Of a DNA stretch of 39,434 nucleotides, positions 1-39,434 are shown piece after piece; positions within the stretch are counted from its first letter, which is position 1, and every line of letters begins with the position of its first letter. A program made the translations under genes and the position numbers. The stretch comes from a virus, in IMG/VR virus record IMGVR_UViG_3300037247_000643, positions 1-39,434 of that record. One strand, 5' to 3'. The notes under the pieces are model-generated. The model did no database searches and was not told where the DNA came from. It worked only from the letters and a program-made list of their open reading frames with translations.

Positions 1-2
1 AT

Positions 3-116
3 GGTGTGCTCAATGCTTGCGACCATAAGGCCGGGGCGATAATATTGGATGCCACACCAGCTAGTTATGTGCATGCCATTATGGTGGGAAGGGTGGAAGG
101 TGATGAACCAGCTTAG
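3..116 (+). CDS. C-terminal end of an unidentified phage protein (partial)
   Basis: The frame starting at base 3 is open from the window edge to a TAG at 114-116. It encodes about 37 residues with ordinary composition (NACDHKAGAIILDATPASYV is included), consistent with the end of a real gene whose start lies outside the window. It overlaps the likely ATG of the RNA ligase at 103 by 14 bases, the tight coupling seen throughout this region. The family is not recognised. Two other frames close early (stops at 26-28 and 40-42), which leaves this as the best reading. Confidence 0.55.
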   Translation, partial: GVLNACDHKAGAIILDATPASYVHAIMVGRVEGDEPA

Positions 117-1029
117 GGGCTATAGCTCACCTTTCAATTTGGGCCATAAGGCGCTGCAGCGTTTGTGGGACGGCGAGGTAATTGTTCAGGAAAAGATTGA
201 TGGCTCGCAATTTAGCTTTGGGATATCCGGATTGGGTGAATTGGTTTGCCGCTCACGCAAGGCTGTCATACTGTTGGGCGATGCTGGCATGTTTAGCCTG
301 GCGGTAGCAACTGCAAAAGATTTATATGAGCAGGGCCTATTGAATAAAGGCTGGACATACCGGGGCGAGTTCCTTATGAAGCCCAAGCATAATACACTGG
401 CCTACGACCGTGTGCCCAAGGGAAATATTATCCTGTTTGATATTGACCGTGGGGACCAACACTATATGAATATGGGGGCACTTATTGACGTGGCAGTGCA
501 TTTGGACTTGGAGTGCGTGCCTACTTATATGGTGCTAGGGGCAAAGCCTAGTTTGGCAGAGCTGCAGCTATTGTTGGCCGACCATACCAGTATTTTGGGC
601 GGCCCGATGGAGGGTATTGTACTCAAGAACTACGAGCAATACGGGCCGGACAGTAAGGTGCTTATGGCCAAGATGGTCAGTGCAGACTTTAGGGAAAAGC
701 ATGGCAAGGATTGGAAGGAGCGCAACCCAACTAGCAAGGATTTTGTGCGGGCGCTGGGGCAGGAGTATGCTACCGAGGCTAGGTGGCGCAAGGCTGTGCA
801 GCACCTGCGGGAACGGGGGGCGATTGAAGGTGCGCCTCAGGACATACCAATTGTGATGCGGGAAATCGTGGGGGACGTGAGAGCAGACTGCGGAGAGGAA
901 ATCAGACAAGCTTTATTCAAACACTTTTGGCCGACAATCCAGCGGCAACTAAATCGGGGCGCTGCTGAGTGGTATAAAGCATTGCTAGCAAAGGAGGCAA
1001 TGGGCGATGAAGATAACAGCGGAAGCTAG
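103..1029 (+). CDS. RNA ligase, T4 Rnl2-like family
   Basis: Covalent nucleotidyltransferase that would seal 3'-OH/5'-PO4 nicks in RNA through a lysyl-AMP intermediate. Visible motifs in the 308-residue protein are motif I KIDG with the nucleotide-accepting Lys31, motif Ia-like RGEF at about 87-90, motif III ILFDID at about 110-115, motif IV EGIVLKNY at 170-177 and motif V VLMAKMVS at 186-193. The C-terminal third (200-308) is a family-specific domain I cannot assign. ATG 103 is preferred over ATG 49 because a G-rich SD-like run (about 86-92) precedes it and it overlaps the upstream stop. The length is close to that of T4 Rnl2. The family call is strong. The natural substrate (cleaved tRNA or other RNA) is inferred from the RtcB, RlaP and tRNA genes nearby. 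Confidence 0.88.
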   Translation: MNQLRGYSSPFNLGHKALQRLWDGEVIVQEKIDGSQFSFGISGLGELVCRSRKAVILLGDAGMFSLAVATAKDLYEQGLLNKGWTYRGEFLMKPKHNTLAYDRVPKGNIILFDIDRGDQHYMNMGALIDVAVHLDLECVPTYMVLGAKPSLAELQLLLADHTSILGGPMEGIVLKNYEQYGPDSKVLMAKMVSADFREKHGKDWKERNPTSKDFVRALGQEYATEARWRKAVQHLRERGAIEGAPQDIPIVMREIVGDVRADCGEEIRQALFKHFWPTIQRQLNRGAAEWYKALLAKEAMGDEDNSGS

Positions 1030-1555
1030 AGCAATAGCTTCGTATATGGTAAGCGGTGTAGGCGGTAATCCTAATGACTCTGATCGTATAAATTTGCTGC
1101 AGGAGCTAACGCAGGGCTATGGTTTAGGTTGGTGCCTGCGGGGAAGCAGCACAGGTCGGGGCATGCGGCTTAGTGAGACCAGTAGGTCATATGCTAAACC
1201 GACAGTGCGGGAAGCCATTGATGCGTTTGCTGGGGTAATAGGGGTAATAGGGGAAATGTGTCATTGTGGTGGCAGCGTGCCATGTGTGGACTGCGGGGCG
1301 GGGCTTTTAGCTATGGATGAACTGTGGGCTGCTTTGTGCCACGCAAAGCTAGATCGTTATTACACCCCACCATATTTGGCATACAATAATCCCATCTATG
1401 GCATCACCACCCGACCTGGCTTCATTTTTGACGATGACTTTTGGGATGTATTTCACTCATTTTCATTCCACATTTGTCATGTGACTAGCCTAATCAATGA
1501 AAGCGAAGGCTTTGGTTTACATCGTGTTTTTGACTTACGGTTCAAGCCAGCTTAG
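1007..1555 (+). CDS. Hypothetical protein with internal Cys cluster
   Basis: 182 residues, not recognised. It starts inside the end of the RNA ligase gene (overlap 23 bases) behind a strong AAAGGAGG at about 989-996. Residues 79-96 hold four Cys (CHCGG...CVDC), a possible metal site. The last 60 residues are rich in aromatic residues (YYTPPYLAYNNPIYG, DDDFWDVFHSF), and the DNA there (about 1360-1550) is visibly more AT-rich than the first half. That suggests a two-domain origin or a recent splice of foreign sequence. Its neighbour suggests co-translation with the ligase, but no function can be given. Confidence 0.7.
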   Translation: MKITAEARAIASYMVSGVGGNPNDSDRINLLQELTQGYGLGWCLRGSSTGRGMRLSETSRSYAKPTVREAIDAFAGVIGVIGEMCHCGGSVPCVDCGAGLLAMDELWAALCHAKLDRYYTPPYLAYNNPIYGITTRPGFIFDDDFWDVFHSFSFHICHVTSLINESEGFGLHRVFDLRFKPA

Positions 1556-1585
1556 ACATTCCTATTTAGGCAGTAAGGTTACTGC
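1530..1585 (+). promoter_or_regulatory. Candidate promoter with downstream palindromic operator
   Basis: TTGACT at 1530-1535, a 17-base gap and a weak -10 TAGACA at 1553-1558 are followed by a perfect 7-base inverted repeat, GCAGTAA-GG-TTACTGC, at 1570-1585. With only two bases between the arms this is a DNA dyad (repressor-type site) rather than an RNA hairpin. It sits in one of the few gaps of the left region, ahead of the gene at 1636. The -10 is poor, so the promoter is tentative; the dyad is plain in the sequence. Confidence 0.35.
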
Positions 1586-1635
1586 TTATATACCATATAC
1601 CGTCCAAACCCTATAGTGACAAAGGAGCGACAAAC

Positions 1636-1953
1636 ATGACACTGCAAGAGGTGTTTCACGAGGTAGCTATGGAGCGGGCTTACCAGCGTATGACCAAGGG
1701 CTATACCTTTGCGCATGACGACAACCATAGTGTGCGGGATTGGATAAGCTTCATGGTTGCATACCTGGGTAGGGCTGCTGGACCTGGGACGGATTGGGGG
1801 CGGGATATTGACATTGTGCGTACCTGCTTCATAAAGGTAGCGGCATTGGCAGTTGCAGCGGTGCAGGCAATAGACCGTGCGTTGGAGCCACCGGCTATAC
1901 TTGAGCCGACCAGGGACCAGCCTATAGCTGAGGGCGAAGACATTGTTGGGTGA
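1636..1953 (+). CDS. Conserved small phage protein (ER..Q / DW / KVAALAVAA type)
   Basis: 105 residues, mostly helical. The pattern (HEVAMERAYQRM near the N-terminus, then DWISFMVAYLGRAA, then RTCFIKVAALAVAAVQAIDR) matches a widespread family of small phage proteins of unknown function that often read ERxxQ...HDD...DW...LGRA...KVAALAVAA. Some resemble all-alpha NTP pyrophosphohydrolases in helix layout, but I see no EExxE-type metal motif, so I do not call an enzyme. AAAGGAG at about 1620-1626 supports ATG 1636. Confidence 0.7.
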   Translation: MTLQEVFHEVAMERAYQRMTKGYTFAHDDNHSVRDWISFMVAYLGRAAGPGTDWGRDIDIVRTCFIKVAALAVAAVQAIDRALEPPAILEPTRDQPIAEGEDIVG

Positions 1954-2402
1954 CCCTGCGCAAGAGCGAGCAAGGGATGCCGACGAAGGATAAGTTGCTG
2001 ATGAGTGAGACTGATTTGACGGGACTAGCTATGTATAGCGGTTGGTGTAGCATGCATGGTGGGTGGTATAATGGTGGAAGCTGTCCTAAGTGTAGTAGCA
2101 GCGATGCAATTGTACCGTTTGAAAAGAAAGCCCTTATTCTAAAGTGTAGCGAGTGCGGCGGCGATTGGTATAATAGCCATGTCTGCTCGCAGCGGGAGGA
2201 AACGATGGACAACGAGCAATATATAGAGTTGAAAAGCACTACCGACCAAAGGTGGACACTAGAGCGGGATGGCATCATGGCCATACGGTGGCAGCAGGAA
2301 GCAGGTCCGTTGCTGGGGGCCAGGGTGTTCATGTATAGCGGGCTGGAGATCCCATTTGTGGGTAAGGAAGCCCAACGGCTAAAGGAGTGGTTCAATGGTT
2401 AG
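1950..2402 (+). CDS. Zinc-ribbon-containing hypothetical protein
   Basis: Up to 150 residues. The first half carries two Cys pairs of a zinc ribbon (WCSMHGG...CPKCSSS, then CSECGG with a nearby CSQR); the second half is an unrecognised alpha/beta domain. The start is uncertain. GTG 1950 overlaps the upstream stop (GTGA), whereas ATG 2001 (MSETDLTG) has AAGGA at 1986-1990 ten bases upstream and may be the true start, giving 133 residues. Both keep the zinc ribbon. Role unknown; RNA or DNA binding is possible for such ribbons. Confidence 0.65.
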   Translation: MTLRKSEQGMPTKDKLLMSETDLTGLAMYSGWCSMHGGWYNGGSCPKCSSSDAIVPFEKKALILKCSECGGDWYNSHVCSQREETMDNEQYIELKSTTDQRWTLERDGIMAIRWQQEAGPLLGARVFMYSGLEIPFVGKEAQRLKEWFNG

Positions 2403-2673
2403 GTTGCTGCAGCGTTTCATTAGTTGGGGGAGCGACGGCTGGGAGTGGAGCAAGTGCTTTGACGAGTCCAGCCCAATGCGGACCGTGTTTCTGAGGGTGG
2501 TGCCTCTGCGGTGGCTGGCTGGTTTTGAGCTTGAGCTTGACAGGGTCGATCCGAAAGAGGCCAGTTGGTTGGGAAATCGGCGGGGCTGGTTATGGTGGCA
2601 TGTGGCTATAAGCATTGGTCCTATACGCATAGCCTTTGACTATGATGCCAAGCTGGAGGCCAGTAGTGGCTAG
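2395..2673 (+). CDS. Hypothetical protein, Trp-rich
   Basis: 92 residues, unknown. AAAGGAG ends about nine bases before ATG 2395, which overlaps the previous stop by eight bases. The protein is rich in Trp and hydrophobic strands (WGSDGWEWSK, RRGWLWWHVAISIGPIRIAF). This pattern is common among small phage proteins predicted as compact beta folds. No motif supports a function. Confidence 0.6.
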   Translation: MVRLLQRFISWGSDGWEWSKCFDESSPMRTVFLRVVPLRWLAGFELELDRVDPKEASWLGNRRGWLWWHVAISIGPIRIAFDYDAKLEASSG

Positions 2674-2896
2674 AGACCTAGTGCTGGGTTGGGTGCGTGA
2701 ACTGACCGACGAATTTATGAGCATGTCCTTTAGGGGGCGGGTTAGTATAGTGCTAATGCTTCCATTCCTTGCGGTGCTGGTGCTGGTCGTTATAGCTGCT
2801 GCAATAGCCATAGCGAAGATACACTGGTTGTATGGGCTGATGATAGTTTCGGGGATATTATTGCTTTTGGGTATAGGGCTGTGGGATGGAGAATGA
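2666..2896 (+). CDS. Small membrane protein, two TM segments
   Basis: 76 residues from GTG 2666, chosen because GGAGG at 2655-2659 lies six bases upstream and the start overlaps the upstream TAG. Two hydrophobic stretches are clear: roughly residues 27-47 (VSIVLMLPFLAVLVLVVIAA) and 55-72 (LYGLMIVSGILLLLGIGL), joined by a short loop. It is probably an inner-membrane protein. Position in the accessory region, far from the lysis genes, argues against it being the main holin. Confidence 0.55.
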   Translation: MARDLVLGWVRELTDEFMSMSFRGRVSIVLMLPFLAVLVLVVIAAAIAIAKIHWLYGLMIVSGILLLLGIGLWDGE

Positions 2897-3042
2897 AGCC
2901 ATTATCTGATGCAAGGGTGGCGGCGATAATTAGTTGGCTGCAGGGCATGCCGTGGTGGGGCCAGGTATGGGCGGTGCTGCATGGGAGGGCCGTAGGGCTG
3001 TGCCCGGTGTGTCGAGGAATAAGGGCGGTGTATCATGGATGA
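2893..3042 (+). CDS. Small hypothetical protein, 49 aa
   Basis: Begins with an ATGA overlap on the previous stop (ATG 2893) after GGATGGAGA. It encodes MKPLSDARVAAIISWLQG followed by a Trp-rich segment and a CPVC pair near the C-terminus. It fills the space between two membrane-protein genes with no gap, which supports translation. No function recognised. Confidence 0.5.
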   Translation: MKPLSDARVAAIISWLQGMPWWGQVWAVLHGRAVGLCPVCRGIRAVYHG

Positions 3043-3154
3043 AGATAGGACCGGTGGAATATTTGTGGTGCTTGTGGTATATTTGCTAGCCGTGGCCCTA
3101 TTGGTGGGGGCTTTTGTGTATAAGCACTTTGTTGTAGGCTGGGTGGGGTGGTGA
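3035..3154 (+). CDS. Single-TM micropeptide, 39 aa
   Basis: ATG 3035 overlaps the end of the preceding gene by eight bases. After an acidic N-terminus (MDEDRTGG) comes one hydrophobic helix of about 20 residues (IFVVLVVYLLAVALLVGAFV) and a short aromatic tail. Such one-helix phage proteins usually sit in the host membrane; the role is unknown. Confidence 0.5.
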   Translation: MDEDRTGGIFVVLVVYLLAVALLVGAFVYKHFVVGWVGW

Positions 3155-3157
3155 TAT

Positions 3158-3394
3158 TTGATTATCCATTGGCTGCGACGTGAGCAGGGGCGCACATTAC
3201 ATGCCTTTGATGCTAGCGACCCAAGGTACCCAATGCTGGCCAAGGGCTGCAGCTACCCGGTATATCCGGGCCAAGAGGAACGAGCAACCGATGCAAGCTA
3301 CAGTGTTTTCAACACAAAGTATTGTCAGCGGTGTTGGTATTGGGTAATAAATATGCGCAATAAGTCAGGCAAGGGAGACGTGGGACATGGATAA
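3158..3394 (+). CDS. Hypothetical Cys-containing protein, 78 aa
   Basis: A stop at 3152-3154 lies two codons upstream in frame, so the protein must begin at TTG 3158, three bases after the previous gene ends, or much later at ATG 3233. A G-rich stretch (GGGGTGG) sits at SD distance. It contains GCSYPV and YCQRCWYWV, a possible partial metal site. Function unknown. A TTG start is less common, so the N-terminus is tentative. Confidence 0.5.
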   Translation: MIIHWLRREQGRTLHAFDASDPRYPMLAKGCSYPVYPGQEERATDASYSVFNTKYCQRCWYWVINMRNKSGKGDVGHG

Positions 3395-3575
3395 GGACAC
3401 GCTAATCGAGTACTTGCAGGCGCTAATTGCCAGGGTTGAAAAGCGGGGTGTGGAAGATGTGTCCCTGCTTAGTGTTTGGGGTATGACTGAGACTACCAGG
3501 CCATTAGATGCGGTGCGCAATTACAGGCCCACCAAGGACCAGTTTATTACCCTGCACATCAGGTACGAGGAATAA
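3387..3575 (+). CDS. Hypothetical protein, 62 aa
   Basis: ATG 3387 lies behind AAGGGAG and overlaps the previous gene by eight bases. The N-terminal half is an amphipathic helix (LIEYLQALIARVEKR); the C-terminal half is short and strand-like. No recognisable family. Confidence 0.5.
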   Translation: MDKDTLIEYLQALIARVEKRGVEDVSLLSVWGMTETTRPLDAVRNYRPTKDQFITLHIRYEE

Positions 3576-3576
3576 A

Positions 3577-3720
3577 ATGGACGACCCATACGGTAGAAAG
3601 CTCCAGGACAATAGGCTTGTAATTGGCGAGCTGTTCCTTGCCGTTTGTTGGGCGCTTGGAATCAATCGTTTGGTTGCATGGCTAGCCAAGCGGATTCGAG
3701 ATATAGATGAGCGGGCCTAG
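3577..3720 (+). CDS. Small membrane-anchored hypothetical protein, 47 aa
   Basis: ATG 3577 is one base after the preceding stop, with GAGGA just upstream; the longer in-frame reading from 3508 would lie inside the previous gene and has no such site. The central segment VIGELFLAVCWALGINRLVA is hydrophobic enough for one membrane helix, followed by a basic amphipathic tail. Unknown function. Confidence 0.5.
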   Translation: MDDPYGRKLQDNRLVIGELFLAVCWALGINRLVAWLAKRIRDIDERA

Positions 3721-3898
3721 CCGTAGCTTTTTTGGGCGGTACCGGTCGTGGTGGCAGTGGAGGCCTTGCAAGCCTTGTAGCGGCACAGGCGAGCAGGTGC
3801 TTACTGTTGACAGTACAGATGGCCGACAGGAAATGGGCATATGCGAGGCCTGCGATGGTACGGGTAAGACGCCCAAAGCCAAAACCAGTAATAGATGA
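3707..3898 (+). CDS. DnaJ-type zinc-finger protein without a J domain
   Basis: 63 residues containing CKPCSGTGEQ and CEACDGTG, two CxxCxGxG repeats like those that bind one zinc ion in the central domain of DnaJ/Hsp40. There is no HPD J-domain motif, so it cannot be a Hsp70 co-chaperone by itself. Stand-alone CxxCxGxG proteins are common in phages, with unknown roles. It overlaps the previous gene by 14 bases. A second gene of this kind lies at 9826-10281. Confidence 0.7.
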   Translation: MSGPSRSFFGRYRSWWQWRPCKPCSGTGEQVLTVDSTDGRQEMGICEACDGTGKTPKAKTSNR

Positions 3899-4031
3899 CC
3901 CATGGCACCACGAGTTGGTGCGCCTTGGTTTTAGCTGGCGGCGTTGCAAGCCTGGCGAACAGGCGTTATACTTGGGGGAGATGGTGCCGGTAAGCCGGGC
4001 ATATTGGAGGCCTAATGGCAGACCCAATTGA
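3855..4031 (+). CDS. Small hypothetical protein, 58 aa, nested start
   Basis: The reading frame gives MVRVRRPKPKPVIDDPWHHE, then LVRLGFSWRRCKPGEQALYL and a Pro/Arg end. ATG 3855 has GAGG at 3845-3848 and lies inside the DnaJ-type gene, overlapping it by 44 bases. The following gene starts 17 bases before this one ends. Alternatively the stretch could be reached by a frameshift from the upstream gene, which ends just where this frame becomes protein-like. The protein is unrecognised. Confidence 0.45.
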   Translation: MVRVRRPKPKPVIDDPWHHELVRLGFSWRRCKPGEQALYLGEMVPVSRAYWRPNGRPN

Positions 4032-4269
4032 CGTAACCAACGGTGTGGCAACATTGGCCAAGGGCTTTGCTGAGGCTGAGCGCAAACGCTTTAGTTCCTA
4101 TTTTCCAAAAGGCATGGTAGAGCATGACGAGCTGCGCAGCATAGTGCATGATGATGACGTGCTGGCATTATTGCTCAAGCTGAAGGGGCTGGAAAGGTGG
4201 AAGGCGGAAGTGCAGCACCTTTTCAGGGACATCATTTTTGGCGAGCAGGAAATAAGAGACGGGGAGTAG
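4015..4269 (+). CDS. Hypothetical helical protein, 84 aa
   Basis: Mostly helical and charged (AEAERKRFSSYFPKGM, DDDVLALLLKLKGLERWKAE). ATG 4015 overlaps the previous gene by 17 bases. Its last ten bases, including the stop TAG, lie inside the tRNA gene that follows, so processing the tRNA from a co-transcript would clip this message at its end. Family not recognised. Confidence 0.6.
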   Translation: MADPIDVTNGVATLAKGFAEAERKRFSSYFPKGMVEHDELRSIVHDDDVLALLLKLKGLERWKAEVQHLFRDIIFGEQEIRDGE

Positions 4270-4335
4270 TCTAGCCAGGCCCAAGGCGCTTGCTTTGGAA
4301 GCAAGAAACCGTAGGTTCGAATCCTACCTTCCCGA
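4260..4335 (+). tRNA. tRNA-Pro (anticodon UGG)
   Basis: A complete 76-base cloverleaf. The acceptor stem CGGGGAG/CTTCCCG (one G-U pair) has C1-G72 as is usual for bacterial tRNA-Pro. The D stem is GTCT/AGGC with GG in the loop. The anticodon stem CTTGC/GCAAG encloses TTTGGAA with anticodon TGG, the variable loop is five bases, and the T stem GTAGG/CCTAC encloses TTCGAAT. Discriminator base A; the CCA tail is not encoded. It would read CCA and, by wobble, other Pro codons. It overlaps the preceding gene's stop codon and ends 20 bases before the RtcB start. Confidence 0.93.
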
Positions 4336-4355
4336 CCTGGTTGAAGGGAGCAGTA

Positions 4356-5669
4356 ATGGATACCAACCAACTTTTGCACGAGCATGGCATATCATCTAAG
4401 ACGGTTGACAATTACCCGGCTATTGCCAAGCATGCTGCGGAGCTAGCATCAGACGGCTTTGGGGTCAAGCATATTATTGAGCATATTCGAAGCCAATACG
4501 TTGTAAATGACAAAGTGACCATGGTTGCATCCAGAGACTACATGGATTGCGTTGTGTTTGGTAAGGAACTTATAGAGCAGAATGCTATTGAGCAGATGGA
4601 CACGGTCATGCGCATTCCACCTGCTGTGGCCGGGGCGCTAATGCCGGATGCGCACTTGGGCTATGGCATGCCTATTGGTGGTGTGGTGGCTTTGGAGAAT
4701 GCAGTGAGCCCCAACTTTGTGGGCTTTGACATTGCATGCCGTATGAAGCTGACCCTGTTTGATTTAGAGGTAGATGCTTTTGATGAGGACAGTTGGTTGG
4801 CGGGGCTGCGCAAGGTTACTAACTTTGGTGTGGGTGGGCGCTTTGCTAGGGAGCAGCGTAGGGACCATGTTGTTATGCAGGACGAGCGGTGGGGGCGGCT
4901 AGGCATTGATAAGGATAAAGGCTGGGCGCAGCTAGGTACATCGGGCAAGGGTAATCACTTTGCTGACATTGTGCTGACGGATTATATTAGCAATGCGGGC
5001 CAAGCACGTAGATACTTAGGACTGCTTACCCATTCAGGCTCGAGGGGGTCGGGTTATGGGGTTGCCAGGAAGTATGGCAAGCTAGCCATTGCAGAGACAG
5101 ACAAGATAGCCTACAACATACCCAAGGGCTATGCTTGGCTGCGCATGGACACCGATCCAGGGCGGGAGTATTGGGCCGCTATGAGTTTGATGGGTGATTA
5201 TGCACAAGCCAATCACGATGTAATACACCGGGAGTTCATGTGGGCTATGTGCCTGAAACCTGCGCTAACGTATGACAACCATCACAACTTTGCGTGGCAG
5301 GAGGGCGATCAATATATCCATCGCAAGGGTGCCACACCTGCAGCCCGTAGTGCATATGGTATCATACCTGGCACCAGTGGCAGCTACTCATATGTAGTGC
5401 AGGGGCTGGGCAATCCGGCTAGCCTAATGTCTGCACCGCATGGAGCGGGCAGGCCATACTCACGCACAGAGGCCAAGGGGCGGCATAATGTGGAGCAGTT
5501 CAAAGACCACATGGACGAGTTTGGTACCAGGCACAAAGGCATAACGGGCGATGAGACCGTGTTTGCTTATAAGGATATTGAAGCGGTAATGGCTGCATCG
5601 CATGCACTGGTGACACCGTGGCTGCAGCTCAAGCCACTGGTTGTGTTGATGGGTGGTGGGCAGCGTTAG
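4356..5669 (+). CDS. rtcB: RtcB-type RNA ligase
   Basis: GTP- and Mn-dependent ligase that joins 2',3'-cyclic phosphate or 3'-phosphate ends to 5'-OH ends, the ends left by anticodon nucleases. The 437-residue protein keeps the key features: PDAHLGYGMPIGG with Asp98, DIACRM with Cys128, GKGNHFAD with His201, THSGSRGSG with His226, NHHNF around 309-311, HRKGATPA, and PHGAGR with His362, matching the guanylylated histidine. DIACRM replaces the usual DIGCGM, but the Cys ligand is kept. ATG 4356 follows GAAGGGAG (4343-4350); the longer reading from 4290 starts inside the tRNA. No archease gene was seen. It directly follows the tRNA-Pro gene and shares the region with an Rnl2-like ligase and RlaP. 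Confidence 0.95.
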   Translation: MDTNQLLHEHGISSKTVDNYPAIAKHAAELASDGFGVKHIIEHIRSQYVVNDKVTMVASRDYMDCVVFGKELIEQNAIEQMDTVMRIPPAVAGALMPDAHLGYGMPIGGVVALENAVSPNFVGFDIACRMKLTLFDLEVDAFDEDSWLAGLRKVTNFGVGGRFAREQRRDHVVMQDERWGRLGIDKDKGWAQLGTSGKGNHFADIVLTDYISNAGQARRYLGLLTHSGSRGSGYGVARKYGKLAIAETDKIAYNIPKGYAWLRMDTDPGREYWAAMSLMGDYAQANHDVIHREFMWAMCLKPALTYDNHHNFAWQEGDQYIHRKGATPAARSAYGIIPGTSGSYSYVVQGLGNPASLMSAPHGAGRPYSRTEAKGRHNVEQFKDHMDEFGTRHKGITGDETVFAYKDIEAVMAASHALVTPWLQLKPLVVLMGGGQR

Positions 5670-5671
5670 CC

Positions 5672-5866
5672 ATGACTGAATTGCCTGAAAACAATTGGAA
5701 CGACTATATGCCGGGCGGCCTTATGCAGTGCTGCACTAAAACCATTGAGGGTACCATCTTTGATGAGCAGCCCCAGGAAGGCGATACATTAGACTGCCGG
5801 TGGTGTGCAGCTACTATGGTCTATCGGGGCGGGGCCTGGTGCTGGGTAGGTTTGGATAATGGGTAG
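5672..5866 (+). CDS. Small Cys-rich (zinc-ribbon-like) protein, 64 aa
   Basis: ATG 5672 comes three bases after the RtcB stop. The protein has MQCCTKT near residue 18 and CRWCAATM near 43, spaced like a zinc ribbon, and a Trp-rich end. The in-frame extension from 5618 lies inside rtcB and is not needed. Role unknown. Confidence 0.6.
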   Translation: MTELPENNWNDYMPGGLMQCCTKTIEGTIFDEQPQEGDTLDCRWCAATMVYRGGAWCWVGLDNG

Positions 5867-6152
5867 GCCGCTAAATCTTGTCAAGGACTGGCTGACCTAT
5901 ACCGTAAAGATTGCTCTACATGGGCGCAAGTTCTACATGGCCATGCTGCGCAAAACTAGCATGCCCGACCATCCTGAGTGGGCGCAACGGGTGCTAAAGA
6001 AGAAGCAGACTGGCAAGCAGCGGGCGATTGATTATCGGGCGGCTGTCATAAAACGCTACTATGCGCTGCAGGCACATGCGCCGCTGAAATTGGACTTGGA
6101 AGGGGCCGAGCTCTTTGGTGTGGGCATGGAAAGGTTGGTGGGTGATGGCTAG
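5859..6152 (+). CDS. Hypothetical basic protein, 97 aa
   Basis: ATG 5859 overlaps the previous gene by eight bases, with GGTAGG upstream. The protein is basic and helical (VLKKKQTGKQRAIDYRAAVI), with a short acidic C-terminus. It may bind nucleic acid, but there is no diagnostic motif. Confidence 0.6.
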   Translation: MGRPLNLVKDWLTYTVKIALHGRKFYMAMLRKTSMPDHPEWAQRVLKKKQTGKQRAIDYRAAVIKRYYALQAHAPLKLDLEGAELFGVGMERLVGDG

Positions 6153-6351
6153 TATATTGCGACATATAACCCAAGAAGAATGGGATGCGGGCCAGTGGAT
6201 AGAAGTTACTACGATTGGTGAGCTGGCAGATGGCAAGCGTGTATTTATACCTGGTATGAAGCAAGCACCAATACCGGAAGGTTGTGCATCGTCTGACGGA
6301 TTGTTGCCAGCGATGACTCACGAGCCGGAAGGAGTATTGGATGGCGATTGA
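6145..6351 (+). CDS. Hypothetical protein, 68 aa
   Basis: ATG 6145 overlaps the upstream stop by eight bases. It has an N-terminal ITQEEWDAGQWIEV segment, then a beta-rich middle; nothing diagnostic. The in-frame extension back to 6115 is inside the previous gene. Unknown function. Confidence 0.55.
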   Translation: MASILRHITQEEWDAGQWIEVTTIGELADGKRVFIPGMKQAPIPEGCASSDGLLPAMTHEPEGVLDGD

Positions 6352-6577
6352 TGGATTTCAAATAACAGTAGAGGCATTGGCGCTAAGATTTGGCATGGAG
6401 CCGACTACCAGTGTGGACGATGCGGAAGTACAAGACTTTGTCTATCTGCGAGGCATAGCTTTATCCGAATTTGTGGGTGACATGATTATGCGTGGGGAAG
6501 TACAGTGGTATCAAGATATAGACGATAAATGGCAGTTGGGGCTAATGACAGATCTTACAAAAGATGGGGAAATATGA
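6341..6577 (+). CDS. Hypothetical acidic protein, 78 aa
   Basis: GGAAGGAG ends about eight bases before ATG 6341, which overlaps the preceding gene by 11 bases. Acidic alpha/beta protein (VDDAEVQDFVYLRGIALSEF). The N-terminus (VEALALRFGM) could form a short helix-turn-helix, but the evidence is too thin for a call. Confidence 0.55.
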   Translation: MAIDGFQITVEALALRFGMEPTTSVDDAEVQDFVYLRGIALSEFVGDMIMRGEVQWYQDIDDKWQLGLMTDLTKDGEI

Positions 6578-6846
6578 TTGGTGTGCCTGGATACGAGTGG
6601 GTGTTGGATAGGGACCAGCAGCCCAAGCTTGTAGAGATGCCTAAGACGATAAAACAGCAGCAGCGGCTTAGGGGTATGGCTATAGCTGCCAAGGCTGCCA
6701 ATAAGCGGATTAGAGACATGGCCATAGATGCAGCCGGGCTTGCTAAACGAGAAGGGCTTGACAGCCGGGTGTTGTATGACCCTGGGCATGTGCGTAGTAG
6801 GCTGCATATGCGATTGCGGGGCCTGTTGTTTGGGAAGGAGCGGTAA
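6574..6846 (+). CDS. Hypothetical basic helical protein, 90 aa
   Basis: Starts with an ATGA overlap at 6574 behind GGGGA. The middle is a long basic, Ala-rich helix (MAIAAKAANKRIRDMAIDAA), followed by an Arg-rich end. It may bind nucleic acid; no family recognised. The extension back to 6529 in the same frame lies inside the previous gene. Confidence 0.55.
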   Translation: MIGVPGYEWVLDRDQQPKLVEMPKTIKQQQRLRGMAIAAKAANKRIRDMAIDAAGLAKREGLDSRVLYDPGHVRSRLHMRLRGLLFGKER

Positions 6847-7101
6847 ATGCCACCGGAACGGTTGGGCAGCATTCAAGCTGACCTAGACGACGTTATTGCT
6901 AGCAGCGAGGGGGAACCTGTTGGCGGCGATAAAAGAAAGGCGGATACGGTATTGCAGCGACAGATAGACCGCTTTGGGCAATATGTGTGTGTACATTGCG
7001 AAGGGACGGTGCTGCTTTGTTGGCGCTATTGTCCTGAATGCGGTGGGGAGATTGTGTGGGCCGGGATCGGAATAAAGAAGGGAGAGGACGCTGGCACTTA
7101 G
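6847..7101 (+). CDS. Zinc-ribbon protein, 84 aa
   Basis: Begins immediately after the previous stop with AAGGAG at SD distance. The C-terminal half carries CVHCEGTVLLC and YCPECGGEI, a rubredoxin-like zinc-ribbon pattern. The N-terminal 45 residues are a charged helix. Role unknown. Confidence 0.65.
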   Translation: MPPERLGSIQADLDDVIASSEGEPVGGDKRKADTVLQRQIDRFGQYVCVHCEGTVLLCWRYCPECGGEIVWAGIGIKKGEDAGT

Positions 7102-7361
7102 ATAGACCAGCTTACCCCACTAACCTAACACCCGTACCAGGTGCAGGCCGAGCGTTGGCCACTTACGTGTGCCCCTGGTGTTCGCTTTCATTACAGAGTA
7201 GTGTGCTGCCCTACATAGTTGGACGCACGCCTGTTGAAATACAGGCCATACTAACCGGCCATATAGAGCTGCATATTAGGACGAACCATCCGGGCATGCC
7301 GGTAGAGGTGATAGTGTACCCACCGGCACTGACGTTGGAGCCTGCGGGCAGGGACATGTAA
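7038..7361 (+). CDS. C2H2-like zinc-finger protein
   Basis: Frame open from ATG 7038 (107 residues), with GTG 7056 as an alternative, overlapping the zinc-ribbon gene upstream by about 64 bases. The unusual overlap makes the start uncertain. The conserved-looking part begins near residue 44: CPWCSLSLQ, then about 30 residues to GHIELHIRTNH, a CxxC...H...H arrangement able to bind zinc. The first 35 residues are Arg-rich and may not be translated. Function unknown. Confidence 0.5.
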   Translation: MRWGDCVGRDRNKEGRGRWHLDRPAYPTNLTPVPGAGRALATYVCPWCSLSLQSSVLPYIVGRTPVEIQAILTGHIELHIRTNHPGMPVEVIVYPPALTLEPAGRDM

Positions 7362-7558
7362 TGGAAAGGAGTGTATTTGCTGGTACCGAATTGGAGCGCA
7401 TGGAACGAGTTAGCCTGGATGAGCTAAAGCTACTGCAACGCATACGGCAATTGGACGGGGGCACCCATGTTATACTCGTCGAGCGTGAAGGCAAGGGCAA
7501 GCTGGCCGGGCTGCGTTTTGTAGTGCAGGAGGCCCAGCTACCGGAAAGGACAAATTAG
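7361..7558 (+). CDS. Hypothetical protein, 65 aa
   Basis: TAATG overlap with the previous stop and AGGGA upstream. It has a predicted helix (SLDELKLLQRIRQLDGG) and two strands (HVILVEREG, LRFVVQE). No family recognised. Confidence 0.5.
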   Translation: MERSVFAGTELERMERVSLDELKLLQRIRQLDGGTHVILVEREGKGKLAGLRFVVQEAQLPERTN

Positions 7559-7560
7559 AT

Positions 7561-8286
7561 ATGCAATTTTATGGCGGTAAGGCTAGGATGCCTTGGATAT
7601 CCGATGCGCTGAATGACATGCGAAAGCCCAATCAAGCTTATTGGGAACCTTTTGTCGGGGCGGGATGGGTGCTTAGTAGGATTGAAAACAATAATGCTTA
7701 TAATTTTGCTAGCGACATTCTTCCAGAACTTATTGCTATGTGGCAAGCATTACAAAATGGATGGGTACCTCCAGAAACTATAACTCTAGCGCAATGGCAA
7801 ATTGCAAAGGTGGGGAATTGTGGGCCTGCATTACGAGCATTTATTGGGTTTGGGTGTAGTTGGGGCGGTAATTGGTTTAGGGGGTCATATCTTATTCGAA
7901 AAAACGGCAAAAGTCAAGCGGCTATTTCCAAGCGTTCACTCATGCGAAAACTGGCAACTATACCAATAACGAAGTTTTATGTTGCTGATTTTTTGGAGGA
8001 AGATCCACCTGAAAATAATATGCTTATATACTGTGACCCGCCATATGAAATGAAAGCGCCTCAAGAATATCGTGCAACAGGACATTTTGATAATGCGGCA
8101 TTTTGGGACAGAGTTAGATTGTTGGCAAGCAGAGGACACATCGTAGTGGTATCTGAATATAAAGCCCCCAATGACTTTGTAGTGATACACCAAAAAACTG
8201 CTAGGCAAGATGTGGGCAGGTGGGGACGTCAGACCACAGATGATGATCTGCGGGTCGAAAAATTGTTTTTGTTGGAGGTGCGCTAG
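7561..8286 (+). CDS. dam: DNA adenine N6-methyltransferase (Dam, D12 class)
   Basis: Transfers a methyl group from S-adenosylmethionine to adenine N6 in DNA. The 241-residue protein has the N-terminal FYGGKARM segment typical of Dam enzymes, the SAM-binding EPFVGAGWV at 29-37 (FxGxG), a target-recognition middle, and the catalytic DPPY at 159-162, in the gamma/alpha order expected of the class. No restriction partner is adjacent, so it is probably an orphan enzyme protecting phage DNA. The gene is clearly more AT-rich than its neighbours (AAT, TTT and ATT-rich codons), a sign of separate acquisition. The target site cannot be read from sequence. Confidence 0.9.
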   Translation: MQFYGGKARMPWISDALNDMRKPNQAYWEPFVGAGWVLSRIENNNAYNFASDILPELIAMWQALQNGWVPPETITLAQWQIAKVGNCGPALRAFIGFGCSWGGNWFRGSYLIRKNGKSQAAISKRSLMRKLATIPITKFYVADFLEEDPPENNMLIYCDPPYEMKAPQEYRATGHFDNAAFWDRVRLLASRGHIVVVSEYKAPNDFVVIHQKTARQDVGRWGRQTTDDDLRVEKLFLLEVR

Positions 8287-8699
8287 TGGGCCACAAAGTT
8301 GACGCATCGGAATACCTACCTGCGGACTACGTAGCGCCAACCAAATGGCAGCGACGGTGGCTGGAGTTTTGGGCACCAGTGCATAGGCTTTGGTATAGGC
8401 TGACCAGGCCAAGGCATTGGTATAAGCGTTGGGCATATGGGGGGACAGTAGTCGAATATGGTTCGTATGACTTGGCTGTGGGACCAACTGCAGAGAATTA
8501 TCCAATACCGGCTAGGTGGGTGCAGCTACAAGTGCATTATGGCTGGTCGCAGCTAGGCGGCGGCGTTTGGGTTAGTAGTGGCTGGGGAGTTATGGATGAA
8601 GTCAAGCGGCTGGAGTTTAGGCTGGGCCTGGGGCCGGTTGAGATATTACTGGCGCATTGCGTGCCTGCTGAATGGTATGTAGCGATGGGGCGTGAGTAG
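8286..8699 (+). CDS. Hypothetical Trp/Tyr-rich protein, 137 aa
   Basis: GTG 8286 overlaps the dam stop by one base behind TTGGAGGTG. The protein begins with a basic aromatic segment (KWQRRWLEFWAPVHRLWYRL), then beta-rich sequence. The first part could lie on a membrane surface. Base composition returns to the regional norm here, so it was not acquired together with dam. Function unknown. Confidence 0.6.
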   Translation: MGHKVDASEYLPADYVAPTKWQRRWLEFWAPVHRLWYRLTRPRHWYKRWAYGGTVVEYGSYDLAVGPTAENYPIPARWVQLQVHYGWSQLGGGVWVSSGWGVMDEVKRLEFRLGLGPVEILLAHCVPAEWYVAMGRE

Positions 8700-8700
8700 T

Positions 8701-8961
8701 GTGGCCAAAGAGGATTATGACCGGCTGGTAATAACCTATGACGAGCGGGTCGAATTTCAAGTAACAGTTGAATATCAAATAGACGAATACAACTACGACG
8801 AGAGGGTCGAGCTGTTGTATGCCTACAGCAAGGTTGATGCCGAGAAGCTGATAGCTGAAAAGTGGGACAAGCTGGGCAAGGAGTATAGGCTTGTGGGTGT
8901 GGGCTGCGTAATGCCACGGCTGAGAACAATGGTGGCAAAGGTAGTGCTGGTGGCACGATGA
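8701..8961 (+). CDS. Hypothetical protein with repeated YDERVE motif, 86 aa
   Basis: GTG 8701 is preferred over GTG 8692 because the GGGG at about 8687-8690 is then at normal spacing. The protein repeats YDERVEF and YDERVEL about 20 residues apart, followed by YAYSKVDAEKLI, a pattern of two short strands and a helix. A small conserved phage fold seems likely; function unknown. Confidence 0.55.
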   Translation: MAKEDYDRLVITYDERVEFQVTVEYQIDEYNYDERVELLYAYSKVDAEKLIAEKWDKLGKEYRLVGVGCVMPRLRTMVAKVVLVAR

Positions 8962-9143
8962 GATATAAGAACAACCGTTGGGTGGAAGGATATAAGCGGT
9001 GCAAGGATTGTGGCTGTTCTTTTGATGATAAGACACAGGCGCAGCCTGGTGGGTATTGTTGGTGTTGCTGGAAATCATTGCCTATGGGTATCCCAATTAT
9101 TATCCGTGCGTATCCGACTCATGCTCGGTTAGGCGGCTGGTAA
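8958..9143 (+). CDS. Zinc-ribbon protein, 61 aa
   Basis: ATGA overlap with the previous stop. CKDCGCSFD and YCWCCWK give a four-Cys zinc ribbon. The end (IPIIIRAYPTHARLGGW) is unremarkable. It closes the operon, since the next genes have their own promoter at 9152-9179. Confidence 0.6.
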   Translation: MRYKNNRWVEGYKRCKDCGCSFDDKTQAQPGGYCWCCWKSLPMGIPIIIRAYPTHARLGGW

Positions 9144-9151
9144 TTTAGAGC

Positions 9152-9179
9152 TTGCAATTGTCGTATAATATGGTATCAT
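9152..9179 (+). promoter_or_regulatory. Sigma-70-type promoter (phage consensus)
   Basis: TTGCAA at 9152-9157, 16 bases, TATCAT at 9174-9179. The same layout, with shared flanking bases (CTTGCAA, GTCGTAT) and a shared downstream GAGGAAAGG leader, recurs at 9448-9475 and in part at 37642-37670. It drives the 56-residue gene at 9204. Confidence 0.75.
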
Positions 9180-9203
9180 TATGAATGAGGAAAGGACAAA
9201 ATA

Positions 9204-9374
9204 ATGAACCAGCAGACAGACTACCGACAAATGAGCAACGAAGCACTAAAGGAAGCATATAAGGCAGCCCGCACCCTTTTTTATAATGCGACCAGGATGC
9301 AGAAGCCCGCTAATGACCTGTACTGGATGATTGATGACATGGAGCAGGAGCTGGCCCGAAGGGACGGGAAATAA
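9204..9374 (+). CDS. Small hypothetical protein, 56 aa, own transcription unit
   Basis: ATG 9204 follows GAGGAAAGG. The protein (MNQQTDYRQMSNEALKEAYK at the N-terminus, ending in MIDDMEQELARRDGK) is one long charged helical hairpin. It lies alone between a promoter (9152-9179) and an intrinsic terminator (9394-9419), so it is expressed as a separate short transcript. Such units often make small host-takeover proteins, but its function is unknown. Confidence 0.6.
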   Translation: MNQQTDYRQMSNEALKEAYKAARTLFYNATRMQKPANDLYWMIDDMEQELARRDGK

Positions 9375-9393
9375 GCACAGACAAATAAATATA

Positions 9394-9419
9394 AGCCCTC
9401 CTAACCGGGGGGCTTTTTT
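9394..9419 (+). terminator. Intrinsic terminator
   Basis: AGCCCTCC (9394-9401), loop TAACC, GGGGGGCT (9407-9414), then T5. An eight-pair stem with one G-U pair. It ends the short 9204-9374 transcript just before the next promoter. Confidence 0.9.
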
Positions 9420-9447
9420 ATTCGGACAAACTGGTGCCTGAAATCGC

Positions 9448-9475
9448 TTGCAATCGTCGTATATTCTGTTATACT
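9448..9475 (+). promoter_or_regulatory. Sigma-70-type promoter (phage consensus)
   Basis: TTGCAA at 9448-9453, 16 bases, TATACT at 9470-9475, followed by GTGAGGAAAGG and the ATG at 9500. It is a near copy of the promoter at 9152-9179 and starts the operon running to about 12.86 kb. Confidence 0.78.
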
Positions 9476-9499
9476 CATAGGTGAGGAAAGGCAAGCAAA

Positions 9500-9826
9500 A
9501 TGCGCTGCACAACCGCTGCACTAAAGGCACTAGGGATAAACGAAGGACACGCTAACGGCAAGTATGCCCGAACTGGAGCCGACGTGCTGGAGCGAATAAT
9601 CCGGAGCGGCTACACCCCAAGGCCGGTAGTTAGCAGTGTAGTGACCAGGTTTGAGCGCAAGATTATCCGACTGAGCGACTTTGTTGAACAACACCCCAAG
9701 GGCAGCTACTACATCAGCACCCACGGACACGCAATGGCACTCATTGATGGCAGACTAATTGACACAACGGAACGTGGAGCGGACGGGCGCTGGGTAATGG
9801 GAGCATACAGATTGGAGCAAAGGTAA
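9500..9826 (+). CDS. Papain-like cysteine-peptidase-fold small phage protein (tentative)
   Basis: 108 residues. RCTTAALKALG at the N-terminus, then SDFVEQHPKGSYYISTHGHA and MALIDGRLIDT, follow a layout seen in many small phage proteins: early Cys, then Gly-x-Tyr...GHA...IDG...D. That resembles a minimal papain/NlpC-like fold with Cys3, His (of GHA) and Asp as a potential triad. Whether it is active, or what it would cleave, is unknown. It is first in the operon behind its own promoter. Confidence 0.55.
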   Translation: MRCTTAALKALGINEGHANGKYARTGADVLERIIRSGYTPRPVVSSVVTRFERKIIRLSDFVEQHPKGSYYISTHGHAMALIDGRLIDTTERGADGRWVMGAYRLEQR

Positions 9827-10281
9827 TGGCCAGCACAACTGACTACTTGGAAGACATGGTACGCACCTTGGGCGGCAAGACATTTACCGGCTGTGTGTAC
9901 TTTGTTGACACCGAGCAGTGCAAGCAGGCTGCAGCCTACATACGTAGCGAGTTCAAGGTACCGGCCAGGGTAGTGCAGATTGACGGCACCACTGGTTTGG
10001 GGCAAGGCTACGTTGGTGGACGGGCGGCGGGGCCTGCGCTCTTTTTGCCTAGCGACGTGGCATATGGTGCGCAGGGCTGGGTAAGCAATGACGAGGATTT
10101 TTGGAACCAGGTAAATGCAGCCGATGCCTGGGCACGGGCGCTGCCTGGCGATGATACGTTTGGCAAGCGATATTGGGCATGCCAAAACTGTGATGGCAAA
10201 GGCGAAATACCAATGTTACTAGGGCCTATCAAGTGCCTCGAATGTGACGGGCGAGGTTATACGGAAAAGGAGCAGAGCTAA
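9826..10281 (+). CDS. Protein with C-terminal DnaJ-type zinc finger
   Basis: 151 residues. An N-terminal alpha/beta domain (TGCVYFVDTEQCKQAAAYIR) of unknown type is followed by CQNCDGKGE and CLECDGRGYT, two CxxCxGxG repeats as in the DnaJ central domain; no J domain. It begins with a TAATG overlap on the previous gene. With the 3707-3898 gene this makes two such proteins in 6 kb. Function unknown; nucleic acid or unfolded-protein binding is possible. Confidence 0.7.
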   Translation: MASTTDYLEDMVRTLGGKTFTGCVYFVDTEQCKQAAAYIRSEFKVPARVVQIDGTTGLGQGYVGGRAAGPALFLPSDVAYGAQGWVSNDEDFWNQVNAADAWARALPGDDTFGKRYWACQNCDGKGEIPMLLGPIKCLECDGRGYTEKEQS

Positions 10282-10541
10282 TGAATTACACACCAGGACC
10301 TTGGCGGGTAAAAAAACATGGCGATAAAATAGGCTTGCAGCGTTTCAATATATTGGGGCCTGGTGACGTAGTAGTAGCACAGGTGCTGCCAAGCCTCAAG
10401 CAAGGCGAGGCCGATGCCCAAGTCATAGCTGCGGTGCCGAGCATGGTGGCTGCATTACAGACTATTGTCGATGAGAGGGACGGAAGCTGGCAGGCTAATG
10501 TGGCTAGGGAAGCATTAGAGGAAGCTGGCATAGATGCGTAA
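10281..10541 (+). CDS. Conserved phage protein of the TPGPW family, 86 aa
   Basis: Starts YTPGPWRVKK and continues to ADAQVIAAVPSMVAALQTIV. This matches a very common phage family that begins TPGPW, with a later ANAxLIAAAPDLLxAL helix. The family's role is unknown. TAATG overlap with the preceding gene. Confidence 0.75.
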   Translation: MNYTPGPWRVKKHGDKIGLQRFNILGPGDVVVAQVLPSLKQGEADAQVIAAVPSMVAALQTIVDERDGSWQANVAREALEEAGIDA

Positions 10542-10707
10542 ACGCTGGCAGCACAGGTGCCCGGCGCTGTTGACTAATAGGGTGCAGTGGGACGTTCGGT
10601 GCTGCTATTGTGGTACAATGCGGACTGAGGAAGGCGAGCAGCTAGCCCGGCAAAGCAGCGTGGCCAAGCGCCACCGACATGGGCGGAAGTGGAGAGGCAA
10701 TGCCTGA
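10534..10707 (+). CDS. Small Cys/Arg-rich protein, 57 aa
   Basis: ATG 10534 overlaps the previous stop by eight bases. CPALL and VRCCYCGTM give a possible CxxC zinc site; the tail is strongly basic (KRHRHGRKWRGNA). Probably nucleic-acid binding, unrecognised. Confidence 0.5.
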   Translation: MRKRWQHRCPALLTNRVQWDVRCCYCGTMRTEEGEQLARQSSVAKRHRHGRKWRGNA

Positions 10708-10858
10708 GCGAATGAGCGAATATGAGTGCAGCGATTGCGATGAGACATGGGTGGCAGAACTGGGAGCTAAGAAGTGTCACATTTGCGGAAGCCAGAACAT
10801 AATAGATTGGCCATTGCCTATTGACACAGAATGCGAGGCCGAAGATAATGGAAGCTAA
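10700..10858 (+). CDS. Zinc-ribbon protein, 52 aa
   Basis: ATG 10700 behind GGAGAGG. The protein is almost only a zinc ribbon: YECSDCDETW and KCHICGSQ, two CxxC knuckles 13 residues apart, resembling small regulatory-protein (FmdB/rubredoxin-like) ribbons. Acidic C-terminus. Overlaps both neighbours by 8-11 bases. Confidence 0.6.
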   Translation: MPERMSEYECSDCDETWVAELGAKKCHICGSQNIIDWPLPIDTECEAEDNGS

Positions 10859-11081
10859 ATTCTTTGTGGGTAAAGAGAAGGGCTATTTGGGCAAGCATGT
10901 TATTGCCCGCACCGTGTTGATGGCTGGGGGCATTACTGCCCTGGAGCTAAAGCTGAAAGGATACCAAGGCGCTGTGTCTGATAGTGTTATGCTTTGGTAT
11001 GATAAGGGCTGGCACTTGGGCTATGACGACTCGGATACTGGCGCATGGACAGTGGTGGCCCTAGAGAGTGTGGTGGCATAG
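10848..11081 (+). CDS. Hypothetical protein, 77 aa
   Basis: ATG 10848 (MEAKFFVGKEKGYLGKHV) overlaps the previous gene by 11 bases. It looks like a small beta-sandwich or barrel (alternating hydrophobic strands, a SVMLWYDKGWHLGYDD turn). It directly precedes and overlaps the RlaP gene by one base, suggesting co-translation. Function unknown. Confidence 0.55.
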   Translation: MEAKFFVGKEKGYLGKHVIARTVLMAGGITALELKLKGYQGAVSDSVMLWYDKGWHLGYDDSDTGAWTVVALESVVA

Positions 11082-11866
11082 TGGGCATACCTAAAGACAT
11101 ACTCCGGGAACAACCGGCCATTGGTGACTGGTGCATACTGGCGGGCTATGTGGGCAGCATAAGCCATGGCACCTTCCGGCCTTTGCAGCATCCCAACTCA
11201 GTTGACGACAAGGACGTAATGGGCATATGTGTGCCGCCCAGGAGCTACTATATTGGGCTAGACACGCATGGTATCCACAAAGGCACTAAGGAAATCAAGC
11301 GTGATGAGTGGGACATTGTAGTCTATGAGGCACGCAAAGCAATCAATCTGCTACTAAAGGGCAACCCTAACGTATTGGCTATACTGTGGCTGGAGGAGAA
11401 CCACTATATAGCCTGTACGTTGGCTGGGCAGCGGCTATTAGATCATCGGGGCTTGTTTGTGGGACGGCATGTGTACAAGCCATTTACCGGGTATGCCTAT
11501 GCCCAGCTTAGGAGGATGGAGAGCTATACCTTCGAAGGCTACATGGGCGAGAAGCGCAAGGCCCTAGTTGACAAGCATGGGTATGACACCAAGAATGCCA
11601 GCCACCTTATTAGGCTGCTCAACATGGGCATCGAGTTTATGCGGGATGGCGAGCTGTACGTCATGCGCCACGATGCACCCAAGTATTTGGACATCAAGGA
11701 TGGCAGGTGGACGCTGCAGCAGGTGAAGGACGAAGCCGAGCGACTATTTAGGGTAGCAGAGGAAGCTTACCTGGCCAGCACCTTGCCGAAAAAGCCGGAC
11801 AAGAAACTGGTAAGTGAGCTGTGTGCAGAAGTGGTAGAATTGGCCCTAGCGGAAAGGATGGCATAA
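11081..11866 (+). CDS. RlaP-like nucleotidyltransferase (RNA repair polymerase-beta family)
   Basis: 261 residues from GTG 11081, overlapping the previous stop by one base. The nucleotidyltransferase core shows LAGYVGSISHGTF (GSxxHG) followed by DDKDVMGI at 42-49, giving the paired Asp ligands for metal-nucleotide. This is the signature of the COG3541/RlaP family of polymerase-beta-type nucleotidyltransferases. Comparative genomics (Burroughs and Aravind) links that family with RNA ligases in RNA repair operons, where it may rebuild damaged 3' ends. A helical C-terminal part (conserved-looking HLIRLLNMGIEFMRDG) fits the family. Rnl2-like ligase, RtcB and a tRNA gene lie upstream. Family call good; substrate unproven. 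Confidence 0.85.
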   Translation: MGIPKDILREQPAIGDWCILAGYVGSISHGTFRPLQHPNSVDDKDVMGICVPPRSYYIGLDTHGIHKGTKEIKRDEWDIVVYEARKAINLLLKGNPNVLAILWLEENHYIACTLAGQRLLDHRGLFVGRHVYKPFTGYAYAQLRRMESYTFEGYMGEKRKALVDKHGYDTKNASHLIRLLNMGIEFMRDGELYVMRHDAPKYLDIKDGRWTLQQVKDEAERLFRVAEEAYLASTLPKKPDKKLVSELCAEVVELALAERMA

Positions 11867-12090
11867 TGACGGAGCAAATGCACAAATCGCAAATGGGCTA
11901 TGTGCGGCCACGTATCGTGAAGGGGCCGGTTAGTTCATTGGCCAAAGCGATACACAGCCCCAGGCGGCGGGCGGCTGGCAAGCGTGCCAGGGCTAAAGCT
12001 GCAGCCGAGCGGGAGCAGCGAAAACTCAGCAGATTACTTGGGGGCGATATGCTGCGTGGCATGGCCAAAGCTATATTAGGAAAGGAATAA
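11866..12090 (+). CDS. Small basic protein, 74 aa
   Basis: TAATG overlap at 11866 with GGAAAGGA upstream. Very rich in Arg, Lys and Ala (SPRRRAAGKRARAKAAAERE), so probably a nucleic-acid-binding peptide. It follows the RlaP gene directly. No recognised domain. Confidence 0.55.
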   Translation: MTEQMHKSQMGYVRPRIVKGPVSSLAKAIHSPRRRAAGKRARAKAAAEREQRKLSRLLGGDMLRGMAKAILGKE

Positions 12091-12272
12091 TGAAAATGGC
12101 AATTACTGAACGTCTGCGGGTGCAGTTATTGCGGCTGACTTTGCATATGCTAGCACAATGTTCGGACCAAGAGTGTTTGCGATGCGGCGAGTTAGTGTGC
12201 CCGCACGATGAGCCATTACATTTCCATCATGATGGCTGCCCAGCATGTGACTATTTGGAGAGAGGAAAGTAA
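12090..12272 (+). CDS. Small zinc-finger protein with Cys/His cluster, 60 aa
   Basis: TAATG overlap. The second half packs ECLRCGELVCPHDEPLHFHH followed by DGCPACDYLE: five Cys and several His, enough for one or two zinc sites (treble-clef-like). Function unknown. Confidence 0.55.
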   Translation: MKMAITERLRVQLLRLTLHMLAQCSDQECLRCGELVCPHDEPLHFHHDGCPACDYLERGK

Positions 12273-12497
12273 ATGACCAAACCACTGAACAGTTTTCCGG
12301 AACCAACCCGCAGGCAGGTAGCCATTAGGCGCACGGCTAATAGGACCGAGGGCGGCCTGGGGTTTGTGGCTGCATTGGATTACCTATCTATAAAGAAGGC
12401 CGAAAGCAAGGCCAAGCTAGCTGCAGCACTCAAGAAGAAGGTGGTGGATGCTGTGCTGGAAGACGTGCGAGCCATTGAAAAGAGAGGAGCAAAATAG
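12273..12497 (+). CDS. Hypothetical basic protein, 74 aa
   Basis: Starts directly after the previous stop with GAGAGGAAAG upstream. Ala/Lys-rich helix (KKAESKAKLAAALKKKVVDA). Unknown. Confidence 0.55.
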   Translation: MTKPLNSFPEPTRRQVAIRRTANRTEGGLGFVAALDYLSIKKAESKAKLAAALKKKVVDAVLEDVRAIEKRGAK

Positions 12498-12576
12498 GAC
12501 AAGTTTTGCAGCAAAAAGGGAAGGATGGCATTAGGCACCCTCCAGCCAATTCGGGCTATTGAAAGGAAACGACAAA

Positions 12577-12858
12577 ATGGAATTTCCATATGATATGCAA
12601 CTTGTTGAAGAATTTCCTAGCAAGGGCGCTCGAAAATGGGCAGCAATGCGTGCCAAATTTGATGGGATGCAGGTTGAGGAGATCTTGCATGTTAGTGGGT
12701 TTGATGATGAACGGGAAGCCAGAAGAGCAGCTACGGCCTTACATCAGCAATGTAGACCTAGCAAGGTGGGTGGATCGAGGTATGCAGCACGCACTACTGT
12801 TAGGAAAGACGGCAATGGCAAATATGAAATGTTTGTTCAGAAGCAGAGGCGAGAATAG
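12577..12858 (+). CDS. Hypothetical protein, 93 aa
   Basis: ATG 12577 has GAAAGGA nine to ten bases upstream. A helix-rich N-terminal half (GARKWAAMRAKFDGMQVEE) and a strand-rich basic end ending in FVQKQRRE. It is the last gene of the left operon, directly before the first promoter-leader module. Confidence 0.55.
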   Translation: MEFPYDMQLVEEFPSKGARKWAAMRAKFDGMQVEEILHVSGFDDEREARRAATALHQQCRPSKVGGSRYAARTTVRKDGNGKYEMFVQKQRRE

Positions 12859-12859
12859 C

Positions 12860-12888
12860 TTGCAAAACTGACCACCATCCACTATAAT
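12860..12888 (+). promoter_or_regulatory. Sigma-70-type promoter of leader A
   Basis: TTGCAA at 12860-12865, 17 bases, TATAAT at 12883-12888: near-consensus in both boxes. CCACCA/TGGTGG arms flank the -10 region. It transcribes leader A and the first structural block. Same architecture as 17954-17982. Confidence 0.85.
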
Positions 12889-12894
12889 TTGAAC

Positions 12895-12980
12895 GTGGTG
12901 GCACCCTAGCGGGCAATGCTGCTGCAGGGCAACGTGAAACAAAGACACACGGGCCAATTGGCTTGTGTGTTTTTTATTTC
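12895..12980 (+). ncRNA. Leader RNA A: structured 5' leader ending in an intrinsic terminator
   Basis: From about seven bases after the -10 to the T tract. It holds CCC-TAGC-GGG, a second small hairpin around TGCTGCTGCAGGGCA, a single-stranded GTGAAAC segment and a terminator hairpin ACACAC...GTGTGT with T6. A near copy precedes the capsid gene at 17985-18080; conserved stretches include CACCCTA, GGGCAATGC and GTGAAACA, with base changes that keep the stems. It could be a cis-acting attenuator or antiterminator leader, or a released small RNA. No known riboswitch class fits by eye. Confidence 0.6.
12940..12976 (+). terminator. Intrinsic terminator inside leader A
   Basis: ACACAC-GG-GCC, loop AATT, GGC-TT-GTGTGT, then T run. 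Eleven pairs including two G-U. It stands between the promoter and the gene at 12996, whose SD (CGGAGGA) follows a few bases later, so expression of the operon requires read-through. Confidence 0.8.
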
Positions 12981-12995
12981 CGGAGGAAAAGCAAA

Positions 12996-13628
12996 ATGGA
13001 AAGATCACTAAGTATGGAAGGCGGCTTGGTTGCAAAGAAGATTTCTGCACCGGGGCCGGGCCTAGCCTGGCACTTGCGCAACCGTGCTCGCAAAGCTTAT
13101 TTGTGGGGCCGTATGGTCAATGCTGCAGCGAGACGCTTTAGTAAGTTGACCGGCGTACCTACTATGATTGCTGAACTTGAGGCCCGAAAGATTTGTGCCG
13201 ATGGTAGGGTCATCAATTATGGCACAGTGGCATACCGGGTAGTCACGGATGCTGGTGTTGCCTATATGGTAGATGACTGGGATGGGGGGGCCGACGACAT
13301 TGACGAACTTGACTTCCATGGCTGCGGTACGGGGGTTGGTGGTGAGGCGGTTGGCGATACAGCCCTTGGAGCAGAAAGCACGACAATCCTAAACCCAGAT
13401 AGCACTAGGGCATCAGGCACAAACACACAACCTGCTGCTAATCAGTTTAGAACCATTGTCACACTTACCTTTGATGGAGCAGGCGCTATTACCGAGCATG
13501 GTATTTTCGACCAGGCAGCCACAGGCGGTGGTACGCTTTGGGACCGTAGTGTGTTTTCTGCTATCAACGTAGCCAATGGTGACAGCATTGAATTTACATA
13601 CACACTTACCATCACGAGTGGAGGCTAA
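12996..13628 (+). CDS. Phage structural protein (tail/fibre-associated, conserved)
   Basis: 210 residues; ATG 12996 is behind CGGAGGAAAA. The C-terminal 130 residues follow a pattern common in phage virion proteins: FHGCGTGVGGEAVGDTAL, a Asn-Pro-Asp-Ser-Thr-Arg turn, then ITEHGIFDQAATGGG and INVANGDSIEFTYTLTI. Homologues of this type usually lie among tail or fibre genes. The N-terminal 60 residues are basic and helical. It heads the first structural block behind leader A. Exact place in the virion unknown. Confidence 0.65.
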   Translation: MERSLSMEGGLVAKKISAPGPGLAWHLRNRARKAYLWGRMVNAAARRFSKLTGVPTMIAELEARKICADGRVINYGTVAYRVVTDAGVAYMVDDWDGGADDIDELDFHGCGTGVGGEAVGDTALGAESTTILNPDSTRASGTNTQPAANQFRTIVTLTFDGAGAITEHGIFDQAATGGGTLWDRSVFSAINVANGDSIEFTYTLTITSGG

Positions 13629-13630
13629 AC

Positions 13631-13861
13631 ATGGCCAAACTAAATTGTGTTGCATATACCAGGCTGGACAGGGAAACAGTCGCAGAAGCTGAAGATGGTG
13701 TGCTTGCTGTGCTTGTTGCTGATGCCTTTTGGCTGGAGGGCGAGGAATACGAACTAAGCCCAATAGACGCAGCCGTACTATACAAGTGCTTCCCGGACAA
13801 CTTTGAGCCAGCAGACGATGCAACCGCTGCATTACTTGCGCCACCTGAGGAAAGAGAGTAA
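13631..13861 (+). CDS. Hypothetical acidic protein, 76 aa
   Basis: GTGGAGG precedes ATG 13631. Acidic alpha/beta protein with FWLEGEEYELSPIDAAVLYK and an acidic tail (PADDATAALLAPPEERE). It lies between two structural genes and may be a small virion or assembly protein; unrecognised. Confidence 0.55.
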   Translation: MAKLNCVAYTRLDRETVAEAEDGVLAVLVADAFWLEGEEYELSPIDAAVLYKCFPDNFEPADDATAALLAPPEERE

Positions 13862-13874
13862 TTTAGGACGTGAT

Positions 13875-15404
13875 ATGGCTAGTCCAGTAAAAGAAGCCAA
13901 GCAGGAAGCACAAGCAAGATGGCCGGGGGCCGTTGTCGTCGGGCGTAGCAAGGGTGGTATCAAGCATCTGCACCCCGACGACTTTGCAGCAGGTATGTCG
14001 CCAACAGATATTGGCGCAAGGAATATGATTGACACCCAAGTCGGCGGGCGTGGTTGGCACTTTGGCGATGACCCATTTACCGAGGCCAACGAAGTCGATA
14101 CTGCATGGGTTGATGCAGACCCAGCAGATGCACCCTGGCAAAAGAAGATGGTGCTGGCCGATTACAATGCTTATGCATTTCGTGAGGCAACGCTAGGCTT
14201 CGACCAAGGCCAGCTCATTGAGTATGTTCACCCCGCAAGCGGCGAGACGGTAGCCTTCCAACCCCAACAATTACAGTGGACAAATGATCTGGATCAGATT
14301 AGTGCAGTTGCAGACCCCCAAGCAATAACCGCAACGATTGACGACGACATGCTGACTTGGTTCGGTGCTTATGGTTCTGGCATCGACTTCCAATGGCAAA
14401 CACAGACTGCACGAATGGCAAAGTTTGTCAACATCGCTAGTCTTCAAAACATTACACAACTAATTACGGATGAGGATGACCCTTACTTTGGACAGTATGC
14501 GCCGCCTGAATATATTAGGGATGGCGGCAATCCTATTCTTAGGGTTGAGCTTCTATTTCAGAAGTCAGCGGGCGTTGAAATATGGGTTGATGGCGTTTTG
14601 TGGGATGAGCGAGGAAATAACCCGCAGACGACTTTGAGTAACGTCGAGTTTCGCCTTGCTGGTGTGCCTATTTGGTGGTTCAAGGCTCCAAAGGCGTGGG
14701 ATGAAAATGCCGAAATCTCCCCTACGATGAAACTTCGCAGATCAGGCCCTAATCTATTTGTGGAAATCCTTACACCGTGGTCATGGCTTGAAACCGCAAG
14801 CTATCCTGTGGTTGTCGATGTCACAATAGATTATCAAGTTGGCGCAAGTGCTGATGATGCCAAAGAAAATGATGCGGGGTCAGTCACAATAAATGCGACC
14901 TTTTGGATTGTCAACGAACCCGACGAGTGGCACGGCTTTAGATGGCAGGGCGTAACTATTTCAGATGGCGTGACTATAGATACCGCCTACGTTGAAATGT
15001 ATTACTACCATGCTAACCGAGATGAGCCTGACGTAACAATTGATTTTGAGGATGGCTTGAATCCTGCGGCTTTTACGGCGGGTGTTGGAAACACCGACGT
15101 GTCTGAAAGAACAGGGACAACAACGACCGTCAATTGGGCAGATACGGATTTAGGCGCACCGGGCTTTTTTGGTAGTGCCATAGAGCTAAAAACAATTATC
15201 CAAGAACTAGAAGATAGCTACGATTATTCTGGCGGCGAGGAGATGGTTTGTCGTGTAACACAAAGAACAGGTGCGTCCTCGACCAGAGACTGTGGTCTGA
15301 ATTATTGGGACGCTGACACTGCTGAGGCCGCCAAACTTCATATTGAATATACAGTGGCAGGCGGCACGATATTGCCTCAGATGATGCAGCAGCACGGAGG
15401 ATAG
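13875..15404 (+). CDS. Large virion protein, probable tail/receptor-binding component
   Basis: 509 residues from ATG 13875 (AGGA upstream); the frame continues back to 13803 but inside the previous gene. Beta-rich. The C-terminal 170 residues (FRWQGVTISDGVTIDTAYVE, a ...TTTVNWADTD... segment, AAKLHIEYTV) look like a DNRLRE-type beta-sandwich, in which a strand framework presents variable loops. Codon choice is more even than in the flanking genes (more ATT/ATC than ATA, fewer CTAG). With the next gene it forms a block of different style, possibly acquired as a receptor-binding cassette. Confidence 0.6.
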   Translation: MASPVKEAKQEAQARWPGAVVVGRSKGGIKHLHPDDFAAGMSPTDIGARNMIDTQVGGRGWHFGDDPFTEANEVDTAWVDADPADAPWQKKMVLADYNAYAFREATLGFDQGQLIEYVHPASGETVAFQPQQLQWTNDLDQISAVADPQAITATIDDDMLTWFGAYGSGIDFQWQTQTARMAKFVNIASLQNITQLITDEDDPYFGQYAPPEYIRDGGNPILRVELLFQKSAGVEIWVDGVLWDERGNNPQTTLSNVEFRLAGVPIWWFKAPKAWDENAEISPTMKLRRSGPNLFVEILTPWSWLETASYPVVVDVTIDYQVGASADDAKENDAGSVTINATFWIVNEPDEWHGFRWQGVTISDGVTIDTAYVEMYYYHANRDEPDVTIDFEDGLNPAAFTAGVGNTDVSERTGTTTTVNWADTDLGAPGFFGSAIELKTIIQELEDSYDYSGGEEMVCRVTQRTGASSTRDCGLNYWDADTAEAAKLHIEYTVAGGTILPQMMQQHGG

Positions 15405-16835
15405 ATGATCACCTATCAGATCAAGAAAGCGACGGCCGACGTCTCTGTAGTCATCCGTATTATTGATTCCACCGATGGCACGCCTGAGACTGGCGTGGTC
15501 TTTGACACCGCAGGCATCGATATGGAGTATAGGCGTGAGGGCGCTGTGGTGGTGAGCATCACTGAGGCCACTCTAGCTGCGCTCACTACAGCTCATACGG
15601 CTGGGGGATTCCTGCACATTGGGAATGGCTATTATCGATTGGATCTTCCGGATGCGGCTTGCGCCTCCGGCGTGGATGGCGTAGTCATTGAGGGCACTGT
15701 TACAGGCATGGTGGTAATCGGCTGCTATATTCAGCTCAATGCAATTGCCGATCAGGTTCACGATGCGGCTATCGAGGATCATGACACGCAGGGGACCGCA
15801 GGTTGGGCGATAGCACTTGCCGTCTACGCCGGTCCTGACGGTCCAGGCATATACATCGACAGCGGGGCGGCGAATACAAACACCGTCGTCGGCACCGATG
15901 GTACTGAGATCAATCCTGTCTCGACATTTGTAGCTGCTCGCACGTTGGCTGATGCGCTGGGCCTAAAGATTTACTATCTCGAAGGCAACTCCGACATCAC
16001 ACTTGCGGCTACACATCTTGATTGGGAGTTCATAGGCATTGGTAGTGTGTCCGATAATATCGTCAATCTTGGAAGCCAAGATGCGAGCCGGTCCTTGTTC
16101 CGAAATCTGACACTCGAAGGTACGCAGGGTGGATCAGATAGGATCACCGCACGTGACTGTGCACTTCAAGATCCGGGAGCAGGTGCTACGACACTTCACA
16201 TCTTTGCTGAGAGATGCGGATTCGTTGACGAGATTGAGGTAGACGCAAGCAACGACAATGTGTTCGACCAGTGCTTCTCGTTGGTTGCGGGCACCGCTAC
16301 CCCTGCAATTATTGCAACGGGTGCAGCCGGTACAATATCGGTGAGGCACTACAGCGGCGGGCTGGAATTCAAGTCCCTATCAGCTTCGCACAATGTTACA
16401 TGGGAGGGCATCGGGCAGGTCATCTTCAATGCCAACTGCAACGTAAATGCGAACGTCAGTGTGCGTGGTATCGGTTCGATCACCGATAACACGGCTGGAA
16501 TGGTATCACTAACCGAGACTTCATTGGTCAATATGACCAAGATCAATGCAGTAGCTAGATTGATCAATCCTCAGAAGAACTTGGCCTTCAGCAATATCAC
16601 CTTCGAGATGTATGACAGTACGAACCACAATCCATCTACGGGCTTGACCGTGACTGGCGAGCGGTCAATCGATGGCGGAGCCTTCGCCGCAGTGAGCGGG
16701 GCAATTGCAGAGATCAGCGATGGCACTTACCAGTTTGATGCTGTTGCAGCAGATATGAATGGGGATTTGATTGTGTTCAGATTCTCGGCTGCGAGCACAG
16801 ATGACACCTTTGTCCACGTCAAAACAGCAGCCTAA
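15405..16835 (+). CDS. Putative tail fibre / beta-helix virion protein
   Basis: 476 residues, start directly after the previous stop behind CGGAGG. The N-terminal ~110 residues (DTAGIDMEYRREGA, SITEATLAALTTAHTAGGFL, GYYRLDLPDAA, VVIGCYIQL) match an adaptor-like domain seen in many phage and prophage structural proteins. Residues ~170-380 look like a right-handed beta-helix (regular short strands, NLTLEGTQGG, ARDCALQDPG), typical of fibres and tailspikes. The last ~90 residues form a small beta domain (YDSTNHNPSTGLTVTGERSI). Probably a receptor-binding protein; no catalytic residues can be assigned. Confidence 0.65.
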   Translation: MITYQIKKATADVSVVIRIIDSTDGTPETGVVFDTAGIDMEYRREGAVVVSITEATLAALTTAHTAGGFLHIGNGYYRLDLPDAACASGVDGVVIEGTVTGMVVIGCYIQLNAIADQVHDAAIEDHDTQGTAGWAIALAVYAGPDGPGIYIDSGAANTNTVVGTDGTEINPVSTFVAARTLADALGLKIYYLEGNSDITLAATHLDWEFIGIGSVSDNIVNLGSQDASRSLFRNLTLEGTQGGSDRITARDCALQDPGAGATTLHIFAERCGFVDEIEVDASNDNVFDQCFSLVAGTATPAIIATGAAGTISVRHYSGGLEFKSLSASHNVTWEGIGQVIFNANCNVNANVSVRGIGSITDNTAGMVSLTETSLVNMTKINAVARLINPQKNLAFSNITFEMYDSTNHNPSTGLTVTGERSIDGGAFAAVSGAIAEISDGTYQFDAVAADMNGDLIVFRFSAASTDDTFVHVKTAA

Positions 16836-17644
16836 TGAACTGGATCCGATATTCCATCGGGAACACAAGGGCTCAGGCAACAATGCCACTCAGCATTGGA
16901 GCTCCACAGGTACATGCATCCGGTTCGTCGGGTCCGATATTGCAGGCAATAGCTGGGGTGTTGGCATCCGGTGACCTTGTTGGCATCCAAACACGCAAAA
17001 TAGGCACTGCTTTTACCGGAGCTTTGACATTTGCTGGGGCCTTAGTGCGGCAGACTGTCACAGCTTTCACCGGGGGGATAACACCAAGCGGAACACTATC
17101 TTCCCGCAAGGTGATATTGCAAGCTATAGTTGGGGCACTGACGTTTGCTGGGGCCTTAGCAGGCAAGGGCCTAAAGAGCCTGGCTGGGGGTATTACACCT
17201 GCTGGTAGCCTTACCAATGTTACAGGGACGGCCTTTGTTGGGGTGCTAACATTCGTAGGTGTTCCAGCTAACATGGCCGGGCTTGTATTTACCGGAACAC
17301 TGACAACTGCTGGTGGGCTGGTTGGGAAGGCGGGCAAGGTATTAGCTGGTAGCTTGAGTGCGGCTGGGGCACTGGTTCGTCAGGCACAAAAAATATTAGC
17401 TGCAATCCTAACGACGTCGGCAATCATGGCAGCGGTAAGATCTGGAGCCGCTGCTTTTACCCAAGCAATAACAGGGGCACTTAGCTTTGTTGGGGGTATA
17501 ACTGCGAAACGGGTGTCTTTATATGTGACTGTGCTGCTGTATAAAATCATTGGTAAGAATGTGGGCATAAGCAGGACACCGAGTTCGGATGTTGGCGTGA
17601 AACTAACAATAGCTGAGGACATTGATTTGGAGGATGCACCATGA
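16835..17644 (+). CDS. Tandem-repeat protein (about 18-residue GALTFAGAL-type repeats)
   Basis: 269 residues. Residues about 38-240 are made of roughly ten repeats of 18-22 residues, such as RQTVTAFTGGITPSGTLS, GKGLKSLAGGITPAGSLT and GKAGKVLAGSLSAAGALV: a basic linker, then a small Gly/Ala/Thr strand pair. Repeats like this occur in phage structural loci and would form a solenoid or fibre. The start overlaps the preceding stop (TAATG); ATG 16883 (MPLSIGAP) is an alternative. The end is more ordinary (AKRVSLYVTVLLYKIIGK, then an acidic tail). Function unknown. Confidence 0.6.
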   Translation: MNWIRYSIGNTRAQATMPLSIGAPQVHASGSSGPILQAIAGVLASGDLVGIQTRKIGTAFTGALTFAGALVRQTVTAFTGGITPSGTLSSRKVILQAIVGALTFAGALAGKGLKSLAGGITPAGSLTNVTGTAFVGVLTFVGVPANMAGLVFTGTLTTAGGLVGKAGKVLAGSLSAAGALVRQAQKILAAILTTSAIMAAVRSGAAAFTQAITGALSFVGGITAKRVSLYVTVLLYKIIGKNVGISRTPSSDVGVKLTIAEDIDLEDAP

Positions 17645-17952
17645 GTCTAAAAATACTGGAGGGGCTAGCGGTTGGCGAATACGGCAAAGCTATTACTGTT
17701 ACCTTGGTTGACAGCGCAGATGCAGCGGTGGATGTTAGCGGCTATACAACCTTGAGTGTGGTATGCAGGTTGGGCAAGCGGACCTTGACCGAGGACGCAT
17801 CGTACACTACTGATGGTACGGATGGTAAGGTAACATTTTCGTTTGAGGATGGCGATTTGCGCATACCGGCAGATTGGCGAGCTAGGGTGCATTTGGCCAA
17901 GACTGGCGAGCTAACTAAATCGGATGTGTTCATTATTCGGGTGGAAGACTAG
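17641..17952 (+). CDS. BppU-N-like baseplate/virion protein, 103 aa
   Basis: GGAGG precedes ATG 17641. The pattern GEYGKAITVTLVDSADAAVD, VSGYTTLSVVCRL, DGKVTFSFEDGDLRIPADW, then KTGELTKSDVFIIRVED fits the small Ig-like domain at the N-terminus of siphovirus upper baseplate proteins and related stand-alone phage proteins. Last gene of the first structural block; the second promoter-leader begins two bases after its stop. Confidence 0.65.
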   Translation: MSLKILEGLAVGEYGKAITVTLVDSADAAVDVSGYTTLSVVCRLGKRTLTEDASYTTDGTDGKVTFSFEDGDLRIPADWRARVHLAKTGELTKSDVFIIRVED

Positions 17953-17953
17953 C

Positions 17954-17982
17954 TTGCATAACTGACTGTAATCGGCTATACT
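17954..17982 (+). promoter_or_regulatory. Sigma-70-type promoter of leader B
   Basis: TTGCAT at 17954-17959, 17 bases, TATACT at 17977-17982. AACTG and CAGTT arms flank the -10 region, as CCACCA/TGGTGG do in the leader A promoter. The upstream AGCTTGCA and the ACTGAC spacer start are shared with the first copy. Confidence 0.82.
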
Positions 17983-17988
17983 CAGTGC

Positions 17989-18080
17989 AGTTGGCAGCAC
18001 CCTACCAGGGCAATGCGGCCACTAGGCGGCGTGAAACATAGACACACGGGCCATAAGCGGGCCTGTGTGTTTTTTATTTC
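17989..18080 (+). ncRNA. Leader RNA B: second copy of the structured leader
   Basis: Homologous to leader A (12895-12980). It keeps CACCCTA, GGGCAATGC, GTGAAACA and AGACACACGGGCCA, while the hairpin sequences change in a paired way (CCCT-ACC-AGGG here, CCC-TAGC-GGG there). It ends in a terminator hairpin and T6. It lies between a strong promoter and the protease-capsid gene, so the RNA probably governs capsid-operon transcription in cis or is released as a small RNA. Confidence 0.6.
18038..18076 (+). terminator. Intrinsic terminator inside leader B
   Basis: ACACAC-G-GGCC, loop ATAAGCG, GGCC-T-GTGTGT, then T run: eleven pairs. It differs from the leader A hairpin in the loop and inner pairs but keeps the stem, and again sits just ahead of the gene's SD (AGGAGG at 18092-18097). 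Confidence 0.82.
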
Positions 18081-18102
18081 TCTAACGGGCCAGGAGGCGA
18101 GT

Positions 18103-20697
18103 TTGAAAAAGACGGAGGCCAATATTGATGACATAAGAGGCGCAATACGCCAAGCGTTTGACGAGCAGTTTTTGAAACAGCCGGATGGTAAGTGGCGGGA
18201 TGGTTGGGTTACGGATGTGCATGTATCCCTAGAGGGCGAACAAGACGACCATATTATTGCTTACTATGATGGCGATGCCTACAAAATTGCATACACGGTT
18301 GAGGGCGATAAGGAGGAAGATGAAAGCTATACCTTTGAAGCCCAATTGGACTGGGTAAAAGTCAAGAAAGCCAAGCCGGAATGGATAGCAGTGCAAGAGT
18401 CCATTTTTGCCAGCATTGGTAATATGCGTGAGGCCAAGGCGGGCGTTGCCAAAGGCACTGAATGGGAAATAACTGTTATTGGGCCGGAGGGCAATGATGG
18501 GCTGGTAGAAGTAGACGGTAAGCTGCACATACGCAGCAAAAACCAGCGGCTATACCTGGCAGAAGGTTTGCAAGAATCTGCACATCTGTTTGATGACATA
18601 AAGGTATACGATAATCATCTCACAGACGAGGAGTTTGAAAAGCGGCAAGGCATGCGTAGCGTGGTTACTGAATGGTTGGGCGTGCTTACCGGCGTGAAGT
18701 GGGACGAGGCAGCTAGCGCAATCGTAGGTACATTGAAGTTGGTTGATGCCAAGCTACGTGAGAAGTTGGTGGCTGCTAAGGAAGCTAATGTGTTGCACAC
18801 CATTGGCCTATCTATTGATGCAACTGGTATTGGTGTGCAGAAGGAAATCAATGGCACGGTAATGGACGTGGTTGAGAAGATTACCAGGGCCATATCTGTA
18901 GACGTAGTGGCTGACCCAGCAGCAGGCGGGCGGCTAATAAAGTTGCTGGCGGCAGAAAAGCTAGCTGCGGAGGAAAACATGGAAAGATCGGAAATAGTTG
19001 CATTGCTTGAGGAACTCTTGGGCGATAAGTTTGCGGAGTGGAGCGAGAATATCGCTGCACGTACCGACGAACAGCTCAAGGCGTTGGTTGAGCAATTGCA
19101 AGGCGAGCCGGGAGACGAAAATGATCCCGATGGGAACGAACCGGCAGATGATCCGGTGGAGCCTGTAGCAGACCCGGTTGAGGCAGACGCTGTAACTGAA
19201 GCGGCATCCTTGGTTGGCGAAGCACAGAAACTCTTGGACGAGGCAAAGCGGGAACGTGAGCTAGCTGCCTGTGGCACAATGCTGCATACGCAGTTGGGCG
19301 AGAGCGGACTGCCTGGGCCTGTGCGCTCCAAGATTACTGACAGCTTTGAGAACAAAGTGTTCACTGCTGAGGAACTCGAAACCGAAATCGAAAGCTACCG
19401 CAAGATTTTTGTGGGTATGGCTGACGATGGAGTGCGGGTGCCTGAGTCGTATACGGGCAAGCAAATTAGCGTTGGGTTGAACGAAGCTGAAAAGGCTGAG
19501 TTGGCCTTCCTGCGTTTGGTTGCTGGTAAAACCGAGTTCGACAATATTGTTGGAAGCGATAAAGACGTCAAGGACTATGGCGTGCGAGCGATTGAGGCAT
19601 ACCAAAAGGCTGGAAAGCCTGTGCTGCCTCGAGCTACCCGCTTGAGCGAATGGTACTACGACGTTAGTGGTGACTTGGATGCGGCATATGATGGCTTTGC
19701 TGGTGCAAACCGAAGGCTATCAGAAGCTACTGGTACCACGGCCAGCTTGACCAGCATTGTGAAAAATACCGTGAACTTGCTCTTGGCGAACGACTATGCC
19801 AAGCGGCAGCAGTGGTGGGAACCAATCGTGAAGCAGGAAGACGTGGACACGCTTGACCAGGCTACATTGGTGCGTGTGCATGGTTTGAATACGTTGAGCC
19901 GGGTGCAGGAAGGTGGCACCTATCAGGAGCTAACGTGGGCAGACGAAGAAGAAACGGCTAGCTATATCAAGAAAGGTAACTTCATTGGTATAACCTTGGA
20001 GACCTTCTTGCAGGACAAGCTTGCAACATTGCGGACCATTCCTAATCGCTTGAGCGTTTCCTGGTACAACACCGTTTCTTCGTTGGTTAGTGCGGTGTTT
20101 ACGACCAACACAGCGGCTGGGCCGGTGCTTGGTGATTCCGGAGCACTGTTCAATGCCACAGCCTTGACGACCACAGGCGGCCATGCCAACCTGGGGACCA
20201 CTGCACTTAGCTATGCTGAGTTCAACGTAGCTAAACGTGCTATGCAGAAGCAGACCGACCAAGTGCTGGGCGTTGGGCAGCGATTGCTCCTCAGACCTCG
20301 CTACTTGCTTATTCCGGTTGACCTGGAGAACACTGGAGATGAAATACGTGACTCCGAGTTGGTGCCTGGTGAGAGTGGCGGCGCAACAACTGGCGGGCAG
20401 ATCCAAACCGTCAACTCACTGCGGGGAACGTTTGATATTATCCCCGTGCCAGACTGGACCGATACAGACAATTGGGCGCTAGTTGCAGACCCGGTGCTGA
20501 ACCCGGCCATTTGGCTCATTTGGTTGCGTGGGCGACGCACGCCTGAGATCTATTCCGCTGAGGACGAGCGCAGCGGGGCAATGTTTACCAATGACACACT
20601 TCGATTCAAGGTGCGGCAGTTCGGGTTTGAATTTAGCTCCACCTACCAGTGTGCGCCAGTGAGTGACTTCCGAGCACTCTATAAGGAGAACGTCTAA
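18103..20697 (+). CDS. Fused prohead protease, scaffold and major capsid protein
   Basis: 864 residues from TTG 18103 with AGGAGG five bases upstream; an ATG at 18013 in frame lies inside the leader terminator. Residues 1-110 form an N-terminal domain found on some prohead proteases. Residues 120-285 carry the protease, with VYDNHLT (His172), HTIGLSIDA (Ser237) and AISVDVVADPAAGG. Residues 293-430 are an acidic coiled-coil scaffold-like region. The remainder is an HK97-type capsid protein (VQEGGTYQELTWADEEETAS, then LRPRYLLIPVDLE and PEIYSAEDERSG). After assembly the protease would cut the fusion. ATG 18979 with its own SD probably also yields the scaffold-capsid part alone. Confidence 0.85.
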   Translation: MKKTEANIDDIRGAIRQAFDEQFLKQPDGKWRDGWVTDVHVSLEGEQDDHIIAYYDGDAYKIAYTVEGDKEEDESYTFEAQLDWVKVKKAKPEWIAVQESIFASIGNMREAKAGVAKGTEWEITVIGPEGNDGLVEVDGKLHIRSKNQRLYLAEGLQESAHLFDDIKVYDNHLTDEEFEKRQGMRSVVTEWLGVLTGVKWDEAASAIVGTLKLVDAKLREKLVAAKEANVLHTIGLSIDATGIGVQKEINGTVMDVVEKITRAISVDVVADPAAGGRLIKLLAAEKLAAEENMERSEIVALLEELLGDKFAEWSENIAARTDEQLKALVEQLQGEPGDENDPDGNEPADDPVEPVADPVEADAVTEAASLVGEAQKLLDEAKRERELAACGTMLHTQLGESGLPGPVRSKITDSFENKVFTAEELETEIESYRKIFVGMADDGVRVPESYTGKQISVGLNEAEKAELAFLRLVAGKTEFDNIVGSDKDVKDYGVRAIEAYQKAGKPVLPRATRLSEWYYDVSGDLDAAYDGFAGANRRLSEATGTTASLTSIVKNTVNLLLANDYAKRQQWWEPIVKQEDVDTLDQATLVRVHGLNTLSRVQEGGTYQELTWADEEETASYIKKGNFIGITLETFLQDKLATLRTIPNRLSVSWYNTVSSLVSAVFTTNTAAGPVLGDSGALFNATALTTTGGHANLGTTALSYAEFNVAKRAMQKQTDQVLGVGQRLLLRPRYLLIPVDLENTGDEIRDSELVPGESGGATTGGQIQTVNSLRGTFDIIPVPDWTDTDNWALVADPVLNPAIWLIWLRGRRTPEIYSAEDERSGAMFTNDTLRFKVRQFGFEFSSTYQCAPVSDFRALYKENV
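18979..20697 (+). CDS. Probable internal in-frame product: scaffold-major capsid protein
   Basis: ATG 18979 (Met293 of the fusion) is preceded by CGGAGGA at 18968-18974, an SD stronger than that of many separate genes here. It sits exactly at the junction between protease and scaffold domains. It would give a 572-residue scaffold-capsid protein without protease, comparable to lambda C/Nu3, where an internal start makes scaffold within the protease gene. This would solve the stoichiometry problem of a one-to-one protease-capsid fusion. Start inferred from sequence only. Confidence 0.6.
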   Translation: MERSEIVALLEELLGDKFAEWSENIAARTDEQLKALVEQLQGEPGDENDPDGNEPADDPVEPVADPVEADAVTEAASLVGEAQKLLDEAKRERELAACGTMLHTQLGESGLPGPVRSKITDSFENKVFTAEELETEIESYRKIFVGMADDGVRVPESYTGKQISVGLNEAEKAELAFLRLVAGKTEFDNIVGSDKDVKDYGVRAIEAYQKAGKPVLPRATRLSEWYYDVSGDLDAAYDGFAGANRRLSEATGTTASLTSIVKNTVNLLLANDYAKRQQWWEPIVKQEDVDTLDQATLVRVHGLNTLSRVQEGGTYQELTWADEEETASYIKKGNFIGITLETFLQDKLATLRTIPNRLSVSWYNTVSSLVSAVFTTNTAAGPVLGDSGALFNATALTTTGGHANLGTTALSYAEFNVAKRAMQKQTDQVLGVGQRLLLRPRYLLIPVDLENTGDEIRDSELVPGESGGATTGGQIQTVNSLRGTFDIIPVPDWTDTDNWALVADPVLNPAIWLIWLRGRRTPEIYSAEDERSGAMFTNDTLRFKVRQFGFEFSSTYQCAPVSDFRALYKENV

Positions 20698-20708
20698 ACT
20701 TAGGCGAA

Positions 20709-20753
20709 CCCCTTAGCTAGAAAATAACAAGGGGGCTGGGCAACTGGCCCCCT
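20709..20753 (+). promoter_or_regulatory. Attenuator-like hairpin pair after the capsid gene
   Basis: The hairpin AGGGGGC...GCCCCCT (20730-20736/20747-20753) overlaps an alternative pairing CCCCTT/AAGGGG (20709-20714/20729-20734). The two cannot form together. The downstream hairpin is followed by TGTTT, a weak U tract, so it is probably a leaky terminator or RNA-stability element reducing expression of genes behind the capsid gene. The SD of the next gene (TTTGGAGGA) lies just after it. Confidence 0.55.
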
Positions 20754-20768
20754 GTTTGGAGGACTGTA

Positions 20769-21104
20769 ATGAACGAAAGATTGATCCCTGTTGCTAGCTT
20801 CTACCTTGAGACGGATTCTGATGGGGATGGAATAGCTGGTGTATATATACCCCAGGATATACGGGTTACGCACATTTCCGTTTTTGTGACCCTTGCTGGT
20901 TCGCCTGGTACGGCTACCATTGATATTCAGGATGATGCGTCGGATGCTGTAGCAGCCGTAGACATTAGTTCTAATGGGCTGAAAGACATAACCGATTTCG
21001 AGGCCGCAAGTGGCTCGTTACTTGAGCTGGACCTGAACTTGCTTGAGGGCACCAGCCCTACAGCTAAGGGCGAAATCGTGCTGTGGGGGCACGTAGGCGA
21101 GTAG
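20769..21104 (+). CDS. Small virion protein, decoration-like
   Basis: 111 residues, ATG 20769 behind GGAGGA, first gene after the capsid gene. All-beta composition: ASFYLETDSDGDGIAGVYIP, THISVFVTLAGSPGTATIDI, then SLLELDLNLLEGTSPTAKGE. Position and fold type fit a head decoration or fibre protein, but no specific family is recognised. Confidence 0.55.
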   Translation: MNERLIPVASFYLETDSDGDGIAGVYIPQDIRVTHISVFVTLAGSPGTATIDIQDDASDAVAAVDISSNGLKDITDFEAASGSLLELDLNLLEGTSPTAKGEIVLWGHVGE

Positions 21105-21112
21105 CCTAGCAA

Positions 21113-21511
21113 ATGAACTTTGAACAGGCGGAGCTAGCTGCTGCTGTGGTTAGTGCCACCAGTAAGGATGTACTTGACGAAACCTGCTTGGTAGTTGGGT
21201 ATAAAGAACTCAAACGTGATTGCATAGACTACCTAAAGGTGATGGTCGACTACGGAATTGGTGGCATACGGCAGTACCTAGCTCCCTTGTCTAGTTTGGA
21301 TGAAATTTTGAGGGAAAGCTGGGGTTCACCCATAGCTTTTCCTAGAAGGAGAAGCCTGGGGCCTGCAGTTGAGCGGTTGGACGATTTGTCATTTATGACC
21401 GAGATTATAGACCTACATGATAAGGGTGCCAACCTAGAGCAGTACCTAGAAACCGAACCGCAGTCGCTCAACTTCTACTACCGAGGCGAAGAGAGCGACA
21501 AAGGAGAATAG
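21113..21511 (+). CDS. Hypothetical head-region protein with YGIGG motif, 132 aa
   Basis: Contains VMVDYGIGGIRQYLAPLSSL followed by DEIL, and an acidic, mostly helical C-terminus. The same motif occurs in the next gene (NYGIGGVKQVSCPLADLEQI), which marks the two as tandem paralogs. The SD is weak. Function unknown; the position between capsid and neck genes suggests a virion or head-assembly role. Confidence 0.6.
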   Translation: MNFEQAELAAAVVSATSKDVLDETCLVVGYKELKRDCIDYLKVMVDYGIGGIRQYLAPLSSLDEILRESWGSPIAFPRRRSLGPAVERLDDLSFMTEIIDLHDKGANLEQYLETEPQSLNFYYRGEESDKGE

Positions 21512-21512
21512 C

Positions 21513-22004
21513 ATGAGCTACGATGTAAGCGAAGCAGCGGCTGCCTTGCTGCACTGGAACGGGTGCCCTGCGGATGGATATGACCTGTTGAAGGCCGGTG
21601 CCTTTGGTGGTGTGTTCAAGGTGTCAGCCAACTATGGCATTGGTGGCGTCAAACAAGTAAGTTGCCCGCTAGCAGACCTGGAGCAAATTATTGGTGCATT
21701 TAGGGCTGATCCCCCAGGGGAGTACGAGCCCGAAACTTTTGAAGACGACGCTCCGGATGAGCTGCAAGCGGAAGACCCTGGCAATGGCGAGCCAGAGCCG
21801 GAAACGGACGAAGCGCCAGAAGACGATAGCCCACCTGTTGAGGACGATGCAGGCAGCGATGCCGAAGCGGAAGCCAATGACGCAGGTGAAGACGAGGCCC
21901 AGCCCGAAGAAGGAGCGGCGGAAGCCGACGACGAGGGCGAGGCAGCCGAAGCGGAGGAAGTTGATGCGGAGGCAGTTGATGAAGTAGAGTCCGAGGACGA
22001 GTAG
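21513..22004 (+). CDS. Paralog of the preceding gene with a long acidic tail
   Basis: 163 residues. Residues 1-67 repeat the YGIGGxxQxxxPLxxLexI module of the upstream gene. Residues ~68-163 are almost entirely Glu, Asp and Ala (for example EAEANDAGEDEAQPEEGAAE), a disordered polyacidic tail. Such tails occur in scaffold-like and DNA-mimicking proteins; either role is possible here. ATG 21513 comes one base after the previous stop. Confidence 0.62.
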   Translation: MSYDVSEAAAALLHWNGCPADGYDLLKAGAFGGVFKVSANYGIGGVKQVSCPLADLEQIIGAFRADPPGEYEPETFEDDAPDELQAEDPGNGEPEPETDEAPEDDSPPVEDDAGSDAEAEANDAGEDEAQPEEGAAEADDEGEAAEAEEVDAEAVDEVESEDE

Positions 22005-22046
22005 CCTTCTAGAGGCTGCGTTAGGCCCGGCTCTACTGGCAACGAC

Positions 22047-22130
22047 CAACCTGTACCCCTTACGCCTACGAGGAGACGCTGTGCTGCACAGTCAGGTTGC
22101 GGTGAGTATAAAGGGGTTGGAAAGCTCACC
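22047..22130 (+). promoter_or_regulatory. Structured intergenic RNA region
   Basis: In a 165-base gap without a gene there are several possible stems: CAACCTG/CAGGTTG (22047-22053/22093-22099) enclosing CTGTG-CTG-CACAG (22079-22091), GGTGAG/CTCACC (22101-22106/22125-22130), and a competing CCCCTT/AAGGGG (22056-22061/22111-22116). These imply at least two alternative folds ahead of the SD at about 22155. No promoter was recognised in the gap, so this is probably a processed or attenuating mRNA segment. Confidence 0.4.
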
Positions 22131-22169
22131 ATTGGACTTATTGAAATACCTTACGGGAGGAAATACAAC

Positions 22170-22454
22170 ATGGTAGGACCATTGAAGCCAATTGGTTTTA
22201 CAGCTAGTGCGGAAGTATCTTCTGAGTCAGACAACAATGTTATCTATGCATTGAGTTTGGCTGCAGGCTCGGGTGCGGCTGGTAGGTTGCAGTTGCTGGA
22301 AGGTGGCAGTGGTGGCACGGTGGTTTGGGAGTTAGCTGCGGTGACAGGCGGCGGCGATAGTATCAACTTTGGGCCAGGCGGCATAGCAGTGAACAATGCC
22401 TATATTACTTTGTCCGGCGCAGGGGCAGTTGGTAGTGCGTCCATTGGCAGCTAG
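22170..22454 (+). CDS. Small virion protein, beta-rich, 94 aa
   Basis: GGGAGG upstream of ATG 22170. Gly/Ala/Ser-rich beta protein (GRLQLLEGGSGGTVVWELAA, then NAYITLSGAGAVGSASI). This composition is common in small head decoration or fibre proteins encoded near the capsid gene. No specific family assigned. Confidence 0.55.
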   Translation: MVGPLKPIGFTASAEVSSESDNNVIYALSLAAGSGAAGRLQLLEGGSGGTVVWELAAVTGGGDSINFGPGGIAVNNAYITLSGAGAVGSASIGS

Positions 22455-22462
22455 GAGTAACC

Positions 22463-23698
22463 ATGACGAGCAGGACACCTATTAGCACATTCAATGCACG
22501 GGTAGATGTATTACTGCTGGGCATACCCGAGACCGATCTTACTTCGGCAAATCGGGACATTGCAGCACGGCATGCAGTGCAGGGCTACAACCGTGACTTG
22601 CCCAGGCGGGAGACTTACGAGTTTGCCGGGGATGCTGGCAACTATTACCTGCTGTGGGGCAAGACAATTGCCATTGTGCAGAGCGATAGGGATGCAGGTA
22701 TTGATTTCCAGGGTACATCGCTAGGTAGCAGTACCGACGAAAAGCTAAGTGTGGCCTTTACTACGGACTATGAATTTGATCTTCACCAAGTCAATCTCCT
22801 ACTAAGTCGTATTGGTGCCACAGTGGGGGGCACGATACAAGCGGCCCTCTATACGGCAAGTGGTATCCTGCCAAGTGTGCTGATTGCTACCAGCGTAACT
22901 GTTGAGATTGACGAGGAGGAAGGTGCGCCACCTGGGTATTACCGCTGGGTAGAGTTCCCATTTGCCGACCCTGTACGTAAGTTGCCTGCGGGTGACTATT
23001 GCGTTGTATTGGAAGAAGGCACGGGCTACACCTATGCCAGCGGCACCAACGAGGTGAACTTGGGTGTAGACCAAAGCAGCGTCATCAACACAGTAGGTAC
23101 CTATAATGGAACTGTTTGGGCAGCCTATGGCACAGACAGCGCAGGCATGTTGGAAGTGCTGGTTAGTATACCTGACTGGCAGCGGGGGCTGGCCCGTATT
23201 ACCGACATTGAGTACCCGGCTGCAGCAATAGCTAGTAATGAGCGGCCTGTGTTGCTGGAGGATGATGAGTTTGACATTTATACCGCTCAGGGTGGGGACT
23301 ACCTGCACTTTCCTAACCTGGCACCGGCTGCGGCGGATAATATACGGCTGCGTTTTACCCGGCCATATATGTGGGTGGAGAGCAGCACAGACCCGGACAT
23401 TGACACGCCGGTAATCCACTTTGAGGCGATATGTAACTTGGCAGCCTCAGTAGCATGCCTGTGGTTAGCAGTGCGGTATGGGCAGAATACAGATAGCAGT
23501 ATTGGTGCAGATGTCGTGCAGCATCAGCAACAGCATACCAACTATGCTACCTTGGCCAAAAAGTTTCAGGGTACCTATATGCAGCTTACGGGCTTACGTG
23601 CCAAAGAAGGACAGCCTGCAGCGGTAATGGTGGACCTGGATATAACACCTGCACATACAGCCGGGGACTTTATGTTCCATGGTAAGCGCACTCGCTAA
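22463..23698 (+). CDS. Head-tail connector (neck) protein with an inserted beta domain
   Basis: 411 residues. The two ends look like one connector family: residues 1-70 (AVQGYNRDLPRRETYEFAGD) and residues ~236-411 (PDWQRGLARITDIEYPA, DEFDIYTAQGGDYLHFPNLA, NLAASVACLWLAVRYGQ, IGADVVQHQQQHTNYATLAK), a layout I know from siphovirus genes between capsid and tail genes. Between them, residues ~70-235 form an extra beta-sandwich (DFQGTSLGSSTDEKLSVAFT, LPAGDYCVVLEEGTGY) resembling choice-of-anchor or carbohydrate-binding modules. This insert would project from the neck. GGAG precedes ATG 22463. Confidence 0.68.
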   Translation: MTSRTPISTFNARVDVLLLGIPETDLTSANRDIAARHAVQGYNRDLPRRETYEFAGDAGNYYLLWGKTIAIVQSDRDAGIDFQGTSLGSSTDEKLSVAFTTDYEFDLHQVNLLLSRIGATVGGTIQAALYTASGILPSVLIATSVTVEIDEEEGAPPGYYRWVEFPFADPVRKLPAGDYCVVLEEGTGYTYASGTNEVNLGVDQSSVINTVGTYNGTVWAAYGTDSAGMLEVLVSIPDWQRGLARITDIEYPAAAIASNERPVLLEDDEFDIYTAQGGDYLHFPNLAPAAADNIRLRFTRPYMWVESSTDPDIDTPVIHFEAICNLAASVACLWLAVRYGQNTDSSIGADVVQHQQQHTNYATLAKKFQGTYMQLTGLRAKEGQPAAVMVDLDITPAHTAGDFMFHGKRTR

Positions 23699-24243
23699 TG
23701 ATTGAGTGGCAGTTCGACATAACAGAGCTAAATGCTTTGGCCGTGGCCATACCTGAGATGATACCCATCATCGTAGACGAGATGGATAAGGCCATGACAG
23801 AAAGCGGCCTGATACTTACCACTTTGGTATCGAGCCGCATTGCTGCCAAGAGCAAGGATACAGGCTTGTTGGCATCAAGCATATTGTTTGCAACCAAAGG
23901 GCTTGGCGGCACCAAACTTGAGGGTGTATCCCAAGCTGGTAAGAAGGTTGGGGTGGGCGGTATAAGCACCAGCATTTACGCCAACTATGTCGAGTTTGGC
24001 ACTAAGGCACATATGCCACCCGTAGAGCCGCTCATATTGTGGGCCAAGCGCAAGTGGGGACTCAGCGACGAGGCAGCCAAGCAAGCAGGGTGGGGCGTAG
24101 CATTAGCAATTGCGGACCATGGTACGTATGCGAAAGGTAACTTCTTCCTAGCATGGTATCACGATGGCGGCGAGCGTAAGGTGCGGGAAATTTGGGACAA
24201 GGTGCCAGTGAAGGTACTCCAACGCTGGGAGCAGGGATTGTAA
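23698..24243 (+). CDS. HK97 gp10-like neck / tail completion protein
   Basis: 181 residues, TAATG overlap with the connector gene. ISTSIYANYVEFGTKAHMPP followed by LILWAKRKWG is the family signature (Y..YVEFGT..H..P...L..W) of the gp10-like proteins that join head and tail. The N-terminal helix-rich segment and the length also fit. Confidence 0.8.
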   Translation: MIEWQFDITELNALAVAIPEMIPIIVDEMDKAMTESGLILTTLVSSRIAAKSKDTGLLASSILFATKGLGGTKLEGVSQAGKKVGVGGISTSIYANYVEFGTKAHMPPVEPLILWAKRKWGLSDEAAKQAGWGVALAIADHGTYAKGNFFLAWYHDGGERKVREIWDKVPVKVLQRWEQGL

Positions 24244-24264
24244 ACATTAGGCCCGAACTTTATA

Positions 24265-24292
24265 AAGGTTAGGGTAAGGAATTGTAAACCTT
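24265..24292 (+). promoter_or_regulatory. Hairpin holding the SD of the tail-terminator gene
   Basis: AAGGTT (24265-24270) pairs with AACCTT (24287-24292), which ends one base before ATG 24293. The loop contains AAGGA (24276-24280). The hairpin places the SD in the loop and the stem against the start codon, which could restrain initiation unless ribosomes arrive from the upstream gene. Confidence 0.35.
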
Positions 24293-24787
24293 ATGGCTTT
24301 CAATGAAGCAAATGTGCGGGCTAGGATACTAACGGTAATCAAATCCGTTGACGATTATGGCAACGCTTATGACTATGCTCGGTGGCTAAACGATTGGAAC
24401 AACCTACGCACCTTATTCAAAACCGAGATAGACAATGTAGCCCAATTGCGGGGCTGGACAATTGAACTGGCGGATATTGAGCAGACGATTGAGACCTTTG
24501 GTGTGCATGGTGATGGCTCAGTACAGGTTGATTACGTATATCGTATCCGGGGCCTAATGAGCCTGGACGATAGCGAGGGAACAGAAAAGACTTTCGTAGC
24601 ACATGCGCTGGCAGTAGTGGCGGCGCTTGATGCTGATAGCAAGCTGCATACTGCCAACTATGAGGATGGAGCTAATAGTAACTTCGTTAGTGAGGCATGC
24701 AGCCGGGCACCTTTCGACCACAGGATGTTTGCGGGCGTATTATGCCATGTGACCGAAATAACCAAGCGTGTCTCGGAGATGGTGTAA
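24293..24787 (+). CDS. Putative tail terminator / neck protein
   Basis: 164 residues. Position directly between the gp10-like gene and the tail tube genes, and the alpha/beta layout (RILTVIKSVDDYGNAYDYAR, then VQVDYVYRIRGLMSLDDSEG), suit a tail terminator or tail completion protein. Sequence identity to a named family is not evident. It is separated from the upstream gene by 49 bases with a hairpin. Confidence 0.5.
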   Translation: MAFNEANVRARILTVIKSVDDYGNAYDYARWLNDWNNLRTLFKTEIDNVAQLRGWTIELADIEQTIETFGVHGDGSVQVDYVYRIRGLMSLDDSEGTEKTFVAHALAVVAALDADSKLHTANYEDGANSNFVSEACSRAPFDHRMFAGVLCHVTEITKRVSEMV

Positions 24788-24963
24788 TGGAAACATTGGG
24801 GAACCAAACGAAGAAGCAATTGACGGAGCAGCGGACTGACCTAAGGCTGCAGCTGGCACTTGTAGACGCAATGTTGGAAAGAATTAGCAAGCAGCGGCGC
24901 GAACTCCGTAAACGCAATCGGGTAGACAGCATGCCTGGTGGCCAGAAGTTCATGAAGGAGTAG
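24787..24963 (+). CDS. Small coiled-coil protein, 58 aa
   Basis: TAATG overlap at 24787. Long basic heptad-like helix (LRLQLALVDAMLERISKQRR). Overlapping frames in this stretch are not protein-like. Function unknown; small coiled coils occur between neck and tail genes of siphoviruses. Confidence 0.55.
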   Translation: METLGNQTKKQLTEQRTDLRLQLALVDAMLERISKQRRELRKRNRVDSMPGGQKFMKE

Positions 24964-24967
24964 GCTG

Positions 24968-25249
24968 ATGAATGAACAGGTTTTTGATGTGGGTGTTGGC
25001 TTCAATATCATGGTTGGCAAAAGCAAGCCAAAGAAATACCGACCAGCTACATTGAGCCAGCAGGAAGACAGGGGATACGACTTACGCTATGAGCCGGGCA
25101 CGGTAGTAAGGCATAGCGAGCTACCAGCACAGGCGCTGGAGGTGCTTGATTGGTTGCAGGAACGTGGCTGCCTGATTGAGCGCAAGAAGGAGGAAGTTGC
25201 GCCGGTAGTAAATGAAGAAACAGACCCGGAGGAGGTAGTGGATGGCTAA
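24968..25249 (+). CDS. Hypothetical tail-region protein, 93 aa
   Basis: AAGGAG upstream of ATG 24968. A beta-rich first half (KPKKYRPATLSQQEDRGYDL), a helix (PAQALEVLDWLQERGCLI) and an acidic end. Its stop overlaps the start of the first tail tube gene by eight bases, so it belongs to the tail operon. No family recognised. Confidence 0.55.
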   Translation: MNEQVFDVGVGFNIMVGKSKPKKYRPATLSQQEDRGYDLRYEPGTVVRHSELPAQALEVLDWLQERGCLIERKKEEVAPVVNEETDPEEVVDG

Positions 25250-25991
25250 ACTCAGCGCACGTTGGACGGCCATCTATTTTGCTGGGTATGTGCTTACTGG
25301 AAATAGCCGTCAGTTTGATGCCGTTATCGAGTATGACGAGCTAGACCTTACGGCTTTTCAAGATGGCATAAAGAATGCCCAGCCTGGATTAGCTAGCGGC
25401 TCTGTTAGCGCAGAGACGTTTCTGAATCCGGCTAGTGATTTGACCCATGATGCTCTGAGTACCGGGCGACTGGGCAGCTACACCGATAACCAATTGCTTA
25501 TTTTCATCGGGCAAAATGCGGCTGTAGCGATTGGCGACCCTGCCTTTATGATGGCTGTAAAGCAGTACAACTATCAGCCTAATCTGCAGACGGCGGCAGC
25601 GGTATTGGCCAATGTTTCATTTGTAGCCCAAACTGAGCCAATGTGGGGGATTGTGCTGGCCGACACGACAATCACCAGCACTACCATGTTTGCTACTGCG
25701 GACAGTGTACGCCAGGCAGCATCAAGCTTAGGTGGCGAGGCAATTTTGCAGGTGCTGCTAGCCTGTGCTACGGATACATATGTAGTAACGATACAGGATA
25801 GTATCAATGATAGTGCATGGACTGACTTGATGGCTTTTTCAGCCGATGCAAGCGCAATTGCGAGCGAGCGGCAAACTGTGGCGGGCAATGTGGATAGATA
25901 TATACGAGCACTAGCTACCCGCACCGGTGCTGCTGGCGACAACTTCAAAATAGCGGTGGCGTTCAAGCGGTACTTGCCAGACGCACCGTAG
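25242..25991 (+). CDS. Major tail tube protein paralog 1
   Basis: 249 residues, GGAGG upstream. It shares with the next gene the start MAKLxxRW, IEYDELDLTAFQDGIKNAQP and GQNAAVAIGDPAF, and continues with a second domain (AILQVLLACATDTYVVTIQD, then RYIRALATRTGAAGDNFKIA) typical of tail-tube C-terminal parts. Tail tube subunits stack as hexameric rings around the tape measure. Which of the two paralogs makes the bulk tube cannot be told from sequence. Confidence 0.7.
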   Translation: MAKLSARWTAIYFAGYVLTGNSRQFDAVIEYDELDLTAFQDGIKNAQPGLASGSVSAETFLNPASDLTHDALSTGRLGSYTDNQLLIFIGQNAAVAIGDPAFMMAVKQYNYQPNLQTAAAVLANVSFVAQTEPMWGIVLADTTITSTTMFATADSVRQAASSLGGEAILQVLLACATDTYVVTIQDSINDSAWTDLMAFSADASAIASERQTVAGNVDRYIRALATRTGAAGDNFKIAVAFKRYLPDAP

Positions 25992-26001
25992 GAGGAATGA
26001 T

Positions 26002-26439
26002 ATGGCAAAGTTAGCAGGTAGATGGATTACCATTGCTTTGAGCGACAGTGTTCCAACCGTCCGGCAAATCGAGAGTGATGTTGATAGCATTGACATCCCC
26101 ATCGAATACGATGAGTTGGATGTAACCGGGTTTAGTGATGCTGTGAAAAACAGCATACCGGGCATGCCTGGCATGAATGTTGAAATCACAGGCACGTTCA
26201 ATCCAGGAGCAGGTACCGGGCTGGCAACGGTAATAATGGACATCGTAGGTGACTATGTAGGCCACACCCTTACCGTCAAGGTGGGGCAAAATGCTGCACC
26301 AACCACGGGCGATCCTGAATTCGAGGGCCTGTTTTGGTGCCCGAAATACCAGGTAAGTGGTTCGCCTACCGGCAAGTTGGTCATAACGGCTAGCTTGCGA
26401 GTATATGGAATCGTTGCACCTGCTTGGGGCACAGTCTAG
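26002..26439 (+). CDS. Major tail tube protein paralog 2 (short)
   Basis: 145 residues behind TAGGAGGA. It opens MAKLAGRWITI, then IPIEYDELDVTGFSDAVKNS and KVGQNAAPTTGDPEF, aligned segment by segment with the upstream 249-residue protein, but lacks its C-terminal ~100 residues. Two tube proteins in a row suggest a duplicated gene with divided tasks. The strong SD and the hairpin following it suggest it may be the more abundant one. Confidence 0.68.
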   Translation: MAKLAGRWITIALSDSVPTVRQIESDVDSIDIPIEYDELDVTGFSDAVKNSIPGMPGMNVEITGTFNPGAGTGLATVIMDIVGDYVGHTLTVKVGQNAAPTTGDPEFEGLFWCPKYQVSGSPTGKLVITASLRVYGIVAPAWGTV

Positions 26440-26453
26440 ACCAAGCATCGTAA

Positions 26454-26491
26454 AGAGAAGGTGGCCGGGGCTAACATACTGGCCCCTTCTC
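26454..26491 (+). promoter_or_regulatory. GC-rich hairpin after the tail tube gene
   Basis: GAGAAGG and GGCC on the left pair with GGCC and CCTTCTC on the right (eleven pairs, one bulged T) around a 14-base loop. There is no T tract, so it is not a complete intrinsic terminator. It may protect the 3' end of an abundant tube mRNA or slow transcription before the chaperone genes. Confidence 0.5.
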
Positions 26492-26546
26492 CACAAGCCC
26501 TATCTAAGCAGTGATGTTACTGCCTAAATGGGGAAAGGAGTTCGGC

Positions 26547-26954
26547 ATGTCCGAGCAAGAGCTTGAGCAGGAAGAGGTACAGGTGGTACCCATCAAGGTA
26601 CCTGGCACCGTGCCAGAATATCCCGATGATTTTATTTTGTTCAAACGACGGGGCTGGACCTTTGGGCACTTTCGTAAATGGGAGACTGTAACTACAGAAA
26701 ATCTCGTCATTCTAGTTTGTGAGCGCATAGAGAGCTGGAGCATTACAGGTGAAGATGGTAAGCCCATACCGTTTGAGCCTACCAACGAAGTGCCCAATCC
26801 GAAGTTCGACGAAAAGACCAATCCAGATGTGGAGCCCTTGTTGGTGGTGCCCAACCCGGATGTATGGGACAAGTTGAGCCCTGGCCAAGCAGCTTGGGTA
26901 ACGGCTTCGTTCCGCATGGCCTATGTAGAGGCTGGACTGCCGGACCCAAACTAA
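26547..26954 (+). CDS. Tail assembly chaperone, short form (gpG-like)
   Basis: 135 residues; ATG 26547 follows GGGGAAAGGAG. It lies between the tail tube and tape measure genes, the conserved position of the lambda G/T pair. The protein is acidic at the N-terminus (EQELEQEEVQVV), with WTFGHFRKWETVTTENLVIL in the middle and ending ...EAGLPDPN. Its final sense codons CCA AAC form the slippery site. No sequence similarity to lambda gpG is claimed; identity rests on position and frameshift. Confidence 0.75.
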   Translation: MSEQELEQEEVQVVPIKVPGTVPEYPDDFILFKRRGWTFGHFRKWETVTTENLVILVCERIESWSITGEDGKPIPFEPTNEVPNPKFDEKTNPDVEPLLVVPNPDVWDKLSPGQAAWVTASFRMAYVEAGLPDPN

Positions 26955-27274
26955 TTGTCGCTGCGGCCAATGCTGGGCAATATGGTGTAGGTGACAGCGA
27001 TGATCCAGACCAACCGGAGTATTTGCCGTGGCCGCTCGAGCGGGCCAAACTATCGCACGATTTGAGTACGTATGGTCAGCAAGTAAATTGGTGGGAACTT
27101 GAAGACCTTGACGTAACAGCGGTGCGCATGCCGCTTTTACTGTTGAACATATACGAGCTGTTCAGGCTGTATGGCCAAGACCTTGATAATATCAAGACGG
27201 AAGAACAGGCCGATATGATAGCAGCCATTGAGAAGCTCAGGAGCTTGTTGAAAGAAGGTGGCACAGGAAGCTAA
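26547..27274 (+). CDS. Tail assembly chaperone, frameshift-extended form (gpGT-like)
   Basis: A -1 slip on CCCAAAC at 26945-26951 bypasses the TAA at 26952-26954 and continues in the other frame to 27274, adding about 107 residues (LIVAAANAGQYGVGDSDDPD onward, ending LRSLLKEGGTGS). The total is about 242 residues. The extension has no plausible SD-led start at its beginning, is clearly coding (helical, WWELEDLDVTAVRM), and ends overlapping the tape measure start. This is the arrangement conserved in long-tailed phages, where the T part contacts tail tube subunits. Confidence 0.8.
26945..26951 (+). promoter_or_regulatory. -1 frameshift slippery heptamer CCCAAAC
   Basis: In frame the heptamer reads C CCA AAC, a canonical X XXY YYZ sequence, immediately before the TAA stop. 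After slipping, the tRNAs would pair with CCC and AAA. I did not find a convincing downstream stimulatory pseudoknot by eye. Confidence 0.85.
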
Positions 27275-30011
27275 AATCCGGGTATCTGCAGATGCCCGTA
27301 AAGCAATTGCCGAACTACGGCGGCTGGAAAAGCAAGCTGGCGGCTCTGCTCGCAATATTGCACAAGACTTCCAGCAGCTAACAAAGGTAACTAAGATAGC
27401 AGGTGGAGCGCTTACAGCCATGGGTGCTGCGGGCGCTTTACTGCTGTCTAAGTCAACCCTATTAGCTGCCCGTGTTGAGACCTTAGGTATAGTTTTACTG
27501 CAGGTGGGAAAGACGGCCGGATATACCGAAACCCAAATGCGGGCCTTTGAAAAGGCAGTAAAAGATCAGGGCATTACAACCCAGGCGGCCAGGGTATCGC
27601 TTGTGCGGCTGGTGCAGGCTGAAGTTGACTTAGCCCAAGCATCCGACTTGGCACGTATCGCTCAGGATGCCGCTGTAATTGCTGGCATCAATAGCTCCCA
27701 AGCTTTTGAGCGCATGATATGGGGTATCAATACGCTCAACCCTCGTGTGCTAAAGACGATGGGCCTCACAATTTCATTGGAACAAGCCTATAGCCGATTT
27801 GCCAAAGCACAAGGCATTACCATCAATGAACTAACACAGCAGCAAAAGAAACAAATTGCTGTAAATGAAGTCATTACTGTAGGTGAGCGCATTACTGGCA
27901 CCTATTCAGCGGCCATGGAAACAGCCGGTAAAAAGATGACATCGCTGGCTAGACATGTTGAGGAAGCTAGCCTAGCTTTGGGCACAGCATTTCTGCCGCA
28001 GTTTGCCAGCCTTATTGACATGGCCACGGATGCACTGAAAGCCTTCAATGAGTTGGAGCCAGGCGTACAGCGATTTATTGCCTTCATGTTGGCCGGAGGT
28101 ACAGCAGTAGCAGCCATTGCCGGGCCAATCCTGTTACTGCTGCCACAGATTGCAGGTATTGGTGTTACCTTGGTTGGAGCAGGCCAGGCCATGCTTATGA
28201 CGGGCGCTGCATCTACCATTATGGGTAAGGGGCTTTGGGTTGCAGCTGCGGGCGCTGGGGGCCTGGGGGCATCGCTTACTGCCTTGGCAGCCATTACGGG
28301 TGTAGGGCTGATACTTGTGGCCCTAGCTGTTGGTGCGGGGCTATTGGCCAAAGCTGTTGCTGATGCTGCCGCAGAAGAAAGAGAACTCAATAAGAAGCTG
28401 GAACAAACTGAGGGATTGGCACGTAAGGCAACAAACTCGTATAAAGAATATTTGGCTACCATGCAAAAGGTTGCTGATGCTACTGATCGAGTTTTGGTCA
28501 TAGACGGAAAGATGGTTGATGCGCAAGGCAGGGTTATTGACTCGCTTCATGGAGTAACGGCTGCACAGGTCGAGGGTGGAAGGGTTGTAGACCGGACATC
28601 GAGAATGTATGGCTCTTATGTTGGTAACTTGAAGAATGTGGAGAAGCAAGTCGATGCCGTGAACGAGGCAGTTTGGCGTGGTATGCAGCTTGAGGAAGGC
28701 GAAATAAAGATCATAATGGCCCGTAAAGATGCTTGGGATGGGTTTTTACGAAGCCAAGAGTCTGGCCTTATTCTGCAGAACATGCAAGATGAACGCACTA
28801 AGGCATTAGAGGCATCGCTTAGTGATTTGGCTTTTGTAATGCAGCAGGACTTTGGGGCGGCTGCTGCAGAATATGAAGACACAATGAACGGGCTGGTTAT
28901 GACTTCCATGGACTTGGAAGGCGGCATATTCGTTTTGGAAGAACGGCTCAGAAAGTTTGGGTGGCTCAATAAATCCAACAGAGACAAGCTTGCTGGTATG
29001 CGAAAGGAGTTAGAAGATACACGAGCAGCTATTGATTTGGAGCGGGAGGCGTGGGAACGCAATACTGCCCAAATGATCTTCAACATGACACAACGGGCAT
29101 TGGCTGATGCGCCATTGCAAGACCAAGTAGCTATTCTTAGCGAAATGGCCGTAAAGTTTGGGCTTATTGATGAAGTCGGGGCCTTAGCATGGCGGGATAT
29201 TGCGGATGCTGTAGCCGAGACTGAAGACTATGATGCAATGGCTCTAAAGCTAGATGACATTTTGCTCAAATATACCAACTGGCCTACAACCCTAAGCACT
29301 GACATCAATATGAACTTCCACATACGGGGGGGTGGAGCGGCACAACAGGCAGCTTCGGCCCTGGGGCTAACGGCATTGGCACAGGGTATTGCTGGTACTG
29401 GTAGTGCGACAGTTGCAGCGGCTGGTGGGCTGTTTGGTGCCGGGGGCGGGCCAGTTATCGTTGGTGAAGAAGGCGAGGAAATGATTATCCCAGTCGGGGA
29501 TGGCTTTATGGTGTTGCCTGCTGAACTGACCAAGAGGCTGCAGAAGCAAGGTGTTATGCCTAAAGCTAAGATGGCAGGCGGCGGTAGCTTTGCGTTTGAT
29601 GCTGCAACCTTGGTGCAAATCACTGGCAGCCAACAAGCCCTTACTACCTGGCAAGCCTCACAGCTTACCCAGCAAACCATCAGCCAAGCGCAAGCAGGGG
29701 CAGGTGGCGGCGGGGGCGGTGCGCCAATCGTGCAAGCAGTGGCTGCAGTAGCCCAAGCTACCCAGGAGACCGTAGCCGAGGCCGTGCAGGACGCAGCGGC
29801 AGCGGCAGTGGCAGCGGCCAGTGCGCCTATCGCTGCACAAGTAGCGGCCAGCACACAACAAGCCCGCACGCAAACGGTAGAAATTGTCAATAGCAATCGC
29901 AAAATGCTGGCCAAACTGGAAGAGCTAATCGGAGCCGTGCGCCAAGGCTCTACTGACACAGGTGTTGGTAGGGCGTTCAAAGAAGCGGCACAGTTCCTTG
30001 AGCAAGAATAA
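27258..30011 (+). CDS. Tail tape measure protein
   Basis: 917 residues from GTG 27258, overlapping the chaperone by 17 bases. The N-terminus (ADARKAIAELRRLEKQAGGS) and the stretch ITTQAARVSLVRLVQAEVDL...GINTLNPRVLKTMGLTISLE are typical of tape measure proteins. Hydrophobic segments lie at about 271-320 and 335-370, as expected for a protein that inserts in the host membrane during DNA entry. GPVIVGEEGEEMIIPVGDG marks the usual C-terminal motif, followed by an Ala/Gln-rich, Gly-rich tail. At about 1.5 Angstrom per residue it suggests a tail near 140 nm. No lysozyme domain seen. Confidence 0.92.
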   Translation: MAQEAKIRVSADARKAIAELRRLEKQAGGSARNIAQDFQQLTKVTKIAGGALTAMGAAGALLLSKSTLLAARVETLGIVLLQVGKTAGYTETQMRAFEKAVKDQGITTQAARVSLVRLVQAEVDLAQASDLARIAQDAAVIAGINSSQAFERMIWGINTLNPRVLKTMGLTISLEQAYSRFAKAQGITINELTQQQKKQIAVNEVITVGERITGTYSAAMETAGKKMTSLARHVEEASLALGTAFLPQFASLIDMATDALKAFNELEPGVQRFIAFMLAGGTAVAAIAGPILLLLPQIAGIGVTLVGAGQAMLMTGAASTIMGKGLWVAAAGAGGLGASLTALAAITGVGLILVALAVGAGLLAKAVADAAAEERELNKKLEQTEGLARKATNSYKEYLATMQKVADATDRVLVIDGKMVDAQGRVIDSLHGVTAAQVEGGRVVDRTSRMYGSYVGNLKNVEKQVDAVNEAVWRGMQLEEGEIKIIMARKDAWDGFLRSQESGLILQNMQDERTKALEASLSDLAFVMQQDFGAAAAEYEDTMNGLVMTSMDLEGGIFVLEERLRKFGWLNKSNRDKLAGMRKELEDTRAAIDLEREAWERNTAQMIFNMTQRALADAPLQDQVAILSEMAVKFGLIDEVGALAWRDIADAVAETEDYDAMALKLDDILLKYTNWPTTLSTDINMNFHIRGGGAAQQAASALGLTALAQGIAGTGSATVAAAGGLFGAGGGPVIVGEEGEEMIIPVGDGFMVLPAELTKRLQKQGVMPKAKMAGGGSFAFDAATLVQITGSQQALTTWQASQLTQQTISQAQAGAGGGGGGAPIVQAVAAVAQATQETVAEAVQDAAAAAVAAASAPIAAQVAASTQQARTQTVEIVNSNRKMLAKLEELIGAVRQGSTDTGVGRAFKEAAQFLEQE

Positions 30012-32206
30012 TGGCTGAACCTGACGACGTAAAACTTGAGCTAGCCCTGCGGGGCAACGTGCTTACCTTTGATGGCGCTAATGATAGTGTCGACATGGGT
30101 GATCCTGGCATTTCTGAAAATACGGCTTTTACTGTCGAACTCATATGTCGTGTGCCCAAAGGTACAGCTCTAAAGAGCACTCCAACTGTATATAGCGAGG
30201 GTACGCCTGCTAGCTGGGGGAATAATCTTTTTGTTATTTTCTTTGGCGATGACTCTGTGGCCGATAACGAGGTTCGAGTTTGGCAAAAGGATAGTGGTGG
30301 TGCAGGAGGCACCATATTGGTTGGTGGGCTTGGTCTGAATGACGGACAGTGGCATCATATAGCGGTAGTTCAAGCCAACCTTAGTAGTCGGATTTTGTAT
30401 GTAAATGGTGTATCGGTGGATACGAACACAACTACCTTGTTGGCAATGGTTATGACCGATGCTTATTTGGGGGCCAATGATAACAATGGTACCTTGGGCC
30501 AATATTCAATAGCTGGTCTGGAAATACGGGAGATACGGCTGTGGAATGACGAGCGCACATCTGCAGAGATTTTGGCTAATATGTGGACCGAACTTGTAGG
30601 CAATGAAGCCGGGCTGCAGAATTATTGGCGTGTGCGGGATGGCACTGGCAACATTGGTGCGACCACGGGCGGCATTACCGGCATAGTTGCAGGTGCCACT
30701 TGGAATACTAGAGTTGGGCCAATATGGACGGATGTCACAGAGGATGCAATGGTCCAAAACGATATAGTTATGCTGGCAGGCGTTCTATCGTCGCTGCCAA
30801 CTGAGCGCATGGCTGGCATTGGCACATTGGGCTTCTATTTGAACAATAGCGAAGGTAATGCTGCAGGCTTGTTGGGATATTATATGCCCGGACATGCTAA
30901 TGCCCTCAGCGGGTTTGAACTGGGCATTGATGTGCGACTGCGATTCCAGAGCAGCAGCACTTGGTACTACAAATATGTTGGCAAGCTGCGCAAACTAACA
31001 CCTAAAACGGGCAGCCAACGTGAACGCTACGTAGACTGCGAGGCAGCAGATTTCATTGACGAGATGTCCATTCATAAGATGGACCTATTGGCAGTACAGA
31101 CCGACAGGCGCTCGGATCTATTGTTTGGGGATGTAATTGGCAATATGGCAGACGCTCCACCTGGCGCTAACTACATTGCCGGGCAAGAAGTATTTGCTTA
31201 TGGGGCGGATGGTCTAAAGGACGAAAAGAGTACAGCTTTAGCGGCAGCCAAGCGCATAGTTATGTCTGAGTTTGGGTATGGATACGTGGCTGGGGACACA
31301 AAGCGGGGCGGTGTGCTTACATATGAGGACCGACATACCAGGGTGAAGAACCAAACAGTTATAGCCACCATCAGTAATGTTATGAGTGAAATGGAAGTCG
31401 AGCGCAGTAATAAGAACATTTTCAATAAGGTGCGGGCAGTAAGTTATCCACGGGAAGTTGGGGTTAGCAATGAAGTGCTTTACACCCTACAGCGGGTAAT
31501 AAGCATCAATGCAAACAACACCGAGACATTTATTGGTAGATACAAGGATCCAAGTAATCGGGATTCTCGTATTAGTGGTAATACAATGGTTACGCCTGTC
31601 GTCGATACCGACTACAAATTTGGCAGCAGCGAGGGCGGCGGCTCCAATGACATGAATGCCGATCTAGGCGTAACTGTGACCTTCGGTGCTAACAGCGCAA
31701 AGATTGTATTAGCTAATAATGGTTCATCTGTGGGCTATGTGAACCTGTTCCAGCTACGTGGTCTAGCTATACGTACCTATGAGGCAGCCACGGCTTTGGC
31801 TGAGGATTCCAATAGTCAAGACAATTATGGTGTGCGGGATCTGCCTATTGTATTGCAATACCAGGACAACCCACTGGTTGCGCAGGACTGGGCAGATAGC
31901 ATTCTTAGTGGGTGGAAAGACCCAATCACTTTGGTAAAGTCTGTCACGTTTTGGGCCAATCGTAGTGATGCCTTGCTAGCTGCAGCACTAAGCGTGGAAA
32001 TTGGCAATCGGGTAACGCTCACAGAGAGCGTCAGTGCCATAAGCAGCGCCGATTATGTTGTAAATGGAATACAATTGTGGCTAAAAGGCAAAAGCAAAAA
32101 CCTTATGGTCAAGTGGTACTTAGCACCGGCTAGCACCGAAGCATATTGGTTGCTGGGTACTACTGGCGCTAGCGAATTAGGTCAAACGACAGCCTTGGGA
32201 TTCTAA
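30011..32206 (+). CDS. Distal tail / baseplate protein with N-terminal LamG-like domain
   Basis: 731 residues, TAATG overlap with the tape measure gene. Residues ~17-215 form a concanavalin/LamG-like domain: VLTFDGANDSVDMG, DGQWHHIAVVQ, ILYVNGVSVDTNT, IREIRLWNDERTSAEILANM. The remaining ~500 residues (YVGKLRKLTPKTGSQRERYV, ATISNVMSEMEVERSNKNIF) look like a hub or distal-tail-type protein. LamG-like domains bind sugars, so it could touch the cell surface. The combination of a LamG domain at the very start of the first gene after the tape measure is uncommon in well-studied siphoviruses. Confidence 0.72.
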   Translation: MAEPDDVKLELALRGNVLTFDGANDSVDMGDPGISENTAFTVELICRVPKGTALKSTPTVYSEGTPASWGNNLFVIFFGDDSVADNEVRVWQKDSGGAGGTILVGGLGLNDGQWHHIAVVQANLSSRILYVNGVSVDTNTTTLLAMVMTDAYLGANDNNGTLGQYSIAGLEIREIRLWNDERTSAEILANMWTELVGNEAGLQNYWRVRDGTGNIGATTGGITGIVAGATWNTRVGPIWTDVTEDAMVQNDIVMLAGVLSSLPTERMAGIGTLGFYLNNSEGNAAGLLGYYMPGHANALSGFELGIDVRLRFQSSSTWYYKYVGKLRKLTPKTGSQRERYVDCEAADFIDEMSIHKMDLLAVQTDRRSDLLFGDVIGNMADAPPGANYIAGQEVFAYGADGLKDEKSTALAAAKRIVMSEFGYGYVAGDTKRGGVLTYEDRHTRVKNQTVIATISNVMSEMEVERSNKNIFNKVRAVSYPREVGVSNEVLYTLQRVISINANNTETFIGRYKDPSNRDSRISGNTMVTPVVDTDYKFGSSEGGGSNDMNADLGVTVTFGANSAKIVLANNGSSVGYVNLFQLRGLAIRTYEAATALAEDSNSQDNYGVRDLPIVLQYQDNPLVAQDWADSILSGWKDPITLVKSVTFWANRSDALLAAALSVEIGNRVTLTESVSAISSADYVVNGIQLWLKGKSKNLMVKWYLAPASTEAYWLLGTTGASELGQTTALGF

Positions 32207-32216
32207 AGGAGCAGGA

Positions 32217-32813
32217 ATGTTCAGACAAAAAAATCAGCAGGCAGCACTTACGCCAAACGAGCAGGTGCAGGCAGCACGCAAAATGATAAACCCTTACCAG
32301 CTCTATAATCCGCACAGGCTGACCGGTGGTAGAGACCATTGGTTTTGGTACCTGGGACGCATTTGGCCCAAGCTGAGTGATATGCGTAAAGCTTTCGTGC
32401 TCAAGCATTTGGAGCATCCAAAGGTGATGGCTAGCGAATTAGCCCGTACTAGATTGCTGGGGAACGAGGTTCGGGGCCTACCGGTGAACGCTTTTATTCT
32501 GGACGGACGGTGGGTAGCTAGGTGTGAGTGTGGTGGCCAGGAAGTTGTAGATTGGCAAGCACCATTGTTTACCTGCTTGAACCCGGTATGTCTAAATGGG
32601 CCTAATGAATATTATCCTCGACCAGTGATTTTTCCTAGTGTGCAGGAGCATCGAGAATTATCCGAGGTGCTGCTGGCTAGGCCCAACCCAATAAATAGGA
32701 ATTGGGACCGGGATGGGGTCGTATATGGCAAGTCAGAAAGCATTGACGACTTGAGAGCAGAAAATGAGGCAAGAGGATATCCACCGGCTGTAGAGGTGGA
32801 GGAGCGTAATTAG
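32217..32813 (+). CDS. Hypothetical tail-region protein with Cys pair motif, 198 aa
   Basis: AAAGGAG upstream. ARCECGGQEVV and FTCLNPVCLNG give four Cys in a zinc-ribbon spacing at about residues 103-128, unusual among tail genes. The remainder is basic and helical at first (MRKAFVLKHLEHPKVMASEL), then Pro-rich. No family recognised. It may be a virion protein or a non-structural accessory gene placed in the tail operon. Confidence 0.58.
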   Translation: MFRQKNQQAALTPNEQVQAARKMINPYQLYNPHRLTGGRDHWFWYLGRIWPKLSDMRKAFVLKHLEHPKVMASELARTRLLGNEVRGLPVNAFILDGRWVARCECGGQEVVDWQAPLFTCLNPVCLNGPNEYYPRPVIFPSVQEHRELSEVLLARPNPINRNWDRDGVVYGKSESIDDLRAENEARGYPPAVEVEERN

Positions 32814-32815
32814 CA

Positions 32816-33271
32816 ATGGCTTGGACGACACCAACTACCAGGTCAACGGGCGACCTAATAACAGCAGCTATTTGGAATCAGGATGTCGTAGGCAATCCAA
32901 TAGCCCTTACACCGGCAGGTATTGTAGCGATTTTTGATGGCGGCGGTGGCGCTATTGCGGATGATGTCCAGCTAATGATAGAGGTGCCTTTCAAGTGTGA
33001 CATTGATAGGGTTACTTTGTTGGCTGACCAATCCGGTTCGATTGTTATTGATATTTGGAAGGACACCTATGCCAACTATCCGCCAGTCAATGCAGACAGT
33101 ATTACGGCATCAGCAACACCGACTATTTCTGCGGCCACCAAGGACCAAGACTCGACTCTAACTGGATGGACTACAGCCATAGCTGCAGGTGATATTCTAT
33201 GTTTTGCAGTCGAGGGTGCAGCTACTGACATTACACGCTGTACAGCGGCATTGAAAGTGAGCAGGAGCTAG
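32816..33271 (+). CDS. Tail fibre-like protein, 151 aa
   Basis: GGAGGAG upstream of ATG 32816. The layout TRSTGDLITAAIWNQDVVGN, then FDGGGGAIADDVQLMIEVPF, LADQSGSIVIDIWKDTYAN, and a W(T)TAIAAGD segment matches a widespread family of phage tail-fibre or appendage proteins. Beta-sandwich type. Probably part of the tail tip or fibres. Confidence 0.68.
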   Translation: MAWTTPTTRSTGDLITAAIWNQDVVGNPIALTPAGIVAIFDGGGGAIADDVQLMIEVPFKCDIDRVTLLADQSGSIVIDIWKDTYANYPPVNADSITASATPTISAATKDQDSTLTGWTTAIAAGDILCFAVEGAATDITRCTAALKVSRS

Positions 33272-33272
33272 G

Positions 33273-33884
33273 ATGCCAACCCGTGTTGGTTTTGAGGCTT
33301 CTCTGTGGGATGGCTTCAACAAAACAGTCTTCACGTGGACCGGCCTGACGTGCCCAGCGGGAACGACGCTGGCGATATTATGCCTGGTTAGCACGCATAA
33401 TCTGGTCTACAGTGACGTGACTTGGGACAGCGTGAGCGGTACTGAGATACTTCGGTCTGGTCAGGATGCCATGTGGGTTTTGAAGAATCCAAATGTTGGC
33501 GGAAGCAAAACGCTCGAAGTTACCCGTGCGTCATCTACGGGAGAGCAAACGGCATTCATCGCCTGGATAAAGGAGGCTCACGCAGTCAGCCCCATTGGGG
33601 ACTCGGGGAGCGGAACCACGACGGTGCAGCTCACTCCTGTTACTGCAGTGGACATGGTCATCAGCATGGCTCGTGGTGCTTACAACAATCAGCCGGACGT
33701 GAGCGGCGGCCACCTTACACTGTGGGGTCAGGGCAACCATTTCAACGTGCTTTCCAATGCACTCGGCTATCGAGACGTTGCACCCGATCCCACGGATGCA
33801 ACATGGGATGCAAACTCCCTAAATACGATTGCGGCGGTGATACAAGCACCGGCAGGTGGACATCAGATACAGATTATTGGGTGA
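33273..33884 (+). CDS. Putative virion/appendage protein, 203 aa
   Basis: Start one base after the previous gene, GAGG-like SD (GCAGGAGC). Beta-rich protein with GFEASLWDGFNKTVFTWTGL and TLEVTRASSTGEQTAFIAWI, resembling jelly-roll proteins found among phage appendage genes and in environmental sequence sets. Codon style differs slightly from the genes on either side (more CTC, CGT and TCC). Possibly exchanged as a receptor-binding module. Confidence 0.55.
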   Translation: MPTRVGFEASLWDGFNKTVFTWTGLTCPAGTTLAILCLVSTHNLVYSDVTWDSVSGTEILRSGQDAMWVLKNPNVGGSKTLEVTRASSTGEQTAFIAWIKEAHAVSPIGDSGSGTTTVQLTPVTAVDMVISMARGAYNNQPDVSGGHLTLWGQGNHFNVLSNALGYRDVAPDPTDATWDANSLNTIAAVIQAPAGGHQIQIIG

Positions 33885-33891
33885 CAATATA

Positions 33892-34722
33892 ATGACCTAT
33901 GAAGTCTGGACCGACATAAGCATCAATCAGAACAAGTATGCCGACAACCCGCTGCCTATTGACTTTGTCAAGATGCGGGATGCGGGTGTGGATGGAGTCT
34001 GTATACGCAAGAGCAGCGGCTACTACCGAGATATTGCTTTTGAGATGAACTGGGCCGGGGCTGGTGATGCTGGGCTGAAGCGTACTATTTATGTCGTACC
34101 CTACGTTGGGTATGGAATGGAGCGGCAATGGACTGCTATGACTACCCTGATAGTAAATGGGGCGGTGGTGCCATTTGAGCCAACAGTAGACCGACCAGTT
34201 TGGAACGATGTCGAGTACCGGCATAGGATAGCCAAGACCCGTGCGATTGAAGAAATCTTGGTATACCAATACCGACTAAAGAATTGGTCCCCCAAGGGTG
34301 CTGAGTTCTATACGGCTAAGTCTGTGTGGGAAAGGTATTACAGTAGCAAACCAGGCTGGATAAATGATTGGGGCCTGGTGGTGGCCAATTACAGGCCGGA
34401 ACTGTATGGCAAGAGTCTGGCAGAGATCGTGGCAGCGGCAAAGCTTCTCACCCCAATAGTACCCATAGGCTGGGTGAAGGATAGAGATGGCAATTATGTG
34501 CTGCCTAAAAGTGCCCGATGGAATGGCTGGCAAGTTGCAGCCGACGGTGATGGGTTGGGCCGGGCGCTGGGTGTGCATTCGTCGGCAATAGATATTTCGT
34601 TGCAAGTAATTGCCAGTAATGGCGATTTACCGCCACCAGCTAGTGAAACCGTTGACGTCACCATGCCAATAAATACAGCACGCACTATGGCTGATGCATT
34701 GCGAGGAGCCGGATATGAGTGA
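33892..34722 (+). CDS. Endolysin, GH25-type lysozyme
   Basis: 276 residues from ATG 33892. Features of glycoside hydrolase family 25 (N-acetylmuramidase): WTDISINQNKY at the first strand (Asp8), VKMRDAGVDGVCIRKSSGYY, VVPYVGYGM, and VWNDVEYR with the Asp106-Val-Glu108 pair that carries the catalytic acid. The catalytic barrel spans about 1-210. The last ~45 residues are Pro-rich then helical, and may act as a wall-binding tail. It cuts peptidoglycan at the end of infection; the holin lies about 2 kb downstream. A role as a tail-tip hydrolase is less likely. Confidence 0.82.
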   Translation: MTYEVWTDISINQNKYADNPLPIDFVKMRDAGVDGVCIRKSSGYYRDIAFEMNWAGAGDAGLKRTIYVVPYVGYGMERQWTAMTTLIVNGAVVPFEPTVDRPVWNDVEYRHRIAKTRAIEEILVYQYRLKNWSPKGAEFYTAKSVWERYYSSKPGWINDWGLVVANYRPELYGKSLAEIVAAAKLLTPIVPIGWVKDRDGNYVLPKSARWNGWQVAADGDGLGRALGVHSSAIDISLQVIASNGDLPPPASETVDVTMPINTARTMADALRGAGYE

Positions 34723-35458
34723 ACCTGCTTTCATTGTCGGTAATGGGCCTAGCCTTGCCAACACTAACCTAGATTTGCTGGTCGGGAAAACTAGCTTTGG
34801 CATGAATCGTATCCAACTGCATTTCGGCAAGCCGGGCTGCGAGCAGTGGCGGCCACAGCATTATGTCTTTGTGGATTATCAAACTACCTTGTCCCATTCA
34901 CTTGTGATGGAAGAGCTAGCAGCGTTCATTCGGTCGGATGTCGAAGTGTATTTGGGCACAGAGCTGTACGACCGGACGTATAACAAGCTCAAAAGCCCGG
35001 CAGTTATGCCAAGCAATCTACATTTTCTGGAAATGTGCAGCAGGCATTTTGGGGGCGATTACTTATCCCCCAGCGCACCCAAGCGTTGGCATTTGGACGA
35101 GGAGCCCAAGTGGTGTAAGTTTGCCAGTGGACTGTTCGTTGCAATGCAAATAGCTGCAGACCAAGGCCATAGCCCGCTGGTATTGATAGGCTGCGACTTA
35201 GGGTATACACCCATACACGATGATGGCCACGACCCAAACCATATGGATGGCGAGTATGTCAAGATGTATCCGGGGCGGGGAGTAACACCCAAATCAGTAA
35301 TGCCGCCAGGCTATGCCGAATACACAAATGCCAAGCTGCGATACGGACATCGGGTAGCACTAAAAAGCTGCCAAGAGCTTGGTATGGAAGTTCTAAATGC
35401 CACAGTGGACGGCGAATTGGAAGTCTACCCACGGGTGCTGCTGGAGGACATGGTTTAG
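34715..35458 (+). CDS. MptE-like / DUF115-type protein (possible glycosyltransferase-like)
   Basis: 247 residues, ATG 34715 overlapping the lysozyme gene by eight bases. The start PAFIVGNGPSLANTNLDLLV followed by KTSFGMNRI is the hallmark (GNGPSL...G.N) of the DUF115/MptE-like and sialyltransferase-like superfamily. LVLIGCDLGYTP and YTNAKLRYGHRVALKSCQEL also fit. Phage members are frequent and may modify sugars or surface molecules; the reaction is not known. A methyltransferase follows after a homing endonuclease gene. Confidence 0.7.
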   Translation: MSEPAFIVGNGPSLANTNLDLLVGKTSFGMNRIQLHFGKPGCEQWRPQHYVFVDYQTTLSHSLVMEELAAFIRSDVEVYLGTELYDRTYNKLKSPAVMPSNLHFLEMCSRHFGGDYLSPSAPKRWHLDEEPKWCKFASGLFVAMQIAADQGHSPLVLIGCDLGYTPIHDDGHDPNHMDGEYVKMYPGRGVTPKSVMPPGYAEYTNAKLRYGHRVALKSCQELGMEVLNATVDGELEVYPRVLLEDMV

Positions 35459-35946
35459 TGAGAGCAGGAGTTTATGTTATCACAAATCAGGTCAATGGTA
35501 AGCAATATGTTGGCAGTTCTGTCAACATCGGAAAACGATGGATTGCTCACCGTTCCGCTTTACGTCTTGGTAATCACTGCAATACATTCCTACAGCAAGA
35601 TGTAGACCAACATGGTTTGGACGAACTTGATTTCCGGATAGTGAAACTATGCAAGCCAGAATATTGCATTGCTAACGAGCAATTGTTATTGGACTTGTTA
35701 TCTCCAGAATATAATATTGAGCCGAAAGCAGGAAGCAGTCTTGGGAGAATAGTTACAGCAGAGACTAGAGCCAAAATGAGTATTTCTCATACCGGTAAAC
35801 GACACAGCAAAGAAACAAAGGCCAAAATTAGTGCAAGCAAAAGGAAACCCAAAGTTGTTATGACGCAAACTGATAGGAGACTCCGACTACAAAATCTAAT
35901 GAGTGCTGTTAGGTGTGCTCATTTGGGAGCAGAGCGCAGTGAGTAA
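35458..35946 (+). CDS. GIY-YIG homing endonuclease with NUMOD-type DNA-binding repeats
   Basis: 162 residues; GTG 35458 overlaps the previous stop by one base. AGVYVITNQVNGKQYVGS (GVY and YVG for GIY-YIG), KRWIAHR with the catalytic Arg, and NEQLLLDLLSPEYNI with the catalytic Glu define the nuclease. The end holds SISHTGKRHSKETKAKIS, a NUMOD3-like DNA-binding repeat. The gene is noticeably more AT-rich than both neighbours, as expected of a mobile homing gene. No intron or intein is apparent around it, so it is a free-standing invader between two phage genes. Confidence 0.88.
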   Translation: MRAGVYVITNQVNGKQYVGSSVNIGKRWIAHRSALRLGNHCNTFLQQDVDQHGLDELDFRIVKLCKPEYCIANEQLLLDLLSPEYNIEPKAGSSLGRIVTAETRAKMSISHTGKRHSKETKAKISASKRKPKVVMTQTDRRLRLQNLMSAVRCAHLGAERSE

Positions 35947-36499
35947 GTATGCGACAGAAATTATGCCAGAGCTAAAATGCGGACACGGTTTATTATACGA
36001 TGACGACGACCGCATCCTATATAAAATTTGTCGGAGGGGTTCCACCTATTTGGAGATTGGGACATACTGTGGGGGCAGTGCTATAGTAGCCGGGCTAGCA
36101 GGTTGCGAAGTCTACTGCATAGACACCTGGGAGTACCCGGAAGACATGAAAACCTTTCGTCCAACACCCGACGACGTGCGGGCAAATTGGGCGGCTGCGG
36201 GGCTTGATCCTGATAGGTTACACTTGTACAAACAAGAGCATCCCCCATTCCCAACAGCATTGCGGGGCCTGCGGTTTGACATAGGGTTTGTAGATGGTGG
36301 GCATGATGCCAAAAGCGCATATGCTGATTGGGTGGCGGTAAGCAAGCGGGTCGACAAGTATGTAATGTTTCATGACGCAAACAGAGCAGGCCCATATTGG
36401 GCAATGCTAAAAGCTATAAAGAATCCGAACTGGGGCCGGGTGGCTTTGCCATTTGGCTGCACTACTACGGTACGGGTGTTGAAGCGTATCGCATTTTGA
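35939..36499 (+). CDS. Class I SAM-dependent methyltransferase (Methyltransf_24-like)
   Basis: 186 residues from GTG 35939, with GGGAG upstream. TYLEIGTYCGGSAIVAGLAG is motif I (SAM binding), CEVYCIDTWEY is motif II with the ribose-binding acidic residue, and DIGFVDGGHDAKSAYADW plus FHDANRAG follow as in Methyltransf_24 proteins, which act on sugars or other small molecules in surface-polysaccharide pathways. It would work with the MptE/glycosyltransferase-like protein from which the homing gene separates it. Substrate unknown. Confidence 0.78.
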   Translation: MSKYATEIMPELKCGHGLLYDDDDRILYKICRRGSTYLEIGTYCGGSAIVAGLAGCEVYCIDTWEYPEDMKTFRPTPDDVRANWAAAGLDPDRLHLYKQEHPPFPTALRGLRFDIGFVDGGHDAKSAYADWVAVSKRVDKYVMFHDANRAGPYWAMLKAIKNPNWGRVALPFGCTTTVRVLKRIAF

Positions 36500-36509
36500 G
36501 GATAAAGCT

Positions 36510-36791
36510 ATGACTGATATACTTTTCAACAAGGCAGCAGACATCTTGGAAAATGGCGAGGCTATACCCAGCCGGGTAAGCAATGGTCTACTTGCTGCTA
36601 TGCTAAAACAGACGCATGGCGAGGCCAAAGAAGCCAAGCGTGAAGCTAGGTGTGCAAAGGACCTTGCTAAAGATGCTGTGACGAAAGTAGAGATGCTTGG
36701 TAAGACTATGGCCCTACGACTTGGGCTTGTAGGCGGCGGTGCTACTATTGTGGGTGGGGTAGTAGTTGTAATTAGCTTCCTAAAACAGTAG
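36510..36791 (+). CDS. Coiled-coil protein with C-terminal TM helix (holin-associated, XhlA-like)
   Basis: 93 residues, GAGGATAAAG upstream. A helical coiled-coil region (HGEAKEAKREARCAKDLAKD) is followed by one membrane segment at the C-terminus (GLVGGGATIVGGVVVVISFL). Topology and position right before the holin gene recall XhlA-type lysis accessory proteins; a spanin-like role is less likely because there is no signal peptide. Confidence 0.62.
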   Translation: MTDILFNKAADILENGEAIPSRVSNGLLAAMLKQTHGEAKEAKREARCAKDLAKDAVTKVEMLGKTMALRLGLVGGGATIVGGVVVVISFLKQ

Positions 36792-36843
36792 GTTGAATCT
36801 GGGGTATAATGCAGCAGTCCTTTATGCGCAAAAGGAGGCGAAT

Positions 36844-37176
36844 ATGGACGCAACTGAGTTCTTGCCGATCATCGCTATAGGCATTGTACCCGTGGTAGTC
36901 TTGGTGTTCCTGGCAGTTGAGGGCCTCAAGGCTTATGGGTTTATCAGTGGTGACGGTTGGTTGACTGCACCTAGAGCCGGACTAACTACTGGTATCCTGC
37001 TGGGCATAGTTGCCTTTGCAGCAGAGTTATTTCCGGACATTGCAAACTACATTGCAACAGGTGCGACTTACATAGCTGGTGGTTTGGTGGCCGGGTTGTT
37101 CTATGACCTTGTCGGTGCAGGATTGCTGGCCCGTGTGAAAGCTGGGCTAGCTGGATTGTTTGGCATTAGCGAGTAA
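36844..37176 (+). CDS. Putative holin, three TM segments
   Basis: 110 residues; ATG 36844 follows AAAGGAGG, the best SD nearby. Three hydrophobic stretches: LPIIAIGIVPVVVLVFLAV, LTTGILLGIVAFAAEL, and IAGGLVAGLFYDLVGAGLLA, ending in a basic/amphipathic tail. Short phage membrane protein at the end of the late operon with the GH25 lysozyme upstream, hence holin. An extended -10-like GGGTATAAT at 36802-36810 may give it a promoter of its own. Confidence 0.66.
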   Translation: MDATEFLPIIAIGIVPVVVLVFLAVEGLKAYGFISGDGWLTAPRAGLTTGILLGIVAFAAELFPDIANYIATGATYIAGGLVAGLFYDLVGAGLLARVKAGLAGLFGISE

Positions 37177-37196
37177 GTAAAGCAAGCAAGACACTG

Positions 37197-37232
37197 ACGG
37201 GCCGTCTATAATGGGCGGCCCGTTTTGCTTTT
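37197..37232 (+). terminator. Strong intrinsic terminator closing the late operon
   Basis: ACGGGCCG (37197-37204) pairs with CGGCCCGT (37216-37223); two more pairs extend the stem to a TATAATG loop. Followed by TTTGCTTTT. It lies 20 bases after the holin stop. Confidence 0.9.
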
Positions 37233-37237
37233 GGGTA

Positions 37238-37266
37238 TTGTGTTGTCCCAAGAACTGTGGTAGATT
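37238..37266 (+). promoter_or_regulatory. Sigma-70-type promoter of the AP2 gene
   Basis: TTGTGT at 37238-37243, 17 bases, TAGATT at 37261-37266. It comes directly after the late terminator and before the AP2-domain gene at 37304. Weaker match than the TTGCAA promoters. Confidence 0.6.
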
Positions 37267-37303
37267 CATTACAACTTAGACACTTTAGACAAGGAGTAAT
37301 GTG

Positions 37304-37600
37304 ATGGCAAAGAAGACTGGTAAGAAGCAGGCTGCAGGCATTGCCCGACGTATTGCGGGGCGAAATGTATCCAAGGGACGTTTTCGGGGAGTGCGCCAGG
37401 ACCCACAGGGTGAGAAATTTATGGCTACCTTCCGCAGCAAGCACCTTGGTTATTTTGACAAGGAAATAGAAGCTGCCAAGGCATACGATGTTGCGGCAGA
37501 CAAGGGATTGGGCGTAACACTGCTTGATGCTCTGTTTGGTGAAGGTTTGGTGCTGCGCAATCGTGACCTGCATCCCAGGCGGAAAACCCTACAACTGTAA
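37304..37600 (+). CDS. Stand-alone AP2-domain DNA-binding protein
   Basis: 98 residues from ATG 37304 (AAGGAG seven bases upstream). GRFRGVRQDPQGEKFMATFR followed by KHLGYFDKEIEAAKAYDVAA is the AP2/ERF fold pattern (GVR...G.W.A.I...KHLGYFD..EEAA.AYD). The first 25 residues are basic. In phages AP2 domains are usually attached to HNH homing endonucleases; here no nuclease motif is present and the gene has its own promoter and terminator, so it is more likely a small regulator or DNA-binding protein. It might also be a decayed homing endonuclease. Confidence 0.82.
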   Translation: MAKKTGKKQAAGIARRIAGRNVSKGRFRGVRQDPQGEKFMATFRSKHLGYFDKEIEAAKAYDVAADKGLGVTLLDALFGEGLVLRNRDLHPRRKTLQL

Positions 37601-37624
37601 TCCTGCGTTTAGATACGACTAAGA

Positions 37625-37660
37625 ATGCGACGATTTGGTGCTTGCCAACGTCGCATTTTT
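37625..37660 (+). terminator. Intrinsic terminator overlapping a promoter
   Basis: ATGCGACG (37625-37632) pairs with CGTCGCAT (37649-37656), with TTGG/CCAA inside, then T5. It ends the AP2 transcript. The right arm and T tract are also the spacer of the promoter at 37642-37670. Confidence 0.88.
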
Positions 37661-37670
37661 ATGTTATCAT
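37642..37670 (+). promoter_or_regulatory. Sigma-70-type promoter inside the terminator
   Basis: TTGCCA at 37642-37647, 17 bases, TATCAT at 37665-37670, then GGCGAGGAAAGGC and ATG 37689. The TATCATTATG and GAGGAAAGG stretches match the promoter at 9152-9179, so the two are related. Confidence 0.75.
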
Positions 37671-37688
37671 TATGGGCGAGGAAAGGCA

Positions 37689-38627
37689 ATGACAACTGCA
37701 GGGCTACGAGAACAGCGCAAAAACCGCATAACCGGCAAATTGGTTGGCTTGTACGATGGCACGGCGGCGGAGATGGATACGGCAGACGGGCGTTGGCAGA
37801 CGGTATGCGAAGAGCATGGCACCATTTGCAGCCACCGTACCTTAGAGTTGGCTAATCGCCACATGGCCGACCCGCAGTGGTGCGAGCCATGCCAAGCAGA
37901 GTTAGCAGCCAAGGCAGAAGCCGAAGCACAGACACCCGAAATTATTGGCAACATTTATGACGCACTAAAGTACATGCTGGTGCAGGATAGCGATTATGCA
38001 ACAGAGGAAAATGCGGTGGGCTTCAATAAAATGGACACCGTGTTTGCCCACAAGCTAGGTAACGACCTTACTCAGCATGGTAAGCTGACTCCCAAGCAAG
38101 CTAAGGCCCTAAGCAAACTGTTACGCAAGTACAATAAGACCCAACTGCAGAGCCGCTTCGACCTGGGCTATAAAGAAGTACCTACCAGGCAGCCAGCAGC
38201 TAAGGGTGCCCGACATGAGGCGCAGCAGGTGCGCAGCCCTAATATGATCTTCAAGACCATCAACGACAAAGGCGAGTTGGTGATTGCAGTAGAGTTTGCA
38301 TACGATATAAGCCTGGTGCGCAAGGCCAAAAGCGTGAAGGGCCGCTGGTGGAACCCTGACATGAAGCGCAACGAATATCCCTACAGCCCAGCCACCTACG
38401 AACGTTTGGTGGAAACATTTGAGGGCTTTGATGTAGACGACGAAGTGGCGCAGGAGTTTGTGCCCAAGTTGCAAGAACAGCAGGCAAGCATAGACGAGCT
38501 GACCACTGGCCTAAGCACTGATGCGCAGCGGGTAGTAGCGCACTTTGCTAAGGTGGCTGGCAGCGAAGTAGCTGCACTGGTGGCAAGCATTTGGGCAAGA
38601 CAGGAGGGACAACCCAATGGAGCGTGA
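37689..38627 (+). CDS. HARP-like-domain protein, 312 aa
   Basis: ATG 37689 follows GAGGAAAGG. Residues ~30-80 contain CEEHGTICSH and WCEPCQAEL, a likely zinc site. The C-terminal part has EFAYDISLVRKAKSVKGRWW followed by NPDMKRNEYPYSP, a HARP-like pattern (V+..K.v.GR.Wn...K.W.vP.s) known from SNF2-type annealing helicases such as SMARCAL1 and from phage helicases, where it recognises DNA forks. The middle (LTPKQAKALSKLLRKYNKTQ) is a small helical domain. No helicase motifs, so probably a DNA-binding accessory of replication or recombination. Confidence 0.62.
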   Translation: MTTAGLREQRKNRITGKLVGLYDGTAAEMDTADGRWQTVCEEHGTICSHRTLELANRHMADPQWCEPCQAELAAKAEAEAQTPEIIGNIYDALKYMLVQDSDYATEENAVGFNKMDTVFAHKLGNDLTQHGKLTPKQAKALSKLLRKYNKTQLQSRFDLGYKEVPTRQPAAKGARHEAQQVRSPNMIFKTINDKGELVIAVEFAYDISLVRKAKSVKGRWWNPDMKRNEYPYSPATYERLVETFEGFDVDDEVAQEFVPKLQEQQASIDELTTGLSTDAQRVVAHFAKVAGSEVAALVASIWARQEGQPNGA

Positions 38628-38778
38628 CGAACATAGGCTGGCAGTGATGGCCAAAGCACTAAGCGAGACGCTAGACGAAATTGCTCGATTGGACACCGAA
38701 TTGATTATGGCACAGGCCAATAATCATGACCTAGCCCGGCAGTTGCGGGAGAAATTGGAGCCTATAAATGGCAACTGA
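38617..38778 (+). CDS. Small helical protein, 53 aa
   Basis: CAGGAGGGA upstream of ATG 38617; overlaps both neighbours by 11 bases. One long charged helix (LAVMAKALSETLDEIARLDT, then AQANNHDLARQLREKLE), a probable coiled coil. Function unknown; lies in the same operon as the HARP-like gene. Confidence 0.55.
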   Translation: MERDEHRLAVMAKALSETLDEIARLDTELIMAQANNHDLARQLREKLEPINGN

Positions 38779-39271
38779 GGAACGAGAGCTACCCAGGGTA
38801 GTAAAGCATTGGGACCATCGTACATGCGGGTTTTGTGGGGGCGATGCTACCGAGCCTGGCAGCCGAAATGTATACCCCATTGTTGGCGAGCCGGGGCATA
38901 TACAGAAGCGTGGTTGCCCAAGCTGTGCAGACGAGCAGGAGGCTTTGTCCATCAAAGCTGGATACTTGATCGTCGTAGCTGGGCGCACCAAAACCAAGGT
39001 CCGGCGTGGTAGGAAGGCTAAGGCTGCCAAACCAAAGAAAATGGCGTGGGCACCTATTGAACCAGTAATGAAGAATGGGCGCATTTCCAACCGCACCAAA
39101 CTAATCTCCAACTATTTGGCACACAAGCCCATGGGTGATCACGATTTACTGAAAGCCTTGCATAGGGTTGGGGCAATGACTACCCTAGTAGAGGTACGGG
39201 ATTCACTCTACCGACTGCGCAACCGGCAGGCAATTGAAAAGGTTGGGGACGCCTGGTATATCCGGGTATAA
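38768..39271 (+). CDS. Zinc-finger and winged-helix DNA-binding protein, 167 aa
   Basis: Residues 18-55 hold CGFCGGDATEPG and GCPSCADEQE, a four-Cys zinc site. Residues ~75-92 form a basic linker (RTKTKVRRGRKAKAAKPKK). Residues ~105-167 look like a winged helix (ISNRTKLISNYLAHKP, LLKALHRVGAMTTLVEVRDS, LYRLRNRQAIEKVGDAWYI). Together this suggests a transcription or replication regulator. It is the last + strand gene before the terminator; preceding gene overlaps by 11 bases. Confidence 0.65.
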   Translation: MATEERELPRVVKHWDHRTCGFCGGDATEPGSRNVYPIVGEPGHIQKRGCPSCADEQEALSIKAGYLIVVAGRTKTKVRRGRKAKAAKPKKMAWAPIEPVMKNGRISNRTKLISNYLAHKPMGDHDLLKALHRVGAMTTLVEVRDSLYRLRNRQAIEKVGDAWYIRV

Positions 39272-39312
39272 TGGAGGCTAACACCCGCACCCCAAAAAGT
39301 CCTTTCCTCACA

Positions 39313-39343
39313 CGGGCACAGCTTGGCGGGTGGGTTGTGCCCG
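39313..39343 (+). other. Perfect inverted repeat, 8-bp arms
   Basis: CGGGCACA (39313-39320) and TGTGCCCG (39336-39343) around a 15-base G/T-rich loop. It lies between the last + strand stop and the terminator, with no T tract. It could be an mRNA 3' stem, a protein site or part of a compound terminator. Confidence 0.5.
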
Positions 39344-39350
39344 AGAATAC

Positions 39351-39379
39351 AAAACGGCTCCTTCACAGGGGCCGTTTTT
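39351..39379. terminator. Bidirectional intrinsic terminator
   Basis: AAAACGGC/GCCGTTTT with an inner CC/GG pair around TTCACA. T5 follows on the + strand and the A run before the stem gives a T run on the minus strand, so it can stop transcription from both sides. Confidence 0.88.
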
Positions 39380-39389
39380 GTTTGCGGTG

Positions 39390-39434
39390 TTACTTCAGCC
39401 TCGGTAGCTTACTCACCTGCATACACGATACCAC
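39390..39434 (-). CDS. 3' end of a converging minus-strand gene (partial, tentative)
   Basis: Reading the minus strand from the window edge, one frame stays open for 14 residues (ending VSKLPRLK) to a stop at 39390-39392, eleven bases before the bidirectional terminator. Another frame ends earlier (GIVYAGE, stop 39409-39411). Either fits a convergent gene sharing the terminator. The stretch is too short to identify. Confidence 0.3.
   Translation of the reverse strand: MVSCMQVSKLPRLK

Follow-up and report, generated by a model that had tools for sequence, protein, structure and literature searches.

A probable phage RNA-repair set of an Rnl2-type ligase, RtcB, an RlaP-family nucleotidyltransferase and tRNA-Pro on a 39.4-kb phage fragment

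Phage T4 mends PrrC-cut tRNA-Lys by means of Pnkp-Rnl1. In other phages RtcB, Rnl1 and Rnl2 are combined, as in BcepSauron and BcepSaruman, which carry all three, and RlaP mirrors the ligases (Iyer et al. 2021, PMC7824862, an account that builds on Burroughs and Aravind 2016). For RtcB together with a phage tRNA a counter-defence role was proposed by Pope et al. 2011 (PMC3203893), and in the bacterial rsr-yrlBA-rtcBA operon the rtcBA genes are preceded by the YrlA RNA, which has a tRNA-like domain (PMC7790460).

We analysed a 39.4-kb piece of a tailed phage (the window, which spans a full, fragmentary IMG/VR record) that carries an Rnl2-type RNA ligase, a tRNA-Pro, an RtcB-family ligase and an RlaP-family nucleotidyltransferase, throughout on the + strand; together these probably constitute a phage RNA-repair and translation-protection set. 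The set would share with T4 Pnkp-Rnl1 the logic of resealing nuclease-cut tRNA, with other enzymes and with no kinase/phosphatase seen. The initial annotation presented it as a solution different from that of T4; as a novelty it was preceded by Iyer et al. 2021 (PMC7824862) and Pope et al. 2011 (PMC3203893): the toolkit concept is already known and other phages carry comparable sets. Like the jumbo-phage complements (PMC7824862), for which an identical role was proposed, the window unites RtcB, an ATP-grasp RNA ligase, RlaP and a tRNA, but it differs from them in the 12-kb span, in being a genome fragment, in its probable Chloroflexota host and in that PNKP, 2H and Thg1 were not seen on the fragment. 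Crifsvirus A24 and ECO319P1 (isolated, 75 kb) likewise have a same-strand Rnl2-family ligase and RtcB within ~10 kb, whereas the RlaP match is absent there and the proteins are 23-37% identical. IMG/VR contig 3300005253_000144 (102 kb, G006) unites the full trio of families with a tRNA-Pro(UGG), and its RtcB is 46-47% and its RlaP 58% identical to those of the window; its RNA ligase, however, is of another subtype with the canonical KxK, it has two RlaP copies and, in the parts read, just RtcB and RlaP are closely common to these otherwise unrelated sequences. The Cluster K1 mycobacteriophages (PMC3203893) also combine a single tRNA (tRNA-Trp) with RtcB, but with the tRNA by the left end and rtcB by the right end instead of in tandem. 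Unlike the rsr-yrlBA-rtcBA operon, the window has a true tRNA gene, and Rsr, RtcA and RtcR were not seen on the fragment.

The head-tail genes of the window are matched by prophage-like loci of two Chloroflexota MAGs, and the host is probably a bacterium of the Chloroflexota. Phage records contained zero near-DNA relatives of the window, and a close relative was also absent when viral contigs were scanned one protein at a time (RtcB, Rnl). The structural relatives (from IMG/VR and the two MAGs) were without repair genes on the stretches read, and the repair genes are therefore considered accessory. These genes do not form a single tight cassette and are scattered across 12 kb amid small unknown genes. 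A D12-class DNA adenine methyltransferase gene (7561..8286, + strand; PF02086 1.8e-10; PADLOC type II MTase 8e-12) also lies amid them, as context outside the repair set. Neither a polynucleotide kinase/phosphatase, as had been remarked initially, nor PrfH or 2H-like partners were found among the scanned proteins of this fragment.

The family assignments of the initial annotation were upheld for all three enzymes, with Pfam matches above the curated cut-offs and PHROGs in agreement. The RNA ligase (308 aa; 103..1029, + strand) matches PF09414 (E=4e-9, 37.3 bits, cut-off 27) and phrog_548 'RNA ligase' (1e-24). It contains motif I (K31-I-D-G) and motif IV (E170-G-I-V), and K31, D33, G34, E170, G171 and V173, as well as K190 of motif V, are invariant in the alignment. 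The top PDB match of its structural model (pLDDT only 70.5) is T4 Rnl2 (2hvr, E 1.1e-10), followed by the Naegleria RNA ligase; sequence searches of the PDB with Rnl and with RlaP gave chance matches only, and NCBIfam returned a family for neither. The Rnl2 label was thus borne out by the Pfam family, motifs I/IV and the fold, but not by motif V, which is K190-M-V (KxV) where T4 Rnl2 has KxK, and we therefore file the protein as Rnl2-type rather than as a T4 Rnl2 orthologue. Since KxV is also found in L028, L299, Staphylococcus phage G15 and others, we take it as a subfamily trait.

RtcB (437 aa; 4356..5669, + strand) matches PF01139 (2e-69, 235 bits, cut-off 27) and phrog_1075 'tRNA splicing ligase' (2e-83). 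As judged across 76-77 sequences, the catalytic residues D125, C128, N200, H201, H226, H310, K324, H362 (the nucleophile), R366 and Y405 are kept; two positions deviate (E206 to D and K480 to M, P. horikoshii numbering), as they do in most phage relatives. As a member of this family, the protein is predicted to perform GTP-dependent 3'-phosphate/5'-OH ligation. The nearest relatives are 47% identical, and the protein shares an N-terminal extension with L022 and L023; the nearest of all, on the 79.5-kb contig L022, is accompanied by neither an RNA ligase nor RlaP.

The tRNA-Pro gene (anticodon UGG (TGG); 4260..4337, + strand), called by ARAGORN and scored at 61 bits over 4260-4335 by the Rfam tRNA model (RF00005), ends 18 nt before the rtcB ATG, close to the 20 bases given initially. 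It has A at position 37 and its CCA is incompletely encoded (ACC, then T). A specific tie of A37 tRNA-Pro to RtcB is not claimed (RtcB in 5/112 A37 and 0/104 G37 loci, Fisher p 0.06), and a blast for a host-like tRNA in the two Chloroflexota MAGs recovered short stretches only. The tandem arrangement recurs: tRNA genes lie 13-19 nt upstream of rtcB in four RtcB lineages, of which the other three are 28-33% identical to the window RtcB, and the isotypes of the rtcB-adjoining tRNAs were varied in loci that had not been selected by tRNA. A literature search on phage tRNA-rtcB tandems returned nothing specific, and this arrangement looks like a less explored point. It could be that phages have repeatedly built the tandem as one transcription unit, in which a nuclease-insensitive or sacrificial tRNA is joined to the mending ligase and rtcB expression is tied to processing or cleavage of the leader tRNA; the most striking case would then be a tRNA-Pro(UGG) without the TrmD-methylated G37 and with rtcB 14-18 nt downstream, a reading that we put forward as speculation and hold to be doubtful.

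The RlaP-family (PF10127) minimal nucleotidyltransferase (261 aa; 11081..11866, + strand) matches its Pfam model at 8e-18 (65.5 bits, cut-off 23) and phrog_388 at 2e-46. It starts with GTG, in a one-base overlap with the preceding stop, and an ATG at 11045 is open too. The GS...DxD...D core of the Pol-beta nucleotidyltransferases is intact, with G25, S26, D43 and D45 invariant and D78 conserved to at least 90% (38 sequences), and the protein is predicted to add nucleotides to RNA 3' ends, the substrate being part of that prediction. Among solved structures, its model (pLDDT 94) comes closest to HalB, which belongs to the Hailong defence system (Foldseek E 4e-5, prob 1.00; VIA Z 9.1 over 173 aligned residues, rmsd 4.6, which is barely over the stated noise level of the tool), followed by aminoglycoside nucleotidyltransferases (Z 7-8); among the top fold matches listed there was no known RNA-repair enzyme. 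This resemblance of the model to HalB looks like another less explored point.

We then compared 50 RtcB-positive and 50 RlaP-positive contigs with 50 random IMG/VR contigs, stratified by size; the samples were taken from relatives of one query, so that contigs are not independent. RNA ligases were present in 15/50 RtcB-positive versus 2/50 random contigs (OR 7.6, p 0.002), RlaP in 9/50 versus 2/50 (OR 4.5, p 0.02) and, among the RlaP-positive contigs, RtcB in 11/50 versus 0/50 (p 0.01) and RNA ligases in 18/50 versus 2/50 (OR 6.0, p 0.007). The families are therefore associated in phages beyond chance, contrary to the chance-level co-occurrence that the initial annotation had named as grounds for rejection, and all three occur together in ten further contigs. 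An RNA ligase lies within 10 kb in 13/80 RtcB loci, often as the immediate same-strand neighbour, and in 9/80 RlaP loci; on the RtcB tree the proximity label changes 13 times, of which at least 11 changes are forced. The suggested link of RlaP with ligases holds at the level of contigs, although the close homologues (50-60% identical) are mostly found on contigs that lack RtcB and RNA ligase and may be fragments.

We infer that the set probably serves to undo host RNA cutting used as defence, and that tRNA, rather than rRNA or mRNA, would be its substrate. RtcB would reseal the RNA halves that metal-independent anticodon nucleases produce, in which a 5'-OH faces a 2',3'-cyclic phosphate (or 3'-phosphate), and the Rnl2-type ligase those with 3'-OH and 5'-phosphate, the products of metal-dependent nucleases; such opposite end chemistries, already pointed out initially, are established knowledge of both families. 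Before ligation RlaP would restore nucleotides missing from the 3' end, and the tRNA-Pro may act as a spare substrate on a putative shared transcript with rtcB. Because both end chemistries would be covered directly, a kinase/phosphatase would not strictly be required.

A chance gathering of unrelated accessory genes in a cargo-tolerant genome, large phages having more of everything, would fit the unknown ORFs between the repair genes, the structural relatives without them and the higher frequency of RlaP and ligases on larger contigs, but the association persists after size stratification and same-strand RtcB/RNA ligase neighbours recur over the RtcB tree, which makes this explanation quite improbable. 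For RlaP taken singly, a role outside RNA repair, as a HalB-like or a drug/toxin-type nucleotidyltransferase (with, for example, DNA/RNA homopolymer synthesis or modification of proteins or tRNA 3' ends as activities), is a somewhat less likely option that deserves attention: the order of the fold matches and the scarcity of linked ligases near its closest homologues speak for it, whereas the marginal Z score, the lack of any sequence match to HalB, the enrichment of RNA ligases on RlaP-positive contigs with the 9/80 nearby ligases, and the empty PADLOC result for RlaP and its two neighbours, where a HalA channel partner would be expected (in a 2023 version that may not include Hailong), speak against it.

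RtcB2 with PrfH is reported to mend ribosomal RNA, and the best NCBIfam matches of the window RtcB, PRK09588 and TIGR03073 'release_rtcB', each below cut-off, would agree with repair of rRNA cut by ribosome-inactivating nucleases instead of tRNA; as scanning of window proteins turned up no PrfH-like release factor and rtcB adjoins a tRNA gene rather than a release factor, here and in other contigs, we regard this as very improbable. Mere maintenance of the phage or host tRNA supply for fast translation, with no anti-defence role, was proposed for Privateer (PMC7881722) and would be in line with the co-occurrence of RtcB and tRNAs (tRNAs in 28/80 RtcB versus 5/120 control loci, the controls being shorter); one tRNA, however, adds little codon supply, and two ligases of opposite chemistry would be poorly explained, so that we consider this unlikely and retain repair of defence-inflicted cuts as the preferred reading.

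The window thus provides a further example, probably infecting Chloroflexota, of phages that stack RNA ligases with complementary end chemistry, and it gives the association, which is described qualitatively in the surveys compared, a size-controlled figure. Should the tRNA-rtcB tandem prove functional, it would name a candidate substrate for the phage RtcB and therefore make the question which RNA this ligase mends directly testable.

The RNA ligase (PF09414; 103-1029), RtcB (4356-5669), RlaP (11081-11866) and tRNA-Pro(TGG) (4260-4337) that the initial annotation had grouped as a phage RNA-repair set were all confirmed where it had placed them, on the + strand. None of the mapped catalytic residues, among them H362, the histidine that is guanylylated, has been lost from the window RtcB, which deviates at two further positions, as do most of its phage relatives. 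Motifs I and IV are conserved in the RNA ligase, and of the two motif V lysines it has kept the first and has V in place of the second; because the same change occurs in two compared loci (L028 and L299) and in Staphylococcus phage G15, it is a subfamily trait. Its predicted model is moderate (pLDDT 70.5), with T4 RNA ligase 2 as top match. A 182-aa ORF (1007-1555) that overlaps the 3' end of the ligase gene matched nothing in Pfam, PHROGs, PADLOC or NCBIfam. The nucleotidyltransferase core of RlaP is kept; the best solved match of its confident predicted model (pLDDT 94.4) was HalB, from the Hailong defence system, with aminoglycoside nucleotidyltransferases next, and these matches of a model speak for the fold, not for the substrate.

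Three sets of 50 IMG/VR contigs each were compared: RtcB-bearing (RNA_ligase profile on 15, RlaP on 9, both on 4), RlaP-bearing (RNA_ligase 18, RtcB 11, both 7) and a control chosen by an arbitrary 14-mer (RNA_ligase 2, RlaP 2, RtcB 0). Co-occurrence, for which the initial annotation had proposed a search, was better than chance (size-stratified Mantel-Haenszel tests, one-sided p 0.002-0.023), these being contig-level tests without phylogenetic correction on fragments drawn from relatives of one query. All three families were found together on ten distinct contigs of 65-527 kb (G006, G008, G009, G019, G079, G081, G083, G084, G089 and G093). An RNA ligase lay within 10 kb of RtcB in 13 of 80 RtcB loci, several of which (L058, L062, L071, L081, L091, L096/L097, L028 and L023) have the two as same-strand neighbours, and on the RtcB tree this proximity changed 13 times, at least 11 of the changes being forced by supported branches. 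About 3 kb from the pair in L023 (G006), an ORF (17187-17621) resembles, by eye, a SpoU/TrmH RNA 2'-O-methyltransferase. On contig 3300031965_000023 (G083), RNA ligase, RlaP and tRNA-Pro(UGG, A37) lie head to tail on one strand within 2 kb (locus L289, 3007-4940), the tRNA opening an array of 16 tRNAs a few nt 3' of RlaP; RtcB is encoded at another place on that contig.

On its 5' side the window tRNA-Pro(UGG) gene overlaps the 3' end of a small ORF; on its 3' side a gap of 18 nt separates it from the rtcB start codon. Its 3' CCA is incompletely encoded. Base 37 is A, at a position whose m1G37 modification has been linked across evolution to every tRNA-Pro isoacceptor (PMC8384417). Two pattern scans yielded tRNA-Pro loci of both kinds: of 112 that carry A37, 5 had RtcB, and of 104 that carry G37, none did (p 0.06, not significant). 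In all five RtcB adjoins the tRNA on the same strand: the tRNA-Pro precedes rtcB by 14 nt in L464 and by 17 nt in L489, one or two extra tRNAs intervene in L413 and L451 (leaving 13 and 19 nt between the last one and the probable start of rtcB), and in L449 the tRNA-Pro lies 3' of rtcB. Because these RtcBs are 28-33% identical to that of the window, the arrangement was probably assembled more than once. RtcB loci picked regardless of tRNAs had adjoining tRNAs of many isotypes, which leaves proline with no special standing. The Salmonella rsr-yrlBA-rtcBA operon, with its tRNA-like YrlA RNA, offers a parallel (PMC7790460). Phage tRNAs of the class methylated at G37 in bacteria often have A37 (window tRNA and loci L382-L501 and L502-L621: 3/14 distinct tRNA-Pro(UGG) and 6/9 tRNA-Leu(UAG/CAG) in loci not selected for it, and many more by pattern), which may free them from TrmD or from nucleases reading position 37.

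The window (39,434 bases, the entire virus record) is a tailed-phage fragment with a fused protease/capsid protein (18013-20697), a tape measure (27258-30011) and a GH25 lysozyme (33856-34722); no gene upstream of that for the capsid was recognised as portal or terminase. Four IMG/VR fragments encode relatives of the capsid protein (46-54% identity), and so do two contigs from Chloroflexota MAGs, one of them Anaerolineales, in which a block of head-tail genes keeps the window's order; this suggests a Chloroflexota host. The stretches read contained no RlaP or RNA ligase in the four fragments (searched for these two) and no RtcB, RlaP or RNA ligase in the MAG contigs, and RlaP was absent from both MAGs; since capsid relatives thus lack them there, the repair genes are accessory. 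Counterparts of 12963-13628 and 16835-17644, 5' of the capsid gene in the window, lie 3' of it in L004; a rearrangement of the structural module has therefore taken place. Downstream of the lysozyme, in the region 34694-36499, a GIY-YIG/NUMOD3 homing-type nuclease (35458-35946) separates an MptE-like gene from one for a methyltransferase.

Both the idea and the gene combination were published by Iyer et al. (PMC7824862), phage tRNA and RtcB were tied to defence against tRNA cleavage by Pope et al. in 2011 (PMC3203893), and in Crifsvirus isolates Rnl2 and RtcB lie about 10 kb apart or less; the window set is therefore a further case of a known type, not new, and its least explored part is the tRNA-rtcB tandem. 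From family chemistry, the set most likely works in counter-defence tRNA repair: RtcB would reseal cyclic-phosphate/5'-OH breaks and the Rnl2-type ligase 3'-OH/5'-phosphate breaks, RlaP would put back missing 3' nucleotides and the phage tRNA would be a spare; the combined effect would be to undo tRNA cleavage by the host's defence nucleases.

Follow-up and report, generated by a model that had tools for sequence, protein, structure and literature searches.

The sequence analysed here is a viral contig, 39,434 bases long (hereafter, "the window" denotes this whole stretch), for which a search at the DNA level found no near relatives among named phages. An earlier note, made from the letters alone, had described one of its genes as a single open reading frame (ORF) for protease, acidic scaffold and capsid. 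This description holds: the frame is open over 864 codons, the C-terminal part matches Phage_capsid_4, and the protease is recognised by its fold. The gene is thus tripartite in the sense of an uninterrupted ORF with an N-terminal protease, a middle region and a C-terminal HK97-type capsid domain, and a match to phrog_29592 spans residues 145-861 of its product (E 3e-57). Positions are collected in Table 1. Between an in-frame ATG further upstream (18013) and the TTG start stands a terminator-like hairpin at 18040-18072.

Table 1. The fusion gene, its two putative starts and related features of the window
Feature	Positions	Strand	Remarks
Start region of upstream gene, near-copy of internal start	12981..13006	+	local score 32
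Shine-Dalgarno AGGAGG of full-length start	18092..18097	+	from sequence; duplex -10.3 kcal/mol
Protease-scaffold-capsid fusion gene	18103..20697	+	864 aa, TTG start, no internal stop
Protease domain, T4 gp21/herpesvirus protease fold	18454..18978	+	predicted model, pLDDT 80
Internal Shine-Dalgarno CGGAGGA	18968..18974	+	duplex -9.5 kcal/mol; conserved among relatives
Internal in-frame ATG (codon 293)	18979..18981	+	conserved junction ATG; surrounding 50 nt fold weakly
Predicted nested product, scaffold and capsid, 572 aa	18979..20697	+	
Acidic scaffold/linker region	18979..19737 (approximate end)	+	from alignment; predicted helical, low confidence
HK97-type major capsid domain	19738..20682	+	PF25209, residues 546-860, E 4.5e-22

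The capsid domain, which makes up the C-terminal 315 residues, scores 80 bits against Phage_capsid_4, for which the cut-off is 27. Two NCBIfam families of protease-capsid fusions are matched by this capsid part alone and below their cut-offs, namely NF045541 (108.8 bits versus 525) and the ClpP-like, Gifsy-2 type NF045540 (105.2 bits versus 475). The scaffold/linker region is poorly conserved across the aligned relatives, and an apparent insert in it, an E3_binding domain (PF02817, best E 2.6e-07), was seen in 2 of 14 aligned members.

The protease part matches phrog_15531, "head maturation protease" (E 1.2e-5), and has no match in Pfam. Peptidase_S78 (PF04586) gave no match in the window at E<=1 and does not occur among the family hits of those 14 relatives that were aligned (E<=0.01); CLP_protease likewise gave no match in the window protein. 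A search of the alignment against the sequences of solved structures returned nothing beyond weak capsid matches (E 0.02-0.04). The full-length structure prediction, with a mean pLDDT of 48 and Foldseek hits mostly to MCE-domain proteins, was set aside for the protease in favor of a model of the domain alone, built from 14 sequences. Compared with solved structures, this model is closest to the T4 prohead protease gp21 (5jbl; VIA Z 8.9, rmsd 2.9 over 121 residues). Herpesvirus proteases follow at Z 5.2-7.3, interleaved with MCE-domain chains; because these unrelated chains reach Z 6.3, the clear fold match of the predicted domain is T4 gp21, which places it in the T4 gp21/herpesvirus fold at the level of a model. 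His172 and Ser237 are invariant in all 14 aligned members and are candidate catalytic residues.

At the boundary between protease and scaffold, the earlier note had proposed an internal start at ATG 18979, with CGGAGGA "five bases upstream"; this spacing applies to the GGAGG core (a gap of 5 nt), but CGGAGGA itself stands 4 nt from the ATG. The accompanying remark that this Shine-Dalgarno (SD) site is better than many separate gene starts was borne out, with a duplex energy of -9.5 kcal/mol against a median of -7.0 kcal/mol; of 51 starts picked mechanically from the genes of the window, 8 equal or exceed it by anti-SD duplex. ATG 18979 has the strongest duplex of any in-frame ATG in the ORF and ranks second, behind TTG 18103, when in-frame GTG and TTG codons are included. 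In the window as a whole, -9.5 kcal/mol is reached by 16 of 904 ATGs on the + strand and by 1 of 600 on the - strand. Duplex strength alone is not decisive, because three out-of-frame ATGs within the ORF do as well or better (two at -10.2 and -10.0, and a third that ties). The region is also, as had been noticed, a near-copy of the start at 12996: the pair has a local alignment score of 32, versus a maximum of 26 among 1275 pairs of window starts. CGGAGGAAAA (12981-12990) reappears at 18968-18977 and ATGGAAAGATC (12996-13006) at 18979-18989, with GCAAA as the spacer between the two at the 12996 start and C at the 18979 start. The description of the gene at 12996 as structural calls for a small correction, its best match being phrog_5417, of unknown function.

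If ribosomes initiate internally at 18979, selection at the nucleotide level should preserve an in-frame SD-ATG at the junction. We therefore turn to relatives of the gene, of which the single protein retrieved 8 loci, a four-row alignment 18 and a 14-row alignment 80, in overlapping sets. The search patterns were protease or capsid peptides, with one scaffold peptide in the single-protein search, and none spans the junction Met. A scan of genome contigs with an alignment returned one relative, L026 (JAJUJL010000013.1), on a 148-kb contig of a Chloroflexota MAG, which hints at the group to which the hosts of these phages belong; the same kind of scan with the single protein found nothing. Four of 62 new loci were not counted as fused: L230 and L242 run into a contig end, L232 has a frame break and L238 is split. 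The break in L232 falls near the end of the capsid part, and its intact 5' part alone was read, without repair, and added back to the count. The resulting 73 fused genes reduce to 53 representatives at <80% identity, 14 of them from the first 20 loci.

Within the first four lineages, Met293 is the sole invariant residue between A283 and A311, and the DNA that precedes it reads CGGAGGA, AGGAGGT, AGAGGAGA or GAGGT. The junction ATG is present in all of the first 14 representatives, whose predicted nested products measure 528-616 aa. In 52 of 53 lineages, an SD-like site and, behind it, an in-frame ATG lie no more than 50 codons past the protease motif; the junction ATG is here by definition the ATG with the best SD in the region, a selection built into these counts, and the lineages are related by descent and so are not independent events. 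In 42 of 53 the junction region ranks in the top 5% when compared with the other 50-codon windows of the same gene. With a fixed cut-off (-6.5 kcal/mol, 30 codons), the junction SD-ATG is found in 44 of 53 lineages; the same cut-off gives 0-6 positives at each of 17 other offsets in the same genes (51-53 genes each) and, at the junction itself, 3 of 53 in frame +1 and 0 of 53 in frame +2. The one exception among the 53, L266, keeps the SD (AAGGAGT) at the junction and has ATA in place of ATG, possibly a non-canonical start, a loss or a sequencing error. Mae-JY22, the nearest named phage (25.5% identity), has an ATG at codon 274 with GGAG upstream (-6.4 kcal/mol) and is a weak case, its junction not being open (MFE -13.0).

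The same signal could be read as a purine-rich pause site, or as a peptide or cleavage motif in a Glu-rich linker before the conserved Met, given that Glu-Glu dipeptides yield SD-like codons; we consider this highly unlikely. The ATG sits at the spacing of a start codon, the signal is absent from the other two frames, and the two main codon registers of the SD encode different peptides. Among 52 representatives (L266, lacking the ATG, is left out here and in the folding counts), the SD is read as xxG GAG in 38, GGA Gxx in 12 and xGG AGx in 1, with no core in 1, and the encoded residues vary (e.g., Glu-Val, Lys-Glu, Gly-Ala, Gly-Gly). As the SD lies in different codon registers, it is the nucleotide signal that is kept rather than the peptide. 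Synonymous codon shuffling of the window family points the same way for the set as a whole: the observed SD mean is -8.59 versus -6.01, and 0 of 200 shuffled sets were as strong. Gene by gene, the SD exceeds its synonymous expectation at p<0.05 in just 2 of 52. When the per-gene tests were combined, none of three groups (the window family and the two further fusion groups described below) was significant (Fisher p 0.27, 0.996 and 0.22); tested as sets, the window family and the ClpP group reach significance and the NF045541 group does not. Codon-column conservation was not used as evidence, since in two groups the gapped alignments offered too few columns for scoring.

Reduced RNA structure is typical of true translation starts. 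In the window, the 50 nt around the internal ATG fold at -3.8 kcal/mol, versus -8.1 kcal/mol at the TTG start. In 42 of 52 representatives the corresponding 50 nt belong to the 10% of their gene where folding is weakest, and GC around the junction ATG (0.44 versus 0.58 for the gene) is lower than in the own gene in 51 of 52. The opening is strictly local, which again speaks against a pause or peptide motif: the mean MFE of the window family is -5.1 kcal/mol at the ATG versus -10.5 to -17.3 kcal/mol at 12 flanking positions.

L238 (3914-6493) is the sole relative among the loci examined in which protease and scaffold-capsid are separate ORFs. Its protease ORF ends at TAG 4718-4720, and 15 bases past it ATG 4736, preceded by ACGGAGGT with SD GGAGGT, opens a scaffold-capsid ORF of 586 aa in the same frame. 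Because this split falls ~60-70 codons downstream of where the junction normally is, and could be the product of one misread base in one contig, we count it as supporting evidence only. That such a relative exists, so that fusion or fission occurs, also lends something to another reading, in which the SD and ATG are remnants, now unused, of a once-separate scaffold-capsid gene. The gene order of HK97, where the major capsid protein (MCP) gene directly follows the protease gene according to a published account (PMC8508860), fits this reading as well. An unused signal would decay, whereas this one is kept in 52 of 53 lineages, down to ~30% protein identity with the window and within a linker whose peptide is unconserved, and a fossil start is accordingly very improbable.

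Two further groups of fusion genes were compared. The NF045541 group, annotated as "prohead protease/major capsid protein fusion", comprised 87 loci and 36 representatives (including phages S1, RcDormio, LPPA33 and PY223), and the ClpP-type group 87 loci and 15 representatives (Gifsy-2, Fels-1, F10, mEp043, mEp460, Pmp14, Pben1 and contigs). These are the best 80 of 399 and the best 80 of at least 600 relatives, respectively, plus 7 named phages each, and are biased to the close relatives of the query. A junction SD-ATG is found in 34 of 36 representatives of the NF045541 group and in all 14 of the ClpP-type representatives (of 15) with a located ATG. At other offsets, 0-2 of 36 are positive in the former, except for one offset with 14 of 36, and 0-5 of 14 in the latter. 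The mean MFE at the start is -4.1 in the NF045541 group and -4.8 in the ClpP group, versus -8.6 to -15.4 elsewhere. Paracoccus phage Pben1 is without the conserved Met of the ClpP group and has a nearby ATG at codon 223 (AAAGGG, MFE -5.1) that may be a substitute start. Two observations in these groups would suit a peptide motif: in the NF045541 group SD strength does not exceed synonymous expectation (398 of 400 shuffled sets were as good), because Glu-Glu codons readily encode an SD, and the ClpP group also conserves a peptide, EEFxxMP, around its start.

The proteases of these groups differ. A ClpP protease is confirmed by both Pfam and NCBIfam in the ClpP group (PF00574 in Gifsy-2), and RcDormio carries Peptidase_S78 (Pfam). 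Homology between the ClpP-type and S78-type fusions is confined to the part from about the junction onward: ClpP-type members match the fusion model of the other group from residue 236 (Gifsy-2), 223 (mEp043) and 232 (F10), and members of the S78-type side match that of the ClpP-type group from residue 193 (LPPA33, S1) and 210 (RcDormio). Since the match begins near the junction, unrelated proteases precede one shared scaffold-capsid unit, and the predicted internal start is, judging from these alignments, at or near the boundary between the two modules.

The internal initiation proposed at 18979 is thus supported by conservation across the lineages, clean controls for position and frame, open RNA and varied SD registers. 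We conclude that one messenger very probably yields two nested proteins, the 864-aa protease fusion and, by internal initiation, a 572-aa scaffold-capsid protein, a conclusion drawn from sequence. Ribosomes starting at TTG 18103 would make the full protease-scaffold-capsid protein, and those recruited by the separate SD of ATG 18979 the shorter one. The two forms would share the scaffold and capsid domains and so could co-assemble, the short form as the bulk subunit with an HK97-like scaffold-capsid layout and the long form as a minor subunit carrying a limited number of protease domains into the prohead, after which the protease would clear away both itself and the scaffold, in the manner of HK97 and lambda. 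The weaker TTG codon (SD -10.3, versus -9.5 for the ATG) and the looser RNA structure at the internal site agree with the excess of the short product that the earlier note had proposed and are no proof of it. HK97-type proteases are generally known to cut near domain junctions, and the short protein might instead come solely from autocleavage of the full-length fusion, with the internal start unimportant; cleavage may also occur, but as the sole source it leaves the kept nucleotide-level SD-ATG and its open structure unexplained, and we hold it to be highly improbable.

The comparison with lambda C/Nu3 drawn in the earlier note is apt, as an in-frame internal SD-start is present at the protease-scaffold junction. 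In lambda, surplus scaffold comes from a start nested in frame behind the protease (reportedly the work of Shaw and Murialdo in 1980); the capsid protein E is a separate gene there, whereas the nested product predicted in the window extends through the capsid domain. The protease domain of the window, as modelled, has the fold of the herpesvirus proteases, which makes herpesvirus UL26/UL26.5 a second analogue: the virus makes a protease-scaffold and, through a nested transcript, a nested scaffold, with the capsid protein again separate. The layout of the 572-aa product resembles the delta domain and capsid of HK97 gp5, and in HK97 the protease (gp4) is a separate gene. Closer in gene organization is Gifsy-2, for which a 2010 paper by Effantin, said to be in Virology (402:355), reportedly described protease, scaffold and HK97-fold capsid as encoded by a single gene. 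Gifsy-2 and NF045540 share this arrangement with the window, and Gifsy-2 has a junction SD-ATG at codon 221 (GAGGAG); its protease is ClpP-type, unlike the T4 gp21/herpesvirus fold predicted for the window. The NF045541 fusions (S1, RcDormio, LPPA33) have the same order, a related capsid domain and a junction SD-ATG, and differ in that the window matches the family by its capsid part alone, below cut-off. For gp5 of Pseudomonas phage MD8/F10, whose protease is ClpP-type, unlike that of the window, protease, scaffold and MCP have been proposed to be a single gene (PMC8508860); in the available part of that paper an internal start is unmentioned, and the words "internal" and "start codon" are both absent. 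Protease and capsid are also fused in Arthrobacter phages of clusters AM, AU and AN (PMC5513430), whose likeness to the window is taken from that description. No description of an internal start in protease-capsid fusions was recognised in the literature searched, a partial coverage with many subscription papers outside it.

Single-gene capsids pose a puzzle, in that a shell of hundreds of subunits must avoid hundreds of proteases, and a nested start is a simple answer. We lean towards the view that such a start is general, and so far unremarked, in these capsids; that unrelated proteases (ClpP-type, T4 gp21/herpes-type) have been swapped before one conserved scaffold-capsid unit at the boundary marked by this start; and that the relative use of the two starts on a single mRNA sets the protease dose of the shell, the protease entering as a minor form of the capsid subunit. 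If so, database records of such genes miss what is probably their most abundant product, capsid and prohead proteomes need to be searched with the internal N-terminus, and the single-gene capsids of phages join lambda C/Nu3 and herpesvirus UL26/UL26.5 as instances of a recurrent solution.

Several other features of the window were seen along the way. An element present in two copies lies at 17954-18079, directly before the capsid fusion gene, and at 12860-12979, directly before the gene at 12996. It begins with a promoter-like site, for which TTGCAT-17-TATACT (read by eye) and TTGCAA-17-TATAAT were noted; a leader of ~60-100 nt with CGTGAAACA and a strong terminator hairpin with T-run follow, and the two copies are 83% identical over 46 nt. 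The element matched no Rfam family; an attenuator, an antitermination leader and a small RNA are candidates. Visual inspection showed similar layouts of promoter, leader, CGTGAAAC and terminator ahead of the fusion gene in L001, L026, L212 and L214, and terminator-like hairpins were found in 23 of 49 testable relatives versus 52 of 318 random segments. Elsewhere, four imperfect copies of a TTTACC-containing 28-mer lie at 17002-17473, within the ORF at 16835-17644, and a tRNA gene is located at 4260-4335 (Rfam RF00005, 61.1 bits).
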